Of a stretch of 64,000 nucleotides of DNA, positions 1 through 64,000 are shown one piece after another. Both the position numbers and the translations under genes were made by a program. The DNA comes from Chromohalobacter moromii (lineage in GTDB: Bacteria > Pseudomonadota > Gammaproteobacteria > Pseudomonadales > Halomonadaceae), in assembly GCF_023091865.1 (NCBI RefSeq), contig NZ_JAHXDI010000001.1, positions 186,001-250,000 on the forward strand, given 5' to 3'. Every line of letters begins with the position of its first letter. Position 1 is the first letter of the stretch. Below the pieces are notes generated by a model that had not been told where the DNA came from, ran no database searches, and saw only the letters and a program-made list of their open reading frames with translations.

Positions 1-48
1 ATCAAGACCGTGCGCAGTAAAGGGTACCTGTTCGTCAAGGATAGCTAA
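1..48 (+). CDS. C-terminal end of an OmpR-type response regulator (partial)
   Basis: Only the last 15 codons are present, ending in TAA at 46-48. The peptide ends with a Thr-Val-Arg-Ser-Lys-Gly-Tyr stretch, which is typical of the final beta-hairpin of winged-helix OmpR/PhoB DNA-binding domains. The sensor kinase gene begins within six bases, so this is the cognate regulator of that kinase, probably RstA-like. The rest of the gene lies outside the window. Confidence 0.75.
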   Translation: MKTVRSKGYLFVKDS

Positions 49-53
49 CGTTG

Positions 54-1697
54 ATGCGGCGAACCCTGTCGGACAGCACTTTCCTGCGCGTTTACGCCTT
101 GTTGTTGCTGGCGTTGGTGCTGACATTCGGACTCGCATTGCTGGGGTATCTGGTGGTCGACCAGGTTCGTCAGGAGAATTACCGCGAGCGTTTGGCCAGC
201 GGCCCGATGCAGGTGCTCGCGCATCTGGCCGCCGAGCAGCCGGTCGACGAGCGTGACGAATGGCTGGCGTCGATGTCGTCGACGCTGGGTGTTCCCATGA
301 CGTTGCACCCCATCGATGGCGTATCGCTAAGTTATTTCGACCGCTCGCGGCTCAATGAAGGACGGCCGCTGATCGAGCGTCATGACGCGGCATGGTCGGT
401 GCTGCGGCGTCTGCCGGATGCGCCTTGGCTGCTGGAAGTGCGTGTCGGTGGGCTCAAAGAGATGCAGTTACGCGGCGCGACCGAGGCGCTTCGAACGTGG
501 CTCAGCGGCGTCTCGGAAGATGAGCGTGCCGAGCGTCTGGCGCGCCTTCAGCGTGTCTTCAAGATCCCGCTGGAGGTCTCGCCGACGCCACCTTCGGGTG
601 TCGATCCTATCCAGCAGTCGCGCCTCGAGGGAGGTGAAGTCGTCGTGCGCCTCGAGCCGGGGCTCGGCGTGCTTTATGTGCACGCACGGCTGGGAGCGGA
701 TCGCTGGCTCAGTATCGGCCCCATACCGTCTTTCGAACCGATGCCCATTTCGTTGGCGCTGGTCTTGCTGGGCATCATGTTGCTGGTGTTGGCCGGCACC
801 ATCTACTTCGTGGTGCGCGGTGTGGAAGGGCGCGTGGAGCGCTTGGAGCGTGCCGCCACTCGCATCGCCGGGGGCCATCTGGATACCCGCGTCAAGGTCG
901 AGAGCAATGACTTTCTCGGGCGGTTGGGGATGGCCTTTAATGGCATGGCGGCCCAGGTGCAATCGTTGTTGCGTACACAGCAGGAAATGATCCGCGCCGT
1001 CTCCCATGAATTGCGTACGCCAGTGGCACGCATTCGTTTCGCGGTGCAGATGGTCGAAGACATGACCGAAGAACCCGTGGTGCGGCGTCAGTTGCAGGAC
1101 ATCGACGGGGATATCGAGGAACTCGATCAACTCGTCGATGAGATCCTGACCTATGCCCGCCTGGGGAGCGACAGCGCCCAGGGCATCCAGCTCGCCACCG
1201 AGACCACCGATTGTCGCGCCATGGCTCATCGCGTGGTCGATACCCTGGCGCCGCTGCACGCGCATTTGCGCTTGGAAGTCTTGGAAGGCGAGGACGTCGA
1301 TGTCGAGGCTGATCCGCGCTATCTGCAGCGCGCGCTTTCCAATCTCGTGGCCAATGCCTGCCGCCATGCGGAAGGGCATATCCATGTGAGCGTGACGCGG
1401 GAAGCCCGGGCCGTGCGGTTGGATGTCGAAGACGACGGCGCGGGGGTGCCCGAAGCCGACCGCCTGTTGATCTTCAAGCCCTTCGCGCGTCTCGATGATA
1501 GCCGTACGCGGCGCTCCGGCGGCTATGGCCTGGGGCTTTCCATCGTACAGAAAATCATGGCCTGGCATGGCGGCAGCGTCGTGGTCGAACGCAGCCAACG
1601 CCTCGGCGGGGCGCGCTTCAGCCTGTTGTTGCCGACGTCGGATATGCTCCAGGGTGAGCCGCGCCACCTGTGGGGGCGCCGCCTAGGCGATGTTTGA
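54..1697 (+). CDS. rstB: RstB-like sensor histidine kinase
   Basis: This is an inner-membrane sensor kinase of 547 residues. A membrane helix lies at about residues 10-35 and a periplasmic region of about 190 residues follows. A second helix near residues 230-255 leads into a HAMP linker. The HisKA motif His-Glu-Leu-Arg-Thr-Pro has its phospho-accepting His near residue 318, and the HATPase domain shows the N box (Asn-Leu-Val-Ala-Asn-Ala) and a GYGLGLSI glycine box. It follows the response regulator gene directly. ATG at 54 is used, but a TTG at 51 is equally placed relative to the upstream AAGGA. The RstB assignment rests on layout and periplasmic length; the stimulus is unknown. Confidence 0.75.
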   Translation: MRRTLSDSTFLRVYALLLLALVLTFGLALLGYLVVDQVRQENYRERLASGPMQVLAHLAAEQPVDERDEWLASMSSTLGVPMTLHPIDGVSLSYFDRSRLNEGRPLIERHDAAWSVLRRLPDAPWLLEVRVGGLKEMQLRGATEALRTWLSGVSEDERAERLARLQRVFKIPLEVSPTPPSGVDPIQQSRLEGGEVVVRLEPGLGVLYVHARLGADRWLSIGPIPSFEPMPISLALVLLGIMLLVLAGTIYFVVRGVEGRVERLERAATRIAGGHLDTRVKVESNDFLGRLGMAFNGMAAQVQSLLRTQQEMIRAVSHELRTPVARIRFAVQMVEDMTEEPVVRRQLQDIDGDIEELDQLVDEILTYARLGSDSAQGIQLATETTDCRAMAHRVVDTLAPLHAHLRLEVLEGEDVDVEADPRYLQRALSNLVANACRHAEGHIHVSVTREARAVRLDVEDDGAGVPEADRLLIFKPFARLDDSRTRRSGGYGLGLSIVQKIMAWHGGSVVVERSQRLGGARFSLLLPTSDMLQGEPRHLWGRRLGDV

Positions 1698-1756
1698 CCT
1701 CGGCAGGCTTGCATATGCCGCAAGCGCTGGCGTGAAAGCGTGGCGACGAGACGCGG

Positions 1757-2671
1757 CTACGCCGGCTTGATCCCCTCGAGTACCGAGAAGGAGGTCTCGC
1801 GCGCGGTGCGCAGGAAGTCCTCCATCCATGGCTCGTCACGGCTCTCCTCGCGAATCGCTGCGAATAGCGTGCTCCATACCCCCTGCTCGCCGAGATGCAG
1901 GGCGCGCACATAACCGCGCTCCAGATACTCCGTGAGCGCCCAATTGGGCAGCGCGCAGACCCCCCGACCGCTGGCGACCAACTGCATCATCATGATCGTC
2001 AGCTCAGCGGTACGCACCTCGGCCGGTGTGAAGCCCGCGGGTGTCAGGAACTGGGTGAAGACGTCGAGGCGCGTGTGCTCCACCGGGTAGGTGATCAGTG
2101 TCTCGTCGGCCAGTTGTTCCGGCGTGACCCAGTCGCGGCGTGCCAGGGCATGCTGCTTGCCCACCGCGAGGAGTCCTTCGTAACGAAATAACGGCTCGTA
2201 GTGAATCCCGGCCAGCGGCTGGGGGTCGGCAGTGATCACCAAATCCAGAGACTCCCGCGCCAGTGACGGCAAGGCATCGAAACTGTAGCCGCTGGGGATG
2301 TCGACCTCGACCTCCGGCCAGTGATCGCGGAAATGATCGATGGTCGGCATCAACCATTGAAAGCAGCTATGGCACTCGATGGCCATGTGCAAACGCCCTT
2401 GTTCATGGCCCGCCAGGCGTGCCAGGTCGCGTTCTGCCATGCGGATCTGCGGCAGGATCTGTTCGGCCAGCGCGAGCAGACGCTCGCCCGCCCGCGTGAA
2501 GGTGACCGGACGTGTCTTGCGCTGGAACAGGGGCGTTTCCAGGCGCTCTTCGAGATCTTTGATCTGATGCGAGAGCGCCGATTGGGTGAGATGCACGCGT
2601 TCGGCGGCCTCGACGAGCGAGCCGGCGTCACGTAATGCGATCAAGGTGCGGAGATGGCGAAGCTCGAGCAT
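1757..2671 (-). CDS. metR: MetR, LysR-type activator of methionine synthesis genes
   Basis: This LysR-family regulator has 304 residues. An N-terminal winged HTH is followed by a co-inducer domain. The start at 2671 gives Met-Leu-Glu-Leu-Arg-His-Leu, which matches the beginning of MetR proteins; the frame stays open for 17 more codons upstream without homology. MetR hallmarks include the stretch Ile-Glu-Cys-His-Ser-Cys-Phe-Gln-Trp-Leu near residue 98. In characterised bacteria MetR uses homocysteine as co-inducer and activates metE and related genes. It is divergent from metE, the classical arrangement, and the shared 163-bp gap carries a candidate MetR site. Confidence 0.93.
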   Translation of the reverse strand: MLELRHLRTLIALRDAGSLVEAAERVHLTQSALSHQIKDLEERLETPLFQRKTRPVTFTRAGERLLALAEQILPQIRMAERDLARLAGHEQGRLHMAIECHSCFQWLMPTIDHFRDHWPEVEVDIPSGYSFDALPSLARESLDLVITADPQPLAGIHYEPLFRYEGLLAVGKQHALARRDWVTPEQLADETLITYPVEHTRLDVFTQFLTPAGFTPAEVRTAELTIMMMQLVASGRGVCALPNWALTEYLERGYVRALHLGEQGVWSTLFAAIREESRDEPWMEDFLRTARETSFSVLEGIKPA

Positions 2672-2791
2672 GGTGTATGAGAGCCGTTCATTTTGATGAT
2701 TAATTAATTTAGTTTGATTCACGCACTGCCGCCAGCGAGACTGCCCGCCAGCACATCACGGCGCTGCCGTGACCACGAAGTCACTTATTAC

Positions 2792-2804
2792 TGAAAGTCA
2801 CTCA
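2792..2804 (+). promoter_or_regulatory. Candidate MetR operator in the metR-metE gap
   Basis: The sequence TGAA-N5-CTCA lies 31 bases before metE and differs at one position from the MetR consensus TGAA-N5-TTCA. It sits in the short divergent gap 2672-2834, where both promoters must lie. The upstream half of the gap, around 2695-2720, is AT-rich. No clean -35/-10 pair was recognised. Confidence 0.5.
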
Positions 2805-2834
2805 TTCTAGCCGCATACCGCAAGGGGAAACACG

Positions 2835-5120
2835 ATGGCGCTGGCACACGTTCTGGGTTATCCACGCATAGGCGCGAACCGTGAGTTGAAAAAGGCCGTC
2901 GAGGCCTACTGGAAAGGCGACATCGACCAGGCCACGCTAGAGCAACGCGGCAAGGCGCTGCGTGCCGCGCACTGGCAAGCCAGTCGCGATGCGGGGCTCG
3001 ATCTCGTCACCGTGGGCGATTTCGCTTTCTACGACCAGGTGCTCAATGTCAGCGCGTTGCTGGGAGCGGTGCCGCCGCGTTTCGGTACCGTCGAGGGCGA
3101 GGTCGATCTGGATACGACGTTCCGCATGGCGCGTGGCCGAGCGCCCACCGGCGAGACAGCGGCGGCTTGTGAGATGACCAAGTATTTCGACACCAACTAC
3201 CATTACCTGGTCCCCGAGCTGCATACCGATCAACGCTTCCGGGTGGCCTCCACGCGCTTGTTCGACGAAGTTGCCGAAGCCCAGGCCGAGGGGCACCCAG
3301 TCAAGGTAGCGTTGCTGGGCCCCATCAGTTGGTTGTGGCTGGCCAAGGAAAAAAGCGAAGGGCTCGACCGTCTGACGCTACTCGATGCGCTGTTGCCGGT
3401 GTATGGCGAGATACTCGAGCGTTTGGCGGCGCAGGGCGTCGAATGGGTGCAGCTCGACGAGCCGGCGTTGGTGCAGGACTTGCCCCGCGATTGGCGCCAG
3501 GCCTTTGAGGCCGCCTACAACAAGTTGCAATCCGTACGGGTCAAGCTGCTGGTGGCGACCTATTTCGGCGCTCTGGGTGACAACCTGGGCCTGGCCGCCG
3601 GCTTGCCGGTCGCCGGCCTGCATATCGATACGGTACGCGGGCCCGAACAGCTCGACGCCGTACTCGACCGTCTGCCTACCTATAAGGTGCTGTCCATCGG
3701 CGCCATCGATGGACGTAACATCTGGCGCACCGACTTGGCGGCACTGCGTGAGCGCTTGCAAGTCGCTCGTGCGCGTCTCGGTGAGCGCCTTTGGATCTCG
3801 GCCTCCTGCTCGCTGCTGCACGTACCGGTGGATCTCGAGGCGGAAACCGACCTCGACGCCGAACTCAAAAGTTGGTTGGCCTTCGCCCGTCAAAAGCTCG
3901 ACGAAATCGTCACCCTGGCGCACCTGCTCGATGGCCGTGCGACCCCGGACGATACTGCTCGTCTAGAGGCCGCTACACAGGCGCTGGAAGCACGCCGCAA
4001 CTCCCCGCGCATTCACAAGCCCGCCGTGGGCGAGCGTCTGGCGGGCACCACCGCCGCCGATGCCGAGCGCGCGAGCCCCTATGAGGGACGCGCCAAGGCA
4101 CAGCACCGTCACCTGGAACTGCCGCTGTTTCCGACCACCACCATCGGTTCGTTCCCGCAGACGCAGGCTATCCGGGGCGCACGCCGCGCCTTCAAGAACG
4201 GCGAGCTGAGCCGTGAGGCCTACGAGGCCCGCATGCGCGAGGAGATCGTTCACGCCGTCGAGCGCCAGGACGCCCTGGATATCGACGTGCCGGTCCACGG
4301 CGAGCCCGAGCGTAACGACATGGTCGAATACTTCGGCGAACTGCTGGATGGCTTTGCCTTCACGCGTTTTGGCTGGGTGCAAAGTTACGGCTCGCGCTGC
4401 GTGAAACCGCCGGTGATCTTCGGTGATGTGAGTCGCCCTGGCCCGATGACGGTGCGCTGGAGCGAGTACGCGCAATCGCTCACCGACAAGCCCATGAAGG
4501 GCATGCTCACCGGGCCAGTGACGATTCTGCAGTGGTCCTTCGTGCGCGATGACCAGCCGCGCGAGGCCACGTGCCGTCAGATTGCCTTGTCCTTGCGTGA
4601 CGAAGTCGCCGATCTCGAAGCGGCGGGTATCAAGATCATCCAGATCGACGAGCCGGCACTGCGCGAAGGTTTGCCGCTGCGGCAGGGCGAATGGCAGCGT
4701 TACCTCGATTGGGCGGTGGAGAGCTTCAAGTTGAGCGCGGCCGTCGCCCGTGACGAGACGCAGATCCACACGCATATGTGCTATTCGGAATTCAACGACA
4801 TCATCGCCGCTATCGCCGCACTGGATGCCGACGTGATCACCATCGAGACGTCGCGTTCGGACATGGAGCTGCTCGACGCCTTCCAGGACTTCGCCTACCC
4901 CAACGAGATCGGCCCGGGCGTGTACGACATCCACTCGCCCAACATTCCCGAGGTGGAGTGGATGGTGCAGTTGATGGAAAAAGCCGCCGAGAAGATTCCC
5001 GCCGAACGGCTTTGGGTCAACCCGGACTGTGGCCTGAAAACGCGTGGTTGGGCGGAAGTCGAACCGGCATTGGCCAATATGGTCGATGCGGCCAAGGCGT
5101 TGCGTCGCCGCCACGCTTAA
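2835..5120 (+). CDS. metE: Cobalamin-independent methionine synthase MetE
   Basis: This cytosolic enzyme of 761 residues transfers the methyl group of 5-methyltetrahydropteroyl-triglutamate to homocysteine, forming methionine. The length is normal and two homologous barrel domains are present. The zinc-site residues are visible in the C-terminal half: His-Thr-His-Met-Cys near residue 645, Glu in the IETSRSD stretch, and Cys in NPDCGLKTR. The ATG at 2835 follows an AGGGGA ribosome site. The gene is divergent from metR and ends in a strong terminator, so it is monocistronic. Activation by MetR is expected from the family and the site near 2792. Confidence 0.97.
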
Positions 5121-5141
5121 GCTTGCTGTGTTGATGCCATG

Positions 5142-5176
5142 AACGCGCCGTCGAGCCACCGCTCGGCGGCGCGTTT
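5142..5176 (+). terminator. Rho-independent terminator of metE
   Basis: The arm AACGCGCCG at 5142-5150 pairs with CGGCGCGTT at 5167-5175. The stem extends inward by about six more pairs, including one G-U, to a short loop. Only a short T stretch follows. It begins 21 bases after the metE stop codon. Confidence 0.8.
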
Positions 5177-5284
5177 CTCATGGCATCAGGACTGGTATGC
5201 TATCGGCCTTCTTTGATTGATCGATATCGCATGCAACATGCCCCGCTGATGTGGGGCGGGTCCTGACCAGCAAGGAGAAGCTGA

Positions 5285-6073
5285 ATGTTCCCCAGAATGT
5301 CTCGGCGTGCGAAGCACGTCTTGTCGGGTGTGGTGTGCGTTGCCGTGTTGAGCGGTTGCGCGAGTGCCGAGAAGCCGCCACAGGTAAGCGACGCCTCGGG
5401 AGACGATTTCACCCCGCCGCCGCGTCTCGATAAGCCGGACGAGAGCGACGACACCCCCAAGTCGCCGCTGTTGCCGAGCGCCTTCTTTGCCGATGGTGCG
5501 GAAGCATTCGTGTCCTGGCGTTGCACACCGGCACAGGATCTCATCTCGGCCTCGCCCGGGGATAATCTGCGGTTATGGTCGGCTCAGGGGTACTACGCGC
5601 TCGAGCGAAGCGTGGTTACAGAGGGCAAACGCTACCGGAAAGGCACGCTGACGTTCGCTCAGCAGGGCGACGAGGCGCACGTCGAAAGCGATAACGGCCA
5701 GCTCGCCTGTCAGCAAGATGCTCGACGCGATGCGATCACGCGCGCCGACGCTCCGGATGCGATCTTCAAGGGGCAGGGCAATGAGCCCGGATGGACGCTC
5801 GAACTCGATCGCGAAACGCCGCAACTCACGCTGGTCACGCAATACGGTGAGCAAAAGCGTACGCTGAATTATCGGGTCACGCGGCTCGACAATGGCCACC
5901 AGGCTGCCATGACGCTCGAGGCTAGCGGCGCCGACGCACCGGTGACCGTCGAGCTCAAAGCGCGGGCTTGCTTCGACAGCATGAGCGGCAAGCCGTATCC
6001 CGTGCGAGTACGTGTCGAGGAGGCCGGTCGCACCTGGGTTGGCTGCGGGCAGGGCATCGAGCGAACGCGTTGA
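5285..6073 (+). CDS. Lipoprotein with MliC-like lysozyme-inhibitor domain and COG3650-like domain
   Basis: This predicted outer-membrane lipoprotein has 262 residues. A signal peptide ends in the lipobox Leu-Ser-Gly-Cys with the lipidated Cys near residue 25, followed by a low-complexity acidic and proline-rich linker. Residues of about 75-140 resemble the MliC/PliC fold of C-type lysozyme inhibitors, with Trp-Arg-Cys at the start and a second Cys about 65 residues later. Residues of about 150-260 contain Gly-Asn-Glu-Pro-Gly-Trp, typical of the COG3650 domain. Both domain calls come from motif memory. An AAGGAG site precedes the ATG. The gene stands alone, convergent with the RpiR regulator. 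Confidence 0.65.
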   Translation: MFPRMSRRAKHVLSGVVCVAVLSGCASAEKPPQVSDASGDDFTPPPRLDKPDESDDTPKSPLLPSAFFADGAEAFVSWRCTPAQDLISASPGDNLRLWSAQGYYALERSVVTEGKRYRKGTLTFAQQGDEAHVESDNGQLACQQDARRDAITRADAPDAIFKGQGNEPGWTLELDRETPQLTLVTQYGEQKRTLNYRVTRLDNGHQAAMTLEASGADAPVTVELKARACFDSMSGKPYPVRVRVEEAGRTWVGCGQGIERTR

Positions 6074-6129
6074 GTGGTGCGCCATCGCGTGAGCCATGGG
6101 CGACGAATTACGTCGCTAGACAGTCGGCA

Positions 6130-7008
6130 TCAGGTGAATTTGCGAAAGAAATGGGTCTTGTCGAACAACTCGTCCAACCGCTCATAGCGGTCTCTGGCGT
6201 CGGGCCAGCGTTGCTCCTGGACGGCGGCGATCAGGGTCTCCAGCAGCATCATGGTCGCCACGTTGGAATCCCATCCCGAGGGAATCTCCACCCAACAGTG
6301 AAAGGTCAAATCGGCGAGTGACGCGATGGGGGAGCCCCACTGATCGGTGAATAGCACGATTCGCGCATCGCGCTTTTGCACTATCTCTGCCAAGCGCAGC
6401 AGGTTGGTCTCATAGCGCCGGATGTCGAAGATCAGCAGGGTGTCCCCTGGTGCCATGTCGAGCACGTAATGCGGCCAGGTGCCCGATGACGACGTCATAT
6501 GGGTTACGCCGGGGCGCACCGCCTGGAAATGCGTGAAGGCATAGTCAGCCAGGGCCTGGGTGATGCGCCCACCGACAATGTAAAGGCGCTTCTCGGCATC
6601 GGCTAGTTGGTGGGTCGCTTCATCGAAGCGTTCGGTGTCGATATGGGCGAAGGTCTGTTGCAGGTTATTCGTGACCGCCTGAGAGAACCGGTTGAGAAGG
6701 TGCTTCTTGGGGGCCTCGGATGACCAGTTGTCGCGCCTCTTGGTGGGCCCGATCCCCTTTGCTTCCAGCTCGTGCAACAGCGCCTTGTGGAATTCCGGAT
6801 AGCCCTTGAATCCTAGTTTCTTGACCGTCCGCGCCACGGTGGGAGACGACACGCCCACGTTGCTCGCCACGATAGTGATCGAGGCGAGGCCCGCCGCGGG
6901 GTAGTTATCGAGCAGTGCATTGGCAAACTTGCGTTCCGCTTGCGTCAATGCCGAGTAGTGCTCTCGGATCAGCTCACGCACGGTCGAGGCGGCATTGGTG
7001 GTCGCCAT
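6130..7008 (-). CDS. RpiR/MurR-family transcriptional regulator with SIS domain
   Basis: The protein has 292 residues. An N-terminal RpiR-type HTH (about residues 5-80) contains the Ser-Pro-Thr-Val-Ala-Arg recognition stretch. A SIS domain follows (about 125-260), which usually binds a phosphosugar but in catabolic clusters can bind other effectors. An AGGAGG lies six bases before the ATG at 7008, so this start is preferred over GTG at 7011. The gene is divergent from the seven-gene TRAP/glutamylation operon and is its likely local regulator. A perfect TTTTCA-N7-TGAAAA dyad lies between them. The effector is unknown. Confidence 0.88.
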   Translation of the reverse strand: MATTNAASTVRELIREHYSALTQAERKFANALLDNYPAAGLASITIVASNVGVSSPTVARTVKKLGFKGYPEFHKALLHELEAKGIGPTKRRDNWSSEAPKKHLLNRFSQAVTNNLQQTFAHIDTERFDEATHQLADAEKRLYIVGGRITQALADYAFTHFQAVRPGVTHMTSSSGTWPHYVLDMAPGDTLLIFDIRRYETNLLRLAEIVQKRDARIVLFTDQWGSPIASLADLTFHCWVEIPSGWDSNVATMMLLETLIAAVQEQRWPDARDRYERLDELFDKTHFFRKFT

Positions 7009-7062
7009 CACACTGTCCTCCTGAGTAGGCTTCGCGCGGATGTTGATCGTGATATTTCAGTG

Positions 7063-7081
7063 TTTTCACGGTCTTTGAAAA
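7063..7081. promoter_or_regulatory. Candidate operator for the RpiR regulator
   Basis: A perfect inverted repeat TTTTCA-N7-TGAAAA lies in the divergent gap, five bases before the -35 box of the catabolic operon. TTTC/GAAA half-sites are common for RpiR-family regulators. Assignment to the adjacent regulator is an inference from position. Confidence 0.5.
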
Positions 7082-7085
7082 AATA

Positions 7086-7115
7086 TTGACACGTGGTCTT
7101 GGCGACGTCTATATC
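7086..7115 (+). promoter_or_regulatory. Sigma-70 type promoter of the catabolic operon
   Basis: A consensus TTGACA at 7086-7091 is followed after 18 bases by TATATC at 7110-7115. The first gene starts at 7138. The operator-like dyad at 7063-7081 abuts the -35 box on its upstream side. Confidence 0.6.
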
Positions 7116-7137
7116 TTTACAGAGTCGCGGAGAAATC

Positions 7138-7938
7138 ATGATGTCCAGCGAATTAGAACAATTATCCCCGAACGTCGAGATTCTCTATCGGTACGCCAAG
7201 GGCCCGGTTCTCCTGCTGTGCGAGCACGCGTCGTACCATATCCCCGAGCACTACCATGGGCTGGGGGTGGACCCCTCCCATCGGCGCAGTCACGCGGCAT
7301 GGGATCCTGGCGCACGCGATGTGGCCGTTGCGCTGTCGGAATTGCTCGATGCCCCACTGGTCGCGAGCCGTGTCTCGCGACTGGTCTATGACTGCAACCG
7401 TTCCCCCGAAGCGGCAAGCGCGATGCCGGAGCGTTCAGAGGTCGTCGAGGTGCCGGGTAATCGTGAGCTGACGTCAGCGCAGCGAGCCGCTCGAGTCGAG
7501 GCCGTCTACGATCCGTTTTGCAAGGCGGTAACACAGGTACTGGCACAGCGTACGGCGCACGATATTCCCACCGTATTGATCACGGTTCATAGCTTCACGC
7601 CGACCTTTCATGGTCGGGTGCGCGCGGTCGAGATCGGCATTCTGCATGATGCCGACCGCCGTCTGGCCGATGCGATGCTGGCGCACGCCCATCGCCTGCC
7701 TCATCGATGCATCCAGCGCAACGCGCCTTATGGACCGCAGGATGGCGTCACCCATTCGCTGGTGCGCCACGGTATCGACAATGGCCTGGCGAACGTGATG
7801 ATCGAGATTCGTAACGATTTGCTGGCCACTCTGGAAGACGCCCACGCCATGGCGCGGGAGTTGATGCAGCTTATCCAGCCGGCGCTGGCAGCTCTGGGGG
7901 TCGAGCTTACTCACAGGGAGGGTAAGCACGGTGCCTAG
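7138..7938 (+). CDS. N-formylglutamate amidohydrolase-family hydrolase
   Basis: This predicted zinc-dependent amidohydrolase has 266 residues and covers the family in full. Visible family motifs are Cys-Glu-His-Ala-Ser near residue 30, Thr-Val-His-Ser-Phe-Thr-Pro near 150, and Glu-Ile-Arg-Asn-Asp-Leu-Leu near 223. Classical members (HutG) cleave N-formylglutamate in histidine breakdown, but no hut gene is present here. The gene heads an operon with a TRAP transporter, a glutamine-synthetase-like ligase and two dehydrogenases, so removal of a gamma-glutamyl group is the more fitting role; that is an inference. GGAG lies five bases before ATG 7138. The 3' end overlaps the next gene by eight bases. 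Confidence 0.85.
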   Translation: MMSSELEQLSPNVEILYRYAKGPVLLLCEHASYHIPEHYHGLGVDPSHRRSHAAWDPGARDVAVALSELLDAPLVASRVSRLVYDCNRSPEAASAMPERSEVVEVPGNRELTSAQRAARVEAVYDPFCKAVTQVLAQRTAHDIPTVLITVHSFTPTFHGRVRAVEIGILHDADRRLADAMLAHAHRLPHRCIQRNAPYGPQDGVTHSLVRHGIDNGLANVMIEIRNDLLATLEDAHAMARELMQLIQPALAALGVELTHREGKHGA

Positions 7939-8527
7939 CGCTATTCTCGGCTACATCAGCGTGATCGATGCGATGAACCGGTTCATTGGGCGGATCGCGA
8001 TGTATCTGATCTTCGTGCTGATCGCGGTGCTGCTATGGTCCTCGTTCTCCAAAGTGTTTTTGACACCCACGATGTGGACGCTGGAGACCGCACAATTCGT
8101 CATGGTGGCGTATTTCGTGTTGGGTGGGCCCTACTCGATCCAAATGGGCTCGAACGTACGCATGGATCTCTTCTACGGCGACTGGAGCCCGAAGACGAAG
8201 GCGTGGGTCGACGCCTTCACGGTCTTTTTCCTGATCTTTTACCTCGGTGTCCTGCTTTATGGTGGGCTGGTATCGACGGCCTATTCTCTCGGCTACTTCG
8301 GCGATGAGCCCTTCCACTTCTTCCTCAACCTCGTCGTCACCTTCTTCACGGAAGGGCCCGAAGCGGCCGCTGACACGTTCGGTTTCCTGGAGCGTAGCCC
8401 GACGGCCTGGCGGCCCTGGCTGTGGCCCATCAAGGTCGTGCTTTGCCTCGGTGTGTTGCTGATGATCCTTCAATCTCTTGCCGAATTTTTCCGGGATATC
8501 GGCCGTCTGCGCGGGGTGCTCGACTGA
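7931..8527 (+). CDS. TRAP transporter small permease (DctQ family)
   Basis: This inner-membrane protein has 198 residues and four predicted membrane helices, the normal DctQ layout. It forms the small membrane subunit of a tripartite ATP-independent periplasmic transporter. The hydrophilic loop between the last two helices, near residues 125-155, is somewhat extended. It starts with GTG at 7931 inside the hydrolase gene, and its TGA at 8525-8527 overlaps the ATG of the large permease, indicating translational coupling. Confidence 0.9.
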   Translation: MPSAILGYISVIDAMNRFIGRIAMYLIFVLIAVLLWSSFSKVFLTPTMWTLETAQFVMVAYFVLGGPYSIQMGSNVRMDLFYGDWSPKTKAWVDAFTVFFLIFYLGVLLYGGLVSTAYSLGYFGDEPFHFFLNLVVTFFTEGPEAAADTFGFLERSPTAWRPWLWPIKVVLCLGVLLMILQSLAEFFRDIGRLRGVLD

Positions 8528-9849
8528 TGTCGTACGAGATGATCGCCATCGTGATGTTCAGCTCGATGATGCTGATGCTGCTCACTGGGCAGCGTGTTTT
8601 CGGCGCCATCGGCTTCGTCGGCGCCCTGGCAGGCGTCATGCTGTGGGGCACCGGTGGGGTGGACATCCCGTTCTCATCGGCGATGAAACTGATGAAATGG
8701 TATCCGTTGCTGACCCTGCCGATGTTCATCTTCATGGGGTACGTGCTGTCGGAAAGCCGTATCGCCGATGACCTCTACCGGATGTTTCATGTCTGGATGG
8801 GGCCGGTCAAAGGTGGCCTGGCCATTGGCACGATCGGCCTGATGGTGTTGATCTCGGCCATGAACGGGCTGTCGGTGGCCGGGATGGCGATCGGCGCCAC
8901 CATCGCCTTGCCCGAACTGCTCCGGCGCGGGTACGACAAGATCATGGTCACCGGCGTCATCCAAGCGGGATCCAGCCTCGGTATTCTGGTGCCGCCTTCG
9001 GTGGTGCTAGTGCTGTACGCCATGATTGCGCGCCAGCCGGTGGGACAATTGTGGCTAGCCGGCGTGCTGCCGGGGCTGATGATGGCGTTGCTGTTCGTCA
9101 TCTATATCTATGTTCGCTGCCGCCTTCAGCCCAGCTTGGGGCCCGTTCTTCCCGCCGAAGAGCGGAACGTGTCGCTGGCCGAGAAGCTGCGTCTGCTAAG
9201 GGCGGGGCTGCTGCCCCTGGTGATCTTTGCGGTGATGATGGTGCCTTTCGTCAAGGGTTGGACATCTTTGGTTGAAAGCTCCGCGGTCGGCGCGATGGCT
9301 GCGCTGCTGGCGGCTATCCTCAAGGGACGAATGACGCGCCAAGTCTTCGAGGTATCGGTGCGAAAGACACTGGCCATCTCCTGCATGTTCATGTGGATCA
9401 TCCTGGCAGCGCTGGCCTTCGGGGCCATATTCGACGGGCTCGGCGCGGTGAAGGCCATCGAGGGGCTGTTTACCGAGCGCCTGGGGCTCTCGCCCTGGAC
9501 GATTCTGATCCTCATGCAGCTCAGCTTCATCGTCATGGGCACCTTCCTCGACGATACCGCCATGCTGGTGATCGTGGCGCCGCTTTACGTGCCGTTGGTC
9601 GATGCGCTGGGGTTCGACCTGATCTGGTATGGCGTGCTCTACACGATCACCACGCAGATCGCCTACATGACGCCACCGTTCGGGTACAACCTGTTCCTGA
9701 TGCGTGCCATGGCGCCTCCGGAGATCGGGCTGCGTGACATTTATTTATCCATTCTCCCCTTCGTGGTGGTGATGATGGCAGCCCTGAGCCTGGTGATGGT
9801 CTTTCCACAGATCGCCCTCTGGCTTCCAGGCTACATTTATGGAAGTTGA
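8527..9849 (+). CDS. TRAP transporter large permease (DctM family)
   Basis: This integral membrane protein of 440 residues has about twelve hydrophobic segments. It carries the DctM-type stretches with Gly-Ser-Ser-Leu-Gly-Ile-Leu-Val-Pro-Pro-Ser near residue 150 and Thr-Pro-Pro-Phe-Gly near residue 383. It is the transport subunit that couples solute uptake to a sodium or proton gradient. The ATG at 8527 overlaps the small-permease stop by one base; the frame is open further upstream but only inside the preceding gene. The binding-protein gene follows after 98 bases. Confidence 0.93.
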   Translation: MSYEMIAIVMFSSMMLMLLTGQRVFGAIGFVGALAGVMLWGTGGVDIPFSSAMKLMKWYPLLTLPMFIFMGYVLSESRIADDLYRMFHVWMGPVKGGLAIGTIGLMVLISAMNGLSVAGMAIGATIALPELLRRGYDKIMVTGVIQAGSSLGILVPPSVVLVLYAMIARQPVGQLWLAGVLPGLMMALLFVIYIYVRCRLQPSLGPVLPAEERNVSLAEKLRLLRAGLLPLVIFAVMMVPFVKGWTSLVESSAVGAMAALLAAILKGRMTRQVFEVSVRKTLAISCMFMWIILAALAFGAIFDGLGAVKAIEGLFTERLGLSPWTILILMQLSFIVMGTFLDDTAMLVIVAPLYVPLVDALGFDLIWYGVLYTITTQIAYMTPPFGYNLFLMRAMAPPEIGLRDIYLSILPFVVVMMAALSLVMVFPQIALWLPGYIYGS

Positions 9850-9947
9850 CAAAAGCGTATAGGGAAATTGACAGCAGTGTGAACGAGCAACAATAGCCCT
9901 ACTCAGGGCCATGTCCATTCGATAGTGACACCAGGAGAGCTAGAACA

Positions 9948-11000
9948 ATGACAACAAGACGCAAATTTCTGATCAATGCCGCCGCCGGCGCTGCCATCAT
10001 GCCGCTGGCCTCGAGGGTCATGGCCCAGTCATCCTCCGAGCCGACCATCAAGTGGCGCATGCAGACCTATGCCGGGGCCGCCTTGGCCGAGCATGTGGCC
10101 AAGCCCGCCATCGACCTGTTTAACCGAATCGCCGGGGAGCGCATGCAGATCGAGCTGTACAGTGCCGATCAGTTGGTGCCGACCGGGGAACTGTTCCGGG
10201 CGATGCAGCGCGGCACCATCGACGCCGTGCAGTCGGATGACGATTCGATGGCGTCCCCCACCGAGGTGACCGTCTTTGGGGGGTACTTCCCCTTCGGGTG
10301 CCGATATAGCCTCGATGTGCCGGTACTGTTCAATCAGTACGGACTCAAGGAAATCTGGGAAGAGGAGTACGCCAAGGTCGGCGTCAAGCATGTGAGCGCC
10401 GGCGCCTGGGATCCGTGCCATTTCGCCACCAAGGAGCCGATTCGCAGCCTCAAGGACCTGGAAGGCAAGCGTGTCTTTACCTTCCCCACCGCAGGACGTT
10501 TTCTGTCCCGGTTCGGTGTCGTGCCGGTCACGCTCCCCTGGGAAGACATCGAAGTGGCCTTGCAGACCGGTGAGCTGGACGGGATCGCCTGGTCCGGCAT
10601 CACCGAGGACTACACGGTCGGTTGGGCCAACGTTACCAACTACTTTCTGACCAATAACATCTCGGGTGCCTGGATCGGCCATTTCTTCGTCAATATGGAG
10701 CGCTGGGAGGAACTGCCAGAGGATCTCAGGGTGCTGTTCGAGGTGTGCTGTGAACAGTCCCACTACCATCGCCAGTACTGGTACTGGGGCGGTGAGGCCA
10801 GGCTGCGCGTCCACGGCGACAAGCTGGAGCTGACGTCCATTCCCGACGCCGAGTGGGATCAGGTAGAAACGGCGGCCCAGGAGTTCTGGGATGAAATCGC
10901 GGCGCAATCCGAGACCAAGGCCAAGGTGGTCGATATCTTCAAGCAGTACAACGCCGATATGCGCAAGGCCGGTAGGCCCTATCGTTACGTCGATGCATGA
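9948..11000 (+). CDS. TRAP transporter substrate-binding protein (DctP family)
   Basis: This periplasmic solute receptor has 350 residues. The N terminus Thr-Thr-Arg-Arg-Lys-Phe-Leu followed by an alanine-rich hydrophobic stretch and Ala-Gln-Ser looks like a twin-arginine signal, cleaved near residue 27. The mature part covers a DctP/TAXI-type fold. The segment that in carboxylate-binding relatives carries the ligand-contacting Arg reads Gly-Lys-Arg-Val-Phe-Thr-Phe, so that Arg may be displaced; by-eye alignment only. From memory and unchecked, a structural-genomics study reported a Chromohalobacter TRAP receptor with bound ethanolamine, which would suit this operon. A GGAGAG ribosome site precedes the ATG. 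Confidence 0.9.
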   Translation: MTTRRKFLINAAAGAAIMPLASRVMAQSSSEPTIKWRMQTYAGAALAEHVAKPAIDLFNRIAGERMQIELYSADQLVPTGELFRAMQRGTIDAVQSDDDSMASPTEVTVFGGYFPFGCRYSLDVPVLFNQYGLKEIWEEEYAKVGVKHVSAGAWDPCHFATKEPIRSLKDLEGKRVFTFPTAGRFLSRFGVVPVTLPWEDIEVALQTGELDGIAWSGITEDYTVGWANVTNYFLTNNISGAWIGHFFVNMERWEELPEDLRVLFEVCCEQSHYHRQYWYWGGEARLRVHGDKLELTSIPDAEWDQVETAAQEFWDEIAAQSETKAKVVDIFKQYNADMRKAGRPYRYVDA

Positions 11001-11100
11001 GTCGGCTCCGTGCCCTGGCGCCTGCCGGGGCACGTCGCTTGAAAAGGGGGCGACCGAGCGTCGGACCTCGTCATGGTGATGGCTATTGGGAACCTCGGAA

Positions 11101-12462
11101 ATGACCAACACGCTGGCTTTGGATGACCTGAAGACTAGGGTCGAGAGCGGTGAGATCGACACGGTGCTCGTGTGCATCGTCGACATGCAGGGTCGCCTGA
11201 TGGGCAAGCGACTGCATGCGCGCCACTTCGTGGATGATGGCTGGGACGAGACTCACTGCTGTAACTATCTATTGGCCACGGATCTCGAGATGGCAACGCC
11301 CGGTGGCTATGCCAGCACCTCCTGGCAGGCGGGCTACGGCGACTACATCATGAAACCGGACCTGGCCACGCTGCGATCCGTGCCGTGGTTGGAGGGCACG
11401 GCCATGGTGCTGTGCGATCTGCTGGATCATCGCACGCACGCGGCGGTCCCTCATGCGCCGCGGGCCATCCTCAAGCGTCAGCTGGCGCGGCTGGAGGAGA
11501 TGGGGCTGGAGGCGATCATGGCCACCGAACTGGAGTTTTTCCTGTTCGAGAAAAGCCTCGACGACATTCGCAAGAGCGGGTTTCGCGACCTGCAGCCGAT
11601 TAGCGGATACAACGAGGACTACCACATCTTCCAGACTACCAAGGAAGAGCATGTGTTGCGTCCGCTGCGTAACTACCTCCAGGCGGCGGGCATCCCCGTG
11701 GAAGGCACCAAGGGCGAGGCCGGGGCGGGGCAGGAAGAACTCAACATCCGTTATGCGAAAGCACTCGATACGGCGGATTACCACACCATCGCCAAGCATG
11801 CGACCAAGGAGGTCGCCTGGCAGCAAGGCCGGGCGGTGACGTTCCTGTCGAAATGGCACCACGCGCATGCGGGCAGCTCCAGTCACATCCACCAGTCGCT
11901 GTGGAAGCAGGGGCAGTCAGTCTTCCATGATGAGCGCGATGCGCTGGGCATGTCGGCCTTGATGAAGCATTACCTGGCGGGATTGCTGAAATATGCGCCT
12001 GACTATACCTACTTCCTGGCTCCCTACCTCAATAGCTACAAGCGCTTCCAGAAGGGCACCTTCGCACCTACGCGCATGGTCTGGTCGGTGGATAATCGTA
12101 CCGCAGGGTTTCGCCTCTGCGCCGAAGGCACACGGGCGGTGCGCATCGAGTGTCGCATCGGCGGCTCGGACCTGAACCCCTATCTGGCCATGGCCGGCCA
12201 GTTGGCTGCCGGCATCAAGGGGATCGAGGAGTGCCTGGAATTGCCTGCTCCCGACGAGGGCGATACCTACGAAGGGGAAAGCGGCCTGATACCACAGAAT
12301 CTGCGCGATGCCATGGAGGCCCTGAAGGATTCCACCATGCTGCGCGAGGCCATGGGGGATGAGGTGGTCGACCATTATGTGCGTGCCGCCGAAGTGGAGC
12401 TCGAGGACTTCCAGCGGGTGGTGACCGACTATGAGGTGGCACGAGGTTTCGAGCGGTGTTGA
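11101..12462 (+). CDS. Glutamine-synthetase-like gamma-glutamylamide synthetase
   Basis: The protein has 453 residues and belongs to the GS superfamily (PuuA/IpuC/GlnA3-4 type). ATP/metal and glutamate-site motifs are present: Gly-Ala-Gly-Gln-Glu-Glu near residue 209, His-Ala-His-Ala-Gly-Ser-Ser-Ser-His-Ile-His near 257, and Asp-Asn-Arg-Thr-Ala-Gly near 330. Relatives ligate glutamate to an amine using ATP, forming a gamma-glutamylamide. The biosynthetic adenylylation-site region is not recognisable. ATG 11101 is chosen over TTG 11086. Its place between a transporter and two dehydrogenases points to catabolic amine activation. The amine is not determined by the sequence. Confidence 0.88.
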   Translation: MTNTLALDDLKTRVESGEIDTVLVCIVDMQGRLMGKRLHARHFVDDGWDETHCCNYLLATDLEMATPGGYASTSWQAGYGDYIMKPDLATLRSVPWLEGTAMVLCDLLDHRTHAAVPHAPRAILKRQLARLEEMGLEAIMATELEFFLFEKSLDDIRKSGFRDLQPISGYNEDYHIFQTTKEEHVLRPLRNYLQAAGIPVEGTKGEAGAGQEELNIRYAKALDTADYHTIAKHATKEVAWQQGRAVTFLSKWHHAHAGSSSHIHQSLWKQGQSVFHDERDALGMSALMKHYLAGLLKYAPDYTYFLAPYLNSYKRFQKGTFAPTRMVWSVDNRTAGFRLCAEGTRAVRIECRIGGSDLNPYLAMAGQLAAGIKGIEECLELPAPDEGDTYEGESGLIPQNLRDAMEALKDSTMLREAMGDEVVDHYVRAAEVELEDFQRVVTDYEVARGFERC

Positions 12463-12504
12463 GGTCAGGTCCGCAAAACGGTAAATGGCAAACGGGAGGG
12501 GATG

Positions 12505-13884
12505 ATGGGGCATATTCTGAGATGTATCTCGCCGATCGACGGGGCGGTCTTCGCCGAGCGTGAGGCGCTGTCGCCCGAGGCCGCGCGGCAGGCAGCGGAT
12601 CGGGCGCGTGCGGCCCAGGCCGACTGGGCCGCACGTCCTCTCCGGGAGCGTATCGATCTGGTGCGGGCCGGCATCGCCGCCGTGGGAGCGATGAATGACG
12701 AACTGGTGCCGGAGCTCGCGCGGATGATGGGGCGCCCGGTTCGTTACGGTGGCGAGTTCGGTGGCTTCGAAGAACGGGGAAGCCATATGGCGTCCATCGC
12801 CGAAGAGGCGCTGGCCGATATTGCGGTGGGCGAGGACGCCACCGTCAAACGCTACATCAAGCGCATTCCGCACGGGGTGGTGCTGGTGGTGGCCCCCTGG
12901 AACTACCCCTACATGACGGCCATCAACACGGTGGCGCCGGCGCTGATCGCAGGCAACAGCGTACTGTTGAAGCATGCCACCCAGACCCTGCTGGCAGGCG
13001 AGCGGATGGCGCGTGCCTTCCATTCGGTCGGCGTGCCCGAGGCGGTGTTCCAGAACGTCTTTCTGGATCACGCCACCACCTCGACGCTGCTTGCCGATAG
13101 CGCGTTCGATTTCGTCAATTTCACCGGCTCCGTGGGCGGCGGGCGTGCCATGGAACAGGCGGCGGCCGGTACTTTTACCGGGCTAGGGCTCGAGCTGGGC
13201 GGCAAGGATCCGGGCTATGTCATGGAGGATGCCGACCTCGATGCGGCGGTGGCGTCCCTGATCGACGGGGCGATGTTCAACTCGGGTCAATGCTGCTGCG
13301 GGATCGAACGCATCTATGTGCACGAGCGTCTCTATGAGGCCTTTGTCGACAAGGCGGTCGCGATCGTCGAGGGCTACAAGCTGGGCAATCCACTTGATGC
13401 CGAGACGGATATCGGCCCGATGGCGAATATCCGCTTCGCCAGGGAGGTCCGTGACCAGATCGAAGAGGCCTTGGCCGCCGGTGCGAGGGCTCATGTCATG
13501 CACAAGTCCGAAGATGACGGCGGTGCCTATCTGAGTCCGCAGATTCTTACCGAAGTGACGCATGACATGCGCGTGATGCGCGATGAAAGCTTCGGCCCGG
13601 TGGTCGGCATCATGAAGGTGAGTGGCGATGAAGAAGCCATCCGTCTGATGAATGACAGCCGGTTCGGACTGACCGCGAGCCTGTGGACGGCCGATATCGC
13701 ACGCGCCCAGCGCGTGGGAGACCGAATCGAGACCGGTACCGTCTTCATGAACCGCGCGGATTATCTGGATCCTGGCCTGTGCTGGACGGGCTGCAAGGAG
13801 TCCGGACGCGGTGGTGGCTTGTCGGTGATTGGCTATCACAACCTGACACGCCCCAAGTCCTACTATCTAAAAAAAACGACATAA
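12505..13884 (+). CDS. NAD(P)-dependent aldehyde dehydrogenase
   Basis: The protein has 459 residues and belongs to the ALDH superfamily. Catalytic residues are visible: Glu in Leu-Glu-Leu-Gly-Gly-Lys near residue 231 and Cys in Asn-Ser-Gly-Gln-Cys-Cys-Cys near 265. Ala-Pro-Trp-Asn-Tyr-Pro near residue 131 is the conserved oxyanion-hole region. The ATG at 12505 is five bases after GGGAGGG, better spaced than ATG 12502. In this operon it would oxidise the gamma-glutamyl aminoaldehyde made by the following alcohol dehydrogenase to the gamma-glutamyl amino acid; this is an inference. The run of three cysteines is unusual but tolerated in the family. Confidence 0.9.
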   Translation: MGHILRCISPIDGAVFAEREALSPEAARQAADRARAAQADWAARPLRERIDLVRAGIAAVGAMNDELVPELARMMGRPVRYGGEFGGFEERGSHMASIAEEALADIAVGEDATVKRYIKRIPHGVVLVVAPWNYPYMTAINTVAPALIAGNSVLLKHATQTLLAGERMARAFHSVGVPEAVFQNVFLDHATTSTLLADSAFDFVNFTGSVGGGRAMEQAAAGTFTGLGLELGGKDPGYVMEDADLDAAVASLIDGAMFNSGQCCCGIERIYVHERLYEAFVDKAVAIVEGYKLGNPLDAETDIGPMANIRFAREVRDQIEEALAAGARAHVMHKSEDDGGAYLSPQILTEVTHDMRVMRDESFGPVVGIMKVSGDEEAIRLMNDSRFGLTASLWTADIARAQRVGDRIETGTVFMNRADYLDPGLCWTGCKESGRGGGLSVIGYHNLTRPKSYYLKKTT

Positions 13885-13931
13885 CGAAAACGACATAAAG
13901 AAAACAATGACAGGCTAAAGAAGGTGACGAC

Positions 13932-15077
13932 ATGACATTGATCGGAAACTGGACATATCCCACCGCTATCCGCTTCGGGGCCGGGCGAGTCAAGGAATTG
14001 CCCGAGGCCTGTGCCGAGGCGGGCATCACCCGGCCGCTTCTGGTGACGGATCGCGGTCTGGCCGATCTGCCGATCACCGCTGCCGCGCTGGATATCCTGG
14101 AGGCTTCGGGACTGGGACGGGGGCTCTTCGCCGACGTCGATCCCAACCCCAACGAGCGCAACCTGTCGGCAGGCGTCGAGGCCTTTCGGACGGGGGGGCA
14201 TGACGGAGTGATCGCGTTCGGCGGTGGCTCGGGGCTGGATCTCGGCAAGATGGTGGCTTTCATGTCCGGCCAGACGCGTCCGGTATGGGACTTCGAGGAT
14301 ATCGACGACTGGTGGACGCGAGCCGATGCCGAGGCGATTGTCCCCATCGTGGCGGTGCCTACCACGGCCGGGACCGGCTCGGAGGTGGGGCGGGCTAGCG
14401 TCATTACCAACGCCAAGACCCACGAAAAGAAAATCATCTTCCACCCCAGAGTTTTGCCCCGGGTGGTGATCTGTGATCCCGAGTTGACGGTGGGCATGCC
14501 CAAGGCGATTACTGCCGGTACCGGGCTCGACGCCTTCGCCCACTGCGTGGAGGCCTTCTCGAGCCCACACTATCATCCGATGAGCCAAGGCATCGCGTTG
14601 GAAGGCATGCGACTGGTCAAGGAATATCTGCCGCGCGCCTATGCCGATGGCACCGATCTCGAGGCGCGTGCACACATGATGAGCGCCGCGATGATGGGAT
14701 CCACTGCCTTTCAGAAGGGGTTGGGGGCCATCCATGCGATGAGCCATCCCATTGGCGCGGTGTTCAATTCCCACCATGGCACCACCAATGCGATCTGCAT
14801 GCCGGCGGTACTGGCGTTCAACGCCGATAGCATCCGCGAACGCTTCGACATGGCGGCCGCCTATTTGGGGATCGCCGGCGGCTTCGACGGTTTCAGGGCT
14901 TTCGTGCAGGTGCTCAACGACCAGATGGGTATCCCGCGCACGCTCACCGAGATCGGCGCCGACCCGGAGCGCATCGACGACTTGGCCGCAATGGCCATTG
15001 CGGATCCTAGCTGTGGAGGCAATCCAGTGACCTTGACTGTCGAGGATCTCAAGGGGCTTTTCCGTCAGTGCATGTGA
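13932..15077 (+). CDS. Iron-containing alcohol dehydrogenase
   Basis: The protein has 381 residues and belongs to the group III (iron) ADH family. Metal ligands fit the family: Asp and His in Asp-Ala-Phe-Ala-His near residue 198, and two His residues 14 apart around residues 262-277. The Gly-Gly-Gly-Ser motif near residue 97 contacts NAD. It is the last gene of the operon, 47 bases after the aldehyde dehydrogenase, with a GAAGG ribosome site. The expected role is oxidation of a primary hydroxyl group, most plausibly of the gamma-glutamylated amino alcohol. No terminator was recognised in the 219-base gap that follows. Confidence 0.9.
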   Translation: MTLIGNWTYPTAIRFGAGRVKELPEACAEAGITRPLLVTDRGLADLPITAAALDILEASGLGRGLFADVDPNPNERNLSAGVEAFRTGGHDGVIAFGGGSGLDLGKMVAFMSGQTRPVWDFEDIDDWWTRADAEAIVPIVAVPTTAGTGSEVGRASVITNAKTHEKKIIFHPRVLPRVVICDPELTVGMPKAITAGTGLDAFAHCVEAFSSPHYHPMSQGIALEGMRLVKEYLPRAYADGTDLEARAHMMSAAMMGSTAFQKGLGAIHAMSHPIGAVFNSHHGTTNAICMPAVLAFNADSIRERFDMAAAYLGIAGGFDGFRAFVQVLNDQMGIPRTLTEIGADPERIDDLAAMAIADPSCGGNPVTLTVEDLKGLFRQCM

Positions 15078-15246
15078 GCATCGCGTGACAACCCCGTACG
15101 CGGCTTTCATCCCTTGTGACTGGGCGCTATGACGATCATGCCAAGAGTGCCTAGAGCAGCTGCTGAGCCGCATGTGGGGAATGTTTTATTATATCGAATG
15201 GTTTGTGGGCTTTTTTGCGTTTTTCTTTTCAAAAAGGGCAACGAAT

Positions 15247-15258
15247 AATAGCGCTATT
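15247..15258. promoter_or_regulatory. Operator-like palindrome upstream of azoR
   Basis: A perfect 12-base palindrome, AATAGCGCTATT, lies 38 bases before the azoR start codon in an AT-rich stretch (15181-15280) of the gap 15078-15296. Its position fits repression near a transcription start. No regulator gene is adjacent. The rest of the gap shows no gene or terminator. Confidence 0.4.
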
Positions 15259-15296
15259 CGCATTATTTGCTCTAAAACCAATGAAAGGACTTTCGC

Positions 15297-15911
15297 ATGG
15301 CCGTTCGCAATATCTTGTTGGTGACCGCTTCCATCCTTGGTGAACATGGTCAGTCACGCGCGCTGGCGACGCATTTCAAAGCGCAGCTCGGCACGCGTGA
15401 CGATGTCCAACTCACCGAGCGTGATGTCGTGGCCCTCGACCTTCCGCATCTCGATGGCGAGGAGATGCGCAGTTGGATGACCGCTCCCGACGAGCGTGAT
15501 GCGGCCCAGCATGAGCTGGCGGAGCGTTCCGAGACGTTGATCGAGGAAGTGCTGGCGCATGATCTGATCGTGTTGGCGGTACCGCTTTACAACCTCGGCA
15601 TTCCGAGCCAGCTCAAGGCCTGGTTCGATCGTATCCTGCGGGCTGGCAGAACGTTCAAGTATACCGAAAGCGGCCCGGTGGGCCTTATCGAGGGGAAACG
15701 CGCACTGGTGCTCGCGGCACGCGGTGGTCAGTACGTCGGGACCGAGATAGATACTCAGACCGGCCACGTCAGCAGCCTGCTGGGATTGATCGGCATTCGC
15801 GACATCGACTGGATCTACGCGGAAGGTCTCAACATGGGCGAGGCGGTACGTGACCAGGCCATGGGTGAAGCGCGTCAAGCGGTGGCGAATTACACGGTGG
15901 AACGTCTCTGA
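15297..15911 (+). CDS. azoR: FMN-dependent NADH-azoreductase / quinone reductase AzoR
   Basis: This cytosolic flavodoxin-like flavoprotein has 204 residues, the normal AzoR length. Early residues fit the FMN phosphate loop (Thr-Ala-Ser-Ile-Leu-Gly-Glu-His-Gly-Gln-Ser), and Val-Pro-Leu-Tyr-Asn-Leu-Gly-Ile-Pro near residue 97 and Arg-Gly-Gly-Gln-Tyr near 141 are family signatures. Members reduce quinones, nitroaromatics and azo dyes with NADH and protect against thiol stress. An AAAGGA site precedes the ATG. The gene is monocistronic and bounded by a strong terminator. Confidence 0.92.
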   Translation: MAVRNILLVTASILGEHGQSRALATHFKAQLGTRDDVQLTERDVVALDLPHLDGEEMRSWMTAPDERDAAQHELAERSETLIEEVLAHDLIVLAVPLYNLGIPSQLKAWFDRILRAGRTFKYTESGPVGLIEGKRALVLAARGGQYVGTEIDTQTGHVSSLLGLIGIRDIDWIYAEGLNMGEAVRDQAMGEARQAVANYTVERL

Positions 15912-15939
15912 TCCCGATGCATGATAGTAGTGAAACAGC

Positions 15940-15972
15940 GAAGAAGGCGGCTCACGATGAGCCGCCTTCTTC
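15940..15972. terminator. Bidirectional Rho-independent terminator
   Basis: A perfect 15-base-pair stem (15940-15954 with 15958-15972) encloses a three-base loop. It lies between azoR and the convergent membrane-hydrolase gene that ends at 15976. Purine-rich and pyrimidine-rich flanks allow it to work in both directions. Confidence 0.9.
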
Positions 15973-15975
15973 GTG

Positions 15976-17049
15976 TCAGAGCGAGACGTCTGGCATGAGG
16001 CACTGCGTCTGACGCTCGTCCAGTGACAAGCAGGTATCGGCCTGCGGCACGAACACACGGCTAAATAGCGAGGCGAAAGCTTTCCTATTGGGGCGCGTGC
16101 CGTCGACACGTTCGCTGTCGATGGCGTGCCAACCATCGTTGCGGCGCTCGGCAAGGGTAAAGTTGAACATGTGATAACCGGGCGTGCCCAGACGCAGATC
16201 GGTTGCAATCAACTGGGTGGTGCCTTGGCGTTCCTCAGTGCGATAGCGCAGGAAGGGACCGGCGAACCATTGCAGGCGTTGCCCGGCCGCCGTGGCGAGT
16301 GCCGCGTCCTGCCATTCGCCACCTCGCGGCAGTTGGGTCAGTGCCAGCGGTGTCTGGCCGTCGAAGAGGCTCACGACGCCTTCGTAGTAGGCGTCGTCCT
16401 GGACCACCGTGACGCGCCACAGCAGGGTGTTGAACGGTGTCGGCTGAATCAGGCGCGGAGCCTCGTCGAGCCCTAGGCTGGCGAGACTCGCGGCGATGCG
16501 CGCGTTCACTGTGTTCTGCGCGGCGACGGCGAACGTCAGATAAAAACACGCGAGCGTCAGTCCCCAGCCCAGTAGGCGTGGCGAATAGCCCTTGATCAAG
16601 GCGGCGACCACGCCCACCAGCAACGGCAGCGTAAAAAGCGGGTCGATGATGAAAATGCTGTGCCAACTCACTGGCGGTGTCGTCAGCGGCCACCAGAGTT
16701 GAGTGCCATAGGTGGTAAAGGCGTCCAACAGAGGGTGCGTCAGCAGGCAGCCGCCGAATAGTAGCCCCCAACGCAGCGTGCCGATGGGCGGCGTGACGCG
16801 TCGCCAACGTTCGCCTGCTCGAGCCAGCCCGGTCAGTAGGACGGCGAGGGCGCCGAGTACCCACAGGGAATGGCTGAACCCCCGATGATAGGTGTAATCG
16901 GCCACGGCATCGCCATAGTCGATAATCACATCGAGATCGGGCAACGTGCCGAGCACGGCGCCGGCGATGACGGCCTTGCGACCTAGACGGCGACCCAGCA
17001 CGGTGCCGCCGATGGCGGCACCGAGGCAGGCCTGCGTCAGTGAGTCCAT
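15976..17049 (-). CDS. Inner-membrane metal-dependent hydrolase (YdjM / DUF457 family)
   Basis: The protein has 357 residues. The N-terminal half holds five or six membrane segments and family motifs: Ser-Leu-Thr-Gln-Ala near residue 3, Leu-Pro-Asp-Leu-Asp near residue 36, and Tyr-His-Arg-Gly-Phe-Ser-His-Ser near residue 54, whose Asp and His residues are thought to bind metal. The C-terminal 170 residues are soluble and lack a recognised domain. Relatives are called LexA-regulated, membrane-bound metal-dependent hydrolases, but no reaction is established. The gene stands alone. Confidence 0.8.
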   Translation of the reverse strand: MDSLTQACLGAAIGGTVLGRRLGRKAVIAGAVLGTLPDLDVIIDYGDAVADYTYHRGFSHSLWVLGALAVLLTGLARAGERWRRVTPPIGTLRWGLLFGGCLLTHPLLDAFTTYGTQLWWPLTTPPVSWHSIFIIDPLFTLPLLVGVVAALIKGYSPRLLGWGLTLACFYLTFAVAAQNTVNARIAASLASLGLDEAPRLIQPTPFNTLLWRVTVVQDDAYYEGVVSLFDGQTPLALTQLPRGGEWQDAALATAAGQRLQWFAGPFLRYRTEERQGTTQLIATDLRLGTPGYHMFNFTLAERRNDGWHAIDSERVDGTRPNRKAFASLFSRVFVPQADTCLSLDERQTQCLMPDVSL

Positions 17050-17092
17050 GCGCTGTGATCTCCCTTTGCGGCGGCGTGTTTCCGGTGGTTAC

Positions 17093-17632
17093 TCATTCTG
17101 TGTCCAGCCACGGTGGTCGTTGTGCGCGCACCTGGTGCTGGATCGGGCAGTCTTCGCGATGGGCGCCCGGCAGATAGCCGGTGCTCATCAAAAATTCGTT
17201 GACGATCTCCGGGCCGGTAAAGCGGAAGGTGCGTTTGAATAGCGTCACCCATTCCGACAACGCAAGCGGATGATGCGCGTCGAGCCAGTCGGCGAAACTG
17301 CCGTGAGACGCCTGCAAGGCGAGCACGACGTTGGCATTGTGAATCGCGGCATCGACCTTGCGCCGATTGCGGATGATACCTGCATCCGCGAGCAGACGCG
17401 CCCTTTGCGTATCGTCGTAGGCGGCGACGCGTGCCACGGCAAAGTCATCGAAGGCCGCCGAAAACGCTTCACGTTTCTTGAGCACCGTCAGCCATGAAAG
17501 GCCGGCTTGATTGATTTCCAGAATCAGACGCTCGAAGAGTTGATCGTCGTCGCGCACGGGAAATCCGTATTCGTGGTCGTGATAGGGGCCATGAAAGGGA
17601 TGGCCAGGGGCATGGTCGCAATACGTACTCAT
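17093..17632 (-). CDS. tag: DNA-3-methyladenine glycosylase I (Tag family)
   Basis: The protein has 179 residues, close to the usual length. The family features Tyr-His-Asp-His-Glu-Tyr-Gly near residue 18, Glu-Ile-Asn-Gln-Ala-Gly-Leu-Ser-Trp near 40, and a zinc-snap set (Cys and His near both ends, with His-Arg-Glu-Asp-Cys near 160) are present. Tag removes 3-methyladenine from alkylated DNA. The N terminus is divergent from E. coli Tag, with Cys-Asp-His in place of Cys-Gly-Trp, so a subfamily is likely. It starts at 17632 and faces a glyoxalase gene across a 116-base divergent gap. Confidence 0.85.
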   Translation of the reverse strand: MSTYCDHAPGHPFHGPYHDHEYGFPVRDDDQLFERLILEINQAGLSWLTVLKKREAFSAAFDDFAVARVAAYDDTQRARLLADAGIIRNRRKVDAAIHNANVVLALQASHGSFADWLDAHHPLALSEWVTLFKRTFRFTGPEIVNEFLMSTGYLPGAHREDCPIQHQVRAQRPPWLDTE

Positions 17633-17748
17633 GGGGAGTGTGCCTCGCGGAGTGTTGACGAATCGCCCTGCCGGTGATGAATTCGCCGTGACCGGCGGGC
17701 TGGTTTACCATAGACGTTTAGCCTGCATAACATCATGAGGAGCTTACC

Positions 17749-18189
17749 ATGCAGTACCTGCACACGATGGTCCGTGTCGCCGATCTCGACGCCTCGCTGC
17801 GTTTCTACTGTGACCTGCTGGGCCTCAAGGAAGTGCGGCGCAAGGAGAACGAAAAGGGCCGCTTCACACTGGTATTCCTCGCCGCGCCGGATGACGAGGA
17901 ACGTTCGCGCGAGCAAAAGGCGCCAGAAGTCGAACTCACCTACAACTGGGACCCGGAGACTTATACCGGCGGCCGCAACTTTGGCCACCTGGCGTATCGT
18001 GTCGACGATCTCTACGCCTTGTGCCAGCACCTGATGGACAACGGCGTGACCATCAATCGCCCGCCGCGCGACGGCCACATGGCGTTCGTCCGTTCGCCGG
18101 ACGGCATTTCCGTGGAGTTGTTGCAAAAGGGCGATGCGTTGCCTGCTCAGGAGCCGTGGGCGTCGATGGAAAATACCGGCAGCTGGTAA
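17749..18189 (+). CDS. gloA: Lactoylglutathione lyase (glyoxalase I)
   Basis: This single VOC-fold glyoxalase has 146 residues. Metal ligands typical of GloA are present: His near residue 5, Glu within Val-Glu-Leu-Thr-Tyr-Asn near 63, His in Phe-Gly-His-Leu-Ala near 85, and Glu in Ile-Ser-Val-Glu-Leu near 123. It isomerises the methylglyoxal-glutathione hemithioacetal to S-lactoylglutathione. The length and sequence fit the nickel-type bacterial group. A GAGG site lies just before the start. The next gene begins 91 bases later. Confidence 0.92.
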
Positions 18190-18280
18190 GTCACCCAATG
18201 TCGCGTCCCTTTCTGCGATGAACGGGGCGCGACAATCGTTGAAGGCTGAACGACCTCTTGAGCTGGAAAGGATGCCAAGC

Positions 18281-18970
18281 ATGTCACAAGACGTGACCCT
18301 CCCCTCGGCGTTACGCGATGCATTTCGCCGTGAAGCCGAGACGCTCGACGGCATCGACCGCGATGTCTATCTCGCCAATCGACGTGATCCGCTGGAGCCG
18401 ATCATCGGCTTGGGCCCACGCAACGCGCCGGTGGGCTTTTTCGGACGCGATCCCGGCCGTCAGGAGGTCGTGCATGGCGCGCCCTTCGTGGGCAGCGGCG
18501 GTCAGAAGGTGCGTGCCGGGCTATATGAGCATCTGCACGGGAAGACGTTGCCCGATTTCGAAGCCTCACTCGCCGTGGGGCAGCGTTATTTTTGGGCCAA
18601 TACCGTGCCCTACAAGCCGGTCGGCAACAAGGCATGGTCGATGGCGGTCAAGAAGCGCTTTCAGCCCTTGATGGCGGAGCTTTTGATCGATCACTGGCAG
18701 GGCCGGACGTTGATCACGCTGGGGCGTGAGGCCTTCCTGTGGTTTGCCATCGGGCAACCACGCGAGATCAAGCGTGAACTGGAGGCGTTCTGGGCTCGCG
18801 AGGATCGCTTCGAGGCGCTGCATACCACTATATTGTCGCTCCCCGACGGACGTAGTGCCGAGTTCCAACTGGCGCCGCTGCCGCACCCTTCCCCCCTCAA
18901 CCAAACGTGGTACAAGCGCTTTCCGGCCTTGCTGGATGTGCGCCTCGCGGCCTTGGGACGCGCCCACTGA
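18281..18970 (+). CDS. Uracil-DNA glycosylase superfamily protein
   Basis: The protein has 229 residues. Two superfamily motifs are visible: Phe-Phe-Gly-Arg-Asp-Pro-Gly near residue 48 (water-activating loop) and Pro-His-Pro-Ser-Pro-Leu-Asn near residue 204 (minor-groove loop). Gly-Ala-Pro-Phe-Val-Gly-Ser-Gly-Gly follows the first motif, as in family 4 enzymes, but the four iron-sulphur cysteines of family 4 are not evident. ATG 18281 is well spaced after GGAAAGG. The substrate base is not known; deaminated bases are the family's usual targets. Confidence 0.72.
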   Translation: MSQDVTLPSALRDAFRREAETLDGIDRDVYLANRRDPLEPIIGLGPRNAPVGFFGRDPGRQEVVHGAPFVGSGGQKVRAGLYEHLHGKTLPDFEASLAVGQRYFWANTVPYKPVGNKAWSMAVKKRFQPLMAELLIDHWQGRTLITLGREAFLWFAIGQPREIKRELEAFWAREDRFEALHTTILSLPDGRSAEFQLAPLPHPSPLNQTWYKRFPALLDVRLAALGRAH

Positions 18971-18999
18971 GTGTGTGAGGCGTGTTATAAGGCGCTGAA

Positions 19000-19404
19000 T
19001 TAGTCGGGGTGCATTGCCAAGCGCCCGCTGCCCATGAGCATGATGGCCAAGGCACCGCACAGGAACATGCCCTGCAATTCTAGCGTCCAGCCGCCTTGCG
19101 CATTGAGCGTCAGCAGCTCGTCGTGGTGGACGAGGATAAACGCTACCAACATGTTGCCCGCCATCAACAAGCCGCCGATACGCGCTTGCCAGCCCACGAT
19201 GGCCATCAACGGCGCGACGATCTCGCCGATCAGCACGCCATACGCCAAAAAGACCGGCAGCCCCATGGCGTCGAGCATGTTGCCGATGCGGGTGATACTG
19301 GCAGGCGACAAGAGCTTGTCGACGCCGTGCAACAGAATAAGTCCGCCCACGGCCAGGCGCAGAATCAGTTTTCCCAGGTCGTCATGATGCAGCAGTCGTT
19401 GCAT
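19000..19404 (-). CDS. DoxX-family membrane protein
   Basis: The protein has 134 residues and four predicted membrane helices. The stretch Arg-Leu-Ala-Val-Gly-Gly-Leu-Ile-Leu-Leu-His-Gly near residue 16 and Gly-Glu-Ile-Val-Ala-Pro near 59 are typical of DoxX/YphA proteins. Members are linked to quinone or redox stress functions, but no reaction is established. The start at 19404 places the first helix at the N terminus and follows a GAAGGA at about ten bases; upstream in-frame codons to 19542 lack family similarity. Confidence 0.8.
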   Translation of the reverse strand: MQRLLHHDDLGKLILRLAVGGLILLHGVDKLLSPASITRIGNMLDAMGLPVFLAYGVLIGEIVAPLMAIVGWQARIGGLLMAGNMLVAFILVHHDELLTLNAQGGWTLELQGMFLCGALAIMLMGSGRLAMHPD

Positions 19405-19731
19405 AGGCTCGGCATCCTTCAATCGTGTGAACCCGGCCTCTAGCCGGACAAGGCGTGTGAACTTTCGCATGTTCGCGCGTCGCTCACTAGTCACGGCGCT
19501 TACTAACATTTCTTTACGTTTTACTAGCACTTTGGTGCGCATTAACTAAGCTTTCTTAGAAAATGCCGCTGGAAGCGGGCCCGAGTGAAAAGGTATCCGA
19601 CTGGCGGGATGCCGTTACCTGGTGGCTTACATAACGATCCTTGCCCTGACATGCCCGCAAAGGGTCGGCGGAGGCGAGGACGCTACGTTGCTAATCATGC
19701 AACGGTACGCGGGTAGAAAGGGATATCCAAC
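19405..19731. other. Intergenic leader region before the first diguanylate cyclase
   Basis: This stretch of about 330 bases separates the DoxX gene from the first GGDEF gene. The left part (to about 19560) is AT-rich and probably holds the divergent promoters. The right part is GC-rich and contains imperfect stems (an AGGTA/TACCT pair at about 19589-19620, and CGTTGC/GCAACG at about 19686-19704). I looked for a c-di-GMP riboswitch here and could not fit the consensus. No protein gene is supported. Confidence 0.4.
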
Positions 19732-20826
19732 ATGTTTTCAAGGGCCTTGCAGCGGCTCTGGGGATGGTCGTGCAGTGCGCCGGGGGCGCTACCGCTGGAG
19801 CACCGACGTAGCTATGAGGTGGTGGCGCAGACTTTCGTGCTTGCAAGTCTGGGGCACTTACTGTTTGCGTGCGTGTTGATCGGTCTTCAGATCCCATTGC
19901 TGATTGTCTTGAATCTCGCCTGCGTGGCGACCAATACCGCAGCGTTGATGCTGCACCGACGCTTGCAACTGACCTGGGCGATGACCGTCAAGTTAACCGC
20001 TACTCTGGTATTGATCACGCTGAGTGTGTGGCTGATCGGCCCCGATGCCGGCTTCGAGTATTACTTTTTCTTGCTGCTTTGCGAGATGTTGATCAGCGAC
20101 ATGGCGGCGCGTTACAAGATCGTGATGAGTACCACGATCGGCAGCGTGGCGCTGGCTACCTTGCTGATGGCCCCGCATTTCACCCCTTGGATGCTGGAAG
20201 CCGAGGCGTTTCGCGAGGACATTCGCCTGACCAATCTGGTCATGGTTTTTTTGATCCTGGGGCTGATCCTGTGTCGGCTGCACGCCATTACCGAGCGCTG
20301 CGAGCACCATTTCCGGCGCGACGCCACCCACGATTATCTCACCACGGTGCTCAATCGGCGCGCCATCTTTCACGAAGCGGACATGCTGTGGCAACAGGAA
20401 CGAGATTTCACGCTATTGCTGCTCGATGCCGATCACTTCAAGCAGATCAACGATACTCACGGCCACACCGCAGGCGATGAAGTCTTGCGTCACCTGGCGT
20501 ATATAGTGCGTGGCGCCTTGCGCGAAGACGACCGGCTCGGACGCGTAGGCGGTGAGGAGTTCCTGATCGTATTCCCCGACAGCACGCGAGACGAGGTACT
20601 CACGGTCGCATCACGCATTCGTCGATGCCTGGCAGACCAGCCGTGTCGGATGGAAGCGTTGACCCTTCCGGTGACGTTCTCCATGGGCATGGCCGCGGCC
20701 CAGGAAGTCACGTCATTGCAAGCGCTCATCGACATGGCTGATCGCCGCTTGTATCGCGCCAAGTCTTCCGGGCGCGATCAGCTGGTCATGTGTGACCTGG
20801 AAATCATCGGGCCGGCGGCGTTGTGA
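19732..20826 (+). CDS. Membrane-bound diguanylate cyclase (GGDEF)
   Basis: The protein has 364 residues. The N-terminal 190 residues contain about five or six membrane helices with no named sensor domain. The C-terminal GGDEF domain (about 200-355) has an intact active site Gly-Gly-Glu-Glu-Phe near residue 281. An inhibitory I-site, Arg-Glu-Asp-Asp, sits five residues before it, so both catalysis and product inhibition are expected. It makes c-di-GMP from two GTP. An AAAGGGA site precedes the ATG. A paralogue of similar layout follows directly on the same strand. Confidence 0.93.
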   Translation: MFSRALQRLWGWSCSAPGALPLEHRRSYEVVAQTFVLASLGHLLFACVLIGLQIPLLIVLNLACVATNTAALMLHRRLQLTWAMTVKLTATLVLITLSVWLIGPDAGFEYYFFLLLCEMLISDMAARYKIVMSTTIGSVALATLLMAPHFTPWMLEAEAFREDIRLTNLVMVFLILGLILCRLHAITERCEHHFRRDATHDYLTTVLNRRAIFHEADMLWQQERDFTLLLLDADHFKQINDTHGHTAGDEVLRHLAYIVRGALREDDRLGRVGGEEFLIVFPDSTRDEVLTVASRIRRCLADQPCRMEALTLPVTFSMGMAAAQEVTSLQALIDMADRRLYRAKSSGRDQLVMCDLEIIGPAAL

Positions 20827-21067
20827 CATGTCCGGACATACCATGTAGACATCGTTTCATCTAATACGGATACCCTAGCGCAACGAAGCGACAACATGGC
20901 ATTTTGCTTATTTGGCGTTTGACGAATTTCATGCTGCAAAGCGGCTAAATTCACACACGAACCGTCCTTTTGATGCGCTGAATATGGCTAACCTTGCTAG
21001 GGAATCGATGCAGGGGAAGGCCCGTCGCATGACGTGGCCTAACGCAATGAAAAGGGATTCGCTCATC

Positions 21068-22249
21068 ATGCCGCTACGTACCTATCGCCTCTGGGGTGGC
21101 CGAGGCGCATCGTTGCCTCCGTATTGCCCCCTGCCGCCGGAATACCGTCGCTATTTCGATACCTTCGCCCACTTGTACGCCATGGCGTTGGTGGCCTATG
21201 CCGGCTTGATGCTACCGCTGTTCGTCTGGTTAGGAAGTCCCGGCCCGATATTAATCGTTATATTCAGTGTCTTGATGACGCTCGGTGCCCGAGGGCTGCA
21301 TCATCGGGGCTACATGGCCTGGGGCGCGACCTTACTGTGGGGCATGATGTTGCTGCTGATTGGCGAGTCGCTTCGCCTCTACGGCGCTGGCGTCGGCTTT
21401 GAGTTCTATGTGGGCCTGGCATTGCTGGTGCTGCACATCAGTGCTATCCCGCGCAGCTACAAGATCGTGTTGTCGCTGTTGCTGCTGGGCGTGATCGGCG
21501 TGTTGTTGATGAACATGCGCCAGGGGGCGCCCTCGGTTGAGCTATCACCGACGGTGGCGGCGTGGCTGTTGTGGGTCAATCTAGTGTTGACGGGGGCGCT
21601 GTTCGCCGGCGTGCTGATGGGGCTGGAAGGCGTCACCGAGCGGCTCGAGCGTGCGTATCGCCGTGAAGCGTTGCACGACATGCTGACCGGCGCTCTCAAC
21701 CGTCGCGCGATCGTCGCCATTGCCGAGCGCTGGCAGCGCGCCCAGCGTCCTTTCGCCGTGGTGCTGCTGGATGTCGATCATTTCAAGCGGTTCAACGACT
21801 TGCATGGGCATGCCACGGGCGATGCGGCGCTCTGCCACCTCGTGAATTGCCTGCGCCAAGGTTTGCGCGACGGTGACATGTTGGGGCGTTACGGCGGTGA
21901 GGAATTCATGCTACTGCTGCCGGGAACGTCGCGTGTCGCCGCCACGGCGGTCGCCGAGCGCGTCGCGACCTTCGTGCGCGACCAGCCATTGGTGTTACCC
22001 GACAAGTCGCTCGGAATGACCGTCAGTCAAGGCCTCGCTACTCAGGACGAGGCGGCGACGCTAAGCGCCATGATCGCCTTGGCCGATCGGCGGTTATATG
22101 CTGCTAAAGGCGCAGGGCGCGACTGTGTCATGTCCTGGGAGTCATTCGGCACGTTGTCTCCCATACCGACCCGGTGTGTCATCGAAGGCGCCGAGGCGTG
22201 CCCGTTCGAACCGCCTCGCCGCCATGACGATTCAGTGATCAAGGCGTGA
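21068..22249 (+). CDS. Membrane-bound diguanylate cyclase (GGDEF), tandem paralogue
   Basis: The protein has 393 residues and the same plan as the preceding gene: a Pro-Leu-Glu/Pro-Pro-Glu plus Tyr entry motif near residue 25, about six membrane helices, and then a GGDEF domain. The active site Gly-Gly-Glu-Glu-Phe and an I-site Arg-Asp-Gly-Asp five residues before it are intact. ATG 21068 is chosen because an AAAAGGGA lies about eleven bases upstream, as in the paralogue; the frame stays open to 20912. The last 45 residues after the GGDEF domain are unique. The 3' end overlaps the convergent lpxT gene by 18 bases. Confidence 0.9.
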   Translation: MPLRTYRLWGGRGASLPPYCPLPPEYRRYFDTFAHLYAMALVAYAGLMLPLFVWLGSPGPILIVIFSVLMTLGARGLHHRGYMAWGATLLWGMMLLLIGESLRLYGAGVGFEFYVGLALLVLHISAIPRSYKIVLSLLLLGVIGVLLMNMRQGAPSVELSPTVAAWLLWVNLVLTGALFAGVLMGLEGVTERLERAYRREALHDMLTGALNRRAIVAIAERWQRAQRPFAVVLLDVDHFKRFNDLHGHATGDAALCHLVNCLRQGLRDGDMLGRYGGEEFMLLLPGTSRVAATAVAERVATFVRDQPLVLPDKSLGMTVSQGLATQDEAATLSAMIALADRRLYAAKGAGRDCVMSWESFGTLSPIPTRCVIEGAEACPFEPPRRHDDSVIKA

Positions 22250-22942
22250 AGCGAAGCGCTCGAGAACGCGTTGAAGCCAGGCGGCCATGCGGTTGGCTAG
22301 CGAGGTACACAATACCCAGGGCAGCAACAGCAGGGCGATGGCGAGTGCCCCCATGTAGACGTCGCTGAACCAATGGCCTCCACCGATGATGCGTGGCGCA
22401 CTCAAGGCGACGGCCAATACGGCACTGACGAGACCGACACGACGTCCCGCGAAATGCCACATGAACGCAGTAAAGGTCATCAGCATCAGGCCGTGATCGC
22501 CGGGGAAGCTATTGCCCGAGCGATCCTTAGTGGCGAAGCTCACTTCCTGTGACAACAGATGAACCCCGTTGTGCGTTAGGGTCGGGCTGGGGTGGCCGTA
22601 GGTCACCAGTTTATTGACCAGTAAGCTCACTAGTCCTGCAGTGACTAGCATACTCACGCCGATGGCGCCCCAGCGTTTCAGACGTTCGGGACGTGTGTCC
22701 AGGCGCATGGCCCATGCGAAAACAGTGGCCAGGGCCAGGAAGCTGACAATATCGAAATCACGATTGTTGAGCACGGCGACCAGTGTCGTCCACAGCGGAT
22801 GATCGGTGATCGACAGCGTTTGATTGAAGAACCAGAAGATGTCGTCGTCGAGGGTCGACCAGAGGGGGAAATGAGGCAGCCACCAACTGAGGAGCAAGGC
22901 CAACCCCAGCATGTTGTAGCAAGCGATTCGAGTGATTTTCAT
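22232..22942 (-). CDS. lpxT: Lipid A 1-diphosphate synthase LpxT (PAP2 family)
   Basis: This inner-membrane protein has 236 residues and about six membrane helices. It follows E. coli LpxT (YeiU) closely: the N-terminal Leu-Gly-Leu-Ala-Leu-Leu-Leu-Ser-Trp, Asp-Asp-Asp-Ile-Phe-Trp-Phe-Phe-Asn-Gln near residue 32, Ser-Pro-Thr-Leu-Thr near 118, and the PAP2 signature Ser-Phe-Pro-Gly-Asp-His-Gly near 145. A final Gly-Gly-His-Trp-Phe-Ser-Asp motif lies near 188. LpxT moves phosphate from undecaprenyl pyrophosphate to the 1-phosphate of lipid A on the periplasmic side, adding surface charge and recycling the carrier. Confidence 0.88.
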   Translation of the reverse strand: MKITRIACYNMLGLALLLSWWLPHFPLWSTLDDDIFWFFNQTLSITDHPLWTTLVAVLNNRDFDIVSFLALATVFAWAMRLDTRPERLKRWGAIGVSMLVTAGLVSLLVNKLVTYGHPSPTLTHNGVHLLSQEVSFATKDRSGNSFPGDHGLMLMTFTAFMWHFAGRRVGLVSAVLAVALSAPRIIGGGHWFSDVYMGALAIALLLLPWVLCTSLANRMAAWLQRVLERFASRLDH

Positions 22943-23020
22943 GAGCGTGATAACGAAGTGGATGAACCTCGGATTCTAACGCCTCATCACCATTGTGAAC
23001 AGCGTTTGATAACTCGAGGT

Positions 23021-24043
23021 TCAGCCGTTCATCCCGAAAGCGATCCCTTGGCGAGAAGAGATGTCGTCCTGCATGACGGGTGTCAGACCGTCAAGAAACG
23101 CCTGCAACTCGGTACGGCGTCGCAGGGCGGTGAAGCGCCTGGCGGCTTCGTCGTCACGCCCACGCATCTGATTGAGCCACTGCTTGAGCAGCGAGACCAC
23201 GATCTTTTCCGGCAGGTGCATGCGCATACGCTGGGCATAAGCCGTCAGCACCTCGGCCCGCGCCGCCCAGGGCGTCTCCGGCAAATGCTCGCCAGTACGC
23301 TGCCAATGCTTGATGCGTCGCGCCAGCCGGGGGTCTGCCAGCATGCCGCGTCCCAGCATCACATCCGTGCAGCCCGATAGCGTACGGGCCTTCCAATAGT
23401 CCTCCAGCGTCCAGATGTCGCCGTTGGCGATCACCGGTATCGTCAGCCGGGCGCGAATCCGTCCGATCCACTCCCAATGCGCGGGTGGTCGATATCCTTC
23501 GCGACGGGTGCGGGCGTGTACCACCAGGGATGCCGCGCCACCGGCTTCGGCAGCCTCGGCGCAGGCGAGTGCCAGTTGTTTGTCGTCGAAGCCCAAGCGC
23601 ACCTTAGCGGTGACATCGATCCCCAGGGGGGTCAGCGCCTCATGTACGGCACGCACGACGCGGTAGACGCGCTCGGGGTCGCGCAGCAGCGAGGCGCCGC
23701 CGTCATGGCGATTGACGGTCTTGGCCGGGCAGCCGAAATTGAGGTCGACTTGGCGAGCGCCGAGTGCCTCGGCGTGCACCGCGTTTGCGGCCAGGGCCTC
23801 GGGGTCGGAACCGAGTAGCTGCAGGTGAACCGGCGTACCGTTCGAGGTCGCGCAAGTGGCGTGTTTGAGCTCGGGGCAGTGACGCAGGAACACACGCGCC
23901 GGCAGACGTGCGTCGACCACGCGCACGAATTCGGTCACCGTCCAGTCGAGTGCGCCGTCGGCGCTCAACAAGTCCCGCGTGACCACGTCGATCACACCTT
24001 CCATCGGGGCTAAGCCGATGCGCCCATTAGCCACTTGCGTCAT
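23021..24043 (-). CDS. dusC: tRNA-dihydrouridine(16) synthase DusC
   Basis: The protein has 340 residues and is an FMN-dependent TIM-barrel enzyme. Dus motifs are Leu-Ala-Pro-Met-Glu-Gly near residue 11, Asn-Phe-Gly-Cys-Pro-Ala-Lys near residue 101 with the catalytic Cys, His-Ala-Arg-Thr-Arg near 173, and Ala-Asn-Gly-Asp-Ile near residue 203. Gly-Val-Ile-Asp following the first motif and the long C-terminal helical part suit DusC, which modifies U16 of tRNA, better than DusA or DusB. It lies 78 bases downstream of lpxT's start on the same strand, so it is probably transcribed ahead of lpxT. Confidence 0.9.
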   Translation of the reverse strand: MTQVANGRIGLAPMEGVIDVVTRDLLSADGALDWTVTEFVRVVDARLPARVFLRHCPELKHATCATSNGTPVHLQLLGSDPEALAANAVHAEALGARQVDLNFGCPAKTVNRHDGGASLLRDPERVYRVVRAVHEALTPLGIDVTAKVRLGFDDKQLALACAEAAEAGGAASLVVHARTRREGYRPPAHWEWIGRIRARLTIPVIANGDIWTLEDYWKARTLSGCTDVMLGRGMLADPRLARRIKHWQRTGEHLPETPWAARAEVLTAYAQRMRMHLPEKIVVSLLKQWLNQMRGRDDEAARRFTALRRRTELQAFLDGLTPVMQDDISSRQGIAFGMNG

Positions 24044-24169
24044 GTCTGCGCCATCACCCTTGATGTCATTGCAAAATCCCCGGAACCGGGCAGGTCATTA
24101 TGTCATTACCCCCGGACGATAAGGAAAACGCCAGTTGCTATGGGAGCGGTGAGGGTGAGATTTCGCTGC

Positions 24170-24793
24170 CTACAATGAAACGTCGAGTGGAGTAAGACGC
24201 CCCTTGAGGCGCGAGGTCAGCTCGCTCAGGTCGCTTGCGCGTTCGCGGGGCCAGGCGATGTCGAGCGTCACGCCGTCGGCTTCGTAAGCGGCATTTTCGA
24301 TGATCGCATCCTGTGTGGCGAGCCACTCGCGGGCAATGGCCTCGCCGGCGAAATCGATGCGTATCCGCAGCGTTCGGCGCTCAATGAAGGGGCGTCGTGG
24401 CAGGTCCTCGAGTGCCTGGATGACCGCCTGTGTATAGGCGCGGACCAGGCCGCCGGTGCCCAGCTTGGTGCCACCGAAGTAACGAATCACCACGCAGCCG
24501 ACCTGCCCCAGTCCCGAGCCTTCCAGCGCCTGATACATGGGCCGCCCCGCGGTGCCGCCGGGCTCGCCATCGTCGGAAAAGCCGATGGCATTCTGCTCAC
24601 CGGGAGCACCGGCAATATAGGCCGTGCAGTGATGGCTAGCGTTGGGATGAGCTGCCCGTGCTTGCGCCAGCAACAAGTCGAAACTGGCGATATCGGGGAT
24701 GAAGGCCGTCCAGGTAATGAAGCGGCTCTTCTCGATTTCGATCTCATGGTAGCGATGCTCACCGGAGGCGAGGTCGGGAATCGCGTAGCGCAT
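24170..24793 (-). CDS. yigZ: YigZ / IMPACT-family protein
   Basis: The protein has 207 residues. The family signature appears as Lys-Ser-Arg-Phe-Ile-Thr near residue 23 and Asp-Asp-Gly-Glu-Pro-Gly-Gly-Thr-Ala-Gly near residue 78, followed by Val-Ile-Arg-Tyr-Phe-Gly-Gly-Thr-Lys-Leu-Gly-Thr-Gly-Gly-Leu, the UPF0029 core. An RNA-binding or translation-associated role is suspected for the family but not settled. Its ATG overlaps the stop of the S24-peptidase gene, so the two are cotranscribed and coupled. Confidence 0.9.
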   Translation of the reverse strand: MRYAIPDLASGEHRYHEIEIEKSRFITWTAFIPDIASFDLLLAQARAAHPNASHHCTAYIAGAPGEQNAIGFSDDGEPGGTAGRPMYQALEGSGLGQVGCVVIRYFGGTKLGTGGLVRAYTQAVIQALEDLPRRPFIERRTLRIRIDFAGEAIAREWLATQDAIIENAAYEADGVTLDIAWPRERASDLSELTSRLKGRLTPLDVSL

Positions 24794-25266
24794 CAGTGGC
24801 TCGTGGGCGCATGACGCATCACGCCCATCACCAGACCCAGTACTTGTACATCGTCGTTCTTGAGATAGATGGGCGGCATGTCATCGTTGGCGGGTTGTAG
24901 GCGCACACCGGATTTCTCGATGTATAGCCGCTTGAGCGTGACTTCCTGATTGTTGATTTGTACCACGGCGGTTTCGCCGTTTTCGGCGGACTCGAAGCGC
25001 TCGATGATAATGATGTCGCCATCGAAAATGTGGCTGTCGATCATCGAGTCGCCGCGCACGCGCAAAGCGTAGGTATTGCGTCGCACCATGCGCGATGGCA
25101 CGTGAATAGCCTCGTCGTCGAGGCAGGCCTCCATGGGCAGACCGGCGGCGACCACGCCCAACAGGGGAATCTCGACGAAATCGGTCGGGTCGATCTCTTC
25201 CCAGGCGGCGTCCGATAGTGGCAGGTTCGGCAGGCGCTGCAGGTAGTGCGGCGTAACGTGCGACAT
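24793..25266 (-). CDS. LexA-like S24 self-cleaving protein without HTH domain
   Basis: The protein has 157 residues. Residues of about 37-155 match the LexA C-terminal protease domain: a cleavage-type Ala-Ala-Gly near residue 43, catalytic Ser in Gly-Asp-Ser-Met-Ile near residue 76, and catalytic Lys in Thr-Leu-Lys-Arg-Leu near residue 115. The LexA winged HTH is absent; only about 36 unrelated residues precede the cleavage region. The size suits UmuD, but the pairing with yigZ and the lack of umuC do not. GGAGAGGG lies just before ATG 25266; upstream in-frame codons show no HTH either. It is divergent from smc. A role as an SOS-responsive protein is an inference. Confidence 0.8.
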   Translation of the reverse strand: MSHVTPHYLQRLPNLPLSDAAWEEIDPTDFVEIPLLGVVAAGLPMEACLDDEAIHVPSRMVRRNTYALRVRGDSMIDSHIFDGDIIIIERFESAENGETAVVQINNQEVTLKRLYIEKSGVRLQPANDDMPPIYLKNDDVQVLGLVMGVMRHAPTSH

Positions 25267-25448
25267 GACCCTCTCCCTCGGATGATCCTGCGGCATCATA
25301 GCAAGGCGGGGCGAAGCGGCAAATCCCGCTGGCGACATGGAGTTGGCAAAGGGGCTTGGGCCGCGCCCGCGCCTCGGATAGACTGCGGGCTCTCATGCAT
25401 GGCTCGAGCATCGGGTCGCGACTCACTCCTGGGGAATTCCGGCAGCGC

Positions 25449-28400
25449 ATGCGCCTCACGTCCATCAAACTGGTCGGCTTCAAGTCGTTCGTCGATGCGG
25501 TCAATGTGCCGTTCGCCGGCAACATGACCGCCATCGTCGGTCCCAATGGCTGCGGCAAGTCGAACATCATCGACGCCGTGCGCTGGGTGATGGGCGAATC
25601 CTCTGCCAAGACGCTGCGCGGCGAGTCGATGACCGATGTCATCTTCAACGGTTCCACCGGACGCTCGCCGGTGGGGCAGGCCTCCATCGAACTGGTCTTC
25701 GACAACAGCGACGGGACCATGGGCGGCGCTTACGCCCAGTACGCCGAAATCTCCGTCAAGCGTCAGGTGACCCGCGACAGCCAATCCAACTATTTCTTCA
25801 ATGGCCAGAAGTGTCGACGTCGCGATATTTCCGATCTTTTCCTGGGCACGGGGTTGGGGCCGCGTTCCTACGCCATCATCGGCCAGGGCATGATCTCGCG
25901 GCTGGTCGAGGCGCGCCCCGAGGAGCTGCGCTCGACACTGGAGGAAGCGGCGGGCGTTTCCAAGTACAAGGAACGCCGTCGCGAAACCGAGAATCGCTTG
26001 CGCCGCACTCAGGAGAATCTCGACCGTCTCGACGACATTCGCGAAGAGCTCGACAAGCAGCTCGAGCGTTTGAAGCGCCAGGCCGATGCCGCGCGACGCT
26101 ACCAGACTCTGAAAGACGAGGAATATCGCCTCAAGGGTGAGCTGGCGCTGCTGCGTACGCGGGCGTTTCGGACCCAGCAGCACACTCAGGAGCAGCACGT
26201 CCGCGAGCTGGAAAATCAGGTCGAGCACGAGATCCTCGGCCAGCGCCAGTGCGAAAGTCGTTTGGAAGAATCGCGATTGGCGCACGATGAGGTCGCCGCC
26301 GAACTGGAGACCCATCAAGCCCGCTTTTATGAGACCGGTGCCGAGATAGCGCGGATAGAGCAGTCCATCGAGCATGCCCGTTCGCGCGATCAGCAACTGG
26401 CGCAGGATATCGAGGATGCGCGCCGCGAGCTGAGTGAACTCGAACAGTTGGGGTCCCAGGATGACGAGCGTCGCGCGGCCCTGGACGAGCGTCTGGAGAG
26501 CATCGCTCCCGAGCTTGAAGAGGCCCAAGAAACGCTGGAGATGCTGCAGGAGTCGCTGGACGCCGCCGACGCAGAAGCCACCACCGCGCAACAAGAGTGG
26601 GAGCGTTTCAACGAAAGCGATCGTGATGTGGCGCACGGGGCCGAGCGTGCCCAGGACGACGTTCGTCGCCTCGAAAACGCCATCGCCGAATTGGACGATC
26701 AGATCGGCAAGCGTCGCCAGCAACGCCAGGAACTGCCCGATGTCGAGGCCTTGCGCGGCGAGCGCGGTGAACTGCGCGAGCAACTCGAGGCACTGGATCT
26801 CGATCAGGAAGCGCTGGAAAGCCAGCGCGAACGCCTGCAGCAACAACGCGAGGACGCCCAGACACGCCTCGACGAAGCAGCAGCCCAGCGCGACACCCAG
26901 CGTTCGCAGCTGAGCCGCCTACAGGGCGAGCTGGCATCGGTGGAGGCATTGCTCGATGCCGCCTTGACCGATGACGACGCCGCCCTGGAGTCGCATCTCG
27001 CACATCATGGCCTGGCCGAGGCCCCGCGCTTGGCCGAACGGCTGGAGGTCGCCGCGCCCTGGGAGACGGTCGTGGCTTGGGTCTTGGCGCCATGGCTCAA
27101 GGCGCGCCTCGCGACGTCGTCCGCCATGACCGAGATCGTCGCCGACGCTCCGCCTGCCGAATTGGCCTTGCTGAGTGGCGATGACGTGGCGCCGGTGGCC
27201 GGCACATTGAGGGCACAGGTTGACGGTGCCGGGGCGCTGGGCACTTGGCTCACTGGCATTCACTGCGCCGCCGATGAAGATGCCGCCTGGGCGATGCGCG
27301 CGCGCCTGGCGGAGAGCGAGAGTGTGATCACCCCTGGCGGGCTGTGGTTGGGCCCGGATTGGGTACGCCGGCGCGGCGAGTCGGCATCCGATGATGGCGT
27401 GCTGGTTCAGCGCCGTCGACGTGAGGCACTGCAGGCCGATATCGCGGCGCTCGAAGCCTCGCTCGAGACGCTCGAGGAGACCTTGCAGGTCGCGCGTGAA
27501 GCGGTGGAACACGCGGTGGCGGAACTCGAATCGCTGCGTCTTCAGGAGCGCGATCTTGGGCAGCGTCGCCAGCAGGTGGCCTCGCGCGAGGCCGGGCTGG
27601 CGAGCCGTCTGGAACAGCTCGACGCACGCTCCCGTGAGCTCGATGACGATGTGGCGCAGCTCGTCGAGCGCCATGCCGAGCGACGCCTGGAACTCGAGGA
27701 AACGCGTGAGCGCTGGCAGGCGGCGATGAGCGACGTGGACGCCAACAGTCAGACCCGCGAGAGACTGGAAAATCAGCGTCGCGACTCGCGGGAAAAAGCG
27801 CAATCCTTACGCCAGCAGGTAGCGCCTGCGCGCGAGCGCCAGCAACACCTGGCGATGGAGCGTCAGCGTTTGGAGACGGAGCGCTCGGGTCTCGATCAGC
27901 AGCATGCGCGCTCGCGCGATCAGCGTGAGCGTCTGGCCGAAAAGCTCGCCATGCTCGAAGAGCAGCGCGCCACCTTGCGTGAACCAGAAGAGGAAACGCG
28001 GGAACGGCTCGACGAATTGCTCGACCGGCGCAGTCGCGAGGAAGCGACGCTCAACGCCTCGCGCGATCGTGCCCATCAGCTGGCCGAGACATTGCGCGAC
28101 ACCGAGGCCACGCGTCAGCAACATGAGCGCAACCTCGACGGTCTACGCGGCAAGCTCGAAGAAGCGCGTATGCAGGTGCAAGCCCTGACGCTGAAAGCCG
28201 ATACGCAGGATGCACACCTCGAAGAACTCGGGCACGATGTCGACGCGTTGCGTGAAGGGCTCGATCCCAACGCCACCGAATCGGCCTGGCAGACCCGGCT
28301 CGATGAGCTTGGCGATAAGATCCGTCGTCTCGGCGCCATCAACCTGGCGGCCATCGAAGAATACGATCAGCAGGCCGAGCGTCGTGACTACCTCGAGGCC

Positions 28401-28943
28401 CAGCATGCCGAATTGAGCGAGGCCATCGAGACTCTGGAAAAGGCGATTCGACGTATCGATCAGGAAACGCGGACGCGTTTTAAGCAGACTTTCGATCAGG
28501 TCAATGACGGCTTCGGCGAGCTTTTTCCCAAGGTCTTCGGCGGTGGGGCCGCATGGTTGACGCTAACCGGCGACGATTTGTTGGAGACGGGGGTGGCCAT
28601 CATGGCGCGCCCACCGGGTAAGAAAAACACCACCATTCATCTGTTGTCGGGGGGTGAAAAAGCACTGACGGCATTGTCGCTGGTATTTGCTATCTTTCAG
28701 CTCAACCCGGCACCATTCTGTATGCTCGACGAAGTCGATGCACCGTTGGATGATGCCAATGTGGGACGTTACGCCAAGCTGGTGAAAGAAATGTCCGAGA
28801 GTGTTCAGTTCATTTACATCACACACAATAAGATTGCCATGGAAGCGGCCGAGCGATTGATGGGCGTGACCATGCAGGAAGCCGGGGTATCCCGGCTGGT
28901 ATCGGTAGGAATCGACGAGGCGGCGACCCTGGCGGACGCATGA
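25449..28943 (+). CDS. smc: Chromosome partition protein SMC
   Basis: This condensin ATPase has 1164 residues. The N-terminal ATPase half has Walker A (Gly-Pro-Asn-Gly-Cys-Gly-Lys-Ser) near residue 32. Long Arg/Glu/Gln-rich coiled coils flank a hinge at roughly residues 505-660. The C-terminal half has the Leu-Ser-Gly-Gly-Glu-Lys signature near 1070 and the Walker B Met-Leu-Asp-Glu-Val-Asp near 1095. SMC organises and segregates the nucleoid with ScpA and ScpB, which are not in this window. ATG 25449 gives the canonical Met-Arg-Leu-Thr-Ser-Ile-Lys-Leu start. zipA follows on the same strand. Confidence 0.96.
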   Translation: MRLTSIKLVGFKSFVDAVNVPFAGNMTAIVGPNGCGKSNIIDAVRWVMGESSAKTLRGESMTDVIFNGSTGRSPVGQASIELVFDNSDGTMGGAYAQYAEISVKRQVTRDSQSNYFFNGQKCRRRDISDLFLGTGLGPRSYAIIGQGMISRLVEARPEELRSTLEEAAGVSKYKERRRETENRLRRTQENLDRLDDIREELDKQLERLKRQADAARRYQTLKDEEYRLKGELALLRTRAFRTQQHTQEQHVRELENQVEHEILGQRQCESRLEESRLAHDEVAAELETHQARFYETGAEIARIEQSIEHARSRDQQLAQDIEDARRELSELEQLGSQDDERRAALDERLESIAPELEEAQETLEMLQESLDAADAEATTAQQEWERFNESDRDVAHGAERAQDDVRRLENAIAELDDQIGKRRQQRQELPDVEALRGERGELREQLEALDLDQEALESQRERLQQQREDAQTRLDEAAAQRDTQRSQLSRLQGELASVEALLDAALTDDDAALESHLAHHGLAEAPRLAERLEVAAPWETVVAWVLAPWLKARLATSSAMTEIVADAPPAELALLSGDDVAPVAGTLRAQVDGAGALGTWLTGIHCAADEDAAWAMRARLAESESVITPGGLWLGPDWVRRRGESASDDGVLVQRRRREALQADIAALEASLETLEETLQVAREAVEHAVAELESLRLQERDLGQRRQQVASREAGLASRLEQLDARSRELDDDVAQLVERHAERRLELEETRERWQAAMSDVDANSQTRERLENQRRDSREKAQSLRQQVAPARERQQHLAMERQRLETERSGLDQQHARSRDQRERLAEKLAMLEEQRATLREPEEETRERLDELLDRRSREEATLNASRDRAHQLAETLRDTEATRQQHERNLDGLRGKLEEARMQVQALTLKADTQDAHLEELGHDVDALREGLDPNATESAWQTRLDELGDKIRRLGAINLAAIEEYDQQAERRDYLEAQHAELSEAIETLEKAIRRIDQETRTRFKQTFDQVNDGFGELFPKVFGGGAAWLTLTGDDLLETGVAIMARPPGKKNTTIHLLSGGEKALTALSLVFAIFQLNPAPFCMLDEVDAPLDDANVGRYAKLVKEMSESVQFIYITHNKIAMEAAERLMGVTMQEAGVSRLVSVGIDEAATLADA

Positions 28944-29047
28944 ACGACTTGCAGAAAATCGCCAAAAGGGTTACCAACACTATTGTGTGAGCCTCGACAG
29001 GGATATTGAAGGGTGATTGCTCTGAGCTAAGGGTACTACTTGACATT

Positions 29048-29070
29048 CAAAAAAAGTGGCCCTTTTTTTG
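29048..29070. terminator. A/T-armed inverted repeat between smc and zipA
   Basis: A perfect nine-base inverted repeat, with arms of C-A7-G and C-T7-G, encloses a five-base loop. The stem is almost all A-T pairs, so a terminator for smc transcripts would be weak; it may act as an attenuator before zipA. The remainder of the 197-base gap is unremarkable. Confidence 0.4.
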
Positions 29071-29140
29071 TTAATCGCGCTATGCTTCTTCACGAACGAG
29101 TTTTAATCATGGCGCCAATAGCGAACAGGCAAGACGACCC

Positions 29141-30466
29141 ATGGAACTAAGAGAGTGGCTAATCATCCTGGGGCTGGTACTGGTGACGACCATCGTGATC
29201 GACGGTGTGCGTCGGCTCCAGCGCCAGCGCCGCGTCCCACGCCTCGACCAGGCAACGAATAGTCGGGTATCCGAGGGCTGGGACGCCGAGGAAGAGGATC
29301 CGGAAAAAGCGGCCCGCGAGGCTGAGGTCCGGCGGGAATTGCCCAATGGAGGTGCGCGTGTCGTGCGTAATGCCACCTTCGATCGTAGCGAGGAGCGTGA
29401 ACCGGTACGGCCGGAATCGCCCTTGCGCCAGGAGCGAATTCCTGAGGAAAAGCTCAAACCCAGCGTGCTCAAGCGTGGCCGGGACCATGCTTATGAGGAC
29501 AATGCTCATGAGAGTAATGCGCAACGGGATCGGGGTGATGCTCAGGAGGGCAAGCGTTCCGGCATGCAGGGCATGAAGGATGCCGTTCGCGCGGGGGCTC
29601 AGCGTATGAGTGCCTCGGCCCAGCGCTTCACGGCACCTCGTGACTACGATGACGAGCATCTGACCGATGACGAGCATCCGCATCACGAGCCGACGCTTGG
29701 GTCCTCATCGGCTCGAGAGCCTGCGCCCGACTCGGCCCGCGCCGATGCGGGGCGTCCGGCAATGGACGAGACGCCGCGTCGGCGCGAGGAAGCGTCCACA
29801 CGGCGAGCGATGCCTGATGAGCCACCGGCGGTCAGTGCCTCGGACGAAGAGGCTGAGGTATCCGCGCGGCCGGCGTCTGTCGAGGAGCCAGCACGTGCTG
29901 AGGAGTCTGTGCGTGCCGAGGAACATACGGCGCATCGCGAGGTGGTCACCGATCATCCGGCGATAGAGCGTGCCAAGCGTAATCCGGTACATGCCGATCG
30001 CGCACGCGAGGCCTTGTCCGACGCCGAAGAAGTCATCGTCATCAGCGTGTTGTCACGCGATGAGGCAGGTTTCCAAGGCCCAGACCTGCTCAATCTGATG
30101 CTGGCCTGCGGGTTGCGGTACTGTCATGAGATGGGGGTTTTCCACCGTTTCGAGACCGAGTCGGACGACAGCGCCTTGCAGTTCACGATGGTCAATGTGC
30201 TCAAACCGGGCGTGTTCGATCTCGATGATATGGACGAATTCGCGACGCCGGGGGTGACGTTCTTGATGCCGTTGCCCAGCGCGCATGACAGCGCGGCGGC
30301 GTTCGAGGCCATGTTCGAAACAGCCATGGTGCTGGTGCGCAATCTCAGCGGCGAGCTGAAGGACGAAAATCGTAGCGTGATGACCGCGCAGACAGTGGAG
30401 TTCGCTCGTCAGCGCGTGCAGGAATTCGAGCGCCGCCATCGCCTGCATCGCTATCAGGCGAATTGA
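29141..30466 (+). CDS. zipA: Cell division protein ZipA
   Basis: The protein has 441 residues. An N-terminal membrane anchor (about residues 6-23) is followed by a basic juxtamembrane patch. A long, charged, low-complexity linker rich in Ala, Glu and Arg runs from about 25 to 295, longer than in E. coli. The C-terminal FtsZ-binding domain (about 300-430) begins Glu-Glu-Val-Ile-Val-Ile-Ser-Val-Leu. ZipA tethers FtsZ filaments to the inner membrane and supports divisome assembly. The placement after smc is the usual gammaproteobacterial arrangement. The ribosome site is weak. Confidence 0.95.
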   Translation: MELREWLIILGLVLVTTIVIDGVRRLQRQRRVPRLDQATNSRVSEGWDAEEEDPEKAAREAEVRRELPNGGARVVRNATFDRSEEREPVRPESPLRQERIPEEKLKPSVLKRGRDHAYEDNAHESNAQRDRGDAQEGKRSGMQGMKDAVRAGAQRMSASAQRFTAPRDYDDEHLTDDEHPHHEPTLGSSSAREPAPDSARADAGRPAMDETPRRREEASTRRAMPDEPPAVSASDEEAEVSARPASVEEPARAEESVRAEEHTAHREVVTDHPAIERAKRNPVHADRAREALSDAEEVIVISVLSRDEAGFQGPDLLNLMLACGLRYCHEMGVFHRFETESDDSALQFTMVNVLKPGVFDLDDMDEFATPGVTFLMPLPSAHDSAAAFEAMFETAMVLVRNLSGELKDENRSVMTAQTVEFARQRVQEFERRHRLHRYQAN

Positions 30467-30537
30467 GAGCGTTAGCATCGCGATTCTTGCCTGTTCTCGC
30501 TGATGCTTGCTCTTTAAGACGGCCGCTCTTGAAAACC

Positions 30538-30567
30538 AGCGGGGCCCTTCGGGGCCTCGTTTTTTTA
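30538..30567 (+). terminator. Rho-independent terminator of zipA
   Basis: A GC-rich stem around the tetraloop-like TTC, GCGGGGCCC with GGGGCCTCG, is followed by seven T residues. It lies about 70 bases past the zipA stop and before the convergent response-regulator gene. Confidence 0.85.
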
Positions 30568-30586
30568 TGCACGGACGATGGCGATC

Positions 30587-31327
30587 TCATGGCGTCGTAC
30601 GATTCGCCGTGAGGAGTCCTCGCAGGGCGCTCGTATCCAGGCAGCGGTAGGTGAATGAGGGGCGTCCTACCTGTCCGTAGTGGAAAGATTCGCCGAGATA
30701 GCCGTGCTCGGTCAGGTGTTTCAAATACTTGCGCACCGAGACGCGGGACATGCCGGTGGCCGGGATCAGGCTTTCGGTGGTGAAGGTTTCCTCGTCGAGG
30801 CTCAGGATGGCCTGGACGATTTGCGACAATGAAGGCGTGGTCAGCCCCTTGGGTAGCCCATCGCTACGCGCCTGGCGTGGCCTGACGGGCTGGAAGAGCC
30901 GGTCGAGGTCGCGTTGGTCGGCGTGTTCGGGGAGGCGTTCCAGTGTGGCGCGCACGCGTCGGCAGGCATCGACGGCGACCTTGAAGCGTTCGAACTCGAA
31001 GGGTTTGACCAGATAATCGCGCACCCCAAGGCGTCGCGCGGCGCGCACGGTTTCGGTCTCGCTGGCGGCGGTGATCAGGATGACATCGATGTCGCGGCTT
31101 AGCCGCTGCAGGTAACGTACGATTTCCAGCCCGTTGCGGCCGTGCAGATAGACGTCGAGCAGGATGACGTCGACGGCGTCGCGTTCCAGCACGTCCAAGG
31201 CACCAGGGACATCGCCGCATTGCGCGACCAGCGCGACGTCATCGAGTCGGTTGAGGTATTCGACGTTGAGGCGCATGACCATGGGGTCGTCCTCGACGAT
31301 GAGTACTTGCAGTGGCGTATCGCTCAT
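30587..31327 (-). CDS. CitB/DcuR-family response regulator
   Basis: The protein has 246 residues. The receiver domain (about 7-125) has the acidic pair Glu-Asp-Asp, the phospho-acceptor in Leu-Leu-Asp-Val-Tyr near residue 58, and Lys in Val-Lys-Pro-Phe near 108. The C-terminal region contains a HTH with Met-Ser-Arg-Val-Ser-Val-Arg-Lys-Tyr, typical of CitB/MalR/DcuR regulators of carboxylate metabolism. It lies 21 bases after its sensor kinase gene in one operon. The likely target is the divergent 2-hydroxycarboxylate carrier gene. Confidence 0.9.
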   Translation of the reverse strand: MSDTPLQVLIVEDDPMVMRLNVEYLNRLDDVALVAQCGDVPGALDVLERDAVDVILLDVYLHGRNGLEIVRYLQRLSRDIDVILITAASETETVRAARRLGVRDYLVKPFEFERFKVAVDACRRVRATLERLPEHADQRDLDRLFQPVRPRQARSDGLPKGLTTPSLSQIVQAILSLDEETFTTESLIPATGMSRVSVRKYLKHLTEHGYLGESFHYGQVGRPSFTYRCLDTSALRGLLTANRTTP

Positions 31328-31348
31328 GCCGGCGTTCTCATTGCTCGC

Positions 31349-32974
31349 TCAATTCTCGGTGGGGGACGAAACGGGATAGGGCAGGTCGACCTCGATCAGG
31401 GTGCCTCGCCCGGGTTCGGAATACAGTGCCAGAGTACCGTCATGGTCCTCGACATGCTCGCGCACCATCGCGAGCCCGAGGCCGCGTTGATGTCCCTTGG
31501 ACGAGGTGCCGCTGGCGAAGACGTGCTTCCGAATGGCCGCGGGGATGCCGGGGCCGGTGTCCTGCACATGCAAAGACAACAAATCGGTGTCGACGCCCAT
31601 GGTTAGCGTGACCTGGCGCGCGTTCAGTTCGTCGACGGCATCGAAGGCATTCTCCAGCAGATTGCCCAGCACGATGACCAGGGTGTGGATCATGGCGGGG
31701 TCTCGCGGCGCGGGGATGACGTCCTCGACGTCTACCGTCAAGGTGATGTCGCGCTCGCGGGCCTCGCTTTGCTTGCCGAGCAGAAAGCCCGCCAATACTG
31801 GTTCGCCGATGCCTTCGACCAGGGATGCACCCGGCGCGACATGGTGGTCCACCACATCGCGGAGGTAGCGGTGCAGCGCGGGGTATTCCTCGAGTTGCAT
31901 CAGACCGAGCATGACATGCAGTTTGTTCTTGAATTCATGTGTCGCGGCGCGCAGAGCCTCGGCGTAACGTCGGACGCCAGTCAGCTCCTCGGCGAGCAGA
32001 CGTACTTCGCTCTTGTCACGGAAGGTGGCTACTGCCCCGATTACCTGGCCTTGGTGGCGAATCGGCATGCGATTGGCGAGCAGCGCCTGGCCGTTGATGA
32101 AGACTTCCTGGTCGAGCGAAGCCTCGCCGCTTTGCAACACATCCGGCAGTCCACTCTGCGGCAGGTAGTCGATGATGGGCGTGCCCAGTGTCGGCGCTTC
32201 AAGGCCCGCTTGGTTTAGCAGTGAGCAGGCGGCGGCGTTGGTCAGGGTAATACGCCCGGCGACATCCACCGCGAGAATGCCTTCGTGCACCGAGCCGAGA
32301 ATCGCCTGGCGTTCTTCCACCAGGCGCGTGATCTGGTGCGGTTCCAGCCCCATCAGCACACGCTTGATATAACGGGCCAGCCAGCTGGCACCCAGGGTGC
32401 CGAGAATCATTAGAAGCCCGATGCCCAGCACCATGTGCAGGCGGTTGTCGGACAGGCGGGCGCCCAGCGTATCCAGTGTTACCCCTACCGAGACGGCGCC
32501 GATCACCTCGCCGGCATCATTGCGTACCGGGGCGAAGCCGCGAATGCTGATGCCCAGGGTTCCCTCGGCCCGCGAGGCATAATGCTCGCCCTGCAGTGCC
32601 GGGCCTTCGTCGCCGCCCTGGAAATGCGCACCGATACGCGCCGGGTTGGGGTGCGTCAGGCGTATGGCATGGGAATTCATCACCACGATGAAATCTACTC
32701 CCAAGCGCTGGCGCAAGGCGTCGATTTCCCGTTGTATGTCGCTATCGGCGGCGAAATCGCGCTTGCTTTCTGCCTCCTTCAACACATTGACGACACGCCG
32801 TTGAGACGCCACGACCTGGGCGATATCTGTGACACGGGCCGCCTGGGCGTCTTCCTGAGTATCGCGCAAGGTGGCATCGAACATCCATAACGCCACGCCC
32901 AGCGTAACGATTACCGTCGAGGCAACGAGCAGCGAGATCAGCACATTGAGACGAACAGTCGGCAAGCGGGGCAT
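31349..32974 (-). CDS. CitA/DcuS-family sensor histidine kinase
   Basis: The protein has 541 residues. Membrane helices at about 10-32 and 175-197 enclose a periplasmic PDC/sCACHE domain of about 140 residues with the Arg and His positions typical of carboxylate sensors. A cytoplasmic PAS domain (about 215-320) follows, then a DcuS-type kinase core with His in Ala-Thr-His-Glu-Phe-Lys-Asn-Lys-Leu near residue 348 and an HATPase domain with Gly-Leu-Gly-Leu-Ala. ATG 32974 is preferred; the frame is open to 33022. The neighbouring carrier suggests citrate or malate as the signal. Confidence 0.9.
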   Translation of the reverse strand: MPRLPTVRLNVLISLLVASTVIVTLGVALWMFDATLRDTQEDAQAARVTDIAQVVASQRRVVNVLKEAESKRDFAADSDIQREIDALRQRLGVDFIVVMNSHAIRLTHPNPARIGAHFQGGDEGPALQGEHYASRAEGTLGISIRGFAPVRNDAGEVIGAVSVGVTLDTLGARLSDNRLHMVLGIGLLMILGTLGASWLARYIKRVLMGLEPHQITRLVEERQAILGSVHEGILAVDVAGRITLTNAAACSLLNQAGLEAPTLGTPIIDYLPQSGLPDVLQSGEASLDQEVFINGQALLANRMPIRHQGQVIGAVATFRDKSEVRLLAEELTGVRRYAEALRAATHEFKNKLHVMLGLMQLEEYPALHRYLRDVVDHHVAPGASLVEGIGEPVLAGFLLGKQSEARERDITLTVDVEDVIPAPRDPAMIHTLVIVLGNLLENAFDAVDELNARQVTLTMGVDTDLLSLHVQDTGPGIPAAIRKHVFASGTSSKGHQRGLGLAMVREHVEDHDGTLALYSEPGRGTLIEVDLPYPVSSPTEN

Positions 32975-33140
32975 GCGTATCGGGCCATATGGGGTGATTT
33001 TCGACCTTGGTGTAATACCCAAGCGTGACGTGCTATGCCGGATACAAGGTCGTCGTTTTCAATAATTTCAAAACGCTTTAATAAGTTGGCAAAGCTTGGT
33101 TCACGGCACGTGCAGCTTATCCTCGGCGGCGTTCACGTTC

Positions 33141-33158
33141 TCCGCCCGCGCGGGCGGA
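33141..33158 (+). promoter_or_regulatory. 18-base GC palindrome in the leader of the 2HCT carrier
   Basis: A perfect palindrome (TCCGCCCG and its mirror around CG) ends about ten bases before the AGGAG ribosome site of the carrier gene. In mRNA it would form a stable hairpin. The same divergent gap (32975-33181) has AT-rich CitB/DcuR-type sequence at about 33058-33085. Whether it acts as operator or translational hairpin is open. Confidence 0.45.
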
Positions 33159-33181
33159 TTCCAACCCATAGGAGCACGCCA

Positions 33182-34498
33182 ATGAATACCAGTGCCGCTA
33201 CACAAAGCCTGGACGATACCCAGCACGCTTCAAGCGCGCTGGGTACGTTGCGCATCTTCGGCATGCCACTGCCGGTCTTCTTCATCTCTTTCGCTGTCAT
33301 GGTCGTGGCCATGTTCACCGACACGCTGCCCAGCGGCATGATCGGTGCCTTGCTGGTCATGATGATACTCGGTGAACTCTTGGGCTTCATCGGTGATCGG
33401 CTACCGATCGTCAAAAGCTACCTGGGCGGTGGCGCGATCCTGGCCATCTTCGGCGCGGCCGCATTGGTCTATGTGGGCTGGCTGCCTGCCAGTATCACCG
33501 AGAATGTCACCACCTTTATGAAAAGCGGTGGCTTCCTCAACTTCTATATCGCCGCATTGATCACAGGCAGCATCCTGGGCATGGATTCCAAGGTCCTGGT
33601 CAAGGTCGGCTCGCGTTACGCGCTGCCCTTGCTCTGCGCGGTGTTCTTCGCGGGCTTGTTCGCGGTGATCGTTGGCGCCGTGATGGGTTTCTCGATGCAA
33701 GATGCCCTGGTGGTCATTACCCTGCCGATTCTCGGTGGCGGCATGGGCGCGGGCGCGGTTCCCCTGAGTCAGATCTACGAGCAGCTTCTCGGTCAGCCGG
33801 CGAGCTACTACATTTCGATTCTGGTACCGGCGCTGGCGTTGGGTAACGTCTTCGCGATCATCATCGCGGGTCTTCTCAACGGGTTGGCCAAGCGTTTTCC
33901 GAAACTGACGGGTAACGGTCAGATGATGCCGGGTGTGGAAATCGAGGAGCGCAAGAGCACCTTCGATCTCTCCAAACTGGGCATCGGTGTCGTCGCTGCA
34001 CTGACGTTCTTTACCGCCGGACAGATTCTGGGTGGCTTCATCCCGCTGCATCCCTATGCGCTGATGATCATCCTGGTCGCCGTGCTCAAGATTGCCAACG
34101 TGGTGCCGGAAAGCATCAACGAGTCCGCCTCGCAGTGGTTCCAGTTCGTCGCCAAGAACTGGACCTTCGCACTGCTGTTCGGAATCGGCATTGCCTATAC
34201 CGATCTCGGCCAGGTGATCGATGCCATCACGCCGACCTATGTGATGATCGTGCTCGCCGTAGTGGCCGGGGCCGCCTTTGGCGCCGGGCTGGTCGGCAAG
34301 CTGGTGGGCTTCTATCCCGTCGAGTCGGCGATTACCGCGGGGCTATGCATGGCCAATATGGGCGGCACCGGTGACGTCGCGGTCCTCTCCGCCGCCAAGC
34401 GCATGCAGCTGATGCCCTTCGCGCAGATCTCCTCGCGTCTGGGGGGCGCCTTGATCCTGCTGATCTCCAGCATCCTCGTGCCGATGTTCTTTACTTGA
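33182..34498 (+). CDS. 2-hydroxycarboxylate transporter (2HCT family, CitS/MaeP type)
   Basis: This inner-membrane carrier has 438 residues and about eleven helices. Both family reentrant-loop motifs are present: Gly-Gly-Gly-Met-Gly-Ala-Gly-Ala-Val-Pro near residue 184 and Asn-Met-Gly-Gly-Thr-Gly-Asp-Val near residue 393. The final Arg in Ser-Ser-Arg-Leu-Gly-Gly near 418 is the substrate-binding Arg of 2HCT proteins. Members take up citrate or malate with sodium or protons. AGGAG precedes ATG 33182. It is divergent from the CitA/CitB-like pair, which probably controls it. The exact substrate cannot be told from sequence. Confidence 0.92.
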   Translation: MNTSAATQSLDDTQHASSALGTLRIFGMPLPVFFISFAVMVVAMFTDTLPSGMIGALLVMMILGELLGFIGDRLPIVKSYLGGGAILAIFGAAALVYVGWLPASITENVTTFMKSGGFLNFYIAALITGSILGMDSKVLVKVGSRYALPLLCAVFFAGLFAVIVGAVMGFSMQDALVVITLPILGGGMGAGAVPLSQIYEQLLGQPASYYISILVPALALGNVFAIIIAGLLNGLAKRFPKLTGNGQMMPGVEIEERKSTFDLSKLGIGVVAALTFFTAGQILGGFIPLHPYALMIILVAVLKIANVVPESINESASQWFQFVAKNWTFALLFGIGIAYTDLGQVIDAITPTYVMIVLAVVAGAAFGAGLVGKLVGFYPVESAITAGLCMANMGGTGDVAVLSAAKRMQLMPFAQISSRLGGALILLISSILVPMFFT

Positions 34499-34534
34499 CG
34501 CGTTCTTCACCGGATTCGGTCCGGCGAAACGATC

Positions 34535-34568
34535 AACGGCGCCCCTGGGAGGGCGCCGTTTGCGTTTT
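34535..34568 (+). terminator. Terminator after the 2HCT carrier
   Basis: A perfect ten-base stem, AACGGCGCCC with GGGCGCCGTT, encloses a six-base loop at 34545-34550. The tail has short T runs. It lies between the carrier and the convergent yheU gene. Confidence 0.75.
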
Positions 34569-34591
34569 ACGCTGGGTACACGGGAGGCGAC

Positions 34592-38999
<4,408 letters not shown>

Positions 39000-39101
39000 G
39001 GCACTCGCTACCAGGTCAAAGGCTGGTTAAAAATTGATCGAAATCGGCAAGGCGGCGTGACGACCGCTATCTAGAAAGCCGTCCGCCGCCTCTTCACAGT
39101 G

Positions 39102-39149
39102 TTATCCACACCTGGTGTGCACAAAAGCTTGGCGCCCAGGTGTGGATAA
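39102..39149. repeat. Inverted repeat with two perfect DnaA boxes
   Basis: Two 14-base arms (39102-39115 and 39136-39149) are exact reverse complements around a 20-base spacer. Each arm contains a perfect DnaA box, TTATCCACA at 39102-39110 and its complement TGTGGATAA at 39141-39149. The gap lies between mnmC (transcribed leftward) and the end of the yciI-like gene, so the repeat could also act as a terminator hairpin for yciI, though no T run follows. Confidence 0.7.
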
Positions 39150-39157
39150 ACGTGCGG

Positions 39158-39457
39158 TTACGGCAAGACCTTCTTGAACGGCTTGACGGTGACCTTGGCG
39201 TAGACGCCGGCGATCACGAAGGGATCGGCGTCGGCCCACGCCTGGGCATCCTGCAGGCTGTCGAATTCGGCGATCACCACGCTGCCGGTGAAGCCGGCCT
39301 CGCCCGGGTCGTTGGCATCCACGGCGGGGCTGGGCCCGGCGAGTATCAAGCGCCCTTCGTCGCGGAGTTTCTCGAGGCGCGCCAGATGATCCGGGCGTGC
39401 CGCCTTGCGGCGTTCCAGGCTGTCTTGCACATCGTCGCTAACGATCGAGTAAAGCAT
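39158..39457 (-). CDS. yciI: YciI-family protein
   Basis: The protein has 99 residues and a ferredoxin-like dimeric alpha/beta fold. Conserved His-Leu-Ala-Arg-Leu near residue 24 and Gly-Arg-Leu-Ile-Leu-Ala-Gly-Pro near residue 34 match YciI, where a His-Asp pair forms a putative active site (Asp-Ala-Asn-Asp here near 48). The physiological reaction is not known. Its ATG overlaps the yciB stop, and yciB-yciI adjacency is conserved in proteobacteria. Confidence 0.9.
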
Positions 39458-40026
39458 CAGACGTCATCCTTCTGGTGGTCGTTTTGCGAAATCGTATCGC
39501 GGGACACGTGACGGGCCAGATAAAGGCCTTGGCCGATCACGAACAACAGGGTCAGCCCTAGCATGCCGAACAGCTTGAAGTTGACCCAAGTGGCCTCGTC
39601 GTAGGTCTTGAAGACATACACATTGATCGCGCCCAGGGCGATGAAGAACACCACCCAGGCGAGATTGAGGCGCCGCCAGGAGGCGGCGGGGAGCGTGATG
39701 GCTTTGCCCATCATACGCTCCACGAGGGTCTTGCCACCGAACAGCGGCGCGACCAGAAACGCAAAGGCGAACAGCCAGTTGACCACGGTCGGCTTCCATT
39801 GGATGAACGCCGCGTTGTGAAACAGCACGGTCGCTCCGCCCATCACGACGACCAATATCAGGGTCACCAACTGCATCTTTTCCACACGGCGGTAGCGCCA
39901 CCACATGAAGGCGACCTGCAGCAGTGTGGCGGGAATCAGCACCAGGGTAGCGAGCAGAATATCGCCGCTGAAGTGATACACCGCGAAAAACAATACGATG
40001 GGCAGAAAATCCAAGAACATTTTCAT
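39457..40026 (-). CDS. yciB: Inner-membrane septation protein YciB (IspA/IspZ type)
   Basis: The protein has 189 residues and five predicted membrane helices. [10 protein letters not shown] at the start and Lys-Pro-Thr-Val-Val-Asn-Trp and Phe-Gly-Gly-Lys-Thr-Leu-Val-Glu in the middle are family signatures. YciB is linked to cell-envelope integrity and septation. ATG 40026 follows AGGA at nine bases; upstream in-frame codons lack similarity. It is divergent from the PHP-domain gene and coupled to yciI. Confidence 0.92.
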
Positions 40027-40130
40027 CGGCGAGCATCCTGTGAGGTGCCGGCGCGGCACGGGAATTGACCCAGCGCGGCGCGAGCGAGCACTATGGCGAG
40101 CCTATTCTGACAAAGACGCCGCACCGCGTC

Positions 40131-41030
40131 ATGCCCATGAGCCAACCCTTACCCCCTTTGCCCGAGACCTTCGAGGCCGATCTTGGGCTCGATCTGCACA
40201 TGCATTCGACCGCCTCCGATGGCGCGCTCTCGCCACAAGCGTTGACCGATGCCTGCCATGCCAAGGGCGTCACGCGATTCTCCCTGACCGATCATGACAC
40301 CGTGGCCGGTGTCACCGAGGCCCAGCGCCATGCTGAAAGCTTAGGCATGCGTTGCCTGGCGGGTAGCGAGTTATCCACCTTGTGGCGTGGCATCGGCATT
40401 CACGTGGTGGCGCTGTTACCCGAGGGTGCCAGCGGTGACCTGTTGTCCGGGCTCGAGGCGCAGGCCCGAGCGCGCGACGCGCGCGCCGAGGAAATCGCCC
40501 GGCGCCTCGAGAAAATCGGCCTCGACGACGCCTTGGCGCGTGCCCGCGAACAGGCCGGCAGCGATCGTCCCCTGGGGCGGCCGGATTTCGCCAAGGCCTT
40601 GGTGGCGGCGGACGTGGTGCCGGACATGCCGACGGCCTTCAAAAAGTATTTGGGCGCCGGTAAGCCCGGTGATGTGAAGACCCATTGGCCGTATCTCAGC
40701 GAAGTGGTCGAATGGATTCGCGACAGTCAGGGCATCGCGGTACTGGCGCATCCGCTGCGCTATCGCCTCACGCATCGCAAGCGCAGCCAACTGCTGGATA
40801 GCTTCCGCGAAGCCGGCGGGGAAGCCGCTGAATTGATCAGCGGTCACCAGAACGCCGACGTGGGGCGCGATCTCGCGCGTCAGCTCGAAGCGCGCGATCT
40901 CATGGGATCGCAAGGTAGTGATTTTCACTATCCCGGCGGCCCGTTGGCACCGGGCGTGATGAGTGCGCCGCCACGCTGTTCGGTGACACCGGTGTGGCGT
41001 CACCCCAGGCTTGCGACATTCGCCGCGTAA
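40131..41030 (+). CDS. rnm: PHP-domain RNase/phosphoesterase (Rnm/YciV family)
   Basis: The protein has 299 residues. The PHP metal motif Asp-Leu-His-Met-His-Ser-Thr-Ala-Ser-Asp-Gly lies near residue 22, with Thr-Asp-His-Asp near residue 54, His-Pro near 206, and Ser-Asp-Phe-His near 266. The E. coli homologue (YciV, RNase AM) acts on short 3'-5' RNA ends and 3',5'-nucleotide bisphosphates. The start is uncertain between ATG 40131 and 40137; no clear ribosome site is seen. It is followed by yciO, the same order as in E. coli. Confidence 0.88.
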   Translation: MPMSQPLPPLPETFEADLGLDLHMHSTASDGALSPQALTDACHAKGVTRFSLTDHDTVAGVTEAQRHAESLGMRCLAGSELSTLWRGIGIHVVALLPEGASGDLLSGLEAQARARDARAEEIARRLEKIGLDDALARAREQAGSDRPLGRPDFAKALVAADVVPDMPTAFKKYLGAGKPGDVKTHWPYLSEVVEWIRDSQGIAVLAHPLRYRLTHRKRSQLLDSFREAGGEAAELISGHQNADVGRDLARQLEARDLMGSQGSDFHYPGGPLAPGVMSAPPRCSVTPVWRHPRLATFAA

Positions 41031-41136
41031 GGTTAATGCTGGGGACGAGGCACACCGTGCGGCCCGGCACCTACGCTACTCAGCACGTTCGGTCCTCGGT
41101 TCTTCCGGTTCATTCTTCCGGCCCAAGGAGGCAGGC

Positions 41137-41757
41137 ATGACCCAGTTCTTTCAGATTCATCCCGACAATCCGCAGAAACGTCTCATCGACCAGACGATCT
41201 CGTTGTTGCGCGGTGGCGGCGTGATCGCTTATCCGACCGATTCGGGCTATGCGCTCGGTTGCTGCCTGGGCGAGAAAAAAGCCATCGAGAAGATCAAGTG
41301 GCTGCGTTCGTTGGATGACAAGCACAACTTCACGCTGGTGTGTTCCGACCTGTCCGAGATCGGCACTTACGCCAAGGTCGATAACGACGTTTTCCGCCTG
41401 CTCAAGGCGCATACGCCGGGGCCGTATACCTTCATTCTCAATGCTACCAACGAGGTGCCGCGCCTGTTGTTGCATCCCAAGCGGCGCTCTATCGGGGTCC
41501 GCGTGCCGGATCACCGCATCAGCCATGCGTTGCTCGCGGCACTGGGCGAGCCGTTGATGAGCGTGACGCTGATTCCCGTCGACGACGATCTGCCGATGAC
41601 CGACCCCGAGGCGATCCGCGAACGTTTCGGCGCGCATCTCGATGCGGTCATCGACGGCGGCGCCTGCCACCTGGACCCGACCACGGTGGTCGATATGCGC
41701 GAGATGCCGCCTACCGTCGTCCGTGAAGGGCGCGGCGACACGACGCCGTTCCAGTAA
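41137..41757 (+). CDS. yciO: YciO (Sua5/YrdC-related) protein
   Basis: The protein has 206 residues. YrdC-fold motifs are Gly-Gly-Val-Ile-Ala-Tyr-Pro-Thr-Asp-Ser near residue 28, Lys-His-Asn-Phe-Thr-Leu-Val near residue 65, and Pro-Gly-Pro-Tyr-Thr-Phe-Ile near residue 92. The pattern Lys-Arg-Arg-Ser-Ile-Gly-Val-Arg-Val-Pro near 112 is typical of YciO rather than TsaC. A role in threonylcarbamoyl-AMP-type chemistry is likely but weaker than for TsaC. AGGAGG lies before ATG 41137. The gene follows rnm. Confidence 0.9.
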   Translation: MTQFFQIHPDNPQKRLIDQTISLLRGGGVIAYPTDSGYALGCCLGEKKAIEKIKWLRSLDDKHNFTLVCSDLSEIGTYAKVDNDVFRLLKAHTPGPYTFILNATNEVPRLLLHPKRRSIGVRVPDHRISHALLAALGEPLMSVTLIPVDDDLPMTDPEAIRERFGAHLDAVIDGGACHLDPTTVVDMREMPPTVVREGRGDTTPFQ

Positions 41758-41780
41758 GCACGGGGCAAGGTGGAAAACTG

Positions 41781-41873
41781 CGGTGACAAGCCTTCGCGAG
41801 GGCGCTATGAACCCTTCCTTGGGCGCTACGTTCGTCATCCATGACGAATGACCCTCGCGCCGGCTTGTCACCG
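41781..41873. repeat. Nested inverted-repeat element between convergent genes
   Basis: The outer arms 41781-41802 and 41852-41873 are complementary over 12 + 8 bases, with one two-base mismatch (TT against CC). Inside lies a second hairpin with eight-base arms and a two-base loop (41831-41848). The inner segment also has a direct repeat of GGGCGCTA (41801-41808, imperfect, and 41821-41828). The element fills most of the 153-base gap between yciO and the K+ channel gene. It resembles a REP doublet or BIME rather than a simple terminator. Confidence 0.7.
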
Positions 41874-41910
41874 GCATGGCTCTCACGAAACGACTATGGT
41901 TTCAGTGCCT

Positions 41911-42792
41911 CTACTGGGAGGCGCCATCTGCCTCGTCTCTCTGGCGGGGGTCCTGGGTGTCTTCGTCGAGCCAGGTGCCGCATTTGCGGCAATATTTGGC
42001 GTCGCGCTCGTGCCCTTCGTGGCCGCAGCCGGGGCAGGCTTCTTCGGAGTAGCGTTCTTCATGGATCGAGCGGATCACTTCCGCCGAGAATACGCCGGTC
42101 GGCACGGCGATGATCGAGTACCCCAGGATCATCATGCACGCGGAAATGAACTGGCCGAGCGGGGTGATCGGTGCGATGTCGCCGTAGCCCACCGTGGTGA
42201 GCGTGACGACGCCCCAGTACATGGCCCGTGGCATGCTGGTGAACCCGGCTTCGGGAGGCTCGATCATGTAGATCAGGGTGCCGAAGACGGTAACGACCAG
42301 CAGCACCGTGAATAGAAACAGCATGATCTTGCGGTAACTGCGCGAAAGCGCCTGTGTCAGCATGCGGCCTTCACCGACGAATTCCATCAGCCGCAACACG
42401 CGAAAGACGCGTAGCGCACGTAGCACGCGCACCACGAGAAGCGACTGGGCGCCGGGTATCAGCAGGCTGAGCCAGGTGGGCAGGATGGAGAGTAGGTCGA
42501 CGATGCCATAGAAGCTCTTCAAGTAGCGCAGCGGGCGTTCCAGGCAATAAAGCCGTACCGCCAGCTCCAATGTGAAAAGCAGCGTGAAGCCCCATTCCAG
42601 CAGATAGAATGTCCCGCCGAAGCGGGCGTGAAGGCTTGGCACGCTATCCACGAATACCACCGCGACGCTGAGTAGAATCAGCGTGATGAGGGCGATGTCG
42701 AAGATCTTCGCGGCCCTTGTGTCGGACTCGAAGATGATGTGGAACAACGTCTTGCGTAGGCCGCTGTTGGCGGGTTCGAAAGGCAGCGTCAA
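41911..42792 (-). CDS. Voltage-gated-type potassium channel with C-terminal zinc ribbon
   Basis: The protein has 293 residues and six membrane segments. S4 shows regularly spaced arginines (Arg-Val-Leu-Arg-Ala-Leu-Arg-Val-Phe-Arg near residue 120), and the selectivity filter Thr-Thr-Val-Gly-Tyr-Gly-Asp lies near residue 202. After S6, a cytosolic tail contains Cys-Pro-Gly-Cys-Gly and, 15 residues later, Cys-Arg-Lys-Cys-Gly, a zinc-ribbon pattern. The start codon is TTG at 42792 after AGGAG; no ATG fits. It probably sets membrane potential or potassium balance. It lies downstream of the CYTH gene on the same strand, 21 bases away. Confidence 0.92.
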   Translation of the reverse strand: MTLPFEPANSGLRKTLFHIIFESDTRAAKIFDIALITLILLSVAVVFVDSVPSLHARFGGTFYLLEWGFTLLFTLELAVRLYCLERPLRYLKSFYGIVDLLSILPTWLSLLIPGAQSLLVVRVLRALRVFRVLRLMEFVGEGRMLTQALSRSYRKIMLFLFTVLLVVTVFGTLIYMIEPPEAGFTSMPRAMYWGVVTLTTVGYGDIAPITPLGQFISACMMILGYSIIAVPTGVFSAEVIRSIHEERYSEEACPGCGHEGHERDAKYCRKCGTWLDEDTQDPRQRDEADGASQ

Positions 42793-42813
42793 AGGTCGGT
42801 CTCCTGCGTTGCG

Positions 42814-43662
42814 TCAGGCAGTGGCGTGGTGCCATGCAGCGAGCCAGTCGCGGCTCATCTCGGGGGTGAGCCAAGTGTCGGGACGCGCGTCGTCGGCGTC
42901 GCGCAAGGCGCTTGCCAGGCGTTGAGCGGCGTTGCCGCCAAGTGCCTGCAAATGATGGCCGGCTCGATGACGGTAGTTCGCATGCCCTGTGTCCTGCCAG
43001 GCATCCAGTGCCTCGAGCGCTGCGTTCCAGTGACTCGGGGCGTCTGCGACGTTGTCGGGGAGTGTCCAGCCGTCATGCAGGGCGGCGCCGCGCTGGGCCT
43101 TGCTGGCATTGGCGGGGCGGAGTGCTACGCCGTCGGCGAGGGAGGCAGCCAGTTGCCATAGGGCCTCGGCGCTGCCTGCCTTGAGCTCGAGCTCCAGCTC
43201 GCGGATCGGTACTTGCCGGTCACCGGCATGAATGGTGCCGATATCCAGCGCCACTTCGATGGTGGCGTCTGCCTCGACGATGTCCCAGCGCTCGCGAGTG
43301 AAGTCGGTGGTGAAGCGCGGGAGGAGTTGGGCGAGATCCGCTGCGTCGATGGTGTCCGGTGCATGCTGGCGGATGCCGTCGATGTCCAGTTCGTCGCCAT
43401 CGATGGGCCATTCCCATTCACCTCGTGCATGCAGGCCGCCCTGGCCGCTGCCCGCCGTCTTGAGGGTCTGCAGGTAGCCGTCGGGTGTGCGGCGAATGCG
43501 CAAGGCGATACGCGCGCGCTCCAGGGCGCGCCCTGGCGTGTCGTAATACGTATTGGCCAACCACGCACGCTGCATGTCGTGGCCCGCGAGTCGCGGATGC
43601 TGGCGCAGCGCATGCGGGCCGCTGGCGCCGAGGGCGAGCTTGAGTTCGATTTCTTGAGCCAT
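42814..43662 (-). CDS. CYTH-domain inorganic triphosphatase with short CHAD-like tail
   Basis: The protein has 282 residues. The CYTH tunnel motif Glu-Ile-Glu-Leu-Lys lies at residue 4, with tunnel-lining patterns Tyr-Tyr-Asp-Thr-Pro near residue 39, Leu-Arg-Ile-Arg-Arg near 53, and Glu-Leu-Glu-Leu-Lys near 160. E. coli YgiF of this type hydrolyses inorganic triphosphate and carries a full CHAD domain; here only about 80 residues follow the CYTH domain, so CHAD is truncated or absent. ATG 43662 is chosen by homology. It is divergent from the DUF47-Pit operon. Confidence 0.85.
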   Translation of the reverse strand: MAQEIELKLALGASGPHALRQHPRLAGHDMQRAWLANTYYDTPGRALERARIALRIRRTPDGYLQTLKTAGSGQGGLHARGEWEWPIDGDELDIDGIRQHAPDTIDAADLAQLLPRFTTDFTRERWDIVEADATIEVALDIGTIHAGDRQVPIRELELELKAGSAEALWQLAASLADGVALRPANASKAQRGAALHDGWTLPDNVADAPSHWNAALEALDAWQDTGHANYRHRAGHHLQALGGNAAQRLASALRDADDARPDTWLTPEMSRDWLAAWHHATA

Positions 43663-43702
43663 GCCGGACCTATTGCGTTGATGACAAGTTGATGAATTTT
43701 CC

Positions 43703-43731
43703 ATGACGCGAAGGGGTGCAGTCACTATACT
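43703..43731 (+). promoter_or_regulatory. Putative promoter of the DUF47-pit operon
   Basis: ATGACG at 43703-43708 and TATACT at 43726-43731 are separated by 17 bases. The first gene starts 36 bases downstream. No clear Pho box was found. Confidence 0.45.
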
Positions 43732-43766
43732 GACGCCGCCATTTCCAACGCATCGAATCTGACATT

Positions 43767-44447
43767 ATGGTGACTTCCAATCCGTTTTCGGCGTTGTTCG
43801 GGCGCTCGCCTTTCGAGCCCTTGCTGGCGCATATAGTCAAGACAAGCGAATGCGCCGAGCGACTCCTGCCGTTTTTCGATGCCACGCAGGCGAGCGACTG
43901 GGACGCCGCTGCCACGCATCGCGAAGCGATTACCGCGCTCGAGCACGAGGCCGATACCCTCAAGACCGAGTTGCGCCTCAATCTTCCCAACAGCATGTTC
44001 CTGCCAGTCTCGCGCTCGGATCTGCTGGAGTTGATCAGCGTACAGGACAAGATCGCCAACAAGGCGCGCGATATCACCGGCATCATGCTGGGCCGCCAGA
44101 TGCAAGTGCCGGAGGCTCTGGCGCCTGCGATGCGCGCCTATCTCGAAACCGCCATTGCCACTGTCGGTCAGGCCCGCAAGGCGCTCGAGGAGCTTCAAGA
44201 GCTGCTTGATTCCGGCTTCGGTCGCAATGTCTCGGATGTCATGCATAACTTCATCCGTGATCTTCACGATCTCGAGCACCAGGCCGACGACCAGCAGGTG
44301 CAGATTCGCCGCCAGCTCTTCCAGCTGGAAGCCGAATTGCCACCGGTCGATGTGATGTTCCTTTACAAGATCATCGAGTGGATCGGTGAGCTGTCCGACC
44401 GCGCCGAGCGCGTCGGCAGTCGTCTTCAAATTCTCACGGCCCGCTGA
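43767..44447 (+). CDS. DUF47 / TIGR00153 phosphate-transport accessory protein (PhoU-like)
   Basis: The protein has 226 residues and is all-helical. The N-terminal Phe-Gly-Arg-Ser-Pro-Phe-Glu-Pro-Leu and repeated acidic helix motifs such as Glu-His-Glu-Ala-Asp near residue 55 and Asp-Leu-Glu-His-Gln-Ala-Asp-Asp near residue 168 are typical metal-binding repeats of PhoU-like proteins. Members pair with Pit carriers and modulate phosphate uptake. The Pit gene follows after 49 bases on the same strand. Confidence 0.9.
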   Translation: MVTSNPFSALFGRSPFEPLLAHIVKTSECAERLLPFFDATQASDWDAAATHREAITALEHEADTLKTELRLNLPNSMFLPVSRSDLLELISVQDKIANKARDITGIMLGRQMQVPEALAPAMRAYLETAIATVGQARKALEELQELLDSGFGRNVSDVMHNFIRDLHDLEHQADDQQVQIRRQLFQLEAELPPVDVMFLYKIIEWIGELSDRAERVGSRLQILTAR

Positions 44448-44496
44448 TGCGGGCCGTGTGATTTTCCGTCTCACGCCAGCCAGATAGAACTTGCCT

Positions 44497-45768
44497 ATGT
44501 CCATCATTGCGCAATACGGCGATGTCTTCATCATTCTCGCCTGCATTTTCGGTTTCTTCATGGCCTGGGGGGTAGGGGCCAACGACGTGGCCAATGCCAT
44601 GGGGACCTCTGTGGGGTCCAAGGCCATTACCATCCGTCAGGCGATTCTCATCGCCGTGGTGTTCGAGTTTCTCGGTGCGTGGCTGGCCGGGGGCCAGGTC
44701 ACCGATACCATCCGTAAGGGCATCATCGACCCCAGTTTGTTATCCGACGATCCGCAATTGCTGATCTACGGCATGCTGGCGTCGTTGCTGGCTGCTGGGG
44801 TGTGGTTGTTCATCGCCTCCATGCGTGGCTGGCCAGTGTCCACGACGCATTCCATCGTCGGTGCCATCGTCGGCTTCGCGGTCGCCGGGCTGGGAGTCGA
44901 CTCCGTGGGCTGGCCCAAGGTCGGCCAGATCGCCGCGAGTTGGGTGGTGTCACCGCTGCTGGCCGGGTCCATCGCCTTTGCATTGTTCAAGTCGGTGCAG
45001 TTCCTGATCTTCGAAAACCACGATCCCTTCGCCGCCGCCAAGCGTTACGTGCCGGGGTATATCTTCCTGGTTGGCTTCATCGTGGCGATGGTCACCCTGG
45101 TCAAGGGGCTCTCCCATATCGGGCTGGAAATGAGCTTTGGTGACAGCCTGTTGGTTGCGATCGGGATCGGCTTGGTGGTGATGGTCGTCGGCATCCTGAT
45201 GGAAAATCGCGTCGACCGCGCCAAACGCAAGCGCGGCAGCTCGGCGTTCGATTTCAACAGCGTCGAACGCGTGTTCGGCGTGCTGATGATGTTTACTGCC
45301 TGCGCCATGGCGTTCGCGCATGGCTCCAACGATGTCGCCAACGCCGTGGGGCCACTGGCGGCGGTCATCAGCGTCGTCGAGTCGAACGGTGACGTCGGTG
45401 GTGCCGCGGCATTGCCGTGGTGGGTGCTGGTGCTGGGCGGCGGCGGTATCGTCGTCGGCTTGATCACCTATGGTCACAAGGTCATCGCCACGGTGGGAAC
45501 GGGAATTACCGAGCTGACGCCGAGTCGCGGTTTCGCGGCGACCCTGGCGGCGGCGACGACCGTCGTCCTGGCTTCGGGAACTGGCTTGCCGGTCTCCACG
45601 ACGCAGACGCTGGTCGGCGCGGTGCTTGGGGTCGGCCTGGCGCGCGGCATTACCGCACTCAACCTGCGCGTGCTGGGCACCATCGTGCTGTCCTGGGTGA
45701 TTACGTTGCCAGCCGGGGCGTTGTTGTCGATCATGTTCTTCTTCATGTTCAAGGGCTTTTTCGGCTAA
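44497..45768 (+). CDS. pitA: Low-affinity inorganic phosphate transporter Pit
   Basis: This inner-membrane carrier has 423 residues. It has about ten helices and two copies of the PiT signature: Gly-Ala-Asn-Asp-Val-Ala-Asn-Ala near residue 25 and Gly-Ser-Asn-Asp-Val-Ala-Asn-Ala near residue 276. It imports phosphate, often as a metal-phosphate complex, with protons. ATG 44497 is preferred over TTG 44491. A strong terminator follows. The upstream DUF47 gene probably controls its activity. Confidence 0.94.
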   Translation: MSIIAQYGDVFIILACIFGFFMAWGVGANDVANAMGTSVGSKAITIRQAILIAVVFEFLGAWLAGGQVTDTIRKGIIDPSLLSDDPQLLIYGMLASLLAAGVWLFIASMRGWPVSTTHSIVGAIVGFAVAGLGVDSVGWPKVGQIAASWVVSPLLAGSIAFALFKSVQFLIFENHDPFAAAKRYVPGYIFLVGFIVAMVTLVKGLSHIGLEMSFGDSLLVAIGIGLVVMVVGILMENRVDRAKRKRGSSAFDFNSVERVFGVLMMFTACAMAFAHGSNDVANAVGPLAAVISVVESNGDVGGAAALPWWVLVLGGGGIVVGLITYGHKVIATVGTGITELTPSRGFAATLAAATTVVLASGTGLPVSTTQTLVGAVLGVGLARGITALNLRVLGTIVLSWVITLPAGALLSIMFFFMFKGFFG

Positions 45769-45797
45769 TACACGACAGGGCATCGGATACGCACGTC

Positions 45798-45830
45798 AGG
45801 CGGGATCGGAGAACACCGGTCCCGCCTTTT
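45798..45830 (+). terminator. Rho-independent terminator of the pit operon
   Basis: The arm AGGCGGGA at 45798-45805 pairs with TCCCGCCT at 45820-45827, extended by TCGG/CCGG-type inner pairs, and four T residues follow. It lies just upstream of argA. Confidence 0.8.
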
Positions 45831-45882
45831 CGTTGCCTCTGATATAGTCAGTGTCTCTTTCTTCCTGCAGCTGGAGCGGGCC

Positions 45883-47196
45883 TTGAACACGCGTTTCCCC
45901 TTCGCCGATTGGTTTCGTAATTCGTCTCCGTATATCAATGCGCATCGCGGGCGTACGTTCGTGGTGCTCATCGAAGGCGAGGCATTGGCATCCGAGCGAT
46001 GGGAGCCACTGCTTCAGGACCTGGCATTGCTGCATACTCTGGGCGTGCGCCTGGTGATGGTCTTTGGCATTCGTCCGCAGGTGGGCGAGGCGCTGAGCGA
46101 GGCGGGGATCGAGCCGCGTCGGATCGAAGGGCGTTGGGTGGCCGATGAGTCGATCATGCGTCATGTCGAACGCATCGCCGCCGAGTTGCGCCTCAAGATC
46201 GAGGCACGCCTCTCGTTGGGGCTACCCAATACGCCGCTGCATGGCGTCGAGCTGACGGTGGTCTCCGGCAATCTAGTGACCGCCAAACCGCTAGGCGTGC
46301 GTGATGGTGTCGACTTCCACCACAGTGGCGAGGTGCGCCGTGTGCGCAGCCAAGCCATCGCCGAGTTACTGGCGAAGGAAACCCTGGTGCTGGTGCCACC
46401 GCTGGGCTATTCGAGTACCGGCGAGGTGTTCGACCTCGACGCGGCCGATGTCGCCCAGCACGTCGCCATGGGGCTAGGCGCCGACAAGCTGATTCTGCTT
46501 GGCGACGCGGCGGGGCTGCACGATGCCAGTGGCATGCTGCAGCGCCAACTGACGCCGTTGGAGGCGGACCCGTTACGGCGTCAGGCTGCGCCGGGCAGCG
46601 AATTGGCGCGGCACCTGGGGGCAGCGTGCGAGGCTGCGCGCCATGGCGTGGCGCGCACTCACCTGCTGACGTGGCACGATCGCGACGCCTTGCTTGGCGA
46701 GCTGTTCACCCGCGACGGGGTGGGGACCATGATCACTCAGCATCGCTACGAGCAGTTGCGCCGCGCGACGCTGGAAGACGTGGGCGGCTTGCTCGAGCTG
46801 CTGCGCCCGCTCGAGGAGCGCGGCATGCTCGTGGCGCGCTCGCGGGAGCGGCTCGAACATCAGATCGACGACTACTGGGTGATCGAACGCGATGGCATGA
46901 TCATCGGTTGCAGTGCCATGCATGCCTACCCCGAAGCGGGTATGGGCGAGCTGGCCTGTGTCGCCGTGCATGGCGATTATCGCGGTGGTGCGCGCGGCGA
47001 TCTGCTATTGGCCGAGGTCGAGCGTGAATCCCGTCGGCGTGGCTACAGCGCCTTGTTTGCTCTCACCACCCATACGACGCATTGGTTCCTCGAGCACGGT
47101 TTTCGACTCGACGGTCTTGAGGTACTGCCACACCTGCGGCGCGACTCCTATAATCATGCGCGCCAATCCAAGGTGTTGCTCAAACCCCTCGGTTAA
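45883..47196 (+). CDS. argA: N-acetylglutamate synthase ArgA
   Basis: The protein has 437 residues. An amino-acid-kinase domain (about 1-290) carries the arginine-feedback site, and a GNAT acetyltransferase domain (about 295-437) contains Val-Ala-Val-His-Gly-Asp-Tyr-Arg-Gly-Gly-Ala-Arg-Gly near residue 363 for acetyl-CoA. It catalyses the first step of arginine synthesis. It matches E. coli ArgA throughout: Ser-Pro-Tyr-Ile-Asn-Ala-His-Arg-Gly near residue 15 and His-Ser-Gly-Glu-Val-Arg-Arg near 147. It starts with TTG at 45883 after GGAG; no upstream ATG fits. A GC-rich hairpin without a T run follows the stop (about 47212-47236). Confidence 0.95.
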   Translation: MNTRFPFADWFRNSSPYINAHRGRTFVVLIEGEALASERWEPLLQDLALLHTLGVRLVMVFGIRPQVGEALSEAGIEPRRIEGRWVADESIMRHVERIAAELRLKIEARLSLGLPNTPLHGVELTVVSGNLVTAKPLGVRDGVDFHHSGEVRRVRSQAIAELLAKETLVLVPPLGYSSTGEVFDLDAADVAQHVAMGLGADKLILLGDAAGLHDASGMLQRQLTPLEADPLRRQAAPGSELARHLGAACEAARHGVARTHLLTWHDRDALLGELFTRDGVGTMITQHRYEQLRRATLEDVGGLLELLRPLEERGMLVARSRERLEHQIDDYWVIERDGMIIGCSAMHAYPEAGMGELACVAVHGDYRGGARGDLLLAEVERESRRRGYSALFALTTHTTHWFLEHGFRLDGLEVLPHLRRDSYNHARQSKVLLKPLG

Positions 47197-47284
47197 ACGC
47201 CTGCCCTGTGCCGCCGCTCAACGGCAAGGCGGCATCGATACTCGCCCGTCCGGCGGCATGCAGTGTCGCTCCTACCTGATGGGG

Positions 47285-47302
47285 TGTCTCCAAAGGGAGA
47301 CG
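47285..47302 (+). promoter_or_regulatory. Candidate GlrR binding site
   Basis: TGTC-N10-GACG matches seven of eight specified bases of the enterobacterial GlrR consensus TGTC-N10-GACA. It lies about 170 bases before the sigma-54 promoter, a normal distance for an enhancer. A weaker copy (TGTC-N10-GATG) lies directly upstream at 47264-47281. The glrR gene is 3 kb downstream. Confidence 0.55.
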
Positions 47303-47473
47303 TGATAAATATATGTTTTTGCTGGTATTTTTTTATATCGGCGAAAGAACGTTGGTAAGTGGCGACATTATGAAGGCCAAAATGCCCTCCATTCTCGATG
47401 TGATCGCCTGTCGTGCAGATTTGGCCTATAGGTGGTGATTTTAAGTCCATGTTTTTAAACGTTTTTTAAAAAA

Positions 47474-47490
47474 TTGGCACGGCTATCGCA
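47474..47490 (+). promoter_or_regulatory. Sigma-54 promoter
   Basis: TTGGCACG-N4-TCGCA has the invariant GG at 47476-47477 and GC at 47488-47489 with exactly ten bases between, and it differs from the consensus at a single base. An AT-rich stretch lies just upstream. Transcription would start near 47501, inside the non-coding region upstream of glrK. Confidence 0.75.
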
Positions 47491-47500
47491 ATATATAGGG

Positions 47501-47945
47501 CGAGCAACGGGAAACGGTTCAATACGGCTCGAACCGTTTCTCGATCAATCAAGCCAGGGCGTTTCGACCACAACCCTGTGCGCAATGTCCCGGCTAGATT
47601 GATCAGCGTCTGCTCCACGCGATGTGTGACTTAGGTTGCGATGAGACGGGTACCGCCTACGGGCATGGAAAGGTACCAAAAGGGCAAGGATGCTCAGGCA
47701 TGGATGCCACCCCTTCGGGGGCTAACTTCGCCGCGCCGCCCTTGGCGACGCGGCACACGAAACGAAGTGGCGGCTGCGCCGTCAACATGAGGGCCTTTTC
47801 CTGGCAATGTATGGACCTCATGGCTTCGTGGGCTTTCGAGCCCCTCGATCACTCTCGAGAATTCAGCCAGGTGGATGTTCGAGAGTGTTCACTTGACCCT
47901 TCAGTTCCCTGCGTACCTTGGGCCGGACTTCCGGCCCATTTTTTT
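47501..47945 (+). ncRNA. Putative sigma-54-dependent structured small RNA upstream of glrK
   Basis: From the predicted start the transcript folds into a perfect ten-base-pair hairpin (47511-47520 with 47531-47540). It then forms a long stem of 8 + 4 pairs with one mismatch (47543-47555 with 47592-47604). A GC-rich hairpin lies near 47731-47757, and a strong terminator ends at 47945. No convincing protein is encoded; the longest frame (47622-48086) crosses the terminator and resembles nothing. In enterobacteria the sRNA gene glmY occupies this place, driven by sigma-54 and GlrR. Sequence identity to GlmY was not seen, so function is inferred from position. The mature 3' end may be shorter. Confidence 0.55.
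47917..47945 (+). terminator. Strong Rho-independent terminator upstream of glrK
   Basis: A perfect eight-base stem, TGGGCCGG with CCGGCCCA, encloses a four-base loop and is followed by nine T residues (47937-47945). No protein gene ends nearby on this strand, which supports a non-coding transcript ending here. The gap on to glrK (47946-48128) holds a TTATCC/GGATAA dyad at 48070-48086. Confidence 0.9.
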
Positions 47946-48128
47946 GCGCGTCTTATGGGCCGCTGCGGTGTGTCTAGCGGGTGCGTCGGGTATTCATGGC
48001 TGAGTGGGACTTACTCCTCGCTTTCGATCGGTGCGGCGATGCGAAAACCGGCATGCGAACGCAACTCTGTTATCCTATGCGGATAAGATGACATGGCATC
48101 CACTCTCTTTCTGCATAGAATCGCGCTC

Positions 48129-49649
48129 ATGACCACTCAGGTCTCTCGCCGCTGGCGTCCTCGTTCGTTACTGCAGTTGGTAATGCTCGCCTTTGTGATG
48201 GTGATGCTGCCAATCGCTGTGCTCATGTTTCAGGCCAGCCAGGCACTCTCCGAACTCTCGTCGCTGGCCGATGTCAGCGCGCGCCAAGCGGTGGAACAGA
48301 CCCGCCGCGCCCGCACGCTGAGTAACCTGGCACTGGAAATGGAGCGCAGTGCGCGTCAATACGCGGTGCTGGAGCAGGAAGGATTGCTCAGCATCTATAC
48401 CGAGAAAGCCCAACGCTACGCGGAACTGCTCGACGAGCATGCCCCCTTGCTGCCTGACGATCCCGATATCCCGCGCCTGCGTGAGCAAGTGAGCGAGCTC
48501 AAGGCGTTGCCGGACAAGCCAATCGACGAGTTCCGCGAGCAGTTGGCGGCGTTCGGCGACTTCTCCCAGCGCACCGACAACGTTCGCCAGGCTACCAACC
48601 AACTGATCGATGAGCGTATCGAAAACATCCGCGAGCGTGCCAGCACCGTGCGTGGGCAGTTATGGATGCAGACCGCTGCGCTGGTCTCGGTCAGCCTGGG
48701 GCTGATGCTGATTTTCACGTGGCTGATCATCCGCCCCATCCGCCAGCTCGAGCGGCGCATCTTCAGTCTGGGCAGTGGCATGGAGCCGGCCTCGTCGCAG
48801 CATATACAGGGGCCGGCGGAGCTGGTCAGCCTGGGCGAGCGGCTGACTTGGTTGTCCGGACGCCTCACCGAACTCGAGGCACAGAAGCAACAGTTTTTGC
48901 GCCATATGTCCCACGAGCTGAAAACCCCATTGGCCAGCGTGCGCGAGGGCACCGCGCTGCTTTCCGATGGTGTGGTCGGTGAACTCAGCGAACGTCAGCG
49001 GGAAATCGTGGGCTTGATCGATGTCAGTGGTCAGGAACTCCAGGCCCTGATCGAGCAACTGCTCGACTATAATCTGTTGCAGCACAGCCGAGGGCTCAAG
49101 GTGACACGTTTCGACTTGGTCACGGTGATCCAGGAAGTGCTCGCCAAACATCGTTTGGCGCTCGACAAGAAGGGCATGGATGTCGACTGGCCTCGACACA
49201 CGCCTTTGCCCTGGCAGGCCGATCGCGAACGTACCGCCAGCGTTCTCGACAATCTGATTTCCAATGCCATCGCCTACGGTGAGAATGGCGGCCAACTGGC
49301 GCTACGTGTTCGGCAACATGCGTCATGGCTGGTGGTCGAAGTCGCCAACACCGGTGAGCCTATCGACGACAGCGACCGTGCGCGCCTCTTCGAAGCATTC
49401 TATCAAGGGCGCATGCGACGTCAGGGTGCCCTCAAGGGGTCCGGCATCGGCTTGTCGGTAGCTGCCGATTGCGCCAAGGTTCAAAATGGACGCTTGGAGT
49501 TGGTCGAAGATGACACTTTCCCGGTCTGCTTCCGACTGACACTGCCCGAGGTGACGTCGCCGGAGGAAGGAGCCGATGGCGACGACGCTTCCATAACGAC
49601 GCCGGCCACGCCGCCGCCGGCGCTAAACGCAAGGAATTCGAACGCATGA
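48129..49649 (+). CDS. glrK: Sensor histidine kinase GlrK (QseE)
   Basis: The protein has 506 residues. Membrane helices at about 20-40 and 180-200 flank a periplasmic helical region, then come HAMP, HisKA with His in Met-Ser-His-Glu-Leu-Lys-Thr-Pro-Leu-Ala-Ser near residue 262, and HATPase with Gly-Ser-Gly-Ile-Gly-Leu-Ser. It follows E. coli GlrK along its length: Arg-Ser-Leu-Leu-Gln-Leu-Val-Met-Leu-Ala-Phe at the start and Leu-Glu-Met-Glu-Arg-Ser in the periplasmic part. The start at 48129 fits this homology; ATG 48093 is also in frame. GlrK phosphorylates GlrR in response to envelope signals. The stop overlaps qseG in ATGA. Confidence 0.93.
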   Translation: MTTQVSRRWRPRSLLQLVMLAFVMVMLPIAVLMFQASQALSELSSLADVSARQAVEQTRRARTLSNLALEMERSARQYAVLEQEGLLSIYTEKAQRYAELLDEHAPLLPDDPDIPRLREQVSELKALPDKPIDEFREQLAAFGDFSQRTDNVRQATNQLIDERIENIRERASTVRGQLWMQTAALVSVSLGLMLIFTWLIIRPIRQLERRIFSLGSGMEPASSQHIQGPAELVSLGERLTWLSGRLTELEAQKQQFLRHMSHELKTPLASVREGTALLSDGVVGELSERQREIVGLIDVSGQELQALIEQLLDYNLLQHSRGLKVTRFDLVTVIQEVLAKHRLALDKKGMDVDWPRHTPLPWQADRERTASVLDNLISNAIAYGENGGQLALRVRQHASWLVVEVANTGEPIDDSDRARLFEAFYQGRMRRQGALKGSGIGLSVAADCAKVQNGRLELVEDDTFPVCFRLTLPEVTSPEEGADGDDASITTPATPPPALNARNSNA

Positions 49650-50176
49650 ACATCCGGATGCTGCTAGTGACGCTGTGCGCTGGCTCACTGCTGACCGGGT
49701 GCCAGTGGATGACACAAGAGACGTCCGCTCCGGCAGCCCCGGTCACTTCCTGTAATGACGACATTCCCAAGCTGGCCGACAATGTCTGCCTGGTGGATGA
49801 CTGGATCGCCTTCGGGCTCGCCTCGCAACGCGGTGATAGCGAGTGGCGCGACACCATGCTGACGCGCCTCCAGGGTGACATGCCGCATCTCAAGCTGGCA
49901 CGCGCCGCGGTGCTGGCATGGGGCGAACGCGATGGTTGGGAGCAGGCATCCGAGCTTTACAAGGCCGATATCTCAGCGGCACCGAGCCGTTTACAGCCTC
50001 TGTTACGGCAATGGCTCAATGAGCTCGAGGCCCGCCGCGATTTGGCCAGCGATCTCGCCAAGAGCGAATCGCGCCGCCAAGCGTTGGGACGCGAGCGCGA
50101 TGACCTCGCCGAGAAACTCGACGCCCTGACGGCCATCGAACAGAGTATCAACTCGCGCCATGAGCAATCGCCATGA
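49646..50176 (+). CDS. qseG: Outer-membrane lipoprotein QseG
   Basis: The protein has 176 residues. The signal peptide ends in the lipobox Leu-Leu-Thr-Gly-Cys with lipidated Cys near residue 19. A middle alpha-helical repeat-like region and a C-terminal coiled coil rich in Glu, Arg and Leu (about 130-170) follow. Position between glrK and glrR, size and lipobox identify it as QseG, which interacts with the kinase in E. coli. It overlaps glrK by four bases. The glrR start follows after 28 bases. Confidence 0.85.
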   Translation: MNIRMLLVTLCAGSLLTGCQWMTQETSAPAAPVTSCNDDIPKLADNVCLVDDWIAFGLASQRGDSEWRDTMLTRLQGDMPHLKLARAAVLAWGERDGWEQASELYKADISAAPSRLQPLLRQWLNELEARRDLASDLAKSESRRQALGRERDDLAEKLDALTAIEQSINSRHEQSP

Positions 50177-50204
50177 CAGCGCGACGGTTACCAAGGAGAG
50201 ATTC

Positions 50205-51605
50205 GTGAAGCACGCCGCCGCCCATATTCTGCTGGTCGATGACGACCCCAGCCTCCTCAAGCTTTTGGGCATGCGCCTGGAAAGCCGAGGCTACCGCGTG
50301 ACGACTGCCGAAAGTGGGCGGCAGGCGTTGGAGTGTCTCAACGAGGACCGCCCTGATCTGGTGCTTTCCGACTTGCGCATGGATGAAATGGACGGCATGG
50401 CGCTGTTTCACGAATTGCAGCGTCGTGCGCCGGGCATGCCGGTGATCATTCTGACCGCGCATGGCTCGATTCCCGATGCGGTGAGCGCCACGCGCCAAGG
50501 GGTGTTCAGCTTCCTTACCAAGCCGGTGGACCGCGACGAGCTGTTCGCCGCCATCGAGGAGGCGCTATCGCAGACGGCGAGCACGCATGGCGCCGGTGAC
50601 GATGCCTGGCGTGCCGAGATCATCACCCGTAGCCCCCAGATGGAGCGTATTCTCGAGCAGGCGCGTATGGTGGCGGCGTCCGATGTCAGCGTGCTGATCA
50701 CCGGGGCTTCCGGCTCCGGCAAGGAGTTGCTCGCCAATGCCATCCACCAGGCGAGTGGGCGCGCCGACAAGCCGTTCGTGGCGATCAACTGCGGCGCACT
50801 GCCCGAGCAACTGCTGGAAAGCGAGCTTTTCGGGCACGCCAAGGGGGCCTTCACCGGTGCGGTCAGCCAGCACGAAGGGCTGTTTCTCGCCGCCAATGGG
50901 GGCAGCCTGTTCCTCGACGAGATCGGCGACATGCCGCTGACGCTGCAGGTCAAATTGTTGCGCGCGCTGCAGGAACGTCAGATTCGCCCGCTGGGCTCGA
51001 CCACCTCGGTGCCCATCGACGTGCGCATCATCTCCGCCACGCACCGCGATCTCGACCGCGCCATGCACGAGGGCGACTTCCGCGAGGACCTTTACTACCG
51101 CCTCAACGTCGTCAACCTCAAGCTGCCGGCACTCAAGGAACGCGCCGAGGACGTGCCGTTGCTCGCCAAGTACCTGGTGGGGCAAGCCGCCGAGCGCCAC
51201 AAGCCCTTCGTCAAAGGCTTCTCGTCGGAAGCGCTCAACCTGCTGGCCTCCAGCGCCTGGCCGGGCAACGTGCGCCAGCTGGTCAACGTCGTCGAGCAGT
51301 GCGTGGCGCTGACCAGCTCGCCGATCATCCCCGAAGCACTGGTGGCGCAGGCGCTGGCGGCCGAAGAAAACGCCTTGCCGTCATTCAACGAGGCGCGCGC
51401 GGGCTTTGAACGCAGCTATCTCGTCAAGGTGCTCAAGATCACCGAGGGCAACGTCACCCAGGCCGCGCGCATCGCCGGGCGCAACCGCACCGACTTTTAC
51501 AAGCTGCTGGCTCGCCACGACCTGGAACCGAGCAGCTTCAAACCCAGCACCCAACCGCAGTCGGCGCAGAACGACGACGCCCAGCCGCGCCGCGTGCAGC
51601 GCTGA
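50205..51605 (+). CDS. glrR: Sigma-54-dependent response regulator GlrR (QseF)
   Basis: The protein has 466 residues. The receiver domain begins at about residue 5 with Leu-Leu-Val-Asp-Asp-Asp and has the phospho-acceptor in Ser-Asp-Leu-Arg-Met-Asp-Glu-Met near residue 52. The AAA+ domain has Walker A (Gly-Ala-Ser-Gly-Ser-Gly-Lys-Glu) near residue 166 and Gly-Ala-Phe-Thr-Gly-Ala near residue 209, required for sigma-54 contact. A Fis-type HTH near 415-440 follows. GTG 50205 lies seven bases after AAGGAG and matches the E. coli start; ATG 50160 overlaps qseG and lacks a good site. Its target is probably the sigma-54 promoter at 47474. Confidence 0.94.
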   Translation: MKHAAAHILLVDDDPSLLKLLGMRLESRGYRVTTAESGRQALECLNEDRPDLVLSDLRMDEMDGMALFHELQRRAPGMPVIILTAHGSIPDAVSATRQGVFSFLTKPVDRDELFAAIEEALSQTASTHGAGDDAWRAEIITRSPQMERILEQARMVAASDVSVLITGASGSGKELLANAIHQASGRADKPFVAINCGALPEQLLESELFGHAKGAFTGAVSQHEGLFLAANGGSLFLDEIGDMPLTLQVKLLRALQERQIRPLGSTTSVPIDVRIISATHRDLDRAMHEGDFREDLYYRLNVVNLKLPALKERAEDVPLLAKYLVGQAAERHKPFVKGFSSEALNLLASSAWPGNVRQLVNVVEQCVALTSSPIIPEALVAQALAAEENALPSFNEARAGFERSYLVKVLKITEGNVTQAARIAGRNRTDFYKLLARHDLEPSSFKPSTQPQSAQNDDAQPRRVQR

Positions 51606-51635
51606 ATTCGTGCAGAGACAGTTTTCAGACAGCGC

Positions 51636-52982
51636 CTAACGCTTGAAGCGCCGCTTTACCTCCAGCTTCAACCGCCCCTCGCCGAGTCGCGCGGTGAGGG
51701 TCTGGCCGGGCTGGGTATCGTGGGCGTGGCGCACGATATGGCGATCGTCGTCCTCGAGGATCGCGTAGCCGCGTCCCAACACCGCCAGCGGGCTGACCGC
51801 GTTGAGCTCGCGCGCCAGGGCTTCGAGGCGCTCCTGGGACTGATCGAGGCGGCGCGGCAGGGCGGCATGCAACTGACGTTCTAGCGTCGTCAGACGTTGC
51901 CTATACGTCTCGATGGCAAGGCGCGGGTCCTGGCGTTCTACGCGGCGTGTCAGCGCTTCGTGATGCTGACGCTCGCGGTCGAGGCGTCGCTGCATGGCAA
52001 GCTTCAAACGCGTTTCCCAACTTTCCAGGCGCCGGCGCTGTTCGGCCAGACGCTCGCCGGGATGCCGCAATCGCGCCCGAGCATGATCGAGGCGCTGGCC
52101 GTCGCGCTCCAGGCGTGCCTGCATGGCGCGTGTCAGGCCGCGTTCGGCGGTTTGTAGCTGCGCCTGCTGCTCGTGCCAGTCAGGGACTAGGTGCTCGGCG
52201 GCGGCGGACGGCGTGGGCGCACGCTCATCGGCGGCGAAATCCGCCAGCGTGACATCCACTTCATGGCCCACCGCCGACATCACCGGCAGGCGAGAATGAT
52301 GAATCGCCCGCGCCAGGTGTTCGTCGTTGAACGCCCACAGATCCTCCAGACTGCCGCCGCCGCGCGTGACGAGCAGAGCATCGACAGTGTCGTCCGGCGA
52401 TTGGGCGCGCTGATTGGCCTGGGCGATGGCGCGGATGATCGCCGGCGACGCCTCACGTCCCTGGACCGGCACCGGCAGGATCGTTACCTCCAGCGCCGGC
52501 CAACGGCGACGCAGCACCGCCAGTACGTCACGAATCGCCGCCCCGGTGGGCGAGGTGATGATGGCCAGATGGCGCGGCGGGCAGGGCAACGGCCGCGCAT
52601 TGACGAAGACGCCCTCGGCGGAAAGCTTCGCCTTGAGCCGCTCGAACGCCGCCAGCAGCTCGCCTTCCCCAGATGCCTGCACCGCTTCGACGATCAACTG
52701 GTAGTCGCCACGCGGCTCGAACACCGACACGCGCCCGCGTACCCGCAGCCGGTCGCCATCCTTGAGCGGCGCACGCATCAAGCGCGCCCGGTTGCGGAAG
52801 AACGCGCAGCGCAACTGGGCGCGGTCGTCCTTGAGCGTGAAGTAGATATGCCCCGACGCCGGCCGCGCCACCCCCGAAATCTCGCCTTCCACCCAACACT
52901 CGCCGAAGCCACGCTCCAGCATCAGACGGGCCTGGCGGTTGAGTTCACTGACGCTGAGGGCGGTGGGGGTGGGGGCGGACAT
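51636..52982 (-). CDS. xseA: Exodeoxyribonuclease VII large subunit
   Basis: The protein has 448 residues. An N-terminal OB fold (about 10-105) contains Trp-Val-Glu-Gly-Glu-Ile-Ser and Gly-His-Ile-Tyr-Phe-Thr-Leu-Lys-Asp. The catalytic region shows Thr-Ser-Pro-Thr-Gly-Ala-Ala-Ile-Arg-Asp near 143, Arg-Gly-Gly-Gly-Ser near 207 and Gly-His-Glu-Val-Asp near 240. A long Arg/Gln-rich coiled coil occupies about 270-400. With XseB, which is not in the window, it degrades single-stranded DNA. The gene is convergent with glrR, 30 bases away. Confidence 0.95.
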   Translation of the reverse strand: MSAPTPTALSVSELNRQARLMLERGFGECWVEGEISGVARPASGHIYFTLKDDRAQLRCAFFRNRARLMRAPLKDGDRLRVRGRVSVFEPRGDYQLIVEAVQASGEGELLAAFERLKAKLSAEGVFVNARPLPCPPRHLAIITSPTGAAIRDVLAVLRRRWPALEVTILPVPVQGREASPAIIRAIAQANQRAQSPDDTVDALLVTRGGGSLEDLWAFNDEHLARAIHHSRLPVMSAVGHEVDVTLADFAADERAPTPSAAAEHLVPDWHEQQAQLQTAERGLTRAMQARLERDGQRLDHARARLRHPGERLAEQRRRLESWETRLKLAMQRRLDRERQHHEALTRRVERQDPRLAIETYRQRLTTLERQLHAALPRRLDQSQERLEALARELNAVSPLAVLGRGYAILEDDDRHIVRHAHDTQPGQTLTARLGEGRLKLEVKRRFKR

Positions 52983-53061
52983 GGCGACGAAAGCGCTCCG
53001 ATCATGGCGAAGCGCTCAGTCTAGCATTGCGAGGGGAGACACCCGAAAGCGGCCTGATCCC

Positions 53062-53093
53062 GGCCCCGTGCGCCTGATGGGCGGCACGGGGCC
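53062..53093 (-). terminator. Hairpin downstream of tctA
   Basis: A perfect ten-base stem, GGCCCCGTGC with GCACGGGGCC, encloses a 12-base loop. It lies just past the tctA stop in the direction of transcription. There is no T run on that side, so it may protect the mRNA end or work with Rho. Confidence 0.5.
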
Positions 53094-53115
53094 AGTCGAT
53101 TCAGCTCTTGCCGTT

Positions 53116-54618
53116 TCAGGCCTTGCTGGTCTTGGCCTGCCACAGCTTGGGCAGCAGCCAGGGCAGAAGCAGCAGGGCGAGCGCGGCGATCCACAGCCCC
53201 AGCGAAATGCCGGATTGCCACAGGATGCCGAGGTCGCCGCCGCTGATGGACAGTGCACGCCGCAGGTTCTGCTCCATTAGCCCGCCGAGGACGTAGCCCA
53301 GGATGACGGGGGCCAGCGAGAAGCCCAGCTTGCGCAGCAGGTAGCCGAACACGCCGATGATGAGCATCAGGTAGATGGCCGCGAGGTTGGAGTGGAGCTG
53401 GAAAACGCCTACGAAGGCCAGAATCGCGATGCCCGGCACCAGCACCCAGCGCGGGATCGTCAGCACGCGGGCGAAGACGCCGGCCAGCGGCAGGTTGAGT
53501 GCCAGCAAGACGATATTGCCGATATACAGCGAGGCGATCAGGCCGCCGGCGACTTCCGGGCGTTCACTGAACATCATGGGGCCGGGGGTGATGTTGTAGA
53601 GCATCAACGCGCCGAGTAGCACGGCCGTCGTGCCGGAGCCGGGAATGCCCAGCGTCAGCATGGGCACGAACGAGCCCGCCGCCGAAGCGTTGTTGGCCGC
53701 TTCCGGTGCCGCCAGGCCGCGCATGTTGCCCGTCCCGAACGAATTGTCCTTGTCGCTCAGACGTTTCTCCGTGGTATAAGCGACCGCGCCGGCCACCGAG
53801 GCGCCGGTGCCAGGCAAGATACCAATGATAAAACCGATCAGGCCCGAGCGGCCCATCGTCCACTTGCAGGCCATCACTTCCTTGAGGCTGATGAAGACGC
53901 GCCCAAGCGGCGGGAGGCCGTCGTTGCCGTCCTTGCGATTGGCATGTTCCAGCATCAGGAGTATTTCGCTGATCGCGAACAAGCCGATGATCATGACGAC
54001 GAAATCGATACCGTCGTACAGCTCGGGCAGGCCGAAGGTATAGCGCAGCACGCCGGTGCTCGAATCGACGCCCACGGTGCCGATCAAGACCCCCAGCACG
54101 GCGCCGATGGCGGTCTTGACGGGATCCTTGCCCATCATCACGGACATGGAGGCGAAGGCGAACACCATCAGCGCGAAGAACTCGGCGGGCCCGAACATCA
54201 CCGCCACTTCCGCCAGTAGCGGCGCGAACAGCGTCAGCCCGATGATGGCGATGGTCGCGCCGACGAACGAACTGACCGCCGACAGGCCGAGCGCCGGTCC
54301 GGCCAGCCCTTTCTTGGCCAGCGGGTGGCCGTCGAGCGTGGTCATCACGGCCCCGGCATCGCCGGGTACGTTGAGCAGGATACTCGACATGCGTCCGCCG
54401 TACTCGGCCCCCGTGTAGATGGCGGCGAGCAGGATCAACGCCGACTCGGCGGGTAGACCGAGCGTATAGGCCAGCGGCATCAGAATCGCGATCCCGTTGA
54501 TCGGACCGATGCCGGGCAGCGCTCCGAAGAGCGTGCCGAGAAGCGCGCCGAGCAACGCCAAACCGAGGTTCAGCGGGCTCAGCGCGACGTCGAAGCCATG
54601 AATCAGGAAATCGAACAT
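53116..54618 (-). CDS. tctA: Tripartite tricarboxylate transporter large permease TctA
   Basis: This membrane protein has 500 residues and about eleven or twelve helices. Typical TctA stretches are Gly-Ala-Leu-Pro-Gly-Ile-Gly-Pro near residue 32, Ser-Ser-Ile-Leu-Leu-Asn-Val-Pro-Gly near residue 79, and a second Gly-Ile-Leu-Pro-Gly-Thr-Gly near 267. It is the transport subunit of a TTT-family system for tricarboxylates or related acids. It is the last gene of tctCBA, 12 bases after tctB. Confidence 0.94.
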   Translation of the reverse strand: MFDFLIHGFDVALSPLNLGLALLGALLGTLFGALPGIGPINGIAILMPLAYTLGLPAESALILLAAIYTGAEYGGRMSSILLNVPGDAGAVMTTLDGHPLAKKGLAGPALGLSAVSSFVGATIAIIGLTLFAPLLAEVAVMFGPAEFFALMVFAFASMSVMMGKDPVKTAIGAVLGVLIGTVGVDSSTGVLRYTFGLPELYDGIDFVVMIIGLFAISEILLMLEHANRKDGNDGLPPLGRVFISLKEVMACKWTMGRSGLIGFIIGILPGTGASVAGAVAYTTEKRLSDKDNSFGTGNMRGLAAPEAANNASAAGSFVPMLTLGIPGSGTTAVLLGALMLYNITPGPMMFSERPEVAGGLIASLYIGNIVLLALNLPLAGVFARVLTIPRWVLVPGIAILAFVGVFQLHSNLAAIYLMLIIGVFGYLLRKLGFSLAPVILGYVLGGLMEQNLRRALSISGGDLGILWQSGISLGLWIAALALLLLPWLLPKLWQAKTSKA

Positions 54619-54630
54619 GAGGGCGCTCCG

Positions 54631-55080
54631 TTATAGCAAGGGCTCGATCCAGTAACCGCTGGGTAGCGAGATCCCCAATGCATGCGCAAAAAGGAAATAG
54701 CTGACGACGGCCATGAGTCCACCGGTCAGCAGTGCCTTGCCCCATGACGCGCCAAAGATGCGAGACAGGCTGGCGACTGCTAACAGCGAGGTGATGATGA
54801 AGCCGAGATTGGTGAACAGCAGGGCATAGATCAGGAGCGTGACGAGCACCAGCAGCAACTTCACGCTGAGCTGGCGACCGGGCCACGCCTCGTTGGTGCC
54901 GGGTTTCACGATCAACACGCTGGCCAGCGCCGCCAGCAGGATGGCAAGGCCGAGCGGAAAGGCGCGGGGGCCCACGGGGTCGTAGCTGAAGGGCACTTCC
55001 AGTTGCATGGCCTGGACGGCGACGAACGCCGCCAGACCGATCAGGACAATGCCCAACAACCGGTCGGCGGCGAGTCTCAT
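54631..55080 (-). CDS. tctB: Tripartite tricarboxylate transporter small permease TctB
   Basis: The protein has 149 residues and four predicted helices. Phe-Ser-Tyr-Asp-Pro-Val-Gly-Pro-Arg-Ala-Phe-Pro near residue 31 is the TctB family signature. It is the small membrane subunit of the transporter. Its ATG overlaps the tctC stop in ATGA. Confidence 0.9.
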   Translation of the reverse strand: MRLAADRLLGIVLIGLAAFVAVQAMQLEVPFSYDPVGPRAFPLGLAILLAALASVLIVKPGTNEAWPGRQLSVKLLLVLVTLLIYALLFTNLGFIITSLLAVASLSRIFGASWGKALLTGGLMAVVSYFLFAHALGISLPSGYWIEPLL

Positions 55081-56066
55081 TGCTTCAGCCCTACTTCTTT
55101 GGCCAAGGATTCGAACTGGTCGACCTGCTCCAGCACGTAGTCATTGAACTCGGGACCGAAGCGCGACATCGGGAAGAGGCCTCGGTCCTTGCGCAGTTCG
55201 GCGAATTTCTTGGACTGGGCGAGTTGGGACATGCGGTCCACCCACTTCTGGTAGGCCGCGTCACTGACGTTGGGCCCCATGTAATAGCCGCGCCAGATGG
55301 GCCATTGCACGTCATAGCCTTGCTCCGCCGCGGTGGGGATGTCGGCGTAAGGGCCGCCCATGCGCTCTTCGGACAGCGAGGCCAGCACGCGGATCTTGCC
55401 GCTTTCCAGCTGCGACTTGAGCTCGGAGAGATCGCCCGTGAAGACCTGGATGTGGTTGCCCAGCAGCGCCGCCAGGGCCTCGCCGCCGCCCTCGAAAGAG
55501 ACGTACTTGAGCTTGCGCGGCGACAGATCGGCGGCCTTGGCGGTGAGCGCGGCCTTCATCCAGTCCTGGCTGCCCACGGTGCCGCCCGCCCCGAAGGCGA
55601 TGTCGCCCGGGTTGGCCTTGAGGTCTTCCATCAACTCGTCGAGCGACTGCCAGGGCGCGTCGGCGTTGACCACGATGGCGCCGTAGTCGACGCCTAGGGC
55701 GCCCAGCCAGCGTACGTCGTCGGCGTCGTATTGGCCGAACTTGCCCAGTGCCAGGTTCACGGCCGCGCCGGTGCTGGCGGCGACGATGAGGTTGGGGTCG
55801 TCGTCACGCACGCCGTTGACGTGGTTGTAGGCCACGGCGCCGATGCCGCCCGGCATGTAACTCACGGCCATGGGCTTGTCGATCATGCCGGTCTTTTCCA
55901 GGCCGTTGGCGGCTAGGCGGCAGGTGAGGTCGTAGCCGCCGCCCGGTTTTGCGGGTGCGATGCACTCTGTGGCCTCGGACTGTGCCTGGACGTTGCCGGC
56001 GGCCAACAGACCACCCGCCAGCGCCAGCATGCCGGCGTACATGGAAAGCCCTTTGTTGATCTTCAT
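55077..56066 (-). CDS. tctC: Tripartite tricarboxylate transporter binding protein TctC
   Basis: This periplasmic receptor has 329 residues. A signal peptide ends Val-Gln-Ala near residue 28. The mature part has the family's Cys-Ile-Ala-Pro-Ala-Lys-Pro-Gly-Gly-Gly-Tyr-Asp near residue 35 and Ala-Ala-Ser-Thr-Gly-Ala-Ala near residue 98. An AGGAG lies six bases before ATG 56066, which fixes the start. Two cysteines (near 35 and 48) may form a disulphide. The gene heads tctCBA and is divergent from tctDE, the classical layout for regulated citrate uptake; other acids are possible. Confidence 0.92.
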   Translation of the reverse strand: MKINKGLSMYAGMLALAGGLLAAGNVQAQSEATECIAPAKPGGGYDLTCRLAANGLEKTGMIDKPMAVSYMPGGIGAVAYNHVNGVRDDDPNLIVAASTGAAVNLALGKFGQYDADDVRWLGALGVDYGAIVVNADAPWQSLDELMEDLKANPGDIAFGAGGTVGSQDWMKAALTAKAADLSPRKLKYVSFEGGGEALAALLGNHIQVFTGDLSELKSQLESGKIRVLASLSEERMGGPYADIPTAAEQGYDVQWPIWRGYYMGPNVSDAAYQKWVDRMSQLAQSKKFAELRKDRGLFPMSRFGPEFNDYVLEQVDQFESLAKEVGLKQ

Positions 56067-56124
56067 GGCGAACTCCTGTTCTCTTGTTTTGCACTGCATT
56101 AGGAATAACGAGAATGGTTCTGAT

Positions 56125-56142
56125 GTCATCGCCATGGATGAC
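56125..56142. promoter_or_regulatory. Operator-like dyad between tctC and tctD
   Basis: A perfect six-base inverted repeat, GTCATC-N6-GATGAC, lies in the 149-base divergent gap. TctD is the natural candidate to bind here, but no consensus for TctD was used. The gap must hold promoters for both operons; no clear sigma-70 boxes were recognised. Confidence 0.4.
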
Positions 56143-56215
56143 GGGTATCGATGCTAGGGAGGTAACCTTTCATCAACCTGTCATCGTACGTTCGCCTACA
56201 TGAGACATTGGTCGT

Positions 56216-56884
56216 ATGCGCCTGCTCGTCATCGAAGATGATCCCCTGATCGCGCGCTCGCTGGAGCAAGCGCTCACCCCGCTGGGCAACACCGTCGATG
56301 TGTTCACGCATTACGCGCAGGCACGCGAGGCCCTGCAGAGCGGGCAGTTCGATCTAGTGTTGCTCGACCTGGGGCTGCCCGACGGCAACGGCCTGACGCT
56401 GCTGGCGGAACTGCGCCAGCGCGGCGATACCACGCCGGTGCTGATCCTGACGGCCCGTGACGGCATCGAGGCGCGCGTGGAAGGGCTGGATCTCGGCGCC
56501 GACGATTACCTCGCCAAGCCGTTCTCGCTCGCCGAACTGGAAGCCCGCGTGCGTGCCTTGCTGCGCCGCAGCCAGCAGCGCGTCGACAATCGCCTGACGT
56601 TCGGGCCGCTGGCCTTCGACGCCGGCTCGGGCGTCGCCACGCTCAACGAGACGGTGCTCGATCTGCCGCGCCGCGAGCTGCGTCTGCTGGAGAGTCTGCT
56701 GCTGCACGCCGGCAGCATCACGCCGCGCGAGACCCTGGAGAATCGCCTCTTCGGGTTCGGCGATGTCGGCTCCAACGCGCTGGAGGTATACATCAGCCGC
56801 TTGCGCAAACGGCTCGACGGCAGCGGACTGCGCATTCGTACGTTTCGCGGCCTGGGCTATCGGCTCGAGGAAGAAGCATCGTGA
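56216..56884 (+). CDS. tctD: OmpR-family response regulator TctD
   Basis: The protein has 222 residues. The receiver domain has Glu-Asp-Asp at residue 7, the phospho-acceptor in Leu-Leu-Asp-Leu-Gly near residue 51 and Lys in Ala-Lys-Pro-Phe near residue 101. A C-terminal winged helix (about 125-220) follows. It pairs with the TctE kinase, whose GTG start overlaps its stop. In related systems it activates the divergent tctCBA operon when the tricarboxylate is present. Confidence 0.92.
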   Translation: MRLLVIEDDPLIARSLEQALTPLGNTVDVFTHYAQAREALQSGQFDLVLLDLGLPDGNGLTLLAELRQRGDTTPVLILTARDGIEARVEGLDLGADDYLAKPFSLAELEARVRALLRRSQQRVDNRLTFGPLAFDAGSGVATLNETVLDLPRRELRLLESLLLHAGSITPRETLENRLFGFGDVGSNALEVYISRLRKRLDGSGLRIRTFRGLGYRLEEEAS

Positions 56885-58284
56885 TCGAGGTTGAAGGCAC
56901 GCTGAAATCCCGATTGGCTGTCTGGCTGGTCGTGACCGTCAGCGCGCTCGGCGTGTTGCTGCTGGTCGAGGCCTATTTCAGTGCGCAACGCGCCGCCGAG
57001 CGCGCCTATGACAGCCAGCTCGAAGCCGCCGCCTTGACCATTGCCGAGGCTATACAGTGGGAAAAAGGCCAGCCGGTGGTGGAGATTCCCTCTGCGGCGT
57101 TGCAGATCCTGGCGACGCGCCACCAGGAGCGCGTGTTCTATGCCGTATTGGATGCCGATGGCCATACGGTGTCGGGTAACTTGGATCTCGGTATTTCTCC
57201 CGATTGGCGCCGACGAGTGTCCTCACAGCCGACATGGCTGAATGACTCGTACCATGGGACCCAGTGGCGTCTTTATGGACGGGAACTCGACTCCGCCGGT
57301 TGGGAGACGCAAGATCCGGTGCAAATTTGGGTCGGCCATACAATGTCGGGGCGCGACGCCCTGACCGAGGCGCTCTTCGAGCATGCGGTCACCCGTTTCG
57401 TGGTCATGGTGCTGCTGGCGGGCATCCTGATGCTGCTGGCGATGCGCGTGGCTCTCGCGCCGATGCGCCGACTGCGCCACCAGTTGCGCCAGCGCGATGC
57501 CGACGACATGCGCCCGCTGGAGGCCCGGGTGCCCGAGGAAATGCGTGAAATGGCAGAAACCCTGGACTCTCTCTTTACGCGCCAGCGTGAAGGCCGAGAA
57601 GCGCTGTTACGTTTCACCGCCGATGCCAGCCATCAACTCAAGACGCCACTCGCAGGATTACAGACCACGAGCGAGTTGGCTTTGAAAAGCGATAGCCCCG
57701 ATGCCTGGCGTCAGGCGCTCACCGAGGTCCATGGCAGTGCGGGACGTACGAGCCGTCTGGCCAGCCAGCTATTGAGCCTGGCACGCCTACGCCATGCAGT
57801 GGAAGCAAGCGCGACATCGCGTATCGACGCGATGTCGCTGCTGCATGAAACGACTTTCGACTGGGCGCAACGTGATGTGTCGCAAGCCCATGACATCGGT
57901 TTGGCGCCTCTTCCCGCAGCACCGCAATACATCCAAGGCGAGGCATGGGCTCTGCGCGAGTTGTTAGGCAACCTGATCGACAATGCCCTGCGTTATACGC
58001 CTCCCGGTAGCGTTATTACTCTAGGGGCTGTGTGTCATGCGCAGACGTTGGAGTTATATATCGAGGATGATGGGCCTGGTGTGTCGCCCGAGACGCTAGA
58101 GCACTTGCATCGCCCCTTCGAACGCGGCGGTCGTCAGGACACCGAAGGCTCCGGTCTGGGGCTGGCCATCGTGGACTCGATCGTGCGTCGTCACGAGGCG
58201 CGGATGCAGGTCGAGTCGGCGGAGAAGGGCGGGCTGAGGGTCCGCCTGTTGTTTCCTTGTCTCACCCGACACGAGGAGAGGTGA
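56881..58284 (+). CDS. tctE: Sensor histidine kinase TctE
   Basis: The protein has 467 residues. Membrane helices at about 10-30 and 165-190 surround a periplasmic domain of about 135 residues. HAMP, HisKA (His in Ala-Ser-His-Gln-Leu-Lys-Thr-Pro near residue 250) and HATPase with Gly-Ser-Gly-Leu-Gly-Leu-Ala follow. The phosphorylation motif has Gln in place of the usual Glu, normal for TctE. GTG 56881 overlaps the tctD stop. Its own stop overlaps the start of a solute-binding protein gene. Confidence 0.92.
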   Translation: MIEVEGTLKSRLAVWLVVTVSALGVLLLVEAYFSAQRAAERAYDSQLEAAALTIAEAIQWEKGQPVVEIPSAALQILATRHQERVFYAVLDADGHTVSGNLDLGISPDWRRRVSSQPTWLNDSYHGTQWRLYGRELDSAGWETQDPVQIWVGHTMSGRDALTEALFEHAVTRFVVMVLLAGILMLLAMRVALAPMRRLRHQLRQRDADDMRPLEARVPEEMREMAETLDSLFTRQREGREALLRFTADASHQLKTPLAGLQTTSELALKSDSPDAWRQALTEVHGSAGRTSRLASQLLSLARLRHAVEASATSRIDAMSLLHETTFDWAQRDVSQAHDIGLAPLPAAPQYIQGEAWALRELLGNLIDNALRYTPPGSVITLGAVCHAQTLELYIEDDGPGVSPETLEHLHRPFERGGRQDTEGSGLGLAIVDSIVRRHEARMQVESAEKGGLRVRLLFPCLTRHEER

Positions 58285-59375
58285 TGTCGATTCGTCGTGT
58301 GGCGCTCGTCTGGCTTTTGGGGGCCCTGGCGCCGAGCCTCGCCTGGGCCGACAATCCGCTCATCGTCGAGGCCGCGCTCGACAGGGAGGTCGCAGCCCCC
58401 CTGTTGGACGCCTTCGAGGCGGCCCATCCGCACATCCAGTTGACCTTTCGCGATCGCTCGACGCTCGAAGTCGACGCCCGTGTCGCTGATGCGGACGATC
58501 CGCCCGATGTCGTCATCAGTTCCGCCATGCCCTGGCAGATGTCGCGCGTGAATGAGGGCTATGCCCAGCGTCTCGACTCACCGGCGGCACAGGCGTGGCC
58601 GGAGTGGGCCAAGTGGCGCGACGAAGTGTTCGGCTTCACCTTCGAGCCCATCGTGATGGCGTATCGGTTGGATCTATCGCGTCATATGATGCCGCCGAAG
58701 ACCCATGCCGACATGCATACGTTACTCACGCAGCATCGCGAGACGCTGCGCGACAAGGTGACGACCTATTCGCCCGTGCGCAGCGGCATCGGCTATACGT
58801 TGTTCCAGCAGGACGCACGCTATACCACCCGGTTCTGGGACCTGGTGGCCGCAATGGGAGCGGCCGACACCAACCTCGAGGCCAACACCCGGTCCATGCT
58901 CGAGGGCCTCAGCGAAGGGCGCTACTGGCTCGGCTACAACCTGCTGGGCTCGTACGCCATGGTGTGGGCGCAATCGCATCCCGAGGTCATCGTACAAGTG
59001 CCGCAGGATTATTCGCTGGTGATGATGCGCATGGCGTTCATTCATCGCGATGCCCCGCACCCCGCGGCGGCCCGGGCGTTTCTCGACTTTCTGCTGGGTC
59101 GCGAAGGGCAGCGCGTCATCGCTGGCGAGACACCGCTTTTCAGCGTGCGCTCGGATGTCGTGGGCCCCTACACCGCCCAGCGGCTGCGTGACCAAGTCGG
59201 GGAGCGCCTGTATCCCATCCCGCTGAATGCCTCGCTGCTCGCGTTCGTCGACCCCTCGCGGCGCACGGCGTTCATGGACCGCTGGCAGCGAGAATTCCGC
59301 CGCTTGTCGCACCCCGCACCGGCCCCGAGCGCGGCCGTCACCGAACCGCGCATTGACAAAACTCCTCAACGTTGA
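58284..59375 (+). CDS. Periplasmic solute-binding protein coupled to TctDE
   Basis: The protein has 363 residues. A signal peptide ends Ala-Trp-Ala near residue 22. The mature part looks like a type II ABC-transporter binding protein of the AfuA/FbpA/PgtC type: Asp-Pro-Pro-Asp-Val-Val-Ile-Ser-Ser-Ala near residue 73 and Ala-Arg-Ala-Phe-Leu-Asp-Phe-Leu-Leu near residue 260. The start overlaps the tctE stop (TGATG). No ABC permease or ATPase is nearby, so a sensing role with TctE is more likely than transport. PgtC of the phosphoglycerate system is a known parallel. The ligand is unknown. Confidence 0.82.
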   Translation: MSIRRVALVWLLGALAPSLAWADNPLIVEAALDREVAAPLLDAFEAAHPHIQLTFRDRSTLEVDARVADADDPPDVVISSAMPWQMSRVNEGYAQRLDSPAAQAWPEWAKWRDEVFGFTFEPIVMAYRLDLSRHMMPPKTHADMHTLLTQHRETLRDKVTTYSPVRSGIGYTLFQQDARYTTRFWDLVAAMGAADTNLEANTRSMLEGLSEGRYWLGYNLLGSYAMVWAQSHPEVIVQVPQDYSLVMMRMAFIHRDAPHPAAARAFLDFLLGREGQRVIAGETPLFSVRSDVVGPYTAQRLRDQVGERLYPIPLNASLLAFVDPSRRTAFMDRWQREFRRLSHPAPAPSAAVTEPRIDKTPQR

Positions 59376-59400
59376 GAGGACGGGGATAGAGGTTTATAAT
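59372..59400 (+). promoter_or_regulatory. Sigma-70 promoter of guaB
   Basis: TTGAGA at 59372-59377 and a perfect TATAAT at 59395-59400 are separated by 17 bases. The -35 box overlaps the end of the upstream gene. guaB begins 46 bases after the -10 box. Confidence 0.8.
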
Positions 59401-59446
59401 GGCGGATTAATCTTCCCCGCACCCGCTTCCCCACAGGTGTCGCAAC

Positions 59447-60916
59447 ATGCTACGTATAGCGCAAGAAGCTCTTACGTTCGATGATGTTTTACTCGTCCCC
59501 GGCTATTCCGACGTCCTGCCCAAAGACGTCAGCCTTAGATCCCGCCTGACTCGCGACCTTTACCTCAACATCCCGCTGCTTTCCTCCGCGATGGATACCG
59601 TGACCGAAGCCCGCCTGGCGATTGCCATGGCGCAGGAAGGCGGCATAGGGATCATTCACAAGAGCATGAGCATCGCCGCGCAGGCGACGGAAGTGCGCAA
59701 GGTGAAGAAGCACGAGAGCGTGATCGTCAAGGACCCGGTGACCGTCAGCCCCAAGGCGAAGCTGGCCGATCTGCTCGAGATGGCCAACGAGTACGGCTAC
59801 TCCGGGTTTCCGGTGGTCGAGGGCGACACCCTCATGGGCATCGTCACCGGGCGCGACATGCGCTTCCGCCCCGACAAGGGCGATAGCGTCGCGGAGATCA
59901 TGACGCCGCGCGAGAAGCTGGTCACCGTGCCCGAAGGCACCTCGTTGGACATCATCAAGACCAAGCTGCAGGAACACCGCATCGAGAAGATCCTGGTGGT
60001 CGACGATCAGTTCCGCCTGCGTGGCTTGGTGACCGTTCGCGATATCGAGAAAGCGCGCACCTATCCGCACGCCGCCAAGGACAGCGACGGCCGCCTGCTT
60101 GCCGGCGCCGCAGTGGGCACCGGGCCGGAAACGCCGGATCGCATCACGGCGCTTGCCGAGGCGGGCGTCGATGTGGTGGTGGTGGATACCGCACATGGCC
60201 ATTCCCAGGGCGTCATCGAGCGCGTGCGTTGGGTCAAGGAGCATTATCCGCAGGTGCAAGTGATCGGCGGCAACATCGCCACCGCCGCCGCCGCCAAGGC
60301 ACTCGCCGAAGCCGGTGCGGACGGCGTCAAGGTCGGCATCGGCCCCGGTTCGATCTGCACCACGCGTATCGTCGCCGGTGTCGGCGTGCCGCAGATCTCC
60401 GCTGTTTCTGATGTGGCCGACGCGCTCAAGCCGTTCGACATCCCGCTGGTCGCCGATGGCGGCATTCGCTTCTCCGGCGACCTTTCCAAGGCCATCGCCG
60501 CAGGCGCCAGCACGGTGATGATCGGTGGCCTGCTGGCCGGCACCGAGGAAGCGCCGGGCGAAATCGAGCTCTACCAGGGCCGGACCTACAAGGCCTATCG
60601 CGGCATGGGCTCCATGGGCGCCATGTCTCAGACCCAAGGCTCGTCCGACCGCTACTTCCAGGACAAGAACGCCGGCGTCGAGAAGCTGGTGCCGGAAGGC
60701 ATCGAAGGCCGCGTGCCCTACAAGGGCCAGATGAGCGCCATCGTCCATCAGCTGATGGGCGGCCTGCGCGCCTCCATGGGCTACACCGGCTGCCACGATA
60801 TCGACGAGATGCGCACCAAGCCGGAGTTCGTGAAGATCACCGGCGCGGGCTTCGCCGAATCCCACGTGCATGACGTGCAGATCACGAAAGAGGCCCCCAA
60901 CTACCGGGCGGGCTAA
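59447..60916 (+). CDS. guaB: IMP dehydrogenase GuaB
   Basis: The protein has 489 residues. A TIM barrel is interrupted by two CBS domains (about residues 93-205). The catalytic loop Gly-Pro-Gly-Ser-Ile-Cys-Thr-Thr-Arg near residue 300 contains the active Cys, and the flap Arg-Gly-Met-Gly-Ser-Met-Gly lies near residue 385. It oxidises IMP to XMP, the first committed step to GMP. It lies upstream of guaA with 94 bases between, the standard gua operon order. Confidence 0.97.
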
Positions 60917-60939
60917 TCAAGCTTGATGCCGGAAGCTTG

Positions 60940-60970
60940 AAGCTGGAAGTGGCCACGCCGCTTCCAGCTT
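60940..60970 (+). repeat. Inverted repeat in the guaB-guaA gap
   Basis: Arms AAGCTGGAAG at 60940-60949 and CTTCCAGCTT at 60961-60970 are perfectly complementary around an 11-base loop. The sequence just before (60919-60939) repeats AAGCTTGA twice. It is followed by a weak T-containing tail, so it may reduce read-through into guaA or be a dispersed extragenic repeat. Confidence 0.6.
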
Positions 60971-61010
60971 TCGCATTTTCGGCCCTTGTTGCTTCTCAAA
61001 GGAACGCCAG

Positions 61011-62588
61011 ATGACCGACATTCACGCCCACAAGATCCTGATTCTCGACTTCGGCTCCCAGTACACCCAGCTCATCGCGCGCCGCGTGCGCGAGATCGGC
61101 GTCTACTCCGAAGTGCGCGCCTTCGACATCAGCGAGGAAGAGATCCGCGAGTACCGGCCCAACGGCATCATCCTCGCCGGCGGGCCGGAATCCGTCACCG
61201 AGCTGGCCTCGCCGCGCGCTCCTCAGTGCGTGTTCGAGATGGGCCTGCCGGTGCTGGGGATCTGCTATGGCATGCAGACCATGGCCGAGCAGCTGGGCGG
61301 CAAGGTCGAGGGCTCGCAGAAACAGGAATTCGGCTATGCGCAGGTGCGCATCGACGCCGACAACGCCCTGCTCACGGACATCAAGGACCATGTCGACCAT
61401 GACACCGGGCGCGCGCTGCTCGACGTCTGGATGAGTCATGGCGACAAGGTCGCCCAGGTGCCGGAGACTTTCACCGTCACCGCCTCCACCCCGAGCTGCC
61501 CGATCGCCGCCATGGCGTGGGAAGACAAGCAGTTCTACGGCGTCCAGTTCCACCCCGAGGTGACCCACACCCAGCAAGGCCAGCGCATCCTCGAGCACTT
61601 CGTGCTGGATATCTGCCAGGCCGAGCGCCTGTGGACCCCGGCCCAGATCATCGACGACCTCTGCGTGCGCGTGCGCGAGCAGGTCGGCGACCGCCACGTG
61701 CTGCTGGGCCTCTCCGGCGGAGTGGATTCCTCCGTCGTCGCCGCGCTGCTGCACAAGGCCATCGGCGATCAGCTCACCTGCGTGTTCGTCGACAACGGCC
61801 TGCTGCGCAAGAACGAAGGCGACCAGGTGATGGAAACCTTCGCCAGCCACATGGGCGTGCGGGTGCTGCGTGTCGACGCCGAGGACGAGTTCCTCACCAA
61901 GCTGGAAGGCGAAAACGACCCCGAGGCCAAGCGCAAGATCATCGGCAACACCTTCATCGACGTCTTCGACCGTGAAGCCGCCAAGATCGACGGTGTCGAC
62001 TTCCTCGCCCAGGGCACCATCTACCCGGACGTGATCGAATCCGCCGCCAGCAAGACCGGAAAGGCGCATGTCATCAAGTCGCACCACAACGTCGGCGGCC
62101 TGCCCGAGACCATGAAGCTTAAGCTGGTCGAACCGCTGCGTGAGCTGTTCAAGGACGAAGTGCGCAAGCTCGGCCTCGAACTCGGCCTGCCGTACGACAT
62201 GGTCTACCGTCATCCCTTCCCGGGACCGGGCCTCGGCGTGCGCATCCTCGGCGAAGTGAAGAAAGAATACGCCGACATCCTGCGTGAAGCCGACGCCATC
62301 TTCATCGAGGAACTGCACAACTTTGAGTGGTACCACAAGACCAGCCAGGCCTTCGCCGTCTTCCTCCCGGTGAAATCCGTCGGCGTCGTCGGCGACGGCC
62401 GCCGCTACGAATGGGTCATCGCCCTGCGCGCCGTCGAAACCATCGACTTCATGACCGCAAGATGGGCGCACCTCCCGTATGAGCTGCTGGAGAAGGTCTC
62501 CAACCGCATCATCAACGAGATCAGCGGCGTATCGCGTGTGACGTACGACGTCAGCAGCAAGCCGCCCGCGACGATCGAGTGGGAGTGA
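61011..62588 (+). CDS. guaA: GMP synthase (glutamine-hydrolysing) GuaA
   Basis: The protein has 525 residues. The class I glutamine amidotransferase domain (about 8-205) has the active Cys in Gly-Ile-Cys-Tyr-Gly-Met-Gln near residue 86, with His-Pro-Glu near residue 181. The ATP pyrophosphatase domain has the P-loop Leu-Ser-Gly-Gly-Val-Asp-Ser-Ser near residue 234. The C-terminal dimerisation domain ends in the conserved Pro-Pro-Ala-Thr-Ile-Glu-Trp-Glu. It converts XMP to GMP. A terminator follows, and then base composition changes abruptly. Confidence 0.97.
62560..62588. other. Possible attachment site at the 3' end of guaA
   Basis: The conserved 3' end of guaA is a known integration target for genomic islands in various bacteria. 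Here the AT-rich foreign-looking segment begins right after the guaA terminator. A duplicated copy of this end at the far border of the island would confirm it, but that lies outside the window. Confidence 0.25.
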
Positions 62589-62615
62589 GGTTTAGCCGCC
62601 TGACTGAGTGAAAAG

Positions 62616-62638
62616 GCCCGCCGATTGGCGGGCTTTTT
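62616..62638 (+). terminator. Rho-independent terminator of guaBA
   Basis: A perfect seven-base stem, GCCCGCC with GGCGGGC, encloses the loop GATT and is followed by five T residues. It lies 27 bases after the guaA stop. Confidence 0.9.
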
Positions 62639-62667
62639 CTTAGCTAGACGAAGCTACCTTTAAGAGC

Positions 62668-64000
62668 CTATGTAAGTAGTCCTCCAAAAATTTCCTCTAC
62701 CGAGTCGGCCTTGCTGCGGCGAACATCTTTCTTATGTTGAGCCACTAACTTTGCTGACATGTGTTTGCACCACCTTTGGCTCTTGAGAAGGTTTTTGTAA
62801 TCAAAATGCTCTTCATCCTCAGGATCTATCTCAGCATTGAGATCAATGGCTGCACTTACTGCTAGTTTTGAAAAGCCGGTGGCTAGATCATTAAATTTTT
62901 TGTTTTTTGCTACTTGATCGATTGATTTTAAAACGTTTGACCCAGTTGGGTCGTCCTTTATTATGTTCATTACTGAATAAAGTAAAAAGTATTTAGTGAG
63001 CGTGTAATTTGCAAAGGAGTTGTCTTCTATCTCCGGTAGAGCTTCTTGTGTTGACTGAAAGCATCGCCATAATGCAAGAACTCTTGATCCTGTGACATTA
63101 GGCCTTCCAAAGATATCAGAGTGTAAATCATCCATGACTTTGTACTTCTGGTGGCAGCTCCAAGGCTGTTCCAAGTCTGCAGCAAGCAATACTAGTCCGG
63201 CGGCCTCGTTGGGGATTATTTCCTTGCCTTTGTTTTTCTCTCCTTGCTTGATTTCATAAGCAATTTCCCCCTCGCTTATTTTGTCAATTTCGACCTTTAG
63301 GCGGTCCTGTATGTTGTGGTTGGACTTCATGTCACGCGCTTTAATTGCATTCTGGTTGTTGCTGTTTCGAGTAATCTTTTGAGATAGTGAGGTGTCGCCC
63401 TTCACCTCTATTAGCTTGACTAGGATTTTTAGGTCATCAGTTATTTTTGACTTTTCTGAGAGCAAAGATGTGAGGCTTTGGGCACCATTTACAACGACGT
63501 AATCTTGAACGGAAAGAGAGTGGTCGTCCTCATGAAGAATTTCTCGACAAAGCACGTTTATTCCATTGTGGTAAAGGGGGAAATCCCCATGCTCTGTCTT
63601 TTGCTTAATGCTGGACTTGATGCTCTTGTTAACTTTAGTGTTTCCTAGGGAAAGTCGCACGTTTTGGTCAAAAAGTGAGCCGTCAGAAATACCATCCATC
63701 TTGATAATATTCAAAGCTGGTGTGAGGAAGATTCTTGTGGCGGCACCTCCAGCATCGTATTTAATGACATCACTATCAGATATATCAAACCTGAACTCTT
63801 GAGATATTCCGCCATCAACCTCTAGGTCGACATAATCTCTAGATATTTCAACAGCATCGTAGAGTTCGATGCTATCTATTTTTTGTAAGTAGTTGTGTGC
63901 ATCGGCGTTTGCTTGAATATTGGTTATGAATATTCCTTTTACTTCGTACCCCGCTTCAATTTTCTCAGAAACTCCGTTTCGGGTAATAGCCTGCTTAAGT
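62668..64000 (-). CDS. AIPR-family abortive-infection phage-resistance protein (5' part outside window)
   Basis: The frame is open from the stop at 62668 to the right edge, giving 444 codons of the C-terminal part. AIPR signatures are present in order: Leu-Phe-Asp-Gln-Asn-Val-Arg-Leu-Ser-Leu-Gly, then Lys-Val-Asn-Lys-Ser-Ile, then Tyr-His-Asn-Gly-Ile-Asn-Val-Leu-Cys, then Val-Val-Asn-Gly-Ala-Gln-Ser-Leu. Members act in phage defence, often beside restriction-modification or nuclease genes; the mechanism is poorly known. Codons rich in AAA, ATT and GAT contrast with the GC-rich genes to the left, a sign of horizontal transfer. No ATG start within the window should be taken as real. Confidence 0.85.
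   Translation of the reverse strand, partial: LKQAITRNGVSEKIEAGYEVKGIFITNIQANADAHNYLQKIDSIELYDAVEISRDYVDLEVDGGISQEFRFDISDSDVIKYDAGGAATRIFLTPALNIIKMDGISDGSLFDQNVRLSLGNTKVNKSIKSSIKQKTEHGDFPLYHNGINVLCREILHEDDHSLSVQDYVVVNGAQSLTSLLSEKSKITDDLKILVKLIEVKGDTSLSQKITRNSNNQNAIKARDMKSNHNIQDRLKVEIDKISEGEIAYEIKQGEKNKGKEIIPNEAAGLVLLAADLEQPWSCHQKYKVMDDLHSDIFGRPNVTGSRVLALWRCFQSTQEALPEIEDNSFANYTLTKYFLLYSVMNIIKDDPTGSNVLKSIDQVAKNKKFNDLATGFSKLAVSAAIDLNAEIDPEDEEHFDYKNLLKSQRWCKHMSAKLVAQHKKDVRRSKADSVEEIFGGLLT

Follow-up and report, generated by a model that had tools for sequence, protein, structure and literature searches.

In a 64,000-nucleotide stretch of the Chromohalobacter moromii genome (the window), eight genes were located which very probably serve the uptake of ethanolamine and its conversion to glycine while it is joined to glutamate. 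Both the operon and its pathway have already been described in close relatives. The genes occupy positions 6130-15077: the RpiR regulator gene points away from the other seven, which share one direction and encode a FGase-type hydrolase, the TRAP components DctQ, DctM and DctP, a GS-like ligase, an aldehyde dehydrogenase and an iron alcohol dehydrogenase. They were identified from open reading frames and a Pfam profile search, in which every named family of the operon exceeded its cut-off. The features are as follows.

6130..7008, minus strand: RpiR-family transcriptional regulator (Pfam HTH_6 57 bits, SIS 76 bits)
7076..7091, plus strand: probable RpiR operator, TGAAAAAATATTGACA (motif conservation)
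7138..7938, plus strand: FGase-family hydrolase, proposed gamma-glutamylglycine amidohydrolase (PF05013 139 bits; the ATG at 7138 was chosen as start, the mechanical reading frame beginning at 7093)
7931..8527, plus strand: TRAP small permease DctQ, EtoV-like (PF04290 55.3 bits)
8527..9849, plus strand: TRAP large permease DctM, EtoW-like (PF06808 214.7 bits, scanned from 8422; start ATG read)
9948..11000, plus strand: TRAP ethanolamine-binding protein, EtoX / Csal_0678 orthologue (DctP 75.6 bits; match to 4uab)
11101..12462, plus strand: GS-like ligase, proposed gamma-glutamylethanolamide synthetase (PF00120, Gln-synt_C, 323.3 bits)
12502..13884, plus strand: aldehyde dehydrogenase, proposed gamma-glutamyl-aminoacetaldehyde dehydrogenase (PF00171, Aldedh, 380.9 bits)
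13932..15077, plus strand: iron-containing alcohol dehydrogenase, proposed gamma-glutamylethanolamide dehydrogenase (PF00465 160.6 bits; C-terminal domain PF25137 147.5 bits)

In 47 of 80 related loci all eight genes are arranged and oriented identically, so the cluster is not due to chance, and in each of these 47 the RpiR gene is divergent from and upstream of the FGase gene. For the table of gene content 19 of the 80 loci were omitted, being too short on one side, which left 61 eligible. A sequence-only reading had claimed an operon of TRAP transporter, GS-like, iron alcohol dehydrogenase, aldehyde dehydrogenase and FGase-like genes, and this operon is real; its list lacked the divergent regulator on the minus strand, which is part of the unit, and the start it gave (7063) falls in the promoter region, outside any gene. 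A FMN-reductase-like gene follows at 15297-15911; it is not counted in the operon, because it neighbours the ligase in only two of the 80 loci (L036 and L037, both Chromohalobacter).

The four catalytic steps were drawn from published work on relatives and would proceed as follows. The TRAP transporter, with a binding protein specialised for ethanolamine, would take up the substrate, and the GS-like ligase would join it to glutamate at the expense of ATP to give gamma-glutamylethanolamide. Oxidation of the hydroxyl to the carboxylate, first by the iron alcohol dehydrogenase and next by the aldehyde dehydrogenase, would yield gamma-glutamylglycine without free amino-aldehyde, and the FGase-type hydrolase would release glycine and return glutamate. 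The earlier reading had proposed this same order of steps, in agreement with PMC10132767, PMC6529630 and PMC9397018, and had allowed for an earlier proposal of part of it; the entire pathway had in fact been put forward already.

The nearest known system is the Csal_0678 ethanolamine TRAP operon of C. salexigens (Vetting et al. 2015), which, going by papers that cite it, is this very operon, found in a sister species and differing in a few amino acids: the binding protein is about 99% identical (4UAB), the ligase is nearly identical to 5DM3 and the same four enzyme families are present, as listed for C. salexigens in Table 2 of PMC9397018. Two papers that mention the C. salexigens pathway disagree on whether it was demonstrated or predicted in silico (PMC10132767, PMC6529630); the paper on EtoXVW of Phaeobacter sp. 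MED193 credits the earlier C. salexigens work (PMC10132767). The MED193 operon has the same order of RpiR, amidohydrolase, TRAP small, TRAP large, binding protein, ligase, aldehyde dehydrogenase and alcohol dehydrogenase (PMC10132767). The window has PF00120, PF00465, PF00171 and PF05013 together with the TRAP transporter, and its gene order with the divergent RpiR gene matches the published one as given in the legend of Fig. 5 of that paper. Phaeobacter differs in belonging to another bacterial class, and the identities of 38-89% by gene refer to related Rhodobacteraceae loci, not to MED193 itself. In Streptomyces coelicolor the GlnA4 cluster, likened here by its pathway, has the same first step, the gamma-glutamylation of ethanolamine (an activity shown for a Streptomyces enzyme), followed by two oxidations and hydrolysis; it differs in having a short-chain dehydrogenase for the iron enzyme, a glutamine amidotransferase gene (orf5) and, to judge from the figure legend, no TRAP transporter (PMC6529630).

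The binding protein carries much of the evidence for the substrate. It matches PDB 4UAB with 757 bits over 325 residues, and 4UAB is reported as Csal_0678 of Chromohalobacter salexigens with ethanolamine bound and held by Glu220 (PMC12410723). This complex contradicts the outcome that had been named in advance as fatal to the pathway, a protein that binds only carboxylates. Glu220 is retained in the window protein, and in the alignment it is conserved in 65/65 relatives of the same operon type and 6/6 of type 2, and in 0/18 ordinary TRAP binding proteins. Residue 177 is Phe in the window protein and Arg in 18/18 ordinary TRAP binding proteins, and all 71 ethanolamine-type relatives have Phe or Tyr there. 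The alignment was made without L004, L006 and L124 (the window itself) and without L012-L017, which are the same genes as L116-L121; two genomes are doubled among the 65 sequences (L010/L122 and L011/L123). The protein belongs to the wider DctP family and, with Glu220 present and the carboxylate Arg absent, to the ethanolamine type and not to the carboxylate-binding TRAP proteins.

Ethanolamine as the substrate, as it had been read from the letters, agrees with the published operon type (PMC10132767, PMC6529630, PMC9397018 Table 2) as well as with the 4UAB match, Glu220 and the change from Arg to Phe. It seems improbable that the system serves a wider range of short amino alcohols (alaninol, serinol, 1-amino-2-propanol) with ethanolamine as one of several natural substrates. 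Such a range would be in line with the unrelated ethanolamine receptor CqsR, described as crystallised with serinol and alaninol in the abstract of PMC12410723; against it, 4UAB, a close relative of the binding protein, was solved with ethanolamine, and Phaeobacter EtoX, which binds ethanolamine (Kd 7.9 uM), did not bind the larger analogues of a test set that included no amino alcohol of such size (PMC10132767). The binding protein was found in only 4 of 10 Chromohalobacter genomes.

The ligase matches PDB 5dm3, which we take to be Csal_0679, with 990 bits. The Puu pathway of putrescine proceeds by gamma-glutamylation, oxidation and hydrolysis, and the window operon has the same logic. That the window holds a Puu-like or other amine pathway through gamma-glutamylation is nevertheless very hard to credit: the gamma-glutamylputrescine synthetase model matches the ligase at 200 bits against a cut-off of 650, a diamine has no need of an alcohol dehydrogenase, the binding protein is of the ethanolamine type, and the hydrolase is a FGase, in contrast to the class-I amidotransferase-like hydrolase of Puu. 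An ordinary ammonia-using glutamine synthetase, next to a carboxylate TRAP transporter and dehydrogenases unrelated to it, is equally remote. The ligase does match the GlnA and type III models, and carboxylates are the usual cargo of TRAP transporters (PMC4646407); however, the equivalog cut-offs are not reached (TIGR00653, 248 of 429.15 bits; TIGR03105, 240.7 of 469.6 bits), a better GlnA candidate lies on contig 3 of the genome (472 vs 324 bits to PF00120), the carboxylate-binding Arg is absent from the binding protein and the eight genes travel together. As no model cut-off was reached, GlnA, type III and Puu identities were all rejected for the ligase, and a gamma-glutamylethanolamide synthetase is the reading preferred here. 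The Eut pathway has the same substrate and passes through acetaldehyde instead of gamma-glutamyl intermediates; it was rejected since EutB gave no match at E <= 0.001 in the genome, the control being positive in E. coli. The independence from ethanolamine ammonia-lyase that had been claimed agrees with both the publications and the genome.

C264-C266 and E231 of the aldehyde dehydrogenase are invariant in 66/66 aligned sequences, D200, H204, H268 and H282 of the iron alcohol dehydrogenase in 68/68, and the hydrolase matches PDB 2odf (Atu2144) with 256 bits. In a second Halomonadaceae version (type 2) a class-I glutamine amidotransferase replaces the FGase, and this exchange for an unrelated family is expected if the target is the gamma-glutamyl bond. 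Several relatives pair the ligase and iron alcohol dehydrogenase without any close aldehyde dehydrogenase, and these pairs are not accounted for by the pathway scheme. The enzyme was sought elsewhere in the genomes of L046, L053, L079, L091, L109, L114, L099 and L063, and none was found at E 1e-90 in any of the eight, several of which are bins and may be incomplete; the control genomes G000, G455 and G456 yielded orthologues at E 1e-256 or better. Four of the eight were searched again, of which two had no hit at 1e-60 and the other two just a 32% relative. The L063 locus itself contains a distant aldehyde dehydrogenase (28-31%).

Other relatives lack the TRAP genes and adjoin phosphatases, Na/Pi-PhoU carriers or a phosphonate-type ABC transporter. 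Genes for IMPase, Na/Pi-PhoU and DeoR accompany FGase-GS-ALDH-FeADH in L043, L048 and L061 of Ruegeria atlantica HKCCD9150, IMPase precedes GS in L044, and a PhnD-type ABC transporter and HAD hydrolase precede GS-ALDH-FeADH in L095; Na/Pi-PhoU is divergent from GS-ALDH-FeADH in L166 and lies within a TRAP operon in L078. The window operon has the TRAP genes and none of these extras. These neighbours suggest phosphoethanolamine as the outside substrate of the TRAP-less versions. Tentatively, and with somewhat less than even confidence, we propose that phosphoethanolamine or a related phosphorylated head group feeds the gamma-glutamyl module there: the ester would be imported by the phosphonate-type ABC importer or another carrier, an intracellular IMPase- or HAD-family phosphatase would free ethanolamine, the phosphate set free would be handled by the Na/Pi-PhoU carrier, and regulation would fall to a DeoR-type sensor. 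Among the 61 eligible loci IMPase occurs in 4/14 TRAP-less vs 0/47 (Fisher p 0.0019; p 0.0003 in a first test on 9 hand-picked TRAP-less loci) and the Na/Pi carrier in 3/14 vs 1/47 (p 0.035), all three p values being too favourable because the loci are related by descent. The Na/Pi-PhoU carrier was found at E 1e-70 in 77/398 genomes of the phylum. It was rejected as a pathway marker and alone says little, since only L146 (extended as L166) of the 30 loci listed touches the ligase type, and the best nine (L157-L165, about 2-9 kb each side) hold no ligase, FGase or iron alcohol dehydrogenase, and one aldehyde dehydrogenase of 28%. A limited literature search gave no apparent description of the predicted RpiR operator, the amidotransferase version or the TRAP-less versions.

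Through this operon a common phospholipid head group is used with no need for ethanolamine ammonia-lyase; operons of the kind are known already from salt-loving and marine bacteria. A reading without tools had recovered this real and published pathway together with its substrate. Most worth pursuing are the TRAP-less variants; if the proposal is true, the phosphatase-linked ones would provide a further route, inside the cell, from phosphoethanolamine to glycine, relevant to marine nitrogen and phosphorus cycling.

The divergently transcribed RpiR-family protein is probably a repressor of the operon, acting via sites that overlap the promoter, and 7076-7091 is its probable operator, through which we infer repression; RpiR control is thereby directly testable. 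The operon would be substrate-inducible by analogy with Phaeobacter MED193, where five of the operon proteins were raised on phosphorylethanolamine (PMC10132767). The pattern TGWAAN6TKACA was found with at most one mismatch in 48/55 regulator/FGase intergenic regions, against 2.5 on average over 50 shuffles; it had been derived by eye from these very regions. The predicted operator is its sole exact match within the window, and the 16-mer has one match genome-wide at up to two mismatches. The last six bases (7086-7091) form a putative -35 box, with a possible -10 box, TATATC, at 7110-7115 after a spacer of 18 bases; this proposed promoter was absent from the list of a simple promoter scan. A second, degenerate copy of the predicted operator lies at 7106-7121.

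The gene set claimed by the sequence-only reading (FGase, TRAP transporter, GS-like ligase, ALDH and iron ADH) was confirmed in the window, where it is arranged as follows.

6130-7008, minus strand: RpiR-family regulator, divergent from the operon
7138-15077, plus strand: FGase-family hydrolase, TRAP DctQ, DctM and DctP, GS-like ligase, ALDH, iron ADH

The start of DctQ lies within the end of the FGase gene (8-base overlap) and DctQ abuts DctM, while the remaining intergenic gaps are 39 to 100 bases. The genome is of 3.47 Mb in six contigs, and the loci of Chromohalobacter canadensis (L036) and C. israelensis (L037) are close to the window (85-100% protein identity, nine genes). Elsewhere in the window are a cobalamin-independent methionine synthase (2835-5120) with an adjoining divergent LysR regulator (1757-2722), two tandem GGDEF (diguanylate cyclase) genes (19732-22249) and two ORFs, 5285-6073 (262 aa) and 17629-18354 (241 aa), with zero Pfam matches at E 0.001.

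The ethanolamine operon and its gamma-glutamyl pathway are already known from the literature. PMC10132767 describes a Phaeobacter MED193 operon of RpiR, gamma-glutamylglycine amidohydrolase, EtoV, EtoW, EtoX, ethanolamine gamma-glutamylase, gamma-glutamylacetaldehyde-amide dehydrogenase and gamma-glutamylethanolamide dehydrogenase, and these eight roles and their order are identical to those of the window. The Kd of EtoX for ethanolamine is 7.9 uM, and five of the operon proteins rise during growth on phosphorylethanolamine (PMC10132767). The same text credits the work of Vetting et al. 2015 on C. salexigens and on Agrobacterium tumefaciens C58, whereas PMC6529630 calls the C. salexigens pathway an in silico prediction, and the two sources therefore differ on the extent to which that work was experimental. 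The latter shows GlnA4 of Streptomyces to be a gamma-glutamylethanolamide synthetase, and the families of the C. salexigens pathway are tabulated as PF00120, PF00465, PF00171 and PF05013 in PMC9397018.

The substrate is indicated by the binding protein, which matched PDB 4uab/4xf5 with 757 bits over 325 residues; the printed alignment shows about four differences, and the second-ranking PDB sequence scored 85 bits. PMC12410723 identifies 4UAB as the C. salexigens protein Csal_0678 in complex with ethanolamine (1.40 A), whose amine and hydroxyl are coordinated by Glu220; the window protein likewise has Glu at residue 220. The window protein was aligned with 65 relatives from operons of the same type (two genomes being counted twice), six from the type-2 operon (a Halomonadaceae version with a class-I glutamine amidotransferase instead of FGase) and 18 TRAP binding proteins of the ordinary kind. 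Glu220 was found in 65/65, 6/6 and 0/18 of these respectively. Where all 18 ordinary proteins have Arg, the same-type relatives have Phe (58) or Tyr (7), and the window protein and 6/6 type-2 proteins have Phe. The literature describes Csal_0678 as without that Arg and its ligand as atypical (PMC4646407), and ethanolamine as a surprising TRAP ligand owing to its positive charge (PMC5812351). Binding of carboxylates only, which the sequence-only reading had named as evidence against itself, is thus contradicted by the 4UAB ethanolamine complex, Glu220 and the missing Arg, and its ethanolamine pathway is supported.

The ligase scored 990 bits to PDB 5dm3, 557 bits to 11zs and at most 174 bits to the others listed, and the FGase-family hydrolase matched 2odf (Atu2144). 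The iron ADH residues D200, H204, H268 and H282, the metal ligands of this family, are kept in 68/68 aligned sequences, and C264-C266 of the ALDH, catalytic in its family, in 66/66. EutB was searched for in the genome of the window and not found. The ligase missed the curated cut-offs as GlnA, type III GS and gamma-glutamylputrescine synthetase; the best GlnA candidate is another of the five GS-family genes of this genome. C. salexigens likewise has five annotated GS genes, including Csal0679 (PMC5299690).

The binding protein was present at at least 65% identity in 12 of 58 genomes (own and 57 relatives; 4/10 within the genus), and other matches among those listed were at most 30% identical. 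Ligase relatives were sampled as the best 80 of 561 from a search of genome contigs, so close relatives are favoured; these loci are mostly of Halomonadaceae and Alphaproteobacteria, and 47/80 hold the eight-gene complement, with identical order and orientation in 47/47. Gene content was tabulated for the 61 of these 80 loci that extend from the ligase by 5.2 kb or more on the upstream side and 3.5 kb or more on the downstream side. All eight genes were found in 45, and the 16 incomplete loci comprise FGase-GS-ALDH-FeADH (6), GS-FeADH (4), GS-ALDH-FeADH (2), RpiR-FGase-GS-ALDH-FeADH (1), loci lacking ALDH alone (1) or Fe-ADH alone (1), and GS alone (1). Fe-ADH directly follows the ligase, with ALDH not adjoining, in L046, L079, L091, L109 and L114, and in L053 ALDH does not adjoin the ligase and the remainder of the operon is present; no close ALDH orthologue was found in these six genomes.

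The type-2 operon occurs in six genomes of the family to which the window belongs (L116-L121). Its identity to the window in all six is 66-73% for the binding protein, 74-77% for DctM, 52-54% for ALDH and 51-53% for Fe-ADH, but merely 33-35% for the ligase. Each of the six has a regulator of the LysR family as well as a homologue of class-I glutamine amidotransferases (either assignment being checked by Pfam in four loci), and a search for an FGase homologue gave zero matches; an unrelated hydrolase family in the place of FGase fits the gamma-glutamyl bond as shared target. Since the Streptomyces cluster (PMC6529630) also carries a glutamine amidotransferase gene, the type-2 version may be related to it.

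This TRAP is absent from 14 of the 61 eligible loci. An inositol-monophosphatase-family (IMPase) gene lies upstream in four of them (L043, L044, L048, L061) vs 0/47 TRAP loci (Fisher p 0.0019, uncorrected for kinship), and a Na/Pi-PhoU carrier in three and in one TRAP locus, L078 (p 0.035); these calls rest on Pfam for L043 and L061 and on homology elsewhere. In L095, GS-ALDH-FeADH is preceded by an ABC transporter of the phosphonate-binding-protein type and by a HAD hydrolase, and a DeoR regulator occurs together with a gene of the choline/ethanolamine-kinase family in L069 (Pfam) and L075 (homology). In L166 the carrier is divergent from GS, ALDH and Fe-ADH (58, 55, 60% identity), and nearby ABC genes (SBP_bac_6, ABC ATPase, large permease) have homologues next to the L157 carrier, a set reminiscent of the aminoethylphosphonate transporter AepXVW. 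Together these neighbours suggest, from gene content, that phosphoethanolamine would be the outside substrate of the TRAP-less modules. Against this, most Na/Pi-PhoU loci seen are without ethanolamine-module neighbours, L107 has another DctP-family protein nearby and no IMPase- or carrier-type extras were seen there, nor was FGase seen in L095. Among the papers listed by the literature search, none appeared to describe such a link to phosphoethanolamine; further Pho-independent routes exist according to PMC10132767. DeoR regulators, IMPase/HAD hydrolases and Na/Pi-PhoU or phosphonate-type ABC genes were noted across L043, L044, L048, L061, L078, L095 and L166. The PF01633 kinase-family gene lies beyond the ethanolamine module at 15407-16291 in both L069 and L075, and in L069 it adjoins a dimethylglycine/sarcosine-dehydrogenase-like gene (DAO and GCV_T).

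The regulator/FGase intergenic regions share the motif TGWAAN6TKACA, which was counted in the window and 54 other loci, 55 regions in all, with 50 shuffles as control. It occurs at up to one mismatch in 48/55 regions vs a shuffle mean of 2.5 (largest 6) and exactly in 19/55 vs 0.12, although the motif was drawn by eye from these same regions and the count is therefore partly circular. Two plus-strand copies at up to one mismatch were found in 19/55 regions vs 0.02, ten of the pairs being spaced 29-30 bases. The sole exact site within the window (7076-7091), whose 16-mer recurs nowhere else in the genome even with two mismatches allowed, ends in a -35-like TTGACA (7086-7091), 18 bases upstream of TATATC (7110-7115); this proposed promoter was absent from the output of a simple promoter scan of the window. 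The conservation may be partly due to the promoter itself. The site pair at 7076-7121 is probably an RpiR operator overlapping the operon promoter, of a kind that none of the papers listed by the literature search appeared to describe. In some relatives, L092 and L111 among them, the near-perfect palindrome TGTAATAAACATTACA is present.
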